Shown piece after piece: positions 1-64,000 of a DNA stretch of 64,000 nt (positions are counted from its first letter, which is position 1; every line of letters starts with the position of its first letter). This stretch comes from Pontederia crassipes. Lineage: Eukaryota; Streptophyta; Magnoliopsida; Commelinales; Pontederiaceae. The translations under genes and the position numbers were made by a program. The stretch is taken from contig JAUKPH010000023.1 in NCBI GenBank assembly GCA_030549335.1, positions 2,232,001 through 2,296,000 on the forward strand, read 5' to 3'. The notes beneath the pieces were generated by a model. The model was not told where the DNA came from. It did no database searches and worked only from the letters and a program-made list of their open reading frames with translations.

Positions 1-240
1 CACATACACAAATGCAAGACTTTACTTCGCTGCTTAGTCCCTTTATAATACACACATAAGTGCAAAAATAAGTTTAAAGTAGTATAGGGTTGATCATCAG
101 TCATTCACAATCGTGACAGAGTTGTTGCGCCGGTAACAGTGGCCTTGAAACAACCCTCGAGTTTGTAAGTATTTATGAATCTTCACTATTATTTGATGTG
201 TATGAGGACTAGTGAGAATGTGGCCAAAGTTTGGCACAAA

Positions 241-538
241 ACACATTTATAAACACTAAATATGGGCATACCATATTTAAATCTTTCAGACTATATTAAA
301 GTCCTCCAAGTCAAATTTCGTTTGCACCAGAAAATATAGGAAAGTCATATTTTTGTCTTTCAAACCATATTAAAATCCTTCAGGTCATATTTCCCTTACA
401 CCAAAAAATACGACAGATCATATTTTTGCCTTCCAGACCGTATTAACACCTCATTTATCTCGCATTAAAAAATATGGGTAGGCCATATTTGTGCCTTCTT
501 GCCCATATTAAAGACCTCTATGTCATATTTCACTAGAT
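241..538. repeat. four degenerate ~70-bp tandem units
   Basis: Four successive units of about 65-75 bp each contain a variant of AAAATATGGGCATACCATAT, then a CTTYCAGACCATATTAAA block, then a GTCATATTTC block. The same motif series reappears at 55530-55720 inside the Ty3-like LTR, so it is a feature of that LTR family. Identity between units is only moderate, which indicates an old array. Confidence 0.6.
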
Positions 539-1636
539 TGTTTTATGAAATTTTGGAGAAAATAACACAAAGCATCCTAAAAGATTTCCAGAATGATCTA
601 TAAAAAGTTAGACATAAAAAATAGATTAAAAACATATCACATCATGCATTCACAGAGATCAAGGGTTCATCCCCAAAACATAAGAATATAATTCTACCAT
701 AATCTAGCATGATTATTCAAGAACAAGAATCACATATGAAAAGTTTTTAGATCTAATGCATAATGCAGCCTCAATCACAATCCCTACCGAGAGCTATAAT
801 GCCCAACTACGTACTCCTTTGGCCCCACAACAGATGAAATCGTAAAAACAATCACTTAAATTTAAATTCAAATATTCAATGGAAAATTAATATTAAAAAA
901 TAAATTAACTCTGGAAATTTTTAAAAATTTTGGCATGACGTATGCGTAAATTCATCCATACATCATATACAACACTTCATATATATCTCATCACAGACAA
1001 TTAACTTAAAAAATTTAATCATCACAGACAGTTATAAGAACATTAGTAGCAATTCAACAAATAGCTAAAAGAGTGGGACACGTGCCCAAATCAGTGAGTC
1101 ACAAGCTCACTCTCTAATCAAAATCACGAGTCAGATGCTCGTAAATCATATATCGTGAGCATCCATCGCTCCACATAATAATCCAACATCTCCAAAATAT
1201 TTCAAAACATTCTTCGGATAATAAATTCGTATAGAAAAATCTCAATGAAACACAAAGTTAGCAATTTTGATCACCCCTCTCACACATGTTCATTTCCTAG
1301 CTCCTTTACATTCCTTATTTTATGCTATGTAAGCTTCCATTCATTACCTATAAAAAAATTTAAATAAGAGGGGAGAGCATTAAGAAGTTCACTGAGTCAA
1401 ACAACTATCTCAAGTATTAAAACAACGAAGGAAAAAACAACCTCTTTATTTCTAAAAATAATTTCCGAACCTTTTTCATTTCTTCAAGGAAACTCATTTT
1501 AGTAATGATCATACCAAAATGAATGTTATGAGTGCACATGCATGGTAATAAGATAACATCAAAAAATTTGAAAAAACATCATCAAGCACGGATATTCATA
1601 CCACTCATCAATCGAGTGCTTCTTCACCTGCCCCCT

Positions 1637-1885
1637 GTGTCATATATCACCACGAGATGATTGTTCTAATTTCGTCCCTCGCATCACTATATCAACACAG
1701 GACGTTGAACCGCTCCTCGTGTCACTATATAGACACAAAGCTTGAGTTTGTTTCATTTCTTTCTCCACTTCATCCCTCGTGTCACTATATCGTTACGAGA
1801 TGGTTATTCTAATTTCATCATTCGTGTTATCGACATAGGGTGTTGAATCTGTTCTCGTGTCACTATATCAACACAAAGAAAATCG
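1637..1885. repeat. pair of imperfect ~100-bp direct repeats
   Basis: Two copies of about 100 bp (about 1637-1740 and 1786-1885) each run from a CGAGATG-TTCTAATTTC block to a CTCGTGTCACTATAT-ACACAAAG block. The motif GTGTCACTATAT occurs several times. No coding function is visible. Confidence 0.55.
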
Positions 1886-3030
1886 GACCCCAACCGGTCT
1901 ACTCAGAGTTGGCCAATCCTCCGAGGTGAAAAACACTCTGCATTATATGGGTTTTTACCTGTAATGCACATGATGCATGAATGCAAATCCGAAGTGGAAG
2001 CTTAGAATTAAAAGTCATCATATAAACATTTTTCTTTCAAAAATCCAAATATTTATTTCAATTGTGCGAGGAAAGACTCCGGCGGGTTTCCAAAATTCAT
2101 AATAAAATGTCACATATGAAGCATACAAATAAATATGAATGTGCATGAAGGAAACTATCACGAAAATATTATCACAGAATCCATTATATATCGGGTGGAA
2201 CAATGTCATCACTCTGTAGAGTTAAGCAAATCATATGAGATAAGTTTCCTCACCTCCTCGAATGAATTCAATCAAGTGTACAATCAACCTATTATCACTA
2301 TAAGAAAAACTGACATCAACGAAGAGAAAAGTGACCGCTAAATGTTAAATTCCCATCGTTAAAAATTAATAACATTCAAAAAATTTGGTTGTCGCCGGTC
2401 GTTATAGGCTCCGCCGTTAAAGATTATTAACGACGGAGCCAACTGGTCGGTCGTTAAAACTTATCAATGGCGAGCAAAAATGTGGTCATTAAACATCTTC
2501 AATGACCATAAATCTGATCACTAAAATGATTTAATGACCACTGAAATGTGGACGTTTAAAGTTAGTAACAACCGGAATCATGCTTGTCATTAATTGACCT
2601 ATGAAAAACTATCCCATTAACAACCACCAATCCGGCCATTAAAATAATTGACATGAAAGACCATCAATCTAGTTGTTAAAACAACTATTGATCAACAATG
2701 ATCTTATCAAAAATATTTATTAATTATATTTTGGAGCAGACATCTATTTGTACATTTTCATTGCATTTAGGATCACAAAAACAATATGAAAAACTTAGAA
2801 AATCTAAAATAACTTATAACAGACATATATTATATAAAAACAAAGATCATAGTAACAAGTGTTTTTTTTCTCTACATCTTGAGGCAAAAATAAAATGCTG
2901 CCTAAGTTTCTATCTTCTTTTCAAATTTTGAGTCCAAGAGCTAGTCTGGCTTGATTGTAACAGTTGTGTGCTGCTTATCCATGCCATACTCGATATGCTT
3001 TTTCTTGGTAGGATACTCCATTTAAATTAG

Positions 3031-3070
3031 CCGACCTCACCTAGTGGGATAAGGCTTTGTTGTTGTTGAT
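3031..3070 (+). mobile_element. 40-bp 5'-truncated retroposon with 16-bp TSD
   Basis: The sequence starts AGCCGACCTCACCTAGTGGG and ends in a (GTT)n tail. It is flanked by perfect 16-bp direct repeats, ATACTCCATTTAAATT, at 3015-3030 and 3071-3086. A long target duplication plus a simple-repeat 3' tail is the mark of target-primed reverse transcription (LINE or SINE). Only the last 40 bp of the parent is present. A near-identical tail lies on the other strand at 33680-33723 in an intron of the RNA polymerase II gene. Confidence 0.85.
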
Positions 3071-4304
3071 ACTCCATTTAAATTGAAGTGCCACTATCTG
3101 ACCATCAGATTTCCTTATAATTGATACATCATGCCACTCATGCTCCCCTCCAATCGACCAATCTAAAAAAAAAAGATATAAATCTGGAGCATCAAGTGGA
3201 AACAAACTATAAATGCAAGCCCCAAATCTTATGTCATTAAAATAATTGTGAATATAATCTAGAAGAGACAGATGTGTCGTTCTTTTCTATGTAAACACAA
3301 ATCTACACCTTTTTAATGTAATTAGAAAAACAACTAGCTTTGTGAACATATCACCAACACACCAGAACATCCATTGATCTGATAAGTGCTCAAACTAATG
3401 CTTTTAGAGTAGATAAAAAGTTACCTCACCTTAGTTACCCAAAAGTAATGCCACGGTGTGATGCCCTTTCAATTAGCAAGAATTATAACTTCATATGATC
3501 TGCAAAAAATTCCATGCATCAATTAAAGTTGGCTAAGGATTAGAGTGTGATAGTTACACGGCATTCATATATAAATGCAAATGATCATATTATTAAAACA
3601 CATTGCCAAATGAGAAGCATCAGAGTAAAGAACAGCCCATGCAATTAAGGTTGTGTTGGATGAGTGAGCCATTCACGGGTGGGAAGTGGGAACAGCCCCA
3701 TGTGTTTAAAGCATTCCTTCAAACCCAACAAAAAATTACCAAAGTCAATTTTGACCAATTGTAACAAACGCAAATACTTTTTGCGTCCATGATATGCATA
3801 AATGTGCTTACATATTTGATGGTACAATTTACAAGATACCGACATTGAGAATCTTGCACATAAGAACATCAACAGGAAAAAGGATCAAGGATAACTGCAT
3901 ATTCATTAAATTGCATCGATAGTCAAAACACAAAAAATCAAATAAAAGAATCAATTAGTTACAACGAAAAAGGGAGAATCTCCAGGAGCACACATGATTG
4001 AGAATGCTTCTTGGCAATTTGTGCAACACATAGAATGAGAAGAAGGGCACAGATGACGATTACATGTTGCTTGAAAATCAGAGAAATTAGGGGCGAAGGA
4101 CATTATTGCCAATAGAAAGGATCACATGGGGTCACAGGAGATCCTCATTGTTGATGGCGAACTAGCATGTCGAAGGAGAGCCTTATAGTTGATGATCAGA
4201 TGAGATCATCGCTGGTAGGATGAGGCCATGAATCTTGCGATTGAACTTATCAGGATATGGAGTCTACGCAGTGCTGCTCAAACCTAGGGTTTTATTTAAA
4301 TAAA

Positions 4305-4519
4305 AAAGGCTACTGGCGTCTTCTTTTCACTAGAGAAATTTTTTTTTTAATTTGTTGTATCAGTCAATTAATTAGAAACGACATGACTTATGGTCTTTAA
4401 TTCTAATAATCTAAAGGCTACTGGCGTCTTCTTTTCACTAGAGAAATTTTTTTTTAATTTGTTGTATCAGTCAATTAATTAGAAACGACATGACTTATGG
4501 TCTTTAATTCTAATAATCT
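4305..4519. repeat. near-perfect 108-bp tandem duplication
   Basis: The units at 4305-4412 and 4413-4519 both begin AAAGGCTACTGGCGTCTTCT and differ, as far as I can see, only by one T in a homopolymer run. The near identity suggests a recent slippage or unequal-exchange event inside the CACTA element. Confidence 0.9.
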
Positions 4520-4763
4520 TTTAGAGCCATATAAATGGCTGTGATTATATGGATCTTTAACGATCATAGTAATACATGATCATTATTGATCATATTTAAC
4601 GACCAGATCTAATTTTTTAATGATAAGATATTTTCTTGTCGTTAATAATATATTTTATTAATGATCTAACATTTTTCTCATTGTTGTAAAGCATAACTAA
4701 CGGCCACTTTTACATCTGGCCATTAAAACTTGGTCGTTAAGGACAAGTTTTCTTGTAGTGTGT

Positions 4764-7501
4764 GGGCATTTCATTGACTTAGACATTGATCATCACCACC
4801 TAAAAGCATTTACTTATATTCATACTTGAGATATATGATAAAATAATCACTCATGTCCTAATAATAATATTTTTTTCCCAATTATTTGAGAAATTAAATC
4901 TGATGACAAAGCAACATTTAAATGAACATTTTAAGATAAAAAAAATACACAAATAAACTTAATAGGATGAAATTCCCGTGTAATTTAAATTATATCCATT
5001 CAAGTATTTTTCATGTCATAAAAACTCTTTTTATTATTTTAAATTATTAAATCCAAAAATCACAATTGATTTGTGCCCTATATATTATTCAATATAAAAT
5101 TCCTATGCCTATAATATAACAATAGAAATTTTAATTATTGATAATCTCCTCGTGTTATTACTAATGTAGCCATATTTGAATTTTTATATACAACCTTAAA
5201 TACTATAGGATGCTAATCTAAATTTGTGAATTTATAATCTGCCATAATATAATACTTATCTAATGAATGGCAATCAAATTCTATTAGTTCACATACTAAG
5301 CATGCCTTTGGAAGTAGAGTATCTCTCATTTGCACTTGAACTTTCAAATACAGTAGACAACCCATTTAATGAAACTAATAAATTAAATTAACAACACTAA
5401 TCTCTTGAATTATGTATCCCTTTTCTCTTATTTCCACCGACAGCCAACTTAAGCATCAAATTGGCCTCGAAGTCAAACTTACAACTAATGGAAACTTCAC
5501 AAGAATGTTTAAAAGACCAATTCTAGACTAATCGGCCAAGAATCCAGCAGGAATTACTTTGAGCATTTGTTTGGCAGCCTCAAACTATTTCCGGATGACC
5601 AACATTGATCAACTTTAAATAAATGCCAAATCAAGGAAGCATTAGGCGTCATCCAGAAAGCCAATGAACAAATAAAAAATCAGACCCCCAATTAATCCAT
5701 GATGCATTCTCACATTACCAAGTACAAATCATTAGGAACTCACCGGTGAAAGGATCGGCGCGAACTGAAGTCGAGAAACACCACCAACGAACTTCCCCCC
5801 TTTCTAGTATTCGGCATTTACTGTGTCGTCTATAGTGGACCGATCATCTCCTACCCGTGTCGAATTGTTCATCTCGTTGCCCTCTTTCCAATGACATTGC
5901 ACACGCAAAAAATGGAGGTCAGATGGCAACGAACGGGGCGTCAAAAGTAACAGCGATTAGAGCTCCTCGCGCAGCACTGTAGCAATTGAGAATGCAAAGT
6001 AGAATGGAGGAGGAGAAGATGGGTTCCTCTCTCCTCTTTTCCACATATTATTCTTTTTTTTTTGTTGCATGTCAAAAGGCCAAAATGTCTTTACCTTTTA
6101 AATTAATTCCACCTTTATTTTTTCATAAATGTACAAAACGTTACAGCTAGGATGTCCTTGAATCTCTCAATCCAAACATGCAAATATTGAAAAGGAGAGA
6201 GTTGGTTGGATCCCCTATACATACCTAGAACTTTGATATTTTTTCTTCTTCGTTGATCCCTTTTTCCTTGTCCATGTCTTCTTCTCCTTTGTCCTCCTCT
6301 TTTTCCTCGCTCTCCTCCTTCATCTAGGGTTGTACCCATCACGTGGTAGAAATAAAAAAAGAGAAGAGAGAGAGGGTTTGGGGGCTTTTTATAGAGTATA
6401 GTCTAAGACTTCTTAGTTTTTCCTCCAAATGACTTAAACACCTTTATTTAAAAATTGGGGTTGATACAGTCTCATTCCATGTCATGACATCAACTATGTG
6501 GAACTCATTTTGAACTCGCCATAGATCCAGCCCAAATTTTTTGAGAACTCACCATGAGTTTAAGGTGTTTTGGCACTCTGCCGCAACAACTCAGCCCATG
6601 CGCCATCATCCCTACCCAAGGCTTCCATAATATAAAAGTAGTACAAGTTGCAACGTCATACCCAATCTGAGCCACATCGAATTTTGAATTATTGACTAGT
6701 AGGTTTTTTTTATTTAGAGCCATATTCGTGTCAACTTCAGCTCGGACACAAACCTAACCTTGGTTTGGCCTTGTTAAGATTGTGTTTCATTGATTGTTGG
6801 TGATTTATTATCATATGATTGATGCATGGTTAATTAGCCTTTTTACCCTTGAAGTAGATCATGTAAAGTTGAAACAAAATATAGATAAATAGGTTATTAA
6901 ATAAAAGTGGTAACACTCAAGTTCACAATGTGCATTGATAATAAAAATTAAAGTTATTGGGTTAAAGAAAAGCTTGGTTTGGGATTGATGCACAATCTAT
7001 ACTCGTTTAGGTTTAAAGTAGCCCTTTTCTGATTTTGACTTGATCCATCATGACCCTAAGATATATGAAATTATCATGGTAATTCATCATAAAAGTTAAA
7101 GAGCTCTAATACAAAAACACACATAAAAATTTCTAAGTTATTTAATGTAATTAATCGGTAAATTGCTATACTATAATCAGTATTTGTTAAACTATGATTT
7201 ATTTCTATTAAGAGATAATATTCATCTATGCTATCTTATGTATTGAGCATCATTACTTATAAAAATTTTATTTCCTGTATTTGAATGTCACAGACAATTA
7301 ACCCTGCTAGTTCGGAATGAAGATCTATGTTGCGACAATGTTTATGGTCATGCCAAGTAGCACATGGGACTAAGTCATTGGAAAATTCTAAATTATATTT
7401 GATGTAATAGTTATTTGAATGTTATTTAGCATTTAGGAAAACTACTAGGAAAATATAATTATTTAACTTTCATATTCTCTCTAATAAAGTTAGTCGTTTT
7501 T
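4764..7501. other. intergenic repeat-derived DNA, no gene seen
   Basis: AT-rich DNA without a recognisable protein. On the minus strand a TATAAAAAG box is followed by a pyrimidine-rich stretch near 6340-6380, the layout of an LTR or host promoter, but no transcript can be assigned. Part of this stretch may belong to the same decayed LTR DNA as 1-2295. That is inference. Confidence 0.4.
6385..6393 (-). promoter_or_regulatory. TATA-box-like TATAAAAAG
   Basis: On the minus strand CTATAAAAAGCCCCC precedes a CT-rich leader-like segment. No supported gene starts downstream on this strand, so it is more likely a relic LTR promoter than a host promoter. Confidence 0.35.
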
Positions 7502-8679
7502 TGTTGAATCACGTACTATTCCCGTGTTTTGATGATAACAAACACAATTGGTCGGCAAATGTTATTAATAAGTTTGTCAAGTTACATATATACAGGAACA
7601 AGTTTAATAGCAAAAGAGCTGACAAAGAAACATGAAGAAATCAAAGGCCGATCGAAGGACTGGACGACCGGACGAATGATCGAGGAAAACAGAAGCATGA
7701 AAACTATTGAAGCTATGAGGCCAGTCACAAGATCGGTCGACCGGATGAGCGACCAAAGAAAATAGAATGTGCATTATCAATAAATCAATAACCGATCGAA
7801 GGACTGGTTGATCGAATGCAAGACCGAAGTAAATAGAACTCAAAGACGTTGAAGAAATCAATGACCAGTCAAGCGACCGATCGTTCGATGCAGTTCGAAC
7901 AGAACAGTAAGCAAAAACAAGTCTAAAGCAAAAAGTCGAGCATGGGACCGGTTGTCCGACCATGCATCCGAAATGAACAAAAGGTGAAAACAAGTGGAAA
8001 TGAGGAATCGGTCATAGGACTGGCCGACAAACTAAGCGACCGAAATAAACAGTGAACTCAAACACTGTGGAAAACTTCTAATCGGTCGACCGCCCTTGCC
8101 AATCGATTGACCGACTCGGTGTGATCTACTGTAGTAACGACTATTTTTCATACAAAATCTTTTGATCCCAAATATAAAAGATCTTGGCAAGCATGCTATA
8201 AAAAAAGTCTAGATCGTATAAGAAGGTACTCAACCAATCACAAGCAATCAAGGAAGATCATTCTCATCGTTTTTCTCCTGAAAAAAACCCTAGATCCCTT
8301 TCTTCTCACTGCTCTCTACTGGAATCATTCCGGTGATCATTTGTGAAAAAGAGAGATTGAGATATCTGCAAATTTGTATTCCTCTTAAGCCGAGAAGAAG
8401 GTGGTGCATGTGTAAATGGGTTTCCTTCTCCCTTTGAGAAAGGAGGACGTTAGTGAATCTTTAACGGTCTCGAGATCGAGAAGTCAGAGCGGGGACATAG
8501 ACCAAAGAGTTGGGCCAAACCTCGACAACAAATTTTGTGTTTGCTCTCTATCTTATTTTTGTTATCATTTTGCGTTAACTGTGTTACATTTAGCATTCTC
8601 ACGAAAAACTTCTAAAAGCAAAAGTTTGGAATTTCAAGATTACCCCCCCCCCCCCCTCTTGGTGCCCTACGATCTTACA
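7502..8679 (+). repeat. 5' LTR of a SIRE/Maximus-type Ty1/copia element
   Basis: It begins TGTTGAATCACGTACTATTC and ends GATCTTACA, about 1.18 kb, with TG...CA boundaries. It is followed directly by a primer-binding-like sequence resembling TGGTATCAGAGC (initiator-methionine tRNA type). The same LTR recurs in minus orientation at 14868 and 18867, and in shortened plus form at 22223. The body carries many GGTCGACCG-type palindromes, and a poly-C run lies near the 3' end (8643-8656). Confidence 0.85.
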
Positions 8680-10213
8680 ATTAGTAGCAGAGCCTAGGTT
8701 TACTCTTGTGATTAAGATTTAATTATCTTTAAGAATCATGACATCAAATAAATTTATTCTCAGTGAAGGTCAATCGACCAACTGCCCTCCACTTTTCAAT
8801 GCATCTAACTTTGCGTACTGGAAAATTAGAATGTAGACGTATGTATGTTCCATTGATATTGATATTTGGGATGTAATTGAAAATGGTTTTAATTTGCATG
8901 AAAAATTACCAACAATACACACTGATGGAGAAAGAATTTTAGCTAAACTAGATTGGAAGGCGAAAAATCTTCTTTATTGTGCTTTAGATACTACTTAATT
9001 TAATTGCATATCTACCTGCCTGAATGCAAATGAAATTGGGAGAAAACTTCTTATTACTCATGAAGGAATTGAGAAAGTTAAGGAATCTAGGTTAAATCTC
9101 CTGAATCATCAATATGACTCATTCAAAATGCTTGAAAATAAAACTATTAATAGTATGGTTGTACGCTTTAATGATATTGTGAATGGTTTAGCCTCTTTGA
9201 GCGAGCCAAGAACTAATGCTCAAAAAGTAAAAAAGTTTTTCAGGTCACTCTCTCCAAAATGCCATACAAAGAGAACAATGATAGAAGAAAAAGAGTTAAA
9301 CAAACTAGACTTCGACGATCTCATAGGATTATTACTAACCTATGAGGTAGGAATAAAAGAAGGAGGCAAATGTCACAAAGAAAAAGGCCTTAGACTTAAA
9401 GGTAAACATTCATGAAGAAAAAACAAACAAAGATGAAGAGGATGTCGATGAAAGACAGTTGACACTCTATGCAAGAAAGCTCCACAAGTATTTGAGATTT
9501 GCCAAGCAAAGAAAGAAAGGTGAATCATTTCGAAGAAAGTCAACAAGCAAAAATCAAATCACCTGCTTTGAATGCAAAAAGACTGGACACTACAAAAATG
9601 AGTGTCCAAATCTTGTAAAAAAGGACAAAGATGTGAAATCTTCAAAGAAGAAGAAGAAGACTCTTCAAGTGATGAAGATGAAGCTTATCTTCCGCAAACG
9701 AAGAGGAAGCGTCAAGAAAAAAAAGGAAGAAAGGTAAATGATATTTGGACAGTAGCTGCTCAAGACACATGATAGGAGATGCATCAAATTTTGTCACCTT
9801 AAAAAAGTAGAATGGAGGAACAATCACTTTTGGAAACAATGCAAAAGGAAAAGTTATTGATATAGGTAACATTGGTAAAAATGATAAAATCTTTCTTTAA
9901 AATGTATGGCTAGTAGATAATTTGAAGCATAACCAATTAGTATTAGTCAACTTTGTGATAAAAAACTTTCTAGTAAAATTTGAAAAAAGAAAACTGTCTA
10001 ATACTAGATGAAAATGAAAATTTGCTACACAATGACTTGAGACACAATAACATATATAAAATTGACTTTGAGAACCTAGAAAATGAACAGAGTTTAAGTG
10101 TGTTGCATGATTATTCAACCTTATGTCATAGACGACTTGGTCATGTGAATTTTAAATTATCAATGGAGCTTTCTAAAAATGAACTAGTGAGAGGATTACC
10201 ATGTGAATTTTAA
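8680..10213 (+). mobile_element. gag, protease and pre-integrase part of the outer copia element (fossil)
   Basis: After the primer-binding site (8680-8697), a gag-like reading begins with ATG at 8738. It includes a gag polyprotein segment and a CCHC zinc knuckle (CFECKKTGHYKNEC, about 9576-9617). A retroviral-type aspartic protease region and a GAG-pre-integrase segment (HRRLGHVNF, about 10129-10155) follow. The coding is broken in several places and this is a fossil. It shares its family with the minus-strand copies at 10316-20063. The integrase and reverse transcriptase expected next are absent; the sequence switches to minus-strand elements near 10.3 kb. Confidence 0.8.
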
Positions 10214-12026
10214 ATTATTAAAAGAGCTTTCTAAAAATGAGCTTTTTAAATTAGTAAAGGAGCTTTTTAAAAATGACCTTTTTAAATTATTAACATGTGA
10301 ATTTTGGTGTTCTTCTATAAATGAGCTCAAAACAAGTTTTCTTTGTTAGGGGTCTTATTAAAATTCTATTTAATAAATAGCATGAGGTGTTCATAGCTTC
10401 TGCTCGAGTACTTTCATTTAGAATGATTCTTGCCATTTTCTGTATAGTCCTATTTTTTCTTTCAACAATTCCATTTTGTTGAGGGTTTTTAGGTGTGGAA
10501 AAATTATGTGAAATTCCATTTTTTTCACAAAATAATTCAAACTTATTAGTTTCAAATTATCCACCATGATCACTTCTAAATTTTTAGATTTTTTTTATCA
10601 ATTTTATTTTGTACTCTTTTTGCAAATTTCAGAAATGTATGAAAAACTTCATCTTTGTGAGTAAGAAATAAAGTCCAAAATGAAAGTAGTCATCTACAAG
10701 TATAGGAACATATCTTTTTCTACCTAAACTTGTAAAATCAATTGGACCAAATAAGTTTCAGGATTCTACTGGTACTACTAAGGTCTTTTGATTTAAAGGA
10801 ACTTTTTGTTTATTTTCTTTTTAAACAATAATAACGCACAATATTATTTCTCAATTTTTATTCGTAATCCTCTCACTAGTTCATTTTTAGAAAGCTTCTT
10901 TAATAATTTAAAATTCACATGACCAAGTCATCTATGCCATAAGGTTGAATCATCATGCAATGCACTTAAACACTTTTCATTTTCTAAATCCTCAAAGTCA
11001 ATTTTATATATGTTATTGTGTCTAAAGGCAATGTGCAGCAAATTTTCATTTTCATCTAGTATTAGACATTTTTCTTTTTAAAATTTTACTAGAAAGTTTT
11101 TATCACAAAATTGACTAATACTAATTAGGTTATGCTTCAAATTATCTACTAGCCATACATTTTAAACAAAGATTTTATCATTTTTACCAATGTTAACCTA
11201 TACCAATAACCTTTCCTTTTGCATTGTTTCCAAAAGTGTCAGTTCCTTTGTTCATTTTTTTTTCAAGGTGACAAAATTTGATGCATCCCCTATCATGTGT
11301 CTTGAGCAGCCACTATCCAAATACCATTTATTTTCCTTCATTTTTTTATGTTTCCTCTTCATTTTCCATGAGACAGAGATAAGCTTCATCTTCATCACTT
11401 GAGGAAGAATTGTCTTCTTCCTGTTCACTTTCATCCCAAATAACTTGAAGAGCCTTCTTCTTCTTCTTTAAAGATTTCACCTCTTTGTCCTTTCTTACAA
11501 GGTTTGGACACTCATTTTTGTAACGTCTAGTCTTTTTACATTCAAAGCAGATGATTTTATTTTTGCTTGTTGACTTTCTTCGGAACGATTCACCTTTCTT
11601 TCTTTGCTTGGCAAATCTCAAATACTTGTCTAGCTTTCTTGCATAGAATGTCAACTTTCTTTCATCGACATCCTCTTTGTCTTTGTTTGTTTCTTCTTCA
11701 TCAACTTTTACCTTTAAGACTAGGGCCTTTTTCTTTGTAACATTTGTGTCATCATCTTCTTTTATTCCTATCTCATAGGTTAATAATGATCCTATGAGAT
11801 CGTCAAAGTCCAGCTTGTTTAAATCTTTTTCTTCTATCACTGTTCTCTTTGTATGCCATTTTGGAGAGCGTGACTTGAGAAACTTTTTTATTTTTTGAGC
11901 ATTAGTTCTTGGCTCGCCCAAATAGGCTAAGTCATTTACAATATCATTAAAGTGTACAACCATACTATTAATAGTTTCATTTTCAAGCATTTTGAATGAG
12001 TCATATTGATGATTCAAGAGATTTAA

Positions 12027-14466
12027 TGTAACGTTCCCAAAATCCGGTCTCAATTTAATTGTCGAACCCTAGGCAGCATTACTTTTTCCAATTCTTCGTA
12101 ACCTAAATTCATAAAATATTACAGCGAAAAACATAATAATAAAAAAATCCAATAACATATAACATATAAGTCTTCATAAACTAATAAAAACCCAAGATAA
12201 TAAACTAACCCATGGACCACATAGACTCTAACGTAAGACCCAACATAGGATTCATCATACATAAATGAGTAATTAAAATAAAAAGTAAATGATGCAAAGG
12301 CCCATAAGCCATATATATTTGACTTTGTGCAATGTCTTCGTCATGAGGCTCTCATCGCCGAATTTATGCCTCGTCCATGCCTGCATGGATCCATAGGTGC
12401 AGGAACTTTCTCCCATTAGAGTATGTTGAGGCCCATGCATGTTATGATTCTATAACATATTTTCTACATGTCATGACATATGCATTGCATCATAATGGAG
12501 CATCGATTATATGTATACTATGAACTACTTATGCACACTATATGACATATGAACATATCATCATGGTAAGATAAAATAATATGTAACATCATCATGATTA
12601 TGCTAAGGCATATCTTAACTTATCTTACTTTATTTTAGCAACTTCATTCATAACATCATATGACAAGGGGACATACATTAATATCTTTTTTTATGCTTTC
12701 ATTAACATCATCTTCATCTTTATGTCCCCAGTCATTGTTCCTTGTAAAGTACATACACCGAGGTAAAACTTTACTTCTTGGGCTTAGGACCCTTTGAAGT
12801 ACATACATAAGTGTAACACTTTACTTTCCATCTTTACTTTATCTTTTCATCTTCTATCTTTAGTTAGATAGATTCTTATCTTGATGATTGAAAAGATCAT
12901 GTTGATTCGCGGGACTTAGCTAGCTAGGTCGGTGTCTTTTTGTCCCATTGGAAGTACAAATCACGATGGGTCGACATTACTTCTACCGAGAACACATCAC
13001 TTAAGCTAGCTAGTGAATACTTTGTTCCCCTCTATGATTACAATAAGACACATTCGTACCAATTCATGTTTTACTTTACATTCATCAATACAAACAATCA
13101 TTCAATGCATGTTGCATGTTTTAATCTTATTTAAGGTCATGCATACTTCAATCATGCTAAGTGTGGACCAATCAATCATTACAAATCTCTATGACCGGTC
13201 ACGGCCGTGCCCCATTGAGTCACGGTCGTGCCCACACATGGGCATCGGCGTGCCTCAGTTTAGCATGGCCGAACACTTAAAAGATTTTTAAGTCCATCAT
13301 ATAGTCACGGCCGTACTCACATGCGTCACGACCGTGCTCGGGTCATACTTCTTCACGAGTTGTTAATTTGGCCGACACGGCTGAATTTCCCCTATCCGTA
13401 CTTGCATGCTTGCGAGAAAACTTTCTCTTTTCGCCCATTCTCGAAAATTTTTTAAGGCACGAGCCTTTTGGAGTATCACGGTCGTGCGACCACAAGGTCA
13501 TGGCCGTGACAGAAGGCCCTTTTTCTACATCTGACCTATTTTACGCTAAGGCATATGATCACTATATGCATCACGGTCATGCCATAGTTCGTCACAGTCG
13601 TGCCCGAGCTCCAGACAGAGTCTCCCTTGTTTCTACCCATTTTTCCCATTTTTTTACGCATATATGCAAACACCTATAAAGTGTACATTCATCCAAGCAT
13701 GAATAATAAGCACTTTGCACATCTCATCTAAACTTATCAATTTATTAAACTAATCATCATAAGCATGAAGCAGATAGGAGATTTTATCAAGAACATTAAG
13801 ACTACTAAACATGCTTATGCATAGCAATAATCCAATTTCTTCATGTCTAACACCTAGAAAGGAAATATCATGATTCCATACGTAATTAGCAATGAAACAA
13901 TAACTTTAACTAAGTACATAATAATACAAGGTGAATCATGCTTAAACCCTAATCATATCATTTAAAAGATCCAAGTTGGTCTTCAACCCTTAATCCAATC
14001 ATTCAAACATACCTTGATTAGCTAGCCTTAAATCCTAGCTTCTTCCTCTCTTTTCTCTTCTTCCTCTTCCCTTCCTAGAAACTCCCAATAGTTCCTCCCT
14101 TCTTCCTTGTTCAGCTGCAATGGTGGAAAGAAAAATGGAGCTACTATAATGTGCTGTCGAGACAAAGATAAAGGAGAGAGAGTGTGAGAGAATGGAGATG
14201 GTTATTGTAGCTCTAGTGGCTTTGGGGTTGCTCACCGCAGAATGCAAAATAGGAGAGGAAATGAGAAATTTGAGTGGATGGATCACTGTAGCTTAAAATG
14301 GAGTTTTAGCTTTGGCTTTTTGGTGCTGCCGACATATGCAATGGGAGAGGGGTGAGGTGGTTAGGTGAGAAAGATGCTTTTAGGGTGTTGTTCATTTAGT
14401 GGGTTGGTGGGCCTGGTCATGTATTGGGCTTTGTTTCTCTTTTTTTCAAATGGATCGGATGTTACA
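12027..14466 (-). mobile_element. solo LTR (chromovirus-like) with perfect 5-bp TSD
   Basis: The ends are TGTAACGTTCCC and GATGTTACA, and the 2440-bp insert is flanked by TTTAA at 12022-12026 and 14467-14471. It splits the gag of copia copy 1; the undisturbed equivalent can be seen in copy 2 near 18020. No coding domain is found, so this is a solo LTR and not a full element. TG-TAAC ends and the large size resemble Tekay/Del-type Ty3 LTRs. A leader-like purine-rich stretch near 14040-14110 suggests minus orientation. It carries at least eight variants of the palindrome CACGGCCGTG between 13195 and 13615. Confidence 0.85.
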
Positions 14467-14867
14467 TTTAACCTAGATTCCTTAACTTTCTCAGTTCCTT
14501 CATGAATAATAATGAGTTTTCTTCAAATTTCATTTGCATTCAGGTAAGTAGATATGCGATTAAATTCAGTAGTATCTAAAGCACAATAAAGAAGATTTTT
14601 TGCTTTCCAATCTAGTTTAACTAAGTCTTTCTCCATCAATGTTTTCCAATCTAGTAACGCAAATTAAAATCATTTTCAATTACATCTCAAATATCAATAT
14701 CAATAGAACATACCATTCTAATTTTCCAATATGCAAAGTTAAATGCATTAAAAAGTGGAGGATGGTTGGTCGATTTACCTTCATTGAGAATAAAATTATT
14801 TGATGCCATGACTCTTAAAGATAATTAAATCTTAATCACAAGAGTAAATCTAGGCTCTGATACCAAT

Positions 14868-15714
14868 TGTAAGATCGTAGGGCACCAATAGGGGGTGAAT
14901 TGGTATAAAATTTTTAATCATGAAATTACAAACTTTTGGTTTTAGAAGTTTTTCGTGAGAATGCTAAATGTAATGTAGTTAACGTAAAATGATAACAAAA
15001 ATAAGATAGAGAGCAAACACAAGATTTATTGATGAGGTTTGACCCAACTCCTTGGTCTACATCCTCGCTTTGACTCCTCGACCTCCAGATCGTCAGATAT
15101 CCACTATCGTCCCCCTTTTTCAAAGGGAGAAGGAAACCATTTTACACATGCACCACCTTCTTCTCTGTTCAAGAGGAAAGGTGATCCTTTTTTTCACACA
15201 GAAGCTTTCAGGAATACAAGTTTGCATATTTCTCAATTCTCTTTTCCAAATGATCACCAGAATGATTACAATAAGAGTAGTGAGACGAAAGAGATCTAGG
15301 GCTTTTTTCAGGAGAAAAATAATGAGAATGATCTTCCTTGATTTCTTGTGCTTGGCAGAGTACCTTCACATACGATCTAGACTTTTTTATAGCATGTTTG
15401 ATGAAATCTTTTATATATGAAAAGTAATCAAAAGATTTGGTATGAAAAATAGTCATTACTGTATAGATCGTGCTGAGTCAGTCGACCGATTGATAGGGGC
15501 AGATGACCGATTAGAAGTATTCCATAATGTTTGAGTTCACTGTGTATTTCAGTCGCTTGGTCGGTCGATCGGTCCTATGACAAGTTCCTTATTTCCATTT
15601 GTTTTCACCCTCGGTTCATTTCGGACACATAGTCGGTCGACCAGTCCCATGATCGGTTTATTGCTTTAGACTTGTTTTTTCTTATTGTTCTATTCGGATT
15701 GCATTCGGTCGATC
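14868..15714 (-). repeat. partial LTR of copia copy 1
   Basis: It begins, in plus reading, at TGTAAGATCGTAGGGCACC next to the primer-binding region (ATACCAAT, about 14860-14867). It matches the LTR at 18867-20063 up to about 15714, where the sequence passes without a gap into the integrase of copy 2. The missing LTR half implies a deletion or recombination between two minus-strand copies. Confidence 0.75.
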
Positions 15715-18398
15715 GGTGTTCACAGCTTTTGCCCAAAAGTACTTAGGAAGGGTACTTTCATTTAGAATGTTTCTTGTCATTTCTTGTATAGTCCTTTTTT
15801 TTTCAACAACTCCATTTTGTTGAGGTGTTCTAGATGTGGAAATATTATGTGAAATCTCATTTTCTTCACAAAATAAATCAAACTTAGTATTTTTGAATTC
15901 TTTACCATGATCACTTCTAATTTTTGGGATTTTTTTATCAAATTCATTTTGTACTTTTTTTGCAAATTTCATAACTGTATGAAAAACTTCATCTTTGTGA
16001 GTAAGAAATAAAGTCCAAAACGCAAGTAGTCATCTACAAGTACAAAAACATATCTTTTTCCACCTAAGCTTGTAACATCAATTGGACCAAATAAGTCTAA
16101 ATGCAATAGTTCTAGGATTCTACTAGTTCTAATAAGATCTTTTGATTTAAAGGAATTTTTTGTTTGTTTTCCTTTTAAACAAGAATCACACACAATATTT
16201 TTCTCAATTTTTATTATAGGTAATTCTCTCACTAGTTTATTTTTTGAAAGCTTATTTAATCATTTAAAATTCACATGACCAAGGTTGAATCATCATGCAA
16301 TGCACGTAGACACTTTTCATTTTCTTAGTCCTCAAAGTCAATTTTATATATGTTATTGTGTCTAAAGTCAATGTGCAGCAAATTTTCATTTTCACATAGT
16401 ATTAGACATTTTTCTTTTTCAAATTTTACTAGATAGTTTTTATCACAAAGCTGACTAATACTAATTAGGTTATGCTTCAAATTATATGCTAGTCATACAT
16501 TTTCAAGAAGAATTTTATCATTTTTAGCAATGTTACCTATACCGATAACCTTTCCTTTTGCATTGTCTCCAAAGGTGACAGTTCCTCCATTCTTCTTTTC
16601 TAAGGTGATAAAATTTGATGCATCCCATGTCATATGTCTTGAGCAATCACTGTCCAAATATCATTTGCTTTCCTTCTTCTTTCTTGATGCTTCCTAAAAA
16701 AATAGACACAAAATTTATTTTTTTGGTATCCAAACTTATTTAGGTCCATCTTGGTTACCATTGATTCTTTTAGGAACCCAAATCTTCTTCATTCCAATAT
16801 TTTTTGTAGTGTTGCATTCAAAAGAATAATGACCATGTTGCATCACAATGAAAACAAGTCAAATTTGAATTGTGCATATTTGCAGCCCTCACAAATAGAA
16901 TTCTTGAATCATACCTTTTTTTCAAAAGAATTATAACCAAGACATTTCTTGTTGGATACCACCCTAGAGACACTAAACATAGCATTTAACATTTTCCTGC
17001 CATTTGTGAATTTTTGAACATTTTCTTCTAATTCTTTTGCTTTTGTGTTCAATATTCCTATCTCATTTCTTTGTGAACTAATGCATATATTCAAGTTGTC
17101 ATTCTTCATTTTTAGTTCATCAATTTGAAGTTATAAACTCATATTCTCATCGTTCAATGATATGCACTTTGTACATATGTCATATTGCTTATGTTTTTCA
17201 CTTTTAACATTTTCAAAGGCTGTTTACAACTTATCATGCTTCTTTTTGCATGTGCCATATTTTTTAATTTTTTTTTGAATTCATCATACATATCAAATGT
17301 ACTCAATTCATCACTTGATGAGTTAAAATATACCTCTTCATTTGTCATGAGATAGAAATAAGCTTCATCTTCATCACTTGGCGAGAGTTGTCTTCTTCCT
17401 ATTCACTCTCATCCCAAGTCACTTGAGGAGCCTTCTCCTTCTTCATTGAAGATTCGACCTCTTTGTCCATTCTTACAATGTTTGGACACTTGTTCTTGTA
17501 GTGTCCAATCTTTTTATATTCAAAACAAGTGATTTGACTTTTACTTGTTGGCTTTCTTCTGAATGATTCACCTTTTTTTCTTCTGAATGATTCACCTTTC
17601 TTTCTTTCCTTGTCAAATTTTAAATATTTATCTAGTTTTCTTGCATAGAGTGCTATTTTTTTTATCGACATCTTCTTCATCTTCACTTATTTCTTCTTCA
17701 TCATTTTTTACCTTTAAGGATAAGGCCTTCTTCTTTGTGACATTTGTCTCCTCGTCTTCTTTTATTCTTATCTCATAAGTTAATAGTGATCCTATGAGAT
17801 CGTCAAAGTCTAGCTTGTTTAGATCCTTTTCTTCTATCTCCGATCACTTTGTGTGCCATTTTGAAGAGAGTGACCTAAGAAATTTTTTCACTTTCTGAGC
17901 ATTAATCCTTGGCTCGCCCAGAGAGGCTAACCATTCATAACATCATTAAAGCACATAATCATACTATTTATAGCTTCATTTTCAAGCATTCTGAATGAGT
18001 CATATTGATGATTTAGGAGATTTAACTTAGATTCCTTAACTTTCCCAGTTCCTTCATGAGTAATAATGAGTTTTCTCCAAATTTCATTTGCATTTAGGCA
18101 AGTAGAGATACAATTAAATTCAATAATATCTAAAGCGCAATAAAAGAATATTTTTTTATCTTCCAATCCAATTTAACTAAGAGACTTTCTCCTTCAATAT
18201 ATTCTACTGATGATTTTCCTTGCAAGTTAAAACCACTTTCGATCACATTCTAAATAACAATATCTGTGGAACATACATATGCATGCATTCCAATCTTTCA
18301 ATATGCAAAGTTTGATGCATTAAAAAGTAGAGGATGGTTGGTTTATTGACCTTCACTGATAATAAAGTTATTTGACGCCATGACTCTTATAGATAATT

Positions 18399-18816
18399 GG
18401 ATTTTTTTTCCTCTGACCTCCCCTGAACTATGAACTTTTTTTGTGTCTACCCACGGCTTTCGTATTTTTCACATACCTCCCCTAAACTATGCCACTTTTT
18501 TCACTTATGTCCATCCATCAACATCTGTTAACTTTCCCATTAATTTTCATTATTTTAATTTATGAAATGACCCAATTTCTCTCGTGCATCTAGGTCACTA
18601 AAAAAATGGGGAGCTCACTTATCTAAACTATGCGAGGGCAATTTGGTCATTTCATAAATTAAAATAATAAAATTTGATGGGAAAATTAACAAAAGTTGAT
18701 GGATGGACCTAAGTGGAAAAAGTGGCATGGGTTAGGAGAGATCTACAGAAAATACGAAAGTCGTGGGTAGACGTGGAAAAACTTCATAGTTCAGCGGAGG
18801 TCGAAGGAGAAAACCC
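18399..18816. mobile_element. 418-bp Mutator-like fold-back MITE (family member A)
   Basis: The arms are long inverted repeats: the left begins GGATTTTTTTTCCTCTGACC and the right, reversed, GGGTTTTCTCCTTCGACC, with a shared CTCCCCTGAACTATG block. It is flanked by TAGATAATT (18390-18398) and AAGATAATT (18817-18825). The related sequence at 14815-14830 (AAAGATAATTAAATC) has no insert and shows the original site, so the target duplication is 9 bp, as in the Mutator superfamily. There is no coding capacity. It shares TIR blocks with the elements at 22845, 48259 and 54899. Confidence 0.85.
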
Positions 18817-18866
18817 AAGATAATTAAATCTTAATCACTAGAGTAAGCCTAGGATCTGATACCAAT

Positions 18867-20063
18867 TGTAGGATCGTAGGGCACCAAGAGGGCAGTGAAT
18901 TGGTGTATAACCTTTTTAATCTTGAAATTTTAAAATTTTCTTTTAGAAGTTTTTCGTGAGAATGCTAAATGTAATGCAGTTAATGCAAAAAGATAACGGA
19001 AATAAGATAGAGAGCAAACACAAGATTTGTTGATGAGGCTTTACCCAACTCTTGGCCTACGTCTCCACTCTAACTTCTCGACCTCCATATTGTCAGAGAT
19101 CCACTATCGTCCTCCTTTTTAAAAGGGAGAAGTAAACCTTTTTACACATGCACCACCTTCTTCTCCGCTCAAAAGGAAATGCGATCCTCTTTTCACACAA
19201 GAGCTTTCAGGAATATAACTTTGCAGATCTTTCAATCTCTCATTTTCACAAATGATCACCAGAAGGTTTATAGTAGAGAGTAATGAGAAGAAGGGATCTA
19301 GGGCTTTTTTCAGGAGAAAAATGATGAAAATGATCTTTCTTGATTGCTTGATTGCTTGTGCTCGATTCAACATCTTCTCTTATATTTTGGACTTCTTTTA
19401 TAGCATACTTGACGAGATCCTCTATATTTAGAAGGTAAATATTTGATATGAAATATGGCTGTTACTACAATAGATCGTGTTGCGTCTGTCAGTCGGTTGA
19501 CATGGGCGGTCGACCGGCTAGAGGTTTTCCACAACATTTCATCTCACTCTTAGTTTCGGTTGCTTGACCGGTTGATCAATCCTATGTCTGGTTCCTTATT
19601 TCCATTTTTTAACTCTCTGTTCAATTCGAATCCATAGTCGATCGACCGGTCCTATGATCGACATCTTTTGATCGATCATACTTTCGGTCGACCGATCTTG
19701 CGATCAGTCTTATAACTTTAGTAGTTTTTTTCTTCTGTTCTCTTTGGTTGTTTGTCTGGTCAACCAATTCCATGACCGGTCTCATAACTTTAATGGTTTT
19801 AAGCTTCTATTTTCTTCGGTTGTTTTTCTGGTCTTGTAATCGATTTCATAACTTCAATGATTTTTAAGCTTCTGTCTTCTTTGGTCGTTCGTTCGGCCAA
19901 CCGGTCCTTCGACCGGTCTTTGACTTCTCCTTCGTTTCTTCATTGGCTCTTCTCCTATTAACCTTATTCCTATATATGCATCACTTGATAAACTCATTAG
20001 TAACATTTACTGGTCAATTGTGTTTGTTATCATCAAAACACAAGAATAATATGTGATTCAACA
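18867..20063 (-). repeat. LTR of copia copy 2
   Basis: A 1197-bp LTR, plus-reading start TGTAGGATCGTAGGGCACC and end GATTCAACA, with TG...CA boundaries. It contains many GGTCGACCG and GACCGGT palindromes between about 19480 and 19920. It is homologous to the plus-strand LTR at 7502-8679. Confidence 0.85.
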
Positions 20064-22222
20064 GATAGGGATATCAATTCTAAGTAAAGGTGATTTGCTT
20101 GTGCAAACCCATCTTTGACCTAAGTTGAAAATCAAATGATGTTGCACAACATCTACATTATCCACTCAATTGCAAGTTTTATCGATCGATCGGCCGAGTA
20201 AATCGATCGACCAACCTTCAAATCGGTCGACCGCTCCGAATAACTAGTCGACCGACAGAATATTAAGGATTATTTGAAATGGTTATAAATCGTTTGACCA
20301 ACTTATTCTTTTGGTCGCTCGCCTGTACGAAAAATTGGCCATTTAAAAGCTAGGTCATATTCGACCAAATCCCATTCATTTGCTCAGCCGACCTTAATGT
20401 ACCATCGCGACCGATCCTCTTGCCTCCCCGATCGACGTCCTATGACCTCATCTTTGATTCTCATCACCGACGAGAGTATCTGCGATGACTTTGCACCCAG
20501 CCAGTCACTCAGCCGATCGATCTCTGGTACAAATAACTCTGACAGATCCTTATCTCCAAGTTTGACCACATGTTCTTTCCTTTAATTGGTTTCTACTTTA
20601 ACAGATCGTGTGCTCCTCCTTCTCGTCTCGAAATGGCTCCACCTTGTACGAATAATGCACATATCGGGTCATCATCCCCTCACGGTCATGCTCGTGGACG
20701 TGCTCGTAGTCGGGCAGGCCGAACCCCAGCTAGTCATCGTTCACCCTCCTACGAATCCTCCTCCGAGTCCCCATCACCTACTGACTATGATAGAAATATT
20801 TTTTGCACTTCCGCATTTTGCCTTATTTATGACATCTTTTACAACACACGCGAAGTCAAACGCGTGATTACTATTGATTGGGACTCTCTTGTCTTGCCTT
20901 ATGTCCAAGAAATGTTCTCTAATATTGGTTGGTATCCTCTAGTGTCCTTACGTGAGTGCATCTATCCACATCTGGTCCATCTATTTTATGCAAACCTGGC
21001 CATTGAGAAAGATAATCTACTGACCTATGTTCTTGGACGTCGCATCACTGCCGACCCGACTACTCTCATGTACATCTTTGAGTTTCTTTTAATGCCAACT
21101 CGTTCGGGAATTGAAGCCTACGCCATTCACTCTTGGCCTCCTAGTTCTTCGACCATTCAAGTTGTTGTGGAGCTAGTGTTTGACGGTCGAGCTTCCCAAT
21201 ACAAGACCAATGATGTCCACAAGTATCTTCCTCCTGAACTTAAGGTCGCACATCACATCTTGACTCATATCGTAACCCCTCGCTTTGGTCATTTCAACGA
21301 AGTTCAACATTTTGATCTCTTATTTCTTTATTGCCTCTATATTCATGATAGTTCTTGTCTCAGCTTTCCACATTATTTTCTCTACATCTTGAAAGCATGA
21401 AAAAGAAAAATCTTAATAGGGCTTCTGAAAACCATCCTTTGTACTTTCGCTCCTGGATTACTAAGATCCTTGTTCACTTTGGAGTCATCATTCCTCCTGC
21501 TGAGGAATTCATTCTCGCCCGGACTTGGGACACTATTACCTCTTATACCTCGTGCAGGAAACGTATTACATGTGGTCAGGGTGGTGTCAGAGCACCTGAG
21601 GATATTCCTTCTAACGCCATGGACACGGATCATACTCAAGGGGAGGAACCCAACTCATAGCCTCCTCCTACTTCCAGTGCACCCTCCTCCTCTAGCGCGC
21701 TCGACTTGATTGCTTTTACTTGTGAGGTGCGCGCCCTGTAGAGGGATGTTCGGCGACATGGTCATGACATGCATTATCTTACTGGGGTGACACTTGACTA
21801 CTATGGAGCTCAGGAGTTCATTTCCACGAGAGTTCGCGAGGAAGACAGTCCCGATGAGGATTATACCTTCTTTTATGTACCTCTCTTTGATGATGTCAAA
21901 AAAGGGGCAGAAGTATGTAGCATGTATGTTAGGATGATGTTGTTATGGAACTTGTGCTATGGAACCCGCAACTTTTGATGAAACACTATCCATGCTATGT
22001 TTTGGTTATGTTTGATATGCTATGTAATCTGATGAGAACAAAGCACCTTCTTGGTCATGTTATTTTGGTAAATTGTATGTTCTTGAACATGTATCATTTG
22101 ATTATTGTAATATATGTGAAAACAATATGCATGTTTTTAGGGGGAGCATGAAACATCTTTATTAAATATTTATATTAACTCTCCATCGAACAATATGTTT
22201 GTGATCATCAAAAAGGAAAAAT
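20064..22222 (+). mobile_element. 3' internal region of the outer copia element, with extra ORF (fossil)
   Basis: This plus-strand stretch lies just upstream of a plus-strand LTR (22223). An open frame from ATG 20633 to 21400 encodes an Arg/Ser/Pro-rich start, then a segment typical of the 'putative plant transposon protein' domain (for example LFYANLAIEKDNLL and YVLGRRITADPTT). Related downstream coding continues to about 21980. Such an additional ORF between pol and the 3' LTR is known from SIRE/Maximus-type elements. It is damaged beyond the first open stretch. Its best fit is the 3' half of the element whose 5' half is at 7502-10213. Confidence 0.65.
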
Positions 22223-22590
22223 TGTTGAATTACGTACAATTCTCATGTTTTGATAATAACGAAAGGTGAAAACAAGTGGAAATAAGGAACCGGTCATAGG
22301 ATCGGCCGACCGATCAAGCAATCGAAATAAATAGTGAACTCAAACGTTGTGGAAAACTTCTAATCGATCGACCACCCCTATCAACCGGTCGACCAACTCT
22401 GCGTGATCTGATGTTTATTTTTCATACCAAATCTTTTGATTACTTTCCAAATATAAAAGATCTCATCAAGCATGCTATAAAAGAAGTTCAGATCGTATGA
22501 GAAGGTACTCAACAAAGCACAAGCAATCAAGGAAGATCATTCTCATCATTTTTCTCCTAAAAAAAGCCCTAGATCCCTTTCTTCTCCCTG
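22223..22590 (+). repeat. shortened 3' LTR of the outer copia element
   Basis: It begins TGTTGAATTACGTACAATTC, as the LTR at 7502 does, continues with the AAAGGTGAAAACAAGTGG and GAAAACTTCTAATCG blocks, and stops at CTTTCTTCTCCCTG. It is about 0.37 kb against 1.18 kb for the complete LTR, so parts are missing. The sequence after it (TGTTGGAGCAAAG) is unrelated. Confidence 0.75.
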
Positions 22591-22844
22591 TTGGAGCAAA
22601 GTTTTAATGTCATATAGAATTATATTTTGATAATACAAACCTCGAAAGATTAAAGTTAAATGCTGAAAAAGATTTAAAAAAGGGGCAACTTTAGGTACTA
22701 CACTTTGATTAAATAATTAACTATGGTCTTATTAAATTCTTGATTAATGATGAATATCAAAATTGTAGAAAATCTTGTTATCTATCCATGGAATCCAAGA
22801 TTATCTAATTTGGATCATTGTGAAAAATGTAATGCTCAAAATAA
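22591..22844. other. short unassigned stretch
   Basis: AT-rich DNA of about 250 bp between the shortened LTR and the fold-back element at 22845. It begins TGTTGGAGCAAAG, which could be another LTR start, but nothing further supports that. Confidence 0.3.
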
Positions 22845-23757
22845 GGGTTATTTCCTATGACCATCCCTAAACTATCGCGAATTACCATATCTAACCCCAA
22901 ACTACGAACTTCATTTTTTGGGTACCTAAACTATCACGATTTTTCCAGTTTGATCCTTTCGTCCAATTCCGTCGACTTCTCTGTTATTTTTTTATTTTTT
23001 TGCATTTGTGAAAGTCCATTATACCCCTCCTTTCAATTGAATTCTATTTTTACATAAAATAATATATAATAATAAATATAAAAATAATTTTAAAAAAACC
23101 ACACAGTGGGGCTCGCCGCCCCCCTTACGACGCAGGTTGACGAAGGGGGGTCGCTGCCCCCTACCGTCGTCGTCGACGACAATGATGACGACGCACACAG
23201 GCGACCCCCCCTTCTCTTTCCCGGCGCAGGGGTCGCCGCCCTCCCCCCCCCCCTCCGGTGCCGGGAAAGAGAAAAGGAGGGGGGATTGCCGCCCCCCCTC
23301 TGGCATCGGGAACGAGAAAAGGAGGGGGGTCGCCGCCCCTTGCGTCATCATCGTCGACGACGACGCGGGGGTGGGGAGGGGGGGCGACCCTCGCACCCCT
23401 CTTTCCCGACGCTGGGAAAGAAAAGGGGGGTCCCCACCTGCGTGCGTCGTCGTCGTCGACGGCGGTGGCAGGAGGGGCGGCGACTCCCTCCCCCCCCCCC
23501 CCCCCCCCCCCTTCCTCTTTCCTGGCACGCAAGGGGGCGCGGGGGCGAACCCCCTCCCCTCCCCTCTCTTTCCCGGCGCTGAGAAAGAGAAAAGGGGGGG
23601 GGGGGGGCCATCCCCCCCCCCCCCCCCTTTGTCGACCTGCATTGTTGATGACGCAGGTCGACGAAGAGGGGGGGCGGCGAGCCCTCGTGTGTTTTTTTTT
23701 AAATTATTTTTATATTTATTATTATATATTATTTTATGTAAAATAGAATTCAATTGC
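22845..23757. mobile_element. GC-cored long-TIR element (family member B), right arm cut
   Basis: The left arm begins GGGTTATTTCCTATGACCAT and carries CCCTAAACTATCGCG, CCCCAAACTACGAAC and TTTGTGAAAGTCCATTATAC blocks, shared with 48259-48440. The inner arms are inverted repeats: CAATTGAATTCTATTTTTAC (about 23034) is matched in reverse at 23737-23757, next to AATAATATATAATAATAAAT. The core (23100-23690) is extremely GC-rich. The right arm stops at about 23757 where hAT-like sequence begins, so this copy is truncated. The core is low-complexity and encodes nothing I recognise. Confidence 0.7.
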
Positions 23758-24112
23758 CATGTCTTCTCAACACGTGGACCGTGTTATCACGCAGTCCGTG
23801 TTAATGTCATATACACAAGTAGACTGCGTTAATGTCAAATACACAAGTGATGTGTCCGATCATCGATGATGCACGGATCATCTGGCATTACACGGTTCAT
23901 ATTGGTGCAAAGAAAAAAAAATCATACTAAAATGGATTGTGTCATGTCGAGTCATGTTCTTTGTGTCTTGATTGTGTCGTGCCTAGTGTGTAATTGGGCG
24001 GCCCGACATGAAATGATACGAACCCGGCCCGGTGGTCATGCCCGTGTAGAGCTGGGCAAGCATGACTTTTGGACGGGCCGAACCGTGCGGCCTACCCAAA
24101 AGTCCATCTTTG
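23758..24112. mobile_element. hAT right-end fragment
   Basis: The stretch resembles the last 350 bp of the hAT element at 40481-45500: repeated ACGTGGACCGTGTTA-type motifs, a GGGCGGCCCGACATG region and a terminal GACGGGCCGAACCGTGCGGCC followed by CCATCTTTG, comparable to CCATCTTTA at 45500. It abuts the cut right arm of the fold-back element. No transposase coding remains. Confidence 0.65.
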
Positions 24113-24864
24113 AGAGAGGAGGGGAGGAGGGAGGGGAAGGACGCCCCCGAAGGGGCAACGCCTCGGACTGCTACTCTTTTTATTTTTTATTTTTATTTTT
24201 AGTAAGGATTATATTATTCTATTAGTTTTAATGCTATATTAAGAAAAATTAACAAGTTAAGAATATTCAGTTAGTCTATCCATTCTTATCAAACGTACTT
24301 GATCATGACGTGGAGTCACAAAGGTTCTCTATATTTTGAACTGTCCACAACTTTATTTTTTCTTATCAGCATAAAAATGACGTGTGTTTTGCTTCCAGTT
24401 AATGTGCTCGAGATTAGCTAAAATCACGATTCTTTTCCTTTGGGTTAAATTTTAGTTGGGATTTTGAATCAAACGAAAATTCAACATTTTATTGCAAATT
24501 GTAAAGTATATGGATCATTATCTTTCCATTTTAATTTTTTTTATTAAATTATAATTCTTCTCCCTTTCGGGAGAAAAAAGATACTGAGAATACGAGAACA
24601 AGGATATAATAAATAAATAAATAAAAGGAAATAGCGAAAATTGACGAGAGGAAGATGGGCCAACATCGATTAAACAATTAAATCGGGCCTAAATCGATTC
24701 AATCCACTGAATTGGGCTGGAGTGAAGATGGGCCATTTAAAGGTAAATCTACAAACCGAGGTCCATATAAGGTCTCCAGGAACACGACCTTTCTCGAAGC
24801 CTAAAATACAAAGTTGTAGGATTAATGATTCTCAAACCCGTGGGCCCATTCTAATTCATCGTGT
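24113..24864. other. intergenic, nothing recognised
   Basis: A purine-rich start (GGGGAGGAGGGAGGGG near 24120) is followed by AT-rich DNA with no protein, RNA gene or terminal repeat that I can identify. Confidence 0.4.
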
Positions 24865-25249
24865 TTTTATAGAATAATATTAAAATAGAAATTATCAAAG
24901 GCATAAATAAAGGAAATAAAAAGAAAAATGTTAAAGAAATAATAATAATTTAAGATAAAATTTATTAATATAGCATCTATCATCAATAAATAATAGATAT
25001 TAAATTTAGTAATAATCCATTTATATTTATATGTTAATCATTATTAAAAAATTTAATAAATAAAAAATATGTTATATTAATTTTTAATATTATTAATAAG
25101 TTTTAATACAATATTTATATACTATATCATGTAATTTATATTATATATTTATAATTATTATAAATAATATTATTTTAATAAAATCTGGTTCAATCGGACC
25201 GATCCAACTGTAATTCGATAAAAAGTTCGGTCTGATTTTAAAAACATTG
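24865..25249. mobile_element. truncated relative of the 599-bp MITE
   Basis: From about 24868 the sequence parallels 47340-47743 (AATTTAAGATAAAATTTATTAA, then ATCTATCAT.AATAAATAATAGATATTAAAT) and ends with TTTTAAAAACATTG at 25249, the terminal repeat of that MITE. The left third, including the other terminus, is missing. Confidence 0.7.
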
Positions 25250-25517
25250 GTCGTCTAATGAATAGTTTGACCGGTCATAGAACTTTGATTTATCTACCCC
25301 CACTAGTTTTGAGTAAAAAAGCTCTAATCTCCTTAGAAGCCTATATAGGTGACCTGAAAAGCCTCCGTGGCAATTTTTTTTTCATCATATTCAGAAGAAA
25401 GAAATATAATCCATTCTCATATGTGAATTTTAGGTTTCAATTTCTATACACCAATTCAACTCTCCTCCTCCTCAGTGCTTACATCCCAAGTATCAGCGGA
25501 ACCCTGTTCTAATTCAA

Positions 25518-25550
25518 AAAAAAATAATAATAATAATAATAATAATAATA
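25518..25550. repeat. (ATA)n microsatellite
   Basis: About ten AAT/ATA units follow an A-run. Confidence 0.9.
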
Positions 25551-25630
25551 GCATGACATAAACAGGAAAGTCCATATAAATAGGTAATCAACAAAGTATT
25601 ATTGTCACTCCCCGTTGGTCAAATCATAAA

Positions 25631-25660
25631 ACAATATATATATATATATGTATATATATA
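25631..25660. repeat. (TA)n microsatellite
   Basis: Alternating TA units, interrupted once by TG. Confidence 0.9.
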
Positions 25661-26249
25661 ACTGAACTTGATCACAGTGAAACCTTTCCTTCAATAAAAA
25701 ATATATATATTAACAACACAAGATCGTCTCCCTATTAAACAAAGTTGGCTTGGCCCAACATGGGCATTCTCATCTTGTGACTCAAATGTGGCAGTACACA
25801 CACCACCGATCAGAGAGGCCCAAGGCCGCTGATTAATTACTTGGTGGTGTCCCGCCGGCCATACTAACATAGATAGATTAGTTAATATTACAAGCACATA
25901 ATATGTCAGTCCAAACCCGTCATAAACTTAGGTCTTAAGCTACAACCATCCCCATCATCGCACAACAAAGCTACAAGTAAAATTTTGAAATCGAACGAGA
26001 CTTTCGTCACGGTGAAGGGAGAGTTGACTCTCCCCTTGGATGCTTCTTTTTCTTTTTTTTTGTCCGGCAACACCAAATGAAACTCCCCGGGAGTGGAGTG
26101 CCTCCTGTCGTCAGAACAATTCTCGATAACCTTAAACAGTGTTTATTTTACTCCCTTACTTTCCATGGACGCATTCCCAGATTGTGGAACTAGATTTGAC
26201 CTGTGCCTACAAAACCATGTTGCTATTTGAATGTGCTGCAAACCCTTCA
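25661..26249 (-). other. 3' flank and likely 3' UTR of the polymerase gene
   Basis: Immediately downstream of the NRPB1 stop codon on the minus strand. No separate gene is seen. The poly(A) site cannot be placed with confidence. Confidence 0.4.
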
Positions 26250-29200
26250 TCACCGAGTACTTTCCTCATCCTTGCTACTCATTTGTGGAGTATACTGACT
26301 AGTGGATGACGGGGAATAACCTGGCGCAGTAGGAGAGTAGCCTGCACTTGGGCTGCATGGAAGAATGGAATCAATTCAGTAGCTGCCGTGCAACTGTCAT
26401 AAAGTAATCAACTAATCAAAAAAGACTTTGGAAAGAAAACTCACCTGTACTCTGGAGAGGTTGGGCTGTAGTTGGGTATTTGACTGGAGTTATAAGGACT
26501 GTAACAAAATATTGAGTATCAATCGGGAGTAGAATATATGCAAATGACACAAAAAAAAGCATAAGAAAAGTGAGACACTCAATGCAGAACGACAACCAAT
26601 AGGTTTTTTTTCTTGCTATGAAACAGGACCAAAGCCACAGTAGAAAGCAGTCCCTCCCAGATGGGCTGGGAAAGAGTTCTGCGAGAGCAATCAAAAGCCG
26701 CTTGATCCTAAAGTATATAAAAAGTCATAGCTACTTCCAACTTGATTTCTCGAACATGATAATCAAAGTGCAAAGTGGCATTGTGGGAAAAAAACTGCTA
26801 GTAGCAAGTACCACAGAAGGACAAAATGCTAGCATTAGGTGAAATAGCAATATGGCAAACTATGCAAGCCACAGCAAGGATGCCCAGAGATGACTACTAT
26901 ACATGGGCTTCGAATAAGGTTTTGCAAGATATACATGTTAAAATTTATCTAACAAGGTCATTGATCATTACTGAAAAGAAAAAAAAAACATGATTTTCAC
27001 TTAATTATGACTAATGAATTAATGCACAAAAAACAGCCTGAACATTATTATATTAATATTGAACTTCATCTCAAGCTGAGAAATATTATGGTTAAATCTA
27101 CAAAACTACAAAGAGTTTATCGGAAAAGAAACTAAAAGTTCCAATGGAAAAAAAGGAGAATACAAGTATTTTGGTTACCTGGTGGGACTGTATGTAGGGC
27201 TTGAAGGAGAATGGGATGGAGATGTCGGAGAAAACGATGCTGAAGTTGGACTGGAGTAAGGACAAAAAAAGTTCATGAGTTAAATTAACAATTTAATGCT
27301 GCACAATAAACCAGAATTCAACCAATGTAACTATCAGGGAAGTAAAGTGTTTGATAGAAGAATAGATTGATTGCTACCTGTAATTCGGAGATGATTGACC
27401 ATAAGGACTTGATGGTGACAGCCTTGCGCTGCTTGGGGAATATGCAAGTGAAGGACTGTACTTTGGAGCAGGGTTGTAACTTGGAGATGTTGGGCTGTAA
27501 GTTGGAGACGTTGGGCTATAACTGGGAGATGTTGGACTGTAGCCAGGAGAAGTGGGGCTATAGGCAGGTGAGGTAGGGCTGTATGACGGAGAGGTTGGGC
27601 TATAAGAAGGTGATGTGGGACTATAGGAGGGTGAAGTAGGGCTATATGATGGAGATGTTGGACTGTACGCAGGAGATGTTGGACTGTACGCAGGAGAAGT
27701 TGGACTGTAGGCAGGAGATGTTGGGCTATAACTTGGTGAAGTAGGACTGTAACTTGGGGAAGTTGGGCTGTAACTAGGGGAAGTTGGACTATAACTTGGG
27801 GAGGTTGGGCTGTAACTGGGTGAAGTTGGGCTGTAGCTGGGTGAAGTTGGGCTATATGATGGACTTGTAGGTGAATAGGCAGGGCTTGTGGGGCTATACC
27901 CAGGGGAGCTGGGACTGTATGTTGGAGAAGTTGGACTATACCCAGGAGATGTAGGGCTATATCCTGGAGATGTAGGGCTATACCCTGGAGAAGTTGGACT
28001 ATAACCTGGAGATGATGGACTGTAACCAGGAGATGATGGACTGTAGCCAGGTGAAGAACTGGGAGAGAAAGCCATTCCACCAACATAAGGTGAAAACTGG
28101 GCATCCGAAATTGGAGAGGATCGAACATTTGGGCTCAGTAAATAGCTTGGTGACATCATTCCCTCATGATAGGGTGTACCAGAGATTGGAGAGCGAGCTG
28201 GTGTCATTCCAAAATCCAAACCACCTTCCATATAACTAGGAAGCTGAAGCTCAATGGCCTGTTGCAACATCTGATCATTTAAATATAAAGCACAGCTTCC
28301 TGTTCCAATTGGAGCAAGCTGACCAAGCATAATATTCTCAGTAACTCCTCTAAGATGGTCTGATTCAGCATACACAGCGGCATCAAGGAGTATGTCAACA
28401 GTTTCTTCAAATGAACATCTCATCAGTGGTCCAGTATCATTTCGGTTAATACCATGCCTTGTAATAGCCATTAAATGACCTCTGTAGGTCATTGTATCAC
28501 ATAAGATTGCCAAATGTCGGTAGTTCACATAAGATCCATCAAAAGATATGACCACGCGAAGCTCATCAAGAAGAGCACGTCTTACAGCCTCAATCCCAAG
28601 AACTTCTATAACTTCAATTAAGTGGTTACTTGTTGTCCTAGTGGCATCAACATCCTCATGGCACATAACGGCTAGAAGATTAACACCCTCTGTATCAAGC
28701 ATCCACTCCACATCAGGTTTGAACCCTTCATTCTCATCAAACCTGTTTATTTTTCCTGACTTGATGAAAACCTTGTTGATATCAGGAATGCCACGAAGAG
28801 CCATTTCGGTCAACATATTGCTCTCTATCTTCTTTAGGAAGACATCATCTTCTGCTGATTCATCTTGCAATTCTCCTTTGGGGGCTTCATCGTTCATGAT
28901 GCGAATCCGAAGGATAAGCTTGTCAGCATTGTCATCATTAAAAATGCATGTCAAATCGTCATCAAACTCATGATTTATTTTCTCAGCAATATCTGCCATG
29001 CTCAACTTCTTATCAACCATCATCTCACGATTTAATTCAATGCGAAGGAGCCATGGTGACATTTTTTCTGGCGCAATGTCTTCATCTGGCATTTCATAGT
29101 ACGACTTAACAAACTCAACATCTTCCTCAATGATGGTACCCATGGGATCAGGATCATACCATATCTCGGTTGCATGTGTTACACTCCGCAAAGTAGTGTA

Positions 29201-32200
29201 CTCCAAAGCACATTGGACATTTTTAGCCAACTCTTTCTTCTTGTTGACTTCAGGTTTCAAGTACACAGACAACGAAGGAGTTTTGATTTTCTTGGCAACA
29301 TTAATAATTTCCCTCAACCTGGGAACACCAAGTGTGACATTCTTGGCACTCACACCAGCATAATGGAAAGTATTTAGAGTCATCTGAGTTGCTGGCTCCC
29401 CAATTGATTGTGCAGCTACACAGCCAATCATTTCACCTGGGGCAACCAACGACTGCAGAAAACGAGACTCTATCTCACCAATCACCCATTCAAATGCTTC
29501 ACGGGTCAGTCTATATTCTTTCAGCACCCGTCTGCTAGCAAATGTACTGCGAAGCAAGATATTAAACAACAAAGTTGCATTTTTCTGAGCCTCCACACTC
29601 AAAAAATCTTCACCAGGAACAACTTTAAGCCTTTCTTGCAGTTTATCAATAGCTTCTACAATCTCCATAGGGTGCATATCAGATGGTCGTCTGAAATCAA
29701 TCTTGAACGTCTTTTGAGCATTCCAAATGAGTCGTTTCAGATTGACAGGCATAGGCAGTGTGGTATCACCAGTTGTAGCAATCTCTGTTGCGAGCTGGTA
29801 ACGATCTGCTTCCAGTTTCTGAACTTCAGCATCAAATACATTTCTGAACTCCCTAATAGTTTTCAGGTCCTCAACATGCTCCGGTTGCATGTAGCTAGGA
29901 TTCCAGTTGTCATCATCAAGCTCATACCTGAAAACATTGTCAAACTCTCCCTTTTTCATTTTCAAGGAGTCGAACTTCTGTGACTCGATCCACACTGCAT
30001 CCATGCCATCTTCTCCATAGAGAAATTGGATAACATCTCCAAGAGAGTTTCTAACAGTGTTATCATATTTAACCATAATGTCCTCCATAGCCTTAACAAG
30101 CCGACGCTGGATATATCCAGTCTCAGAAGTTTTGACCGCAGTGTCGATGAGACCTTCCCTACCACCCATAGCATGAAAGAAAAATTCCTGAGGCGTCAGT
30201 CCACGAAGATAAGAGTTCTCCACAAAACCACGACTTTCAGGTCCATAATCATCTTTTGTGAAGTGAGGTAACGTTCGATCATTGAAACCAAAAGGAATAC
30301 GTTTGCCTTCAACGTTCTGCTGCCCGACACAAGCAGTCATCTGAGATATATTGATGAAACTACCCTTTGATCCTGCAGTAACCATTGCCTTCAAATTGTT
30401 ACTTTCAGACAAGCTCTTTTGTGCACTGCTTCCAGCATCATCACGAGCCTTATTTAAAACCTGAGAAGCAAAGCATCAATTAGTGAAAATGCAAACAAGA
30501 TTCAAAAGGACAACTATGCCAAAGGTCAATGAATGGCACCTGATTGACTCTATTCTCAAATGACTCCATCATTGTACGCCCAGGTTCAGCTTCTAAGCTC
30601 TTTTCCTGTGCCAACTTGATAAGTTCTTTGACATCGTTCTTGGCTTTTGATATTGTTTCATTGATTTTTTCCATGGTTGCAGCATCAGCAATTGTATCCC
30701 CAATTCCAATGCTAAAAGCATTCTGCAATAGCCAGTAGTTCACGAGCCACTGAGTATGCCCCAAAAATTTTCGGGCAGCATCTGGGCCAACCTCTTCCCT
30801 GTAGAATAAAAGTGTATAGTAGAAGATTAGCTTCCGTGGGATGAAAGATTTGAAGAAAAGTATGAATTTAAATGTGGAAAGCAAATTATCACCAGATGAC
30901 ATGAATCAAACTTCCCGTTGATGTTCCCAAAGCTTTTTTGCAAAGAGTGCCTGAAAGAAGTTCTCCTTTTTCTATTCGAACTAAGGTATCTCCAGGTGTA
31001 ATAAAACCTGTTTCCGACTCAGCGTGCCAGGCTGAAAATCTTATAAGATTTATTTGCTTTGGAATGATAAGGTTGAAAACTTGTTTTCCAGTCCATAAAG
31101 GACGAGGTTTCCATATGGTTGGAGCAGGTATCTTGCCATCAAAATCTTCCCACCACATTAAGATGTTCATGAAGACATCCTGCCACAGTTAAGTTAAATG
31201 TCAATTCTTATCTGAATTGAAAAGGTTTTCCACTAAGATCATCCATGGCTAATATCACAATAATGGAGACAAACCAAGAAAAAAAATATGTAAGTTCATT
31301 GCCAAAACCTTTTCGATAAATGTATCTCGTTTAGTGATCTTGCGACACCCAAGGAGCGTATCTTGGACAATACCCATGACGGGGCGATTTGACTGCGGTG
31401 AGACTATGCATTTAGGAACCATCATGAGTTCTAAGACTTCAGCTCTGGTTTCAAAAGACTGGGGAACATGCATATTCATCTCATCTCCATCAAAATCAGC
31501 ATTGTAAGGGGATGTCACAGACAAATTCAGGCGGAAGGTTGAGTAAGGCATGATTTTGATTCTATGTCCCATGATTGACATTTTATGAAGACTTGGCTGA
31601 CGGTTGAAAAGGACAAAGTCACCATCTTGCAAGTGGCGCTCAACCTGTCAAAATTATATGCAAGTTTATCACACGATATAATGTTAATACAGTTGCAATA
31701 TTAAATAACCAAAAATAGCAGATAAGTCGAAGATGATCAACCTTGTAGCCCAACTCCAAATGGTGGTCACTACTTTTCTTCAGGTAGCGAAGATCAAGCC
31801 TCTGACCATCTTCACGTATGATGTACTTTGCACCAGTCTTACCCGGAGGGGGATGAGGTCCATATTCCACAAGTTCTTTCAGTCTAACGAAAGTTTAACA
31901 TTTCAATATAATAAGGAGAAAATAATCATACTTAGAAATTTAGAACAGAGAAAAAAACAGCCAAGTGTATACCGCTCAATGTTATATGGAGTCACAGTTT
32001 CTGGATATGTCAAATTCAAAGCAATGCTCCATGGAACTCCCAGCTCGTCAATATTAATAGTTGGGTCAGGGGTTATGACAGTTCGTGCTGAAAAGTCTAC
32101 ACGCTTCCCCATCAAATTTCCTCGAATGCGACCTTCTTTAGCCTTCAACCTGCTGCAAATAGATTTAATTGGTCGACCTGACCGTTGTGTAGCCTGCAAT

Positions 32201-34470
32201 TTGGAGTAAAGATTGAGAAGGAAAATTTATGCAAACTTGGAAGAAGTCATGCTAGATGATAACATACCCTTGGCTGACCAGGAAGTTCATTATCAAAATA
32301 TGTTGCAATGTGAAACTGCAGCAACTGAGCAAACTCAGTGATAATGTGAGCTGGAGCTCCATTCCTCTCCTGCCGTCTTAAATTCTCATTATGTCTAATT
32401 ATCATTGCTAACTGATGAGTTAGATCATCCTGTTAAGACATGATAAACTTACACATTAGGTACCTAAGATAAGTGGCTACCATCGTTGCAAAGATCGTCT
32501 TGGAACTCACCTCGCTCCTGGAAGAGGTATCCATCATTACAGATGGTCTTACAGGAGGCGGAGGAATTGGAAGGACTTGCAATATCATCCAATCGGGCCG
32601 AGCATATTTAGGATTCAGACCTAACAACAAGCAATCTTCATCGCTTATCCTCTTCAGGACACTAAGAACCTGTTGAAAACAATAAAGCAACAAATTTTAT
32701 GAATATAAATCATATCAGCAGGAGAACAACAACCATAAAGCACCAAACTCCTACCCTCTCTGCAGAAAGGACTTGTTTTCTTTCAACAGGTTCAGGAAGC
32801 TGTTCTGGGTCATCGGATTTCTTCTTCGGAGCTTTATATTCTGCAACCATTTTCATACCATCTATTGTAATATTTGGTTGTTGAGCACCACAACCACCTC
32901 GGCTCTTTTTTATCGGCTCATCTGTATCTTGCTGACCCTGAACATCAATATCATCACCACCAGCACACTTCTTTTTGCTTTTGCATGCATCATATATTCT
33001 CTTCAACCTATTTTTTGGATTTCTTATTTTCAATGCTTGTTTGAATCGTCCATCATCCTGAAATAAATAATTATCCAAGATTACTAAATGCCTATTGAGT
33101 AATATGAATGAGTAAAAGTGCTGTTACTTCTACATATACATCCAACAAAAGTTGTATCTTTTTTGCTTGTACGAATCCGAAAATGCATAAAAGAAGGTAG
33201 TTATTGAATTTTACTATATTTAGAATAAAGATCCTCTTGACGCAAATAAAAAACAAAAGCTCTCAGAGAACACACTTGACATCTAATTTTCCATATTGTA
33301 CAGAAATGGTGCATCAAGTGTACCTCAGAATGATGCTATCTGAAATCAAATTCAGAACTACTTTCCTCTCAAAAAAATCAGAATTACTTTTAGCTTCCAT
33401 GTTAAAATTGTTCATTAAACTTTCTGATTGCTGCCAGAAGGTATAAAGCTTCATGTAACAGCATGCAACTCAAGGAAAAATCACATATCATTCCGAAAAT
33501 TCCCCCACCAAAGCAATGGGGAGTCTCATTGAATTAATAAAATTCAGTTTTCAAGATAAATGAAATGTGAAGCATATTATTAATGACTTCAAGTACTCTC
33601 CTTATTCGCATAAAGTCATGTATTCCAGTAAATCAAAATATAACTGTTTGTGTAAGAAGATAATAGCCAATTGGGAGTTACAACAACAACAACAAAGCCT
33701 TATCCCACTAGGTGGGGTCGGCTACAAAACACTAAATTTCCTGGTCAATTTCAACCCATTATCCTGATCCCTCCCGAACTAAGCAGCAACAATCGAGAAA
33801 GGCGTGATTATGTTAATGCACTTTCCTACGATAAGTCAATAAGATATTTTCGAGTCCTTCGTAGTATTTGTAACTGGTCATATAATACATTGAGAAGCAA
33901 TGAGAAACGAATAGTATTCCCCCTGCTAGAAATATGGTTCATTGAAAAAAAAAAAGAAAAGGCATGTTTTTCTGAATAAGTGCTGGGATCCACTCTGAGA
34001 GCAGTACCTCATCAGCTAGGATTTTAGAACAGTTGAAGCACACGCATCGCATGATCGCAAGCACGGTCTTCATGAAGCCGATATGAAACATGGGCTTGGC
34101 GAGTTCGAGGTGCCCAAAGTGCCCTGGGCACTCAGCCATGTTGGCCATGCATGTCTCACACTTGAGCTTCCGGTCGATAGTTCCCAGCCTCGGATCGCTG
34201 AGCCCGCCGGGCTTGGGCTTCCCCCGCTCCATGGTCTCGCCGTGCTCGATCTGCACCACGGACATTTGCCTCTGCGACGCAAATAGAGACCCCCGCAAGC
34301 CGCGAGTTAGCATCGTAACTAAAGAGGAGTAACCACATAAAAAACTTAAAGAAGAAGCCCGATCGGGAGGAGAAGGGGGTTTTTACAATCTCGTCGGGGC
34401 TGAGGATGCCGAACTGGACGGTCCGCACTTTGGCGACCTCCGCCGGTGAGAACGGGAACCGCGTGTCCAT
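26250..34470 (-). CDS. NRPB1: DNA-directed RNA polymerase II largest subunit (RPB1)
   Basis: This is the catalytic subunit that makes mRNA precursors in the nucleus. Fourteen coding exons on the minus strand: 34387-34470, 34008-34271, 32755-33057, 32511-32669, 32268-32429, 31973-32193, 31742-31883, 31309-31644, 30893-31179, 30540-30798, 27378-30460, 27179-27250, 26445-26498, 26250-26352. All junctions are GT-AG, frames join cleanly, and the sum is 5529 nt or 1842 residues, close to the roughly 1840 of Arabidopsis. Visible: the zinc-binding clamp ([17 protein letters not shown], about residue 65), the metal-A motif [12 protein letters not shown] (about 493-504), the bridge helix (about 832-865, RLVKAMEDI), the trigger loop (about 1092-1117, [11 protein letters not shown]) and the CTD from about 1545. 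The CTD has roughly 27 near-consensus YSPTSPS heptads in exon 11 and degenerate ones in the last three exons, ending in a charged tail (SSKDEESTR). The start ATG at 34470 gives the conserved [12 protein letters not shown]. The gene looks intact. Confidence 0.97.
33680..33723 (-). mobile_element. retroposon tail in intron 2 of NRPB1
   Basis: On the minus strand, GTAGCCGACCCCACCTAGTG continues with GGATAAGGCTTTG and a (TTG)n tail. It matches the insert at 3031-3070 almost base for base. No target duplication is evident here, so the copy is older or differently bounded. It lies within the 950-bp second intron, well away from the splice sites. Confidence 0.7.
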
Positions 34471-34720
34471 GGTCGGGAGCCGCAGGAACTCCGACGAGGA
34501 AAACTAGGGTTTTTTAGAGGATTTGGGGAGGGGCGAATTCGACGGGGGGGTTTGGGTATCGATTCGATTCTCGCTGGTTGGCGGGTTCCTTGGGTGAGCT
34601 CTCGATTTGGCTGTCTTTTCCTTTTTTTTTTTTTGTTCACTCCCTCTCGCTCTCTCTCTCTCGCTCCCTCGTGCTCAGATCTGAGAGAACAAGCCCCCCG
34701 CAAGAGAGGCGAAGGCGATG
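34471..34720 (-). promoter_or_regulatory. purine-rich 5' leader of NRPB1
   Basis: On the transcribed (minus) strand, between the TATA box and the start codon, lies a GAGA-rich stretch (AGAGAGAGAGAGCGAG near 34645-34665) followed by a long A-run (about 34620-34635). CT/GA repeats are common in leaders of plant housekeeping genes. The transcript start is inferred from the TATA position only. Confidence 0.5.
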
Positions 34721-34750
34721 AAAGAGGAGGCAAGAGGGGGCTTGGGGGTC

Positions 34751-34759
34751 TATTTATAG
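34751..34759 (-). promoter_or_regulatory. TATA box of NRPB1
   Basis: On the minus strand the sequence reads CTATAAATAGACC, a good plant TATA box. It is about 280 bp upstream of the start codon at 34470, so transcription would start near 34720 with a leader of about 250 nt. Confidence 0.7.
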
Positions 34760-34799
34760 ACGCGGAGGGGGGACGGGTAGGGCTACCGTGCGCCGGTTG

Positions 34800-36829
34800 A
34801 TCAGGGCCGTCCGATGGACGCGACTATTGATGCGCTTGTGGACGGTGGGGTCTTCGATTCGCACATATGCTTGATGGACGGCAGGATCTGGACAATTTCA
34901 TTCTAGATGCGAGGGGGTTCGTTCTCCTTTCGATCCCATTATTTCTATTTATTGTTGATTTATTTATTTCGGTGAAAGGCTCCGGCGCTATCTGTTGGAC
35001 GAGTGGATTATGTTTATTTTGTTTTTTTCATAAACAAAATGTTGAAATTTAAGTATAATAATAATAATAATAATAATAATATACATCATGGGAGAAAACA
35101 CAACAACATATTTCTTTTTACCATCAGATAATACATTTTGCTTTAAGTTCATTACCCGGCAAATAAACTTTACGTTATATTCCGAGCCAGAAAAAAAAAT
35201 TAGGAGGCCGACATATATTATAAAGTATATAATTATAAAGTGATTATTTAAATTTAATAAATAAAAAATATAAATAAAATAATATTTAAATGTGTGAAAA
35301 TTTATTTTCTATGAGTGGATTTCAAGCTCTCAACCTCTCAATTCTTTCACTCTCAATTCATGAAAGATGACACTCCTCATCATACTAACATTAATTATTT
35401 AATATTTTGAGAGGGACGGATATATATATATATATATAATATAATTTGATAACATTAAAACATACATTAATTAACTAGGAATAAGCTTTTATTCCTTTTT
35501 ATTCTATCAAACAAGTCATTTATTCATAAAAAAAGGTAAAATGTAGTTTTGCCATTTTCTTAAAATATGACTTGATTAAAAGTGCATTTTTAGAGATAAG
35601 TAATTCCTCCAAAAGATTAGAATAAGATTATTCTTGACTCTTAAATCTAAAAAAAATTAAAGTGAAAAGAATAAGTGAGTTTATTCATGAAATTGCTATT
35701 CTTTAAACACACAGGGTAGCTTTTAAAAATAATAATAATATCTATAGATTTCAAAAATAAAAAATAAAAGAATGAAATTTTAGAGGGTTGCACGTTAATT
35801 CGTATTTTTTTGTTTGGTTCAAAATAAAATACCTCCTTGTAAGACATTTGTCCGAAAAGATTATTTTTTTTATTAGAAACTTCCTTATGCATACTTTTTA
35901 AGATTTTAATCTCACATTCTCTAATAGTATTTAAATTTGAAGATCAAATATTTATGTACGTAAAAACTTTTTATTAGGATTCTTCTCTTTCAAAAAAATT
36001 AAAGTAAAAATAGCTAGAAAATGAAAGAGAAAATTTCAAACAAGAATTCAACCAAAAAAGGAGAAAATCAATTCGTATTTTTCTTCTTCCTTCTTCCTTG
36101 ATCTATAAACATTTTAAAAATTGTATGTCCTTTCGATTCATGGCATTTAATTAGAGATTATTAACTATTTTATTTTGGTTTTTCTTTATATTTTTAAATT
36201 CCATTTTTTCCTTTTAATCCTTTCTTCTTGGACTCTCCCTTTTTTTCTCTCTTTCTTTTTTTTATTTTTTGCATGAGCTGTGACTTAAAAGAGGTGAAGT
36301 TGGATGTGCTACTGACTACAGAAGTTAAAGAAAGAGGAAGAAATGATCAAAACTAAATGAAAATGTAAACAATTGAATTGATCATAAAAGATAATTTTTT
36401 ATATCTCATTACTTTTTTTGTGTGAAAAGAGGGGACATTATTTTTAATTGTTAGGACGAGTGGATTATATTAACAAAATATTGAATATAAATATCAAATA
36501 CAAATAATGGGAAAACATGCAAACTTATATGTGCAAAAAAAACATTTTCTTTATTTTTTTATAAAATAAAGTAACCAAAAGTGTTAGCTTGTAATGCATT
36601 TTCCTTTAAGTTCATTGTAATCTACTGTTTGTCGACAAATAAATAATTGTTAGATGATTCAAATCTACATCTTTTTCAAAAAAGAAAATAAAAGAAATTA
36701 CTTTCATTTTAATGAGTGGATTACATGTTAATTCATAAATTTTATTTTATTTGGTCGCAACAAAATATTTTTTGGTAAGATGTTTTGTTACAATTCTTTT
36801 TAATGTTCAAGAATTTGAGGCACATTCAT
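34800..36829. other. AT-rich intergenic DNA, no gene seen
   Basis: The upstream flank of NRPB1. It contains an (ATA)n tract at about 35054-35082 and a (TA)n tract at about 35420-35439. No conserved protein segment is recognised, and short open frames are consistent with chance. Confidence 0.5.
35054..35082. repeat. (AAT)n microsatellite
   Basis: Nine or more tandem AAT units. Confidence 0.9.
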
Positions 36830-37970
36830 ATAATATTATTAGGATGTTAAATAAAATAACAATAAAGAATAAGTACCTTCTGTCCCATATTAAAGATCTT
36901 TTCGGTCAACAATCATTCACTCGGACAATGATATTTCGGTTTAGGTATGTATAGAGTTTTTACTAATGTCTTGTGTATTAATGGAGCTTACGTAGCTTTC
37001 ATGAACCTTATAATGGTGTGTTATGATCATACCTAGATCATCTTTGTAAATAATCAAGTCAAAGAATATAGAGGCATCTAAGAATAATATTGCAAATCTT
37101 AAGGAAAAAGGTAAGGTGAAGCTCTCCAAATACAAATTCTACTTGAATAAAATTATGCTCATTTAGGATATCATCTCCAAACAAGGAATGACAGTCAATC
37201 TGAAAAGATAGAGCATTGACCCATTAAAAAGTAATGAAAAAAATATCCCAAAATCACAAAAATATCTAGTTAAGCTAGGGTACAAAAAAGGTTCATATGA
37301 GATTTCCACATAATTGTAGCATTGTTGACCAATCTAACAAAAAAGATGTCCAAGTTTAGATAGTCAAAGAAGTTTTTAGGAGTAGGAGACTAAACTCAAC
37401 ACTATGCCAACCCTCACCATACCATCTTATGACGAAGGCTATGCAATCTAAAGTGGTGAATGTGATATTGTTCTAAAATGTCTTTTTTGGATAGTTGATC
37501 ATCGATATCAGGAAAGTAGTGTTGATGGTCCAAACTCGCACGGCACCAATATGCATGATCTACAACTCATCATCAAGCCCAATTTGTCGAAGTTGTGGAA
37601 TGTAAAGCCCAATCTGCAATATTGCGTCTTTTCAAATCAACGAATCCAACTAATCTGGTAAGATCACCCTGTGTCACGTAGTGGCAGGTGAAGTTCCCAA
37701 AAGAAATTTTTTGCATTCATTTGAACTCAAACTCGAAACGTTGCTTAAGTGACGAGGAGTTGTTTACCATTCCATCTCAATCTCATATTGGTAGTCTAAA
37801 ATGTGTCTTGATGCAAAATGAAACCTTGGTAGCATATGTTACAAAATAGTTAAAGAAGTATGAAGTTAACTATCGAATTCATGAGACGAAATTGGTTATT
37901 ATTTCTTTGCCTTGAAGATCTAACATTACTATCTTTATGGCAAAAAAAGGACAAGAACATGAAGAAATAA
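36830..37970 (+). mobile_element. Ty3/gypsy pol remnant (reverse transcriptase to RNase H), fossil
   Basis: Plus-strand reading gives short stretches resembling Ty3/gypsy reverse transcriptase (NKITIKNKYLL near 36850), the finger/palm region around 36900-37200 and an RNase H-like end near 37900 (YEVNYRIHET). The order matches chromovirus-type pol. It is heavily degraded with many breaks; no LTRs, protease or integrase could be assigned to it. Confidence 0.65.
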
Positions 37971-38274
37971 CAAATGTAAAAAAAATGCATGTAACGATTA
38001 TCCTCCAAATTTTTTATATATTAAACTTTTAGATCACATTAATCGATCTTGATCATAAAGTTCCATCATTACTTTGATTTTAACCATATTTATTAATTCC
38101 CTCGAGATGGATTATTAATAGGATGTTATATATTGGTTATTAATCAAACTTATAATTTAAGTCTATAGATTAATGGCTTTGAATATATGATGATACACTT
38201 CTCTCTTTTTCTTGAATCAAACTCTTGATCTTGATTATATGCTTCCACATTGATATGCTTTATCTTACTAGTCC

Positions 38275-39183
38275 ATATTTTAAATCATGTCGTATGAGTG
38301 GTATGATTCTAAATTGTTATGACCTTAGTATTATTATTTTCATGTTACAATAATAAAGGTCATACGCATTGTGATAATGAAAGGTGGTTGATATTATGTT
38401 CTATACAATTGATTTAGGTCTTAAAATTTAAATAACATCATACGTTTAGTGCTACATGATTCCGCCATATGCGAACATCATGATTTTAATCAACATAGTT
38501 GTGTCCATGGTGATTGTTGCTGCTACAATTGTGACCATTATGATCAAAGACGATAAATACCACACAATCATCCCATGGAATTATGATGATGGTGATTGCG
38601 CCCTACATCATCGCGATGAAAAAATCTCAAACCAACTAAGAATAATGTAGCGCAGCCTGAGTTCCGGGCACGACCCTTTTCATTGACATTAATAAACCAG
38701 CTCATGTCACAATCAACATGGCACATGTCATATTTTAAATCATGTCGTATGAATGGTATGATTCTAAATTGTTATGACTTTAGTATTATTATTTTCATGT
38801 TACAATAATAAAGGTCATACGCATTGCGATAATGAAAGTTGGTTGATATTATGTTCTATACAATTGATTTAGGTCTTGAAATTTAAATAACATCACACAT
38901 TCAATGCTACATGATTGCGCCATATGTGAACATCATGATTTTAATCAACATAGTTGTGCCCATGGTGATTGTTGCTACTATAGTTGTGACCATTATGATC
39001 AACGGCGATAAATACCACACACAATCATCCCATGTCATTATGATGATGGCGATTGCTCCCTACATCATCGCGATGAAGAAATCTCAAACCAGCCAAAAAT
39101 AATGTAGCACAGCTTGAGTTCCGGGCACGACCCTTTTCATTGACATTAATAAACTAGCTCATATCACAATCGACATGGCACAT
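38275..39183. repeat. tandem duplication, 455-bp period
   Basis: Two units (38275-38729 and 38730-39183) both start CATATTTTAAATCATGTCGT and end with ACATGGCACATGTC. They differ by scattered substitutions and a few small indels, roughly 90 percent or more identical by eye. Each unit holds a short open frame (38456-38650 and 38911-39102) encoding a hydrophobic segment with the shared core NIMILINIVV. The frames have different tails, so coding is not supported. Confidence 0.85.
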
Positions 39184-40472
39184 GTCTATGTTGACGTTGT
39201 GTCATCTTTTATACAGCTCATATTTTGAACTTTAGCCTATTTGTCAATATTAATTTCCTTCTTGATGTTTCTATTGAATATAAGGTTAAATTATGTATTG
39301 TGCTTCCTCTTTACAACAATGCATTTCTTAATATGCTTTTGTTGACTAGTCAATGTACTAGGCAAAGTCAAAGTGGAAAGAATCCTTTGTAATGACTCAT
39401 GAATGCATTTAAACAAGTGTCAAAAGAAGATTCATTAGATGTATTTTTTGGTAGTTATATAAAAAATGTCATTGATCATAATCAAGTATGTGACACAAAA
39501 TGACATAAATCATTAAAGGGTTAATGTTCCTGGATATTTATCACCATAGACCCTTGAGCCCTTATTGACCCTCAAACATTGGATTCAATTCGGAACTTCA
39601 ATTTTTATATGAAGTGGAAAACAAAATTTTGACTCTAAACGAATATGAAAATAATACATATTTGCATAAGAAATTTAATTAAAATACATAAAAATATTAA
39701 TGCCAAAATTAAAACCATAATTGAAACAATTGGATGCAAATCAATACAACTCTATAAACATAATTCATGAAATGATAACATCTTTATTGTATCAATGACA
39801 TTAAAACTTAAATTAAAGCATTCGTACATGTGCAAATAATCAAATCATGAGCAACACTGCATAACATATTATTAATGTATATGTTCTTGCATACCTATAG
39901 GGTCAAAAGAACCTCTCTTAATGAGTATAAATCCAATATGTAATGTCCAAATAGAAAGAACATGACTTATTCCTCCATAATATATAATATTTATGTATAA
40001 CATCATTTTCATCATAAGATGGAGAAAACATAATTCATTCCCTATATGTGGTTAATGAAATAGGAAGGTCAAGTAATAATAATAATAATAAATACCAACA
40101 TAAATTCATACCATATAAGTGGTTAATAAAATAGGAAAGTCAAATATTATGTATAAATAGCAACATTATTAGCCATTTCATTTCTTTGTTTCTCTTTCAT
40201 CTTTTTTTTCTTTATTTTTTTCGTAGAAGTCATATCTCTTACCTTCTTTCTATAGTTTTGTTATCTTGAAGAGTTTTCTTATTGGAAAATGCAATGTATT
40301 ATATCATATTGTCGATGACTATACATACCAATGGTTCCCCTCATGCAGTGAGAATCCCACTAAAAAGTTTTGATTCATTGCACATCATGAAGAGTCATAT
40401 ACGACAGAAAGTGGTGGTCAATTGTGTATTATCTATTTATCTTCAATAATCAAAAAATATTTTTATTGTATT
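39184..40472. other. AT-rich intergenic DNA, nothing recognised
   Basis: No protein, RNA gene or terminal repeat seen up to the hAT target site. It includes a short (AAT)n run near 40076-40089. Confidence 0.45.
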
Positions 40473-40638
40473 GTCTTTAGTAGAGATGGAAAAATGGGTC
40501 GTGTCGTGCCGGTCAACCCGTGTTTGACCGTGTCGCGGATCGCGTCGTGCAAAATAGACCATTTTCGACCCCGACACGGCCTAAGCCCGGCTTGGTCGGG
40601 CCGGCCGGGTAGGGTCGTGCCGGGTCAAGCGGCCTGCG

Positions 40639-41898
40639 TGTCACGCCCCATATGTGCAGTATGTCCCATGACATGGCAGGGACATGGCGGGCGCCCGATT
40701 TGGCAGCCATGTCCGTCCCAAGACATGCTTTGAATCATCCCAGGAGCACCAGTACACTGCAGACGACGAGGAGGTCGTCAGGTTGTCAATCTCTTACGAA
40801 GAGGACCGGAGGCGATTATGGCGGCAAGGTAGTTACCGGTGGCGGTTATGGCGGTGAGGTAGTTATCAGCGGCAGTTATGACGACCAGGTAGTTATCGGC
40901 GACCGTCGTGACGAGAAGGTAATTACATGTGGCAGTTATAGGTGGCGATTACAGGCGGCGGTTACCGACGACGGTCGACGTGCGCATCCACCATGCTATG
41001 GCCACGGAGTGTCCAGACGTCAGGGACGGAGGACCACTGAAGTCATGGGTCAGGATGACGCCTTGACAAGTGTTCGGGACAGTCGGTTATGTCCTGGACG
41101 TCCTTGGGACGTAGGGTGCACAGGCGGTGCGCCCCGACGCCCAAGTTGGCAGTTACGCGCAGTAACTGTCCCGGGGCATAGCGGTATGCCCCGGACTGAT
41201 CCTCTTGATGCAGGATGGCGCGGAGGCTACTTGATCAGGGAGATCTTCGTGCAGGAAGATCTCGGGACAGCGGTGAGCAGTTGGGACGCAGCGGCGGTTA
41301 CCAACGACTCGCATCTTGACGGGAAAGTTTGGACGCATTCAGGAGTGTCCCAGGATCATGGAGATGGCGGGAAGGCCATCCAGGGGTTTTTGCTGATGTG
41401 GCACACCAGAGGGTGGGCTGCTGTGGAGGGAGCATTTGAATTCAAATGGGCTGGTAGTTGCTGGAGTGGTAGTTACCTCTTCCCTCTTGTATAAATACCC
41501 ATGTGCTGTAGGCATTTGTATGGAGTGTAATACAGTGAGTGTGTTATAGTGTAATGCAAGTGTAAGGCAGTCCTCTGTAGTGCAGTGTAGTGCACAGCAG
41601 AGGGGCAGTGGGTGTTTGAGTGTGGGACGGCCAGATGGACAGACCATGGTAGGCTGTTGAGAGCCATTTTGTAAACCAAGGGTCTGTCATCTGGGCGGCC
41701 AGAACTGAGGATTAATAAAAAGGCTTTTCCCCTTTATGTTCTTGTGTGTTCTTATGCTTGTTCTTATGTGCATGAATTCTGTGGAGTCTGGACGAGTGCC
41801 CTCTGCAGCGTGTTCTTGGAGGCTGACTGGACAGGCTCGTCGAGGAGAAGTTCAGTGCCGCACACCCTTACTTCTAGGTGGAAAATAAGGGCGTGACA
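40639..41898 (+). mobile_element. solo LTR inside the hAT element
   Basis: It begins TGTCACGCCCCATATGTGC and ends AAGGGCGTGACA, a near-perfect inverted terminal pair of Ty3 chromovirus style. It has an LTR promoter layout: TATAAATACCCAT at about 41489, a repetitive leader and an AATAAAAAGG poly(A) signal at about 41713. Short GGTGGCGGTTATGGCGGTGA-like repeats lie at 40820-40960. The open frame at 40652-41494 (280 codons) looks incidental: it crosses the promoter and matches nothing I know. A clean 5-bp duplication is not visible; CGGCC occurs close to both ends. Confidence 0.75.
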
Positions 41899-42639
41899 CG
41901 CGGCCCATTTTTTTTAATTTCAACTTTTAAAATAATAAAATAAATGTAATTATTAAATAATTATAGAATATAGTAGAGCATAATGAGTATTATTATTTAT
42001 TCTATAATATGCAATTGATAATAACTATATAGTTAAAATTTCAAATACATTAAGTCCTTAATTTATAATTATTAAGTAAATAAATTTGTAAAATGATTAA
42101 TTGAGATTTGAGTAATAACTAATAAGTTATAAGTTATAACTTTATATATAAAAGTAATTGGTAAGTATTTAATAAATATATATTAGTAATTAATTGTATT
42201 CTAGTATTCTACCCAAAGTGAGAGTGAGAGTTTGAGAGAGAGAATATAATATATAGTACATTAGTACTATTGTACTACATTATATATAATTTATTGTATA
42301 ATGCATAAGTAGTATAGATAATTAGGTACTTAGGTAGTATACTACTATACTATAGATAATTACGTACTAATTTATTATATAGTAAAAATAGTAATGGACA
42401 CCGAGATTAACGTGGTTCGGATATTTTAGCCTACGTCCACGAGAGTTTTAATATTTTATTATTATTGATTATTATGAAATAATCAATAAATGCAAAAATA
42501 CAAAAAATTAAAAATTAAAAATTACATCTTGTACAAACAATTATTTTATGAAGAATTATAAGCGGAGGAGATATTTGTTTCATCATCATCTTCTATGTAT
42601 GGTAATATGGATTCCTGACCTTGTGTTCGAGTATCTGCA

Positions 42640-44749
42640 TCAAACCAATCTTTTAATAATATACAAACCTCCATCGACTTAGAGTTCATTCTATTTCTTC
42701 TCTCGTCCAAAATTCTGGAACTTGCAGAAAAACATTCTAGACATCGGAACAGCTAAAAGATCTCGAGCTAAGCGGAGAGAATTGGATACGTACGATCATT
42801 TAATCTCTACCAAGTCAAGACATCGATTTCACTATCACATTCATTTGGACGTGATAAGTAATCTTGCAGTTCATTATACAAATGGGTAGCTGAATTGGAT
42901 GAACCTTCATCCGAGCCTCTTGATGTGCCCCCGTAATAGAGGACATGAATCTAGAAAATGATCTATTATTGAAAGGTTTGGGTGCTATTGGTGGACGTGA
43001 TGAAGATGCTTTCTCTTTACGTACACCAAATTTTGTTTCATAAATATTATGTAAGTTATTTATTATATTTTCGTAATCATGATCTGGATTAATAAAATCA
43101 TCAGTTTGCAATTATGGATGACTTATTATATATTGTTCGGGAAAATAATTCTTAATTTCTCTGGTGTACCATTTAGGACCGGACCCTTTAAATCTAGGAT
43201 CCATCATCATTGCTAAAATTCCTATGAAAGGCAAATTATTCTAATATTCTAAAAATTTTGATTCCATCAAACAAATTATTTCAGAAAAATCATTTGATAA
43301 TTCACGTTTTTCATTAAATGAACTTGTCATTTCATGAAGTTGATTAATTATTAAATGTGAAGTAGGAGAATAAATGGCAGATAACTCTAAAGTAGCATTA
43401 TAAAAAACTTGTAACAATTCCACAACTGCATTAGCAACATCCCATTCTGCATCATTAATTCGAGCTGCTGGACATTGCAACACAGTTAAAATATAATTAT
43501 CGAGTGTATGTCCAAATGGAATACATAATTTCCGGAAATTCCCTCTGCCCCTACCGTACCCAATAGCATGTTGCCACCAGAAGCAGAAACAAATTAATAA
43601 TATGACATGCACATCTTTGATGAAAAAGAATTCCATTTAAAGGAGGATTTAATCTTTGAATTAAAAATTGTGCAGCAGAATTATTAGCACTTAGCATTAT
43701 CAAGAGTAAGACATAAAATTTTCTCTTTAAGACCGTATTCGTTAATTACTTTTTCTATCACATTGACAATTTGCAAACCATTATGAGGATGCTCAATTTC
43801 TTTAAACGCAATAATTCTTTTTTGCACTACCCAATTTGTATGAATCCAATGAACTGTAACACATAATAAACCATCACCATTTAAAAAAGTCCATATGTCA
43901 CTAGTCTAACTATACATGAATTTAGAATTAAAAAATAATTAATTAGTTTATTTTTCTTCTTACGATATAATTTAATCGAATCTTCTTTAACAATTTTTCT
44001 ACTAACATTTCAAAAGGCACCTTGTACATAATTTTGTTGATAATATAAAAATTTTTCATCTTCAGCAAATGTGTAAAGCATTTCTGCATGTATAACATAT
44101 CTTGCTAAACCTTCACGCATATTTTCTTGATTATAAGCAAATAAAGAGCTCCCGGCAGTACCACGACCGGGTGCAACTAGTTGAATCTGTTGCGATAATT
44201 GACCCGCTAAAAATTGTTTCCTAGTAGTTATAGGATGTGATTCTAAATGACGTTTTAAACTACCTGTGCCCGAAGAAGAGGCGACAGCATAATTAGCCTT
44301 GCAAATTTTACAAATAGCTTTATCTTTTTTTGGATCATTTTCATGTATAATTTTTTTAAAATAATTCCAAACTTCACTAGTTAACTTTGATGTTCTTCTT
44401 TTTTTACCTATTATCTCACCTTGCACGGGAGCATCTGAGCTTGACGGACCTAGAGGTGTCGCTGTCGCAGTTGCACAATCTCCTTCAGAACCTGCAGAAC
44501 TTGAAGCAATATTAAGATTAGGAATGACAAGAAGATTAACATATGTAGTTGGAGTAATTGGGCATTAGTTGATAGCGCCACAGTTTTCATATAACCCGAC
44601 GAATTGCCACTTAGTTGCGCTGATAAAAAATTAGAATCACCACTACTATTAGTATTATATGGTGTACCATATGGATATGTAGGTAGTGGTCCATAAGGTG
44701 AATAAGCAGCAAAATCACCATATAGACGAAAGGGATCTCGCGGGTCCAT
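42640..44749 (-). pseudogene. hAT transposase (RICESLEEPER/BED zinc-finger type), decayed
   Basis: On the minus strand a Tyr/Pro-rich N-terminus (from 44749, MDPRDPFRLYGDFAAY) is followed by a BED zinc finger (about 44380-44240; CKICKANYA then GTGSLKRHLESH). Next come a segment typical of the hAT central domain (43636-43241, EWDVANAVVELLQVFY), a DUF4413-like region (43111-42920) and the C-terminal dimerisation region (about 42830-42640, VLTWWRLNDRTYPILS). Frames shift at about 44450 and again between 44010, 43640, 43240 and 43110, and stop codons interrupt the last domain, so no functional protein is made. Confidence 0.85.
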
Positions 44750-45146
44750 TATATAGTTATATATAAGAAATTAAGAGTAAATAATAATATAAAAATACTA
44801 CTAAATAAATATTACAATATAAATATAAATTAAAAGTGAGAGAGTTTGAGAGCAGAGCACGAATGGAGAGAAGAAAAATGCAGAAAGACTGAGTCACTCA
44901 GTGTGAGAGAGTCACAAAAAGCACTATGAAAGATTGGAAGACTTGGAAGTAGAGGGATTTTCGAGTGGAGAACGAATGAAATCGGTCGTGTCTTTTATAG
45001 GCGGAGGAATAGAATAACAATACTCCAACACGACCCGTGTTGAACCTAACACTGTCCGTGTTAAACCTTTTGATCGCGTAGCCCGTATTTGTGTTGTCAA
45101 ATCACGAATTTTATTTAAAAATGGAAAAAATAGGTTGTGTTTGATC

Positions 45147-45212
45147 AACACGGCCGTGTTGAAGTTTCAAATGATCGCGGGCCATTGTCCTCTTCTTAAC
45201 ACGGACCGTGTT
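45147..45212. promoter_or_regulatory. hAT subterminal palindromes
   Basis: AACACGGCCGTGTT (45147-45160) and AACACGGACCGTGTT (45198-45212) are near-perfect palindromes. Further half-sites such as CGATCCGTGTT and GAACCGTGTCGTGCC extend to 45440. Repeated subterminal motifs are the usual binding sites of hAT transposases. Confidence 0.6.
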
Positions 45213-45508
45213 AGGGCACACACGATCCGTGTTGGAGTACAAATACTGCATCCGACGCGTCCCGTCATCGAAGTACGCGAACCGTGTCGTGCCAAAATGG
45301 GCCGCGTCATACTGGGTCCGTGTTCACTGTGCCCAGGCTGTATCGTGCCAACAGTGTAGATGGCCGACCCGGCACGATATGGCACGACACGGCCCGTTTT
45401 TTCGTGCGCGGGCCGTGTTCGTGTCGTGCCGAGCCAGCACTAATTTTAGGCGGGCCGGCGACGGGCCGGGTCGTGCGGCCCGTCCGAAATTCCATCTTTA
45501 GTCTTTAG

Positions 45509-46154
45509 CTACATACATCATCTTCAAGGCTTCACACAAAATCTTTCTTATCTTTTAACTTGCGTTGTTCCCTTGTCAATCAATGAACATTATAGTCTAC
45601 GTTTTCTACCTTTTGATCTTGGATCTAACATGTATGTCTTTTCCTTTATTGCAGAGCCACATGGATGTCAATGGGTGGCACAACTGCAAGTGCACCCACT
45701 GGCCAAGTAAAACAATTAATAGTATTTTCACATCTTAATGTTTGTTGAATGGTATCTTGCAATGTGTGCCTATAACGAGGTCTCTTGTTCAACTTTCCCT
45801 AACCAACATTTTCTCTTTCATTTTTACACTTATTCTTTCTTAGTCTTTTATTTGTAATTTAACTCTACTAATTTTTTAATTTCAGTTAATCTTTGAGAAT
45901 TACCACTTGTAATTAAAAATTATTTCTCAATTTATTTAATATTTGAGAATTACCTTAATTACTACTTGTTTCTTTTTTTCTTAGAATACAATATTGATAT
46001 ACATTTTATCAATTATAATAAATAATTCATTCTATTTATTTTTTTATTAGTACTTGTTGTAGTGTGGATAAATCATTATCATTATTCTATCGCATGGTTT
46101 GTAATATTTTATATTTAATTCACCATTTATTTTGCTTTACTATAATAGATATTG
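45509..46154. other. AT-rich intergenic DNA, nothing recognised
   Basis: Flanks the hAT element on the right. No conserved coding segment seen. Confidence 0.45.
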
Positions 46155-46159
46155 CATAT

Positions 46160-46408
46160 TGTTACGAAAAGAGGGAGAGAGGGATCGCACGAAACACAGA
46201 AGAACACGAAGAAAAAAAATGGCGACAGCACTTTATTATGGAATAACGATGACTACAAGGACGAGTCTCTGTCTAGACCCTTAGGGAGTTTATATAGACA
46301 CCCCCTTTGACAGATGACCGGACAGCGAGACTCTCGTAGGAGAATTCTGCTGAAGCGCCTGACTATATAGGAGGACCAATAGGGTTCAGATTCAAGACAT
46401 TATTAACA
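46160..46408 (-). mobile_element. 249-bp solo LTR with perfect 5-bp TSD
   Basis: The plus-strand ends are TGTTACGAAAAGAGGG and GACATTATTAACA, flanked by CATAT at 46155-46159 and 46409-46413. On the minus strand the order is TATATAAACTCC (about 46290-46301), then AATAAAGTGCTG (about 46225-46236), that is promoter then poly(A) signal. The orientation is therefore minus and this is a complete small LTR. No internal domain accompanies it. A short LTR fits Ty1/copia; the lineage is not determined. Confidence 0.85.
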
Positions 46409-46413
46409 CATAT

Positions 46414-47136
46414 GTTTGTGTGTGCGTTAGATTATACGTTGAATAACTATTACTGTACAACGTAGTTATTATTACAAAATGTATTGTACTTAATAATAGT
46501 GAAATTAAGTAATTGTTTAAGAAGTTATCATTTACATTAATAGAATATATTTCGCTGCACGGGAATTTCTTTTATCATTCTCCATGTCTTATATTATAAT
46601 ACTCCATTCAATTATTGTTGTACTTACATAAAATGTATATGCATATTTCAATTATAAATATCTTTATGTATTAAAAATTCAAAACATAATTATAATTTAT
46701 TTATTTATATTACAAACAAATTTTTTTATAAAACCATTATAATTGAAAAAGTAAATCAAGGAAGGTAAAAAAGTTAAACTAATTTGTGAATCCCCTAAGA
46801 AAAAAAAGTGTGGCTCCGACATTGCTTATTGATTAACTCCTCTTACATAATTATGAAGCGCCATTTATCAAACATCCAAATATCTAACTAAATTATATAT
46901 AGACTAATATTCAAAATTCATAAAAATCTCTAATAGCAAACTGATTTCATTAGCTAGTCTTCTCAATTAATATTATGAGTTATATCCAAGTTTGCAAGTT
47001 AAAAGGCATAGTTTTATGTTACATCTAGACGGATATACCTGTCATGCTTAGTGTCCTTCTAACTTAACTTTACCTAGGGTCTTGAACCTTACTTCCCATT
47101 GAAAAGCAAAAGGGGTTGAAGTAATTCCACGCAAGA
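46414..47136. other. AT-rich intergenic DNA, nothing recognised
   Basis: No coding or structural feature supported between the solo LTR and the MITE. Confidence 0.45.
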
Positions 47137-47144
47137 GTTATATC

Positions 47145-47743
47145 CAATGTTGTTAAAGCCAGACTGGACCGGCTAATTTAATCGGTTCAATCGCAAATCG
47201 ACCGATGATCCGGTCCGATTAGGTGTCTAAAAAGGTATTGAAATAGGAATTGAAATAAAAAAAGTAAGTACTAAAAAAGGAATATGTATATGATTAAATA
47301 GAAGTTGAAATAAAAAGATAAGTATTTAAAATTGAATCATATTAGAATGAAAACTTATCAAAGGACATAAAATAAAGGAAATAAAAAGGAAAGTGTTAAA
47401 TTAAAAAAAAAGAAATAAGAGTAATTTAAGATAAAATGTATTAATATAACATCTATCATTATTAAATAATAGATATTAAATTATTAATAGTCTATTTATA
47501 TTATCATTATAAAACATTTAATTAATACAAATTATGTTATATTATTTTTTAATATTTTTAATAAGTTATTAGTACAGTATTCATATATTATATCATATAA
47601 CTTATACTATATCTTTATAATTATTATAAATAATATTATTTTAATAAAATTCAGTTTAATTCGGTCGAACTCGATCGGACCAGTCCAATCGTGATCTGGT
47701 GATGAGTTCCGATTCGGTCGCCGGTTCGGTTCTAAAAACATTG
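47145..47743. mobile_element. 599-bp MITE with perfect 8-bp TSD
   Basis: The ends are CAATGTTGTTAAAGCCAGAC and, reversed, CAATGTTTTTAGAACCGAAC, an imperfect inverted repeat continuing into GGACCGG-type blocks. The flanking duplication GTTATATC is exact (47137-47144 and 47744-47751). An 8-bp duplication fits the hAT superfamily. The AT-rich interior has no coding capacity. A 5'-truncated relative lies at 24865-25249. Confidence 0.85.
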
Positions 47744-47751
47744 GTTATATC

Positions 47752-48258
47752 CAAGCATATTTCAACCAGTCAACAACACTAGCCCTAGTAATATTATGGA
47801 GCAACCATTTGCATGCTCTATTAATTACCCTTCTTACCAACTCAAGTATTTCCGAAAAAAGATGAGTATTGTGTTGGGAGGAAATATATTTTTTTTAGTT
47901 TTCTATGTCATGACTGAAATAATTGCAAGGTGTAAATAAAAAGTTGATGAGGTAAAAAAAAAAGGAGAAAAAATCTTACATATTTTGAAGAATGTTCCTA
48001 TCACCAATCAAAGTAATTTACGTATTTTGTATGTATTTCTTGAGAATAAAACTTTATCATTAGTAACCGTATTTATACTTAAAGATGCTTGTTGATAGAA
48101 AATGCCTTTGCTAGCATATGCCATGATTGTTGACTTGATTCTTTAATTAAATTAAGATAAAAAATATCACAAGATAAAAATGTTTTCAAGTGACATAAAA
48201 CATTTTAAAATATTTTATGATAAAAAATAATCAAGTTTATATGAAAATGTATGTCCAA
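47752..48258. other. intergenic, nothing recognised
   Basis: AT-rich spacer of about 500 bp between two DNA elements. Confidence 0.4.
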
Positions 48259-48550
48259 AAGTTATTTCCTCTAACCAACCCTAAACTATTACGATTTTTC
48301 ACATCTAACCCTAAACTACGAACTTTATTTTTTGGTTATCTAAACTTTCGCGATTTTTCCAATTTGATCATTTCGTCCAATTCCGTAGACTTCTCCATTA
48401 TTTTTTATTTATTGCATTTGTGAAAAGTCCATTATACCCCTGCTTTAAGTGTTAGTCCATTTATACATAAAATAATATATAATAATGAATATAAAAATAA
48501 TTTAAAAAAAGAAAAAACAAAGAGGAACAAATAATTAAAAAATAATTCGT

Positions 48551-48580
48551 GAGGGGTGGGGTGGGTGGGTGGGGGGCGGC
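48551..48580 (+). other. G-quadruplex-prone G-tract
   Basis: Runs of G4, G4, G3, G3 and G6 are separated by single T residues, a textbook intramolecular G4 pattern. It sits exactly at the inner edge of the left arm. Similar G/C-run clusters occur at 23590-23630 and 55275-55302 in the sister elements. Confidence 0.7.
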
Positions 48581-48763
48581 AACCCCCCCCCCCCCCTCTC
48601 TTTCCCTACCAACGCCGGCGCAGGGGAAAGGGGGGAGGGGGGGTCGGGGGTCGACGTCCCCCTCTCTTTCTACGTCGGCATCGACGGGGCCTCCGATCGC
48701 CTCCCCAGACAACTCCATCCAACTCCACTACCGGGCGATGCTTCCTCCGTTGCCTCGGCCGCC

Positions 48764-49047
48764 ATGAAGCGCTCGTTGAAGAAGGTGTTTGCGAGGGCTT
48801 GACTCTGCACAACACCATGAAGCTAGTGCTCATCCCCTACTACGACCTGCGGAGCTCGGCGTCGTTGGTGTTTTCCCGAGCCGACACGCTCGAGAGTGAG
48901 AGCTTCGACTTCCGATTGTGGGAGGTGTGCCGGGCGACGTGGACAGAACCCGGCCGGTTCGAGTCGGCCGAGATGCGGTCTGTGGACGGGACCACGACAT
49001 GCGTGGGCATCGACGGGGCCTCGCCATGAGCAACCCGATCACCGCCC
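48764..49047 (+). pseudogene. captured fragment of a patatin-like phospholipase gene
   Basis: Reading plus strand gives KRSLKKVF, then EGLTLHNTMKLVLIPYYDL, then SLVFSRADTLE, SFDFRLWEVCRAT, EMRSVDG and finally AMSNPITA. The order and spacing match the middle of plant patatin-like acyl hydrolases of the PLP3/6/7 type (LTLRDT..PVLIPCYDL..FSRADA.E...DF.L.EVC.AT...SVDG...AMSNPTAAA). The fragment covers roughly 90 of about 400 residues and lacks the nucleophile-elbow GXSXG part. The frame shifts once after KKVF (about 48788) and once near 49010, and no start or promoter is evident, so it is a dead capture. Known family motifs support the identity; no database search was run. Confidence 0.75.
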
Positions 49048-49374
49048 CCCTCCCTCCCCGATGAATGGGGGCACCCCCTCTGCGTCCATCGATTGACGCG
49101 GGGGGACACATGACGTCTTCTTTATTTTTTAATTATTTTTATATCTATTAGTATATATTATTTTATATAAAAGGGGATTAACACTTGAAGCAGGGATATA
49201 ATGAACTTTTCACAAATGTGAAAAATAAAAAATAACGGAGAAGTCGACGGAATTAGATGAAAAGATCAAATTAAAAAAATCGCGATAGTTTAGGTACCCA
49301 AAAAATGAAGTTCGTAGTTTGGGTTTAAATGTGAAAAATCACCATAGTTTAGGTGTGGTTAAAGGAAATAACCC

Positions 49375-50199
49375 AAGTTATAAAGCAAATCTAATAAAAT
49401 TTTGTAATGATATAAGAAGGAATGGAATCATCCCAAGAAGGATGTGTGATAAGATTACCTTATATACTTACATATGATCATTGAATATTTATTCTTGTGG
49501 TTATGTATGCCATGAAGTACTCTTGTATGTCATGTAGATGATCATGATGGAGTCCATATCATTCATGCATTATGTATAAAATGACGCAAATAAGAATGCC
49601 ATATAGGTAACTTATTATGGATTATTGTATGCATAATTATTTGAATAATCAAACTGAAAGAACAACCAAACTAGCTGACTACAGCAACTTTTCTCATGAT
49701 GAATGCATTGCACTTGTGTAGAAATAACGACTATCAATGTTGAATTAACAAATAATAAGTTCAAGAGTATGTTTATGCCTTAACATTTATGTGGCCACGT
49801 CAATAATTTAAATCTTTTATTAATTATGAGCAGCTTCTTTAAATGAATTATTTTTTTATTTCATAAGTCTTCCGTTCTCACTTGGCGTTGGCGTGAATCT
49901 TCAGAGTGTTGCATCAAACAATTATAATAACCACAATCAAGAAAGCGACAACATTAGATGAGACGAAGTTGCAAGTAATGCAACTTTTCAGATGGAAGCA
50001 ATACTACCATGTTCATTGTTCAATGTTAATATATGTCAAAATGTAATATCAGCATTCTCATGTCAACTGAACCAAGAAACAAAATGTGAGATGAACTTTT
50101 TTCGTTACATATGGAAGTCCATGGACTTAATACAAAGATTTACAGGGACGTACACATTATTTTAACAATTGATATTTGTAAACTTCAATCACGGGAGAT
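49375..50199. other. 3' flank of the pseudouridine synthase gene, no other gene
   Basis: AT-rich DNA between the fold-back element and the stop codon at 50200-50202. It probably contains the 3' UTR of the minus-strand gene; the poly(A) site is not resolved. Confidence 0.45.
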
Positions 50200-53100
50200 C
50201 TAATATCCTTCTATCTCATGACCCTTGGAATCATGATTGGACAAAAATTGAAGCTGATCCAATACCTCCGAAAAATCATCAGGTGGTGAGCATGAGAATC
50301 GTAGATGCTCACCTGTGTAAGGATGCTTAAACCTGCAAAATCAGAGACAGTGACTAAGTGAAATGAACAAGATATCAAAATGAAATATTTGCAGTTGCAT
50401 CTGACCCAAGTGATAGAGCATGGAGGCAGGGTCTTTGCAGTTTCGATATCATGCTCGATAAATGGCCATGATAAGCTGGAGGTGTCCGCGGTCTGAGAAG
50501 TGAGAGGGCCATGCTTTTAGTACCCCCATACACTTCGTCCCCCAACAAAGGAATTCCCAGGCACTTTGCATGTGCTCGAATCTAGACAAAACACATAAAA
50601 CTATTGATGTGAACTAAAGAAAGAATACACGGTTCACATTTTCTTCAGTTTTTTCTAGTGACATAAGTAGAGACATTTCTAGATGAGTAAACCAAGATGG
50701 TGACCATGTAGACACTACAATAATTATACATTGTTCCAGAAAGAATATTAGTTTATCAAAATTCTCAATCAATCTCTCTTTCAAAAAAAAATCTCAATCA
50801 ATCTGACAGGCAAGCCACAAAAAGATTACAAGATTTTTTAAAGAGTAAGTTAAAAATGAAAATTATTTAGATGAAGACAATACTTAAAGTTTCCAGGGAA
50901 AACAAAAACCCATCTTTTGGCCATGATATGACAAACATTGGAACAAGGATCGAGTGACACATTAATACCTGATTCTCTCTAACAGAAAGGAAAAAATATT
51001 AATACCTGATGAGTACGACCAGTTTCCAACTTCCATTGCACCAGTGCGGCACCGCCATCCATTAAATTCTCAATCACTTTGTACCTAATATTAGTAGTCA
51101 TTCAAAATGTAAACATCCAAAACGAACTTTCATGAAAAAAAAGAAAAATCAACTTATGATACACCAGAATGCTGAAACATGGATTATTTCAGAAAGTAAG
51201 ACAGTTGCAGTAAATAAAAATATGTGATAAAGTTTTCTAGGTAAGAACATTCCATGTACATAAAAATGATAAAATCATTCTCCTAGATATCTGTTCTAAT
51301 AGATATCCAAATTTGCAATATTAGGATAATTCTCAAGAGACATCAAAGAATCAAAGCACTGCTAACCCTATGGTATTTGATCGATGTATCCTCTTTTTTG
51401 GGTCCAGGCATCAAGTGTTGTTTCTATTTCCAATATCATAGACTTCAAACTCAGATCAACATCATGACACTACTATTTGACATGGATAGGTAAAAGGAAG
51501 AGAATGCTTCAAAAGGAAAAAGAAACAAAGAAATAAGAGTAAGAGAGTAAGCATGAATCACCTACTAGCAGCATAACGAGCATGCCTCTTGTTGGTTAAA
51601 CCAGAAATAGCAGTCATGCGAAGCCTGTTATTAGGATCACGAGCTATTGGCATTTCAATTCGTCCAGAACTTGGATTAGGAACTCCAGACGTAAGACTGA
51701 TGTATATTCTATGGATAGTTCGTTGTTTAAATTGTTCTGCTAAATGAGCATGTGAATGTTCATCCTGCCAATGGATGGGAATTGGCAAAATTTTAGTGTA
51801 TTTTAACATCACATTGTCAGACATGAAAAGAAGTATATTTCGCTGGATTACAAAAAAAAAAGGATTTCAACTCACCTTGGCTATAACAAGCAGGCCACTA
51901 GTACCTTTATCTAATCTGTGTACAATGCCAGGGCGAACAAGAGATTTATGATTTCTCCTACTGACATCCTCGACAGAATGATCACTGAGATGAGCCTCTT
52001 CATTCTCACTATCATATGAGTGGATGCATTCCTCGCATTCCTCTTCGTCAGAAGTTTGCTCACTATCTAAAAATGCAAAGGTTGGTAGTCTACAATGATG
52101 GAGAATCGCATTTACTAGTGTCCCATTAGCATTTCCAGGGGCAGGGTGAACAACCTAAGGAGAATTTAACAACAATGATGCACAAGAAACAGTATAGTCC
52201 AGATCTGCAACAATAATTCTTTTCCATGAATCAGGATATATACAACTGACTGCATTGAAGCAAAGTTTAAAAATATAGTGTGGGCACTTTGTATTTCAAT
52301 GTAATATATCTGGGTTAATAGGTATCAGAAATGAAATAGCAATTCAGCTCCCTTGTGCTCACTTCACTTCACATTTTAATCATAGAGAAAATTTGTCATC
52401 ATCAACTATTAAGATGCTTATAAAAACAAGCCTTGCGGAGACATAGATATTTTAACTTGGAAAATGCAAATTTTCCAAAAGAAATTACCATATGGGCAGG
52501 CTTGTTCACAACCAACACATGGTCATCTTCATAGACTATGTCTAATGGTATATTCTCTGGTTCAGCCCTCAGAGGTTGCAGCTCAGAAACCGTACAGCAA
52601 ACCAAATCCCCACCTTTGATAATATATGAAACCTGTCATGGTCGACAGAAGTAGATCAATAAGACAAACCACTAATCATTAACTATATGCTCGAAGAGGA
52701 TCAACAAAAAATTGGATAATGCGATGAGGATTACAGCATCGCATCAGACAGGCTTTTGAGCCCAAAAGTCATAAAAAAATACAGCAATCTCAATAGAATC
52801 CAAATAGGAATAATGGTTTCATACGAGAATTATAGCAAGATCAAGAAGATTTTTTCCTATCATTCCCATAAAGGCCAGTCTTCTGTGCTAAGGAGGCTAA
52901 TGATACAATCACGTACGAAGGAAAGATGATTTTTTTCTTCAATTTCATCATTTGCTTACTAGTTCCCAACGAACAAGAGCATTCTTTGCAGGAAGTATTA
53001 GATAGCTCGCCTTATCCACGATTCGGCCATTGACGGCGACAAGGCCAGAGCGGATGCTGGCCTGAATCCGAGCTCGACTGACACCCTCTATCTTCGAGGA

Positions 53101-53343
53101 GATCCACGCATCTATCCTCAACTTCTTCGTTGCGTCCTCCACCCTCTCTTCCAGCCGAAACCCGCCATGGCTGCCCCTTATCTTGAGAGGAGACGGCGAA
53201 GTCTCTGGACTCGAATCGAGCGATGGGATGAAGGAGCAGAGAGCTCTCGGCGATCTAGGGTTCCGGTGGAGAAGCTTGAGAGGAGCGGAGAAGAACGAGG
53301 ACGATGACGAAGCGGCGGCGGCGGTAGCGGGGAGTGCATGCAT
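50200..53343 (-). CDS. RluA/RluD-family RNA pseudouridine synthase, probably plastid-targeted
   Basis: Isomerises uridine to pseudouridine in RNA, most likely organellar rRNA. Seven coding exons on the minus strand: 52960-53343, 52489-52632, 51876-52154, 51562-51764, 51006-51084, 50406-50581, 50200-50332. All junctions are GT-AG; the sum is 1398 nt, 465 residues. The ATG at 53343 is the first Met in frame; the codon three upstream is TTG. The N-terminus is Ala/Ser-rich, basic and poor in acid, like a chloroplast transit peptide. An S4 RNA-binding domain follows (about 72-115, RIDAWISSKI..SRARIQASI). The catalytic core contains HRLDKGTSGLLVIAK with the catalytic Asp at about 258, then ETGRTHQIRAHAKCLGIPLL (about 368-388). 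A plant-specific acidic stretch (about 206-240, SDEEECEE) sits between VHPAPGN and the catalytic motif. It resembles Arabidopsis RNA pseudouridine synthase 2, chloroplastic. It appears intact. Confidence 0.93.
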
Positions 53344-53400
53344 GTCCTCCAAGACGGTGTGAGACTGGCACAGGTTGCGTAACGCCCGTTTAATACGTTG

Positions 53401-53407
53401 ATATAAA
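53401..53407 (-). promoter_or_regulatory. weak TATA-like TTTATAT upstream of the pseudouridine synthase
   Basis: On the minus strand CGTTTATATCAACG lies about 60 bp before the start codon, leaving room for only a short leader. It is a plausible but weak core promoter element. Confidence 0.3.
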
Positions 53408-53482
53408 CGACGGGGAAAGGGATCTTAAAAGGTAACGGGGGTAACCAATTTTTTTTTCCGATCGCATTCCACCAGGCTACTG

Positions 53483-54035
53483 GTAGAGCAGAGCAAAATC
53501 GGATTCGGGTTCGGGTTCGGGTCCGAGTCCGGATTACAGTTGATCCGGGCCCGAACTAGTTTTTCTGGGTCTAAAAAATTTAGACCTGGTACCGGTACTA
53601 TCGGGATCGGGTCGGACTCGATAAATCGGGAATGAAACTGAGTCCAAAATAAATATTAAAAAATAAAATATATAAAAAAGTTTATACAATTAATAAAATC
53701 AAATCATGATTTGATTAAATAAATATCAAATTATCTTAAGATTACATCAATTTATCATATAATAAATCAATAATATTATTTTAAAACATTTTAAAATGAA
53801 GAAATATCCATCAAGTTAATAAATAATTAGAATTATTACCATAATTATTATTTTATTATTATTATAATCAGGTCGGGTCATGGGTCAGATTTTTATACAT
53901 TAGACCCGGTCCCGACCTGGGATCCACAGGATTTTTTATTTTTTGAACCGGTATCGACCCAGTTTAGAACCGAACCAGGAATATTTTCCAGATAACCGGG
54001 TCGGTGCGGGCTGGGCTTGGCCCGTGCTCAATCCT
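53483..54035. mobile_element. 553-bp hAT-type MITE upstream of the pseudouridine synthase
   Basis: Flanked by perfect 8-bp repeats GGCTACTG (53475-53482 and 54036-54043). The left end GTAGAGCAGAGCAAAATCGG and the right end, reversed, AGGATTGAGCACGGGCCAAG form a weak inverted pair, continued by GGGTTCGGG/CCCGGTCCCGACC-rich subterminal blocks around an AT-rich middle. No coding capacity. It lies about 140 bp upstream of the gene's ATG, within its probable promoter region. Confidence 0.8.
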
Positions 54036-54043
54036 GGCTACTG

Positions 54044-54809
54044 GATCACATCCCACGAGGCTACTAATCCGACTAATCCAATGCTCAGGGCTTGAAGCCG
54101 TTATGATCAACATGATGACTCCAAGAATCGATTCTGGGCTACTAGCCCATCGATCACTTAACTAACCAAAGTTTTCACTCAATTGGCAGCAGATCGAGTT
54201 CCAAACATTCGACAATTATTAATGACATTAGGTTTGAATTTTGGAGTGATAAGAGAATAAATTATTATTATTATATTAGTCGAATGTTAATAGTCTCAAA
54301 CACCAAAAAATCTTCCGCATACACGAGTCAATATAAAAAAAAAGATAATGAGGTGTACAGCTTACTGAGAAAACAGAATGATATATAAAAAAGTGTTACT
54401 TTGCTGATCACACCGAAAAGGTTGTTGAACATGTCATAGGTTCTGGGATGATAATAATAATATAAAAGAATTAAATCACGTCAAAAGAATTACGTGAAAA
54501 ATTCTCAATATGGAGGAAAAATCATGGAAACAAGTGGCAAAATTTTCACTATGAAAAATATTATGTTACAAAATTTTTAAGAATTAATGTTATAAAATTA
54601 TTGCTAGAAGTTTCGTTATGAACAAATAAGAATTCGTCTCTGAATAGTCTCTCTCTCGGTGGATGTGTTGCTGAGTTGCGTTGGATCACAATGTCTATGC
54701 ACCCCACATTTGATATATGATAATTGTGTAATTATTTAATTATTTTAATATAATTATCATCAAGATTGATATATTTTATATTATTTCATCTTTAATCATC
54801 AAAATGTAC
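54044..54809. other. intergenic, nothing recognised
   Basis: AT-rich, no coding segment or terminal repeat identified. The left end of the following LTR may extend into it. Confidence 0.4.
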
Positions 54810-56660
54810 ACTATTGTTTGATGTGTTTTAGGATTCATAAAAATTTGGCAAAAACACATCTATAGAGATTCAATATGGACAATCAATATTAAAATATTGG
54901 GTTATTTTCTTACACCTCATCTAAATTATCACGATTTACCACATCTAATAATCTACGAACTCACCATCTAAATTATTCCGCTATTTTTACTTTAGTCCAT
55001 CCGTCTAGTTCTATTAATTTTCTCGCTATTTACGATTTTTTAATTTATTAAATGACTAAACTACAGTTATCTCATTTCTTTTAATATTTAAAGGTTTAAA
55101 ATAATATATAAAAATATTTAAAAATTTATTAAAAAAGGAGGGTGCTGCCCCTCCACCCCCCAATTAGTGCCAGATGGAGGGCCCCCTCTACGTCTTCTGC
55201 AAGGGGGGCAGTGTCCCCCTCGATCTCGCCGACGTCGATGAGATCGCAAAGGGGAGGGGGGCTTTGCACACGGAGGGGTGGGGGTGGGGGGGGGGGGGGG
55301 GGTTGCCTATATTGTCTTAAACTTTTAAATATTAAAAGAAATGTTAGAAAGGGTAGTTTAGTCATTTAATAAATAAAAAATAAAATATAATGGGAAAGTT
55401 AATAGAACTAGATGGATGGACTAAAGTGAAAATTATGAAATAATTTAGGAGGCGTTATGGTGTGTTCATAAATTATGATTAGATACAAAAAATCGTGATA
55501 GTTTAGGGGAGGTTTAAGAAAATAATCGTAAAATCTTTCAGCCCGAATTGAAGCCCCCTCAACTCGCATTATAGGCCAAATTTAAGACTTCTATCCCCTC
55601 TTGGAGGCATTCAGATCATATTGAGCTTGCATCAAACAATACAGGAAGGTCATATTTAAGCTCTTCAGACTGTATTGAAAGTCTCCAGACCGTAGCGCAT
55701 TTCAAATTCAATATGGTGTGTGATCCAACTGAGAGTAACACCCAAGTCTTGATCATATTGGGGTGATTTCTTATTATTTTTTTAATATTATTTTAATGGA
55801 TGGTATAAATAGGGATTTTTGGGGACCAAAAAGGGGTGCCAAATCTTGTTTTGGAGGAGGATGATGATTGGGAACTTATTTTTTTCGCAATTTATTATAT
55901 TGATTGTAAGCTTTATTCTTATCTTCTTTCAATGCAAAAACTTATTCCATGATGTTTTTTATCGTTACCCATGGCTAAACTCCATTTTCTAGGGTTTAGA
56001 TAAAATCTTGGGTTGATTATTAGAAAATATTTTAATTTGATCTGATGTATTCTTTATCTTTCATTGCTTGAGGAAATGCTTGTATTAGGTTGACCACCTG
56101 ATTAAGCAAATTATGATTTTTTTATTACAAAAGTAGTTCATTAAGATGAGTTAAAATGAAAGACAAGAAATGCATTATTTCTTAAAAATAAGGATAATAA
56201 TTTTACTCATGGAATATTATTATATAATGCAATTAAAATAATTTAAATTATCATGAAAGTAAGCATTTATTATTTTAATTAGAATTGTATTTGTCTGAGA
56301 AAGAGATGCATGATTTTTAAAGATTGAGTAGAGCACTCATGATTATATTATTTTTAAAATCCTTATGATCAATATCCTAAGTGGATTTGAAGCCCGAGAA
56401 ACTCTTTTTTTATAACGACTCCGAACAATTCTTTTCCTTCTCTCTTAAAGATTAAGTTAACTCATTTCTTTTCTTTTGTTTCTTTAGTTTTTCTTTTAAT
56501 TTTTCATTCAACTCTTACGTAACTGTTAAGACAACATTAAAAATAATACAATTAACTCTTTTTTGTGGGACGATATTTTATATACTACGACATTAACTCC
56601 ATATACTTGCAAAGATTTATCAAGTTTTTTATCCCTTCTTCATGCGGAGGGATCAACCAA
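54810..56660 (+). repeat. Ty3-type LTR (Athila/Tat-like), split by a MITE, fossil
   Basis: After the start, which resembles 190-290, the sequence holds CATATT-rich degenerate units and GGTATAAATAGGG (a TATA box at about 55802). It then holds a leader-like stretch with CATGGCTAAACTCCATTTTC (about 55967) and ends with ATTTATCAAGTTTTTTATCC (about 56606-56625). That ending resembles the LTR/primer-site junction of Athila/Tat elements. The internal region is missing; copia DNA follows. The MITE at 54899-55528 sits near its left end. The left boundary is uncertain. Confidence 0.5.
54899..55528. mobile_element. 630-bp GC-cored fold-back MITE (family member D)
   Basis: The arms are inverted: left GGGTTATTTTCTTACACCTC with CTAAATTATCACGATTTA; right, reversed, CGATTATTTTCTTAAACCTC with CTAAACTATCACGATTTT. 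The target duplication is TAAAATATT (54890-54898) and TAAAATCTT (55529-55537), 9 bp with one mismatch. The paralogous uninterrupted site at 268-283 (TATTTAAATCTTTCAG) shows the join. The core (55135-55310) is GC-rich with a long G-run (about 55283-55302). Confidence 0.85.
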
Positions 56661-58073
56661 ACTTGCATCAACTCCCTACAAAACCCAGTCTTCTTTCTAT
56701 AAAAGTTTCGTCATCACGATTGATGTATTTTTGTTAGTATGAATCTTCTAAAAATAAAATTTTTTCTTCTTGGTTTCATTGTGAATCTAGTGATATCGTA
56801 TATCAATATGCTTGGACATAGAATGAAAATTAGAATGCTCACTAGGATGTATAGCACTCTGATTATCCTAGTGGATAACGTACTTCTACTATGTCAAACT
56901 TAAGTCCATAAAAAAGTCTTATCCATAGAATTTCCTTACTTGCTTTAGTAGTTGCGATATATTGCGATATATTCTATTTCAGTTGTTAATAGCACAACAT
57001 ACCTTTGTAACTTGGATTGCCATGAGATTGTTATCCGTTCAAATGTTATCAAGTAATTAAAAGTAGACTTTATCTATTGCCATGTCACTATCAATAAATT
57101 CTTCCAATGCTAGCCCAACATTACAAAAAAATAAACATATATTTGACGTGTCTCGAAAATATTTTATAGTCCACTTGACTGCCTCACAATGCTCTTTACT
57201 AGGATTGGATAGGAATCTGCTCATCACACCAACTGCATATGCTACGTCTAGCCTTGTACAAACTATTGAATATATCAAACTACCAACTACAAATGCGTAT
57301 GAGACATTCTTTATTTTTTGCTTCTCGATTTTTCTCCTCGAACACTATTCATAACTAAACTTGAAGTAATGATGAAATTTCTTTTACATTCTTCATGTTG
57401 AATCTCTTTGAGACTTTGTCGATGTACCTTTCTTGAGGTAACCATAGTTTGCGCCGCTTTCAATTATGAATGATTCTTATGCCAAGAATATTTTTTAATA
57501 TGCCTAAGTCTTTCATGGAAAAACATTGACTCAACTTCTACTTTAACTTGTTAATATTGCTTATAACGACCTACAATAATTATGTCATCAACATATAACA
57601 ACAAGATATTGAAATAATCAAGTGAAAAATATTTCATGAAGACATAATGATCTGATATGGACTTATTGTATGCTTGTTGTGCAATATCCCATATTAATCA
57701 CATGGGTTAATATTATATTGATAAGTAAAATGATATATGTGTTAAGGCGTGAGTTGTAACTCATAGTGTTTGATCACAAAAATTGGTGAAAATTAGTAGA
57801 AGGCAAGAAAACATTATTTTTAAAAATGCAAAAAACATAGAAAAATAAAGTTCCATAATTGTTCCTATATGTGAAGTCATATTAAAAGTTCTTTTTAATA
57901 AATTTTAGATGGAGTTTTAATTAGGTAAAAAGAAGTCGCAAAATTAGAAAATCATGATTTTTCTTCTTCGAAGAAAAATTTATATTTTGATACCTTGGTC
58001 ATTTATTTTTTCTAAATATTTTATTTGAATCCAAATAGTTGGTAGTTATTTATTTACATGTATTGTCTTAAGT

Positions 58074-58096
58074 AAATAAATAAATAAATAAATAAA
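58074..58096. repeat. (AAAT)n microsatellite
   Basis: Five to six tandem AAAT units within the LTR-type insertion. Confidence 0.85.
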
Positions 58097-59449
58097 AGGA
58101 AAATGCAAAAAACCATTTACTTCTTATGAAGGTCAAATTTGAGGCCCATCAATGACTGACCTTAAGTCAGTTTACAACCCGCCTCCCTTATCTTTTAATA
58201 CCTTCCTTCTTATCTCATAACAACCCATGTGACCCACATCAAGAATGGAGGGTTGAAGAACAGATAAGGAGAAAAGGGAAGAAGCAAGAAGAAACTCAGG
58301 TTTTGATTTGGGGTAAGTCCTTTTACCATTATTCCATTGGTTTGACTACATATAATTGTAAATAGGATTTCTCTAAATATCCTTTACCCTTATCATTCCA
58401 TAACTTTAATTAATTGGGGAAGAACCAAACCCAAACTTTTATGGGGAAGAACAAACCCTAGTTTAAAGTAAACTAGAAACTATCTAGGCTTTAACATGCT
58501 TTCAAATTGCTTAAAAATTATGAAATTAATTATGGTGAATGATTTATGAGTCTACTTTCACTGAGCCTTGGAATATGATTAATCATTTGTGTGTAGAAAA
58601 AAATTATGTTCTCATCTTCAAGGTGCTATCATTTTGTTTGCCAATTTTTTTAGCCGATTTTGTAATTATATATTAAATCCAATATGACATAGAATTATTT
58701 GATAATTTAGAGTCGGAAATATACTAGTATTAGGGCTCATTTACAATTGTAATTATTTGAAAAGGATGTCTAGCGAAATTTATAAATGGTTTACCGAGCC
58801 TTACTCAATCTATGAGAATGAAACTTAAGGCAGACTATGCTAGTAATTATTAAATTTATTATGCCTAGTGCATAAAGATATAAATTCAAACAATTTTATG
58901 AGTTATATCCTAAGAAGTATACTTTTAGAAAAAAAATTAAATCACCATAACATCATTTGTTTACTATTTTATATAAACAATAGAAATGGGGTCACTCAAT
59001 ATGCAAGAACACAAAAATAATATGGAAGTTAAGCTGAATGTTGATTTTCCTAAGAAGTACAAACCATAGTGAAATAAGATCTAAAATTTTTACAAGTTAA
59101 GATATCTGTAAATTCAAGTAAGCAAAATTGGATAATCAAATTTGGTTATGAATGTCAAAAGATGTGAATTTTTCTTTACTGTGTATGCAATATGTTATAA
59201 TATTAGGTCAATCCTTGTGATAAATAATTACTTAGATAATAAGAGTAAATTCATGAGTCTCATGTAACTTTTGTAACTATTTATGTTTCATGTATGATAT
59301 TTAGTGTTCAGAACATAGTAGTAATATGATTGTTATTATTATGGTTATAGGATTAGAGGAGTAAAGTAAGAAAAAAAAGAAGAAAATCTTTTGACTTGTA
59401 CTCACACAAGATAAGTTGGTTTCTTCTACTCTATATATTCACCTCTTAT

Positions 59450-60931
59450 GGTAACACCTCAATATTTCAATAAGGGAAATAAAGTAATTTGGCTTAACCT
59501 CAATTGTTAAAGAAAGATTGAGTCCTACTCAAAGTAGGAATTATAATTAGAGTGAGATTAAAGATTTCAAATTGATTTGAGGTCCAAAAGAATGTTTAAT
59601 GGACAAAAGATTTCCACATAGAAGAGGATTGCGAATTTTATGACTTAAAAATATTTTAACTATTAAAATAATATTTATCTAAAAATTAAGTGATAAAATA
59701 TTGTGGAATTAAATAATTCCAAAAATTAGATGATAAAATCTTATCATATTAAATAATTACGAAAATTAGAGGAAAAAAAGAAATATAAAGATAAAATAAA
59801 AGTAGAGTTTGATTGAAAGAAGTTATAGAAGAGATAAAAAGGATTTTGAGTAAAGATGAATTTTTTATTAGTATGTTATGAAATAATTAGCAAAATTCAG
59901 ATTTAATTAATTCTAAATATTTAACAAAGGTTTAATTAGTGATGGATGGCCAAAATTGATTCTAAAAAAGTCCAAGGCCCAATAGAAGTTAGAACCCCTT
60001 GGCTACCTCTTAAATAGAACCTAAAGGGTGGCTAAAAAGTATTATTTGCCTCCATAATATTTCTGCACGAGAGCTCCTTTTTTCTCCTTCATTTTCTCAC
60101 AAACTGAACCACTTGAGAGCGCGGACGATAACCATTTTGAAGCCTCGACAGAGGAGAACAAGATCCAAATGGTAGCCGAAGATTTTTGGACGTAAATAGG
60201 GAGTAATCATCAGTCAAAGTCACGACGTCCGTGCAATTCATGAACAACAGGAATATAGTTAGTTTTTCAATCAACTTAAGGTATGTAGGGGATTCCCATG
60301 GCGTCAGTTTTCTTCGACATGGACCCCATGACTCTTCTATATTATACAGAGATTGTAATGATATATTATTTGCATCGATTAGATATAGTATGACATATAT
60401 AGGAGGGCAAGAAGTCGCGTCAACAAGATGACTTCCCAATAGCGACAGAACTCGACTCGGGTTCTGCACTACTCGGCTCAGGTTCCTATGAACCCAGTGC
60501 GAATAGCATTGATACTATACCGAATTTAATAAACCCGGCTCGAGTTATGATTAGCACGGTCCGAGTTCTACAACCAGAGGCCGAATAGAAGGTGAACGAC
60601 GTCGACCTGGCCCGGGTTCCCGCATATCCAGCCCAGGCTCCGACGATCATGTTTGGATAGAAATGAACCGGGCTGACCCGACCCGGGTTCACCTAAGACG
60701 GGCCCGAGTTTGCCATTAGCCGAGGTTTGAATGCCAAACAACATAGAACCCGACTCGGGTTTAGTTATAGAAAATGTTATTGTTGAATTATTCATAAGTG
60801 TTGATTATGATAAGGATTTAATGTTTATCATACACATCAAATGCGTATGATAAACATACGACCTCTACCCACCGTCCAATTAGATCGGACGGTGGGCGCT
60901 TACAAAAGAAAAAAAATTTCGGGGCATTACA
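59450..60931 (+). mobile_element. inner LTR-like unit nested in the previous LTR
   Basis: It begins TGGTAACACCTCAATATTTC and ends TTTCGGGGCATTACA, a typical inverted TGTAACACC...GGTGTTACA-style pair, 1.48 kb. A TATA-like TTAAATAGAACC lies near 60011. Between 60445 and 60770 there are about eight variants of CCCGACTCGGG. No target duplication is visible (TCTTA left, AATTT right), so the nesting is an inference from the termini alone. Confidence 0.45.
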
Positions 60932-63470
60932 AATTTAGTGTGGCGTTGATTGTGATATGTATTGCATTTGTTTTGAATTTGTGAAAAGTATGTTGGAACC
61001 ATTGATCAATTTATTGTACATTGAAAAGCATATGTGATATGTTATATATTAATTTTTGTAAACTAGAATCGTATTATGTTTGAATGAGTATTAAATATGA
61101 TTCATCTTCTAATATTCGAAATATAATGGTTATATGATGAATCATACATCTACATCTACCTGCATTTGCATATATGGTGGTTGAAATTAAGTGCTACATT
61201 GTCGATCACGGTGGGAGTCATCTTAAAATGGAGCTAAGTGCTACATCACTAATCATGATGGAAGCCACCACTAGAATCCATCTATCGAATATATAAACTG
61301 ACCAATTGATGATCCGTGCATTCATATGAGAGTGTTGCATATGCATACATATGTTTGTTATGTTCGATATGTTTTGATATTAGTGATTGCAAATTCAATG
61401 TGATGCTTTTGATTAGAAGATTGTATATACAACTATCAAATATATGAAAATATTTCCTCTTGATATTATGATTATTGCATGCATTTTCATATCTCTCCGA
61501 ATTGATTAGGTGGTAACATATAAGTTATGAATTTTCAAATTACTGAGCTATTTTAGCTCGCTATGTTGTTTCTAATATTTTCATATCAATATAGATACTT
61601 ATCGCGTGAGCTTATAATCCTAGCAGGGTTTAACTCCTTTGATGTAAAGGTATCAAAATGAGTTGTTACTCTCGTGTCCTTTTATTAGGATGTTGAGAAA
61701 GTTTATTATGTGTACTATATATGTGTTATTTTGTATCTTATAAGAAGACAAAGACATTTCATGAAGTGTAAAACTTAAAGAGTATTGGTCTGCTCTCAAT
61801 GAATCATAAATTGTGCTATGTGCTTATTAATATTTATATTTCTTATGTTATTAAAATAAATTCATCACGTTTAATCTTTTGTAATAGTATTTAATCATCC
61901 GTAACGAATCGCGAATTCTGATTTAAATAATGATTTAAATTAGGGCCGTGACATGATGTGTCATGAATGACATAAACATTTTGTACAACTAAGGAGGTGT
62001 CTATTTGAGTCCACATAAGCTTTTTTGCAATTTGCACACAATGTTTTCTTTTCCTTTCTCTCAAAATCTTTTGGTTGTTTCATGTAAATTTATTCTTCCA
62101 AGTTACCATGAAGAAAATCTATTTTTACTTCTAGTTGTTGAATTTCCAGCTTCTTAGTAGTAGCAGATAATCCAAGAACCACTCAAATTAATGGCATCTT
62201 AATCATAGATGAGAATATCTCATCAAAATTGATGTCTTTCTTATGACTGAATTCCTTCACAATTAATCTTGCCTTGCATCTTGGGTGTGGATTATTTTTT
62301 TTATTTTTCAGTTGAAACATCCACATGTTCTTGAGTGCCATTTTTCTTTAGGAAGATTTACCAATTTGTACGTGTTGTCCCATGTAGAGGTTGTATATTG
62401 TTCTGCATGACTTTCATTCACTCATCTTTCTTCTCATGCGATAAGACTTCTTGATAACATTTTGGTTCTTCCCCCTCAGTTAATAATATGTACTCTATCG
62501 AGGAGTACCACTTTGACTCGTGTCTTTGCCTATTCAATCTCTCAACTGAGCCTTTGGCTCTAGTGCATCATGCTTAACAAGTGGCTATCATCACTAACTT
62601 GGTTATATGAAGGTTTATATGAATTATGTGAACTGTTGTCATTGCTATCATATTCTTGATAAGCTTTTGGATCAATGTCATCTTGTATCGATGTGTTAAC
62701 CGAACTCGACTTAGCTAGATAATATGTGAAGGTACCTGGTCTTTGTTTTGTAATATGTCTTCAATTTTTTTTTGACATTCCATGAATATGTGAAGGTAGC
62801 TGGCTCTTTATCTTTTAATAGATATTCAGGTGTTTCATGCTACATCTTTGATTTTGATAATCTTTCTGTTAACAAGACCAAATTCATCATTTTCATATTC
62901 GAGGAAAGATGCATACTTTCAATTTATTGTCAAATTTTAATTGCTCATCACTAGGAATATGAAAAAGGACTCTACAATCGACTGAGATGTTTTTGACCAA
63001 ACTTTTAAAAGTATATCACCATCCATAGGCATTGATGGTGAATGATAATTCAACTACATTTATCACTGCTTCACCCCAAAATCCCTTCGATAGCTTATCA
63101 TATAGAAGTATGCATTTAATTGTTCTAGCCATTCTCCCATGAGGAGTCTTAGAAATTGTCTTCTCAAGATTAATACCATAAGTTGTACAATATTCTTCAA
63201 ACTGTCCTCTGTATTCGTCATCATTATCCTTCTTAATACGCTCGAGCTTTTTATCAATTTATCTTTCGGATTTGGCATGAAAGTTTTTGAACTTTGTCAA
63301 CATATGATTCTTGTGTGCTATAGAAAAAGCCCAAATTCTTCTAAAATGTTCATCAATAAATGTAACAAAATAAATTGCTCCTAGAGTTTTATCCTTTATA
63401 TAGAAAACATATCAAGTGTGTGAAATTCTTGATAAAGAATTTATATTGAGTGCAACTCTAGTTTTCTCAC

Positions 63471-64000
63471 CAACAGCCTAGACACACTGTCGGAGAAGAA
63501 GAAGAGGAGTTTGGCGCAGCGCTTTGAAAGGAAAAAAAAAATCTCACGAGACGTAATTTGGTCATGCGATTTGATCTGGATGGATGCCACAATCTCCATC
63601 ATTGGATCATGATCGGACGGTCGACATGGTGCTTCACACAGCGATGAGCGACAAATGCTTCACACAATCATTTTACCCATTTTAAATTTATCTTTCATTG
63701 TACTAAGTTTTTGCACATCTCTTGGCTTCTCAATATATTTTAGTCATACTTTCAGAGAGCATTAGGAAAATGGTAAATTCTATTTTTCTAGGTAAAATTT
63801 TATGAAGAAACTATATTTCAATATCAATGTTGCATTTTTTTGTAGTTTGAATGCATTTCATTGTATTGTAAGGACACATAGTAGCTCCACTAAACATTAG
63901 TATTGTGTCGATGTTGTATTTTAAGGATACATAGTAATTCTTCTCCCTAATTATTAGTTTAGGATTGTGTCGTTGGTCCTTCTAGATCCACCATGTTAAA
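63471..64000. other. unassigned right edge of the window
   Basis: Downstream of the copia integrase a GAAGAAGAAGAGGAG tract and a GATCGGACGGTCGAC segment appear. No protein or repeat end is recognised. Confidence 0.35.

Follow-up and report, generated by a model that had tools for sequence, protein, structure and literature searches.

The element at positions 48259-49374 (E2, 1116 bp) of the 64,000-nucleotide window of Pontederia crassipes DNA analysed here is very probably a foldback DNA transposon that is non-autonomous, most likely Mutator-like, and the carrier of a captured, now decayed piece of a host gene for a patatin-like acyl hydrolase, in effect a Pack-MULE. A Pack-MULE holds a host gene fragment without a transposase, and such a fragment is found in the core of E2 when the core is read with frame switches (Patatin, E=4.8e-7). 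E2 behaves like a Pack-MULE and is a candidate member of that class in the strict sense. E2 is bounded by inverted arms whose homologues occur in related elements, its patatin homology lies only between the arms, and its reading frames are broken. The decay of the arms, the missing target-site duplication and the broken frames suggest that E2 is old and inactive. The preliminary description of this locus had reported inverted arms, shared with other elements, around a patatin-like core, and this observation is confirmed. Its interpretation as a foldback element with a patatin fragment and nothing patatin-like outside is kept, the Mutator-like part of it is weakened, and its claims of novelty are given up.

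The limits of E2 were set by its arms and by the alignment of its ends with those of its relatives; no strand is assigned to E2 or to its relatives. The left arm (48259-48518, plus strand) and the inverted right arm (49115-49374, minus strand) contain an inverted repeat of 258 nt (48261-48518 against 49115-49372) that is 85% complementary with a spacing of 596 nt, and blastn aligns the two arms at 85.5% identity over 255 nt (E=3e-81), which bears out the long inverted arms first described. The arms are symmetrical in length and share the same end point in the alignment. The left terminus begins with AAG, unlike the right terminus of E2 and the left termini of E1 and E3, which begin with GGG, and this is a point against the favoured reading of E2. 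Each arm of E2 has three subterminal motifs like CCTAAACTA, which are located about 30 nt apart in the left arm (48280, 48310, and a diverged third copy at 48340) and at 49345, 49315, and 49286 in the right arm. When one mismatch is allowed, CCTAAACTA occurs 24 times in the window against 16.5 expected and 2 of 100 shuffles reach 24, so that its window-wide enrichment is only modest. The GC content per 60 nt is 0.12-0.33 in the arms and near flank and 0.62-0.73 in the core from 48541 to 49080 (a single block is at 0.53); the window as a whole has a GC content of 0.35. An AT-rich dispersed repeat, with copies at 24869-25184 and 47331-47650 that are 83% identical, lies near E1 and E2, respectively, and belongs to neither.

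The preliminary description had stated that the arms are common to three other elements in the window, and blastn and an arm profile agree with this. E1 (22845-23756) is the closest relative and has an intact left arm and a right arm shortened to less than 100 nt; blastn gives arm identities of 85.7% (over 252 nt) for the left arm of E2 and 83.5% for its right arm. E3 (54899-55528, 630 bp) has a GC-rich core of about 165 nt, and E4 (approximately 18399-18816, about 418 bp) is a MITE with two arms and almost no core. In the aligned columns of a joint alignment, the arms of E3 are 60-63% identical and the arms of E4 are 56-57% identical to the arms of E2. The arm profile was built from only three arms (the left arm of E1 and both arms of E2) and recovers all four arms of E3 (E=3e-13 and 9e-7) and E4 (E=2e-9 and 2e-5). 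Applied to 20 first-order Markov randomizations of the window, the same profile gave no match at E<=10 in any of them. Judged by these identities, only E1 is close to E2, and E3 and E4 are distant. A BLAST overhang had suggested a likeness between the 30-nt left flanks of E1 and E2, but it was attributed to chance: 85 of 3000 random pairs scored as high, as did 52 of 3000 in a comparison anchored at the end. E4 is located where direct and inverted repeat pairs (72-87% identity) cluster densely (7502-22590) around a copia-type gag fragment (11349-12068), and the cluster is likely the remains of nested retroelements.

Mutator-like elements are characterized by arms of 100-500 bp and target-site duplications of 9-11 bp (PMC3310237). 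The 258-nt arms of E2 lie within this range, and 9-bp duplications are found at two of the three testable elements, E3 and E4, and not at E2 (E1 is untestable). The flanks of E3, TAAAATATT and TAAAATCTT, agree at 8/9 positions with no offset from the aligned ends, and those of E4, TAGATAATT and AAGATAATT, also agree at 8/9. Random 9-mer pairs from the window agree at 8/9 or better with a frequency of 0.0003 for a fixed pair and 0.015 over 81 offsets. At E2 no duplication is found, the best agreement over 81 offsets being 6/9. The sequence AAGTTAT occurs at both ends of E2 and was rejected as a duplication because its left copy lies inside the arm. Since the duplications are at E3 and E4 and not at E2, the wider group is well assigned as Mutator-like and E2 indirectly so; E2 is most likely Mutator-like on the strength of its relatives. 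The Mutator-like assignment of the preliminary description is weakened, since the 9-bp duplications belong to two distant relatives and E2 itself lacks one.

It is unlikely that the arms derive from a different foldback superfamily and that E2 is a Pack-TYPE element of another class with a captured gene fragment. Such an origin would be consistent with the lack of a duplication at E2, with a zf-BED frame within the window, and with the flanks of E4, where an exact 8-bp duplication, AGATAATT, also fits and has the length given for hAT duplications in PMC8903248. In contrast, the duplication at E3 fits a length of 9 bp and abuts the aligned termini on both sides, and arms of about 250 nt are inside the Mutator-like range of 100-500 bp (PMC3310237). 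A Pfam scan of 20 of the 74 long open frames of the window found no MULE domain or family transposase in these 20 frames; the matches were zf-BED, Transposase_32 (a "putative plant transposon protein" in Pfam), copia-type gag, Rpb1, and S4. The Transposase_32 match, the patatin fragment, and the overall content of the window point to a plant host. The BED zinc finger (PF02892) is at 44013-44564 on the minus strand, and an open frame with no Pfam match is nearby at 43244-43636, also on the minus strand; the two are perhaps a decayed hAT-type transposase gene. The window also contains a tandem duplication (38274-39186) with a unit of about 456 nt that is 93% identical, and a gene for the largest subunit of RNA polymerase II, RPB1, with a heptad-repeat tail (27374-34382, minus strand). 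The frame at 27374-30412 of this gene matches RPB1 chains near full length, and 33942-34382 matches RNA_pol_Rpb1_1.

The preliminary description had read the GC-rich core of E2, in order, as the middle of a patatin-like hydrolase, and this reading holds for the C-terminal half of the domain with two frame switches. The fragment (48728-49049, plus strand) runs through three frames. The quoted motifs are present: one frame (48799-49023) contains LTLHNT to DGAS, and another (49023-49046) contains AMSNP. The single frames have no Patatin match in Pfam: this is the case for the 75-residue piece, and the longest open frame of the core, of 158 residues, has no Pfam match at all. A first reading that joined 48728-48796, 48799-49023, and 49023-49046 with the bases unaltered matched no family but Patatin (E=5e-5), with a score of 24 bits that is under the curated cutoff of 27.7. 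In a second reading, the second switch was moved six bases earlier (48728-48796, 48799-49017, and 49017-49049), and residues 11-105 of this reading matched positions 93-188 of the 191 positions of Patatin (PF01734) with E=4.8e-7 and 30.6 bits, which is above the cutoff; a weak match to one other family, SMN_Tudor, was at 0.098. No Pfam family was matched by any of the nine controls, which comprised residue shuffles (three), translations of dinucleotide shuffles along the same path (four), the reversal, and the reverse complement, and which follow the path of the first reading and not the second. In a search of the PDB, patatin-17 ranked first (E=0.6, residues 130-181, and E=0.31, residues 121-181), but unrelated chains came close behind at 0.7 to 1.5, and the match is not significant alone.

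It is very improbable that this similarity is a chance product of a GC-rich, low-complexity core. The unmatched single frames and the PDB values of 0.31 to 0.6 would be expected from chance, and the positions of the two switches were picked by eye with the patatin family in mind. However, the second reading exceeds the curated cutoff and aligns end to end over profile positions 93-188, the controls gave 0/9, and the initial joining, with Patatin as its sole match, had already given E=5e-5. In addition, the third codon position of 48799-49023 has a GC content of 0.87; the other two positions have 0.52 and 0.51, and the third position of the RPB1 exon has 0.36. This is a coding signature, and it is in the same frame as the patatin similarity. 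Because patatin had been named in advance and heads the matches in both libraries, Pfam and PDB, the core is taken to carry real patatin-family homology. The C-terminal half of the Patatin domain is retained and the part before profile position 93, which we take to be the side of the nucleophile serine, is missing, so the piece presumably cannot be an active enzyme. A copy that is incomplete in this way and has broken frames would have no enzyme function. E2 is of use mainly for annotation, since its open frame of 158 codons (48553-49026) could be miscalled as a gene by gene finders.

The patatin-like sequence stays within the arms, as had been proposed, and no continuation was detected outside. 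No Patatin match was found in six forward frames covering 600 nt on each side (there was one unrelated match with E=0.078), and the longest stop-free stretches in the flanks are 67 residues on the left and 101 residues on the right. These observations bear on a composite formed in place, in which two separate arm-bearing insertions flank a patatin pseudogene that has never moved and in which the outer flanks are expected to be unrelated. The outer flanks are indeed unrelated, the two ends of E2 lack a matching duplication, and the identity between the two arms of E2 (85.5%) does not exceed that between the left arm and E1 (85.7%). Additionally, a capture model based on the fusion of neighbours has been described for Pack-TYPE elements (PMC8903248). 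Nevertheless, a composite would require a single partnerless arm on each side, neither patatin-like sequence nor a long open frame is found past the arms, and the arms are equal in length with the same end point in the alignment, which makes this arrangement improbable.

The core of E2 is best described from left to right. The first part (48541-48727, no strand assigned) is GC-rich and non-coding and partly resembles the core of E1, the patatin fragment follows, and the patatin similarity stops at a C-rich tail (49050-49114, no strand assigned). The best match of the first 187 nt to the E1 core is 75% over 73 nt, a score that 0 of 60 shuffles reach; the score against the E3 core is reached by 2 of 60 shuffles and is less sure. 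The patatin part has no likeness to the cores of E1 and E3, since 48/60 and 37/60 shuffles score as high. As the first 187 nt are E1-like and the patatin part is like neither E1 nor E3, the patatin piece appears to adjoin an older GC-rich core of the family. GC-rich cores are present in three of the four elements, E1, E2, and E3 (GC 0.67-0.71, 165-586 nt), and partly share hairpin-like motifs. The E1 core (23105-23690) is 586 nt long with a GC content of 0.71 and has no match to patatin or any other Pfam family in the six open frames scanned. Several readings of this core have long open frames; it also has C and G homopolymer tracts and a 45-nt unit in two copies (23247-23339).

A 21-nt sequence in the first part of the E2 core (48673-48693, plus strand) is identical at 20 of 21 positions to 49002-49022 within the patatin fragment, and 0 of 200 shuffles of the core contain a repeat as long. 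Both copies span the frame-break point, so the re-copying probably took place within the element, after the break. Most likely a transposase made elsewhere bound the arms and moved E2. A stretch of a patatin gene would have been copied into the GC-rich core, probably during gap repair or by the fusion of neighbouring insertions, and the 21-nt piece would later have been re-copied inside the core. E2 is one data point for the internal re-copying of captured sequence. It is also conceivable, although doubtful, that the family habitually builds GC-rich cores, that the patatin piece and the 21-nt re-copy are a frozen step of repeated template switching that leads from a core-less MITE to a gene carrier, and that the absence of a duplication reflects capture before the next move.

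MITE family membership is commonly set at 80% identity. No core-less copy in the window has closely similar arms: the only core-less MITE, E4, is 56-57% identical in its arms, E3 is 60-63% identical, and E1, which is close, contains a GC-rich core of its own of 0.6 kb. The window therefore shows no single family in both states, and the proposal that the arms define a MITE family here does not hold. The size of E2 had been considered unusually small, and 1116 bp falls within the commonest size class of tomato Pack-MULEs, 1000-1200 bp (PMC3310237). The link between MITEs and gene carriers through shared ends had been considered new, and it has already been published for PIF and Mariner elements (PMC8903248). 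MITEs and Pack-TYPE elements have a common structure and probably common transposases; in maize, the elements of Zm-Pack-PIF cluster 18 share their ends, and 52 of them are non-Pack (about 402 bp) and 72 are Pack (about 535 bp), and in Os-Pack-Mariner cluster 217 Pack elements are paired with MITE-sized non-Pack relatives (PMC8903248). Given the published size class and the published MITE/Pack pairs, the claim of a new find is not upheld, and E2 is an ordinary instance of known gene-fragment capture. Among the publications searched, none joins Pack-MULEs with patatin, and a search with short plant-patatin peptide motifs gave, among the titles listed, nothing related to patatin.

Compared with patatin-like phospholipases (PF01734), the fragment in E2 aligns to nearly the whole second half of the profile but lacks the first half, has two frame breaks, and is not a gene. 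Like Zm-Pack-PIF cluster 18 and Os-Pack-Mariner cluster 217, the elements of the window are short elements that share ends with and without a captured gene piece, but those clusters have 15-nt terminal repeats and other duplications whereas the arms of E2 are about 258 nt, and the MITE of the window, E4, is only a distant relative of E2, unlike the published pairs (PMC8903248). If many copies of the arms with and without gene pieces exist in the host, they could reveal the sequence of events by which a MITE becomes a gene carrier. Rice and maize Pack-MULEs prefer GC-rich fragments (PMC3310237). E2 differs from Pack-MULEs in that it lacks a target-site duplication, its arms are only 85% alike, and its membership comes through its relatives only; it resembles them in its long inverted arms, its GC-rich host gene fragment, the absence of a transposase, and a length in the range of 1.0-1.2 kb. 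With a size and composition that match published Pack-MULEs, E2 is a clean single-window case of fragment capture by a long-armed DNA transposon.
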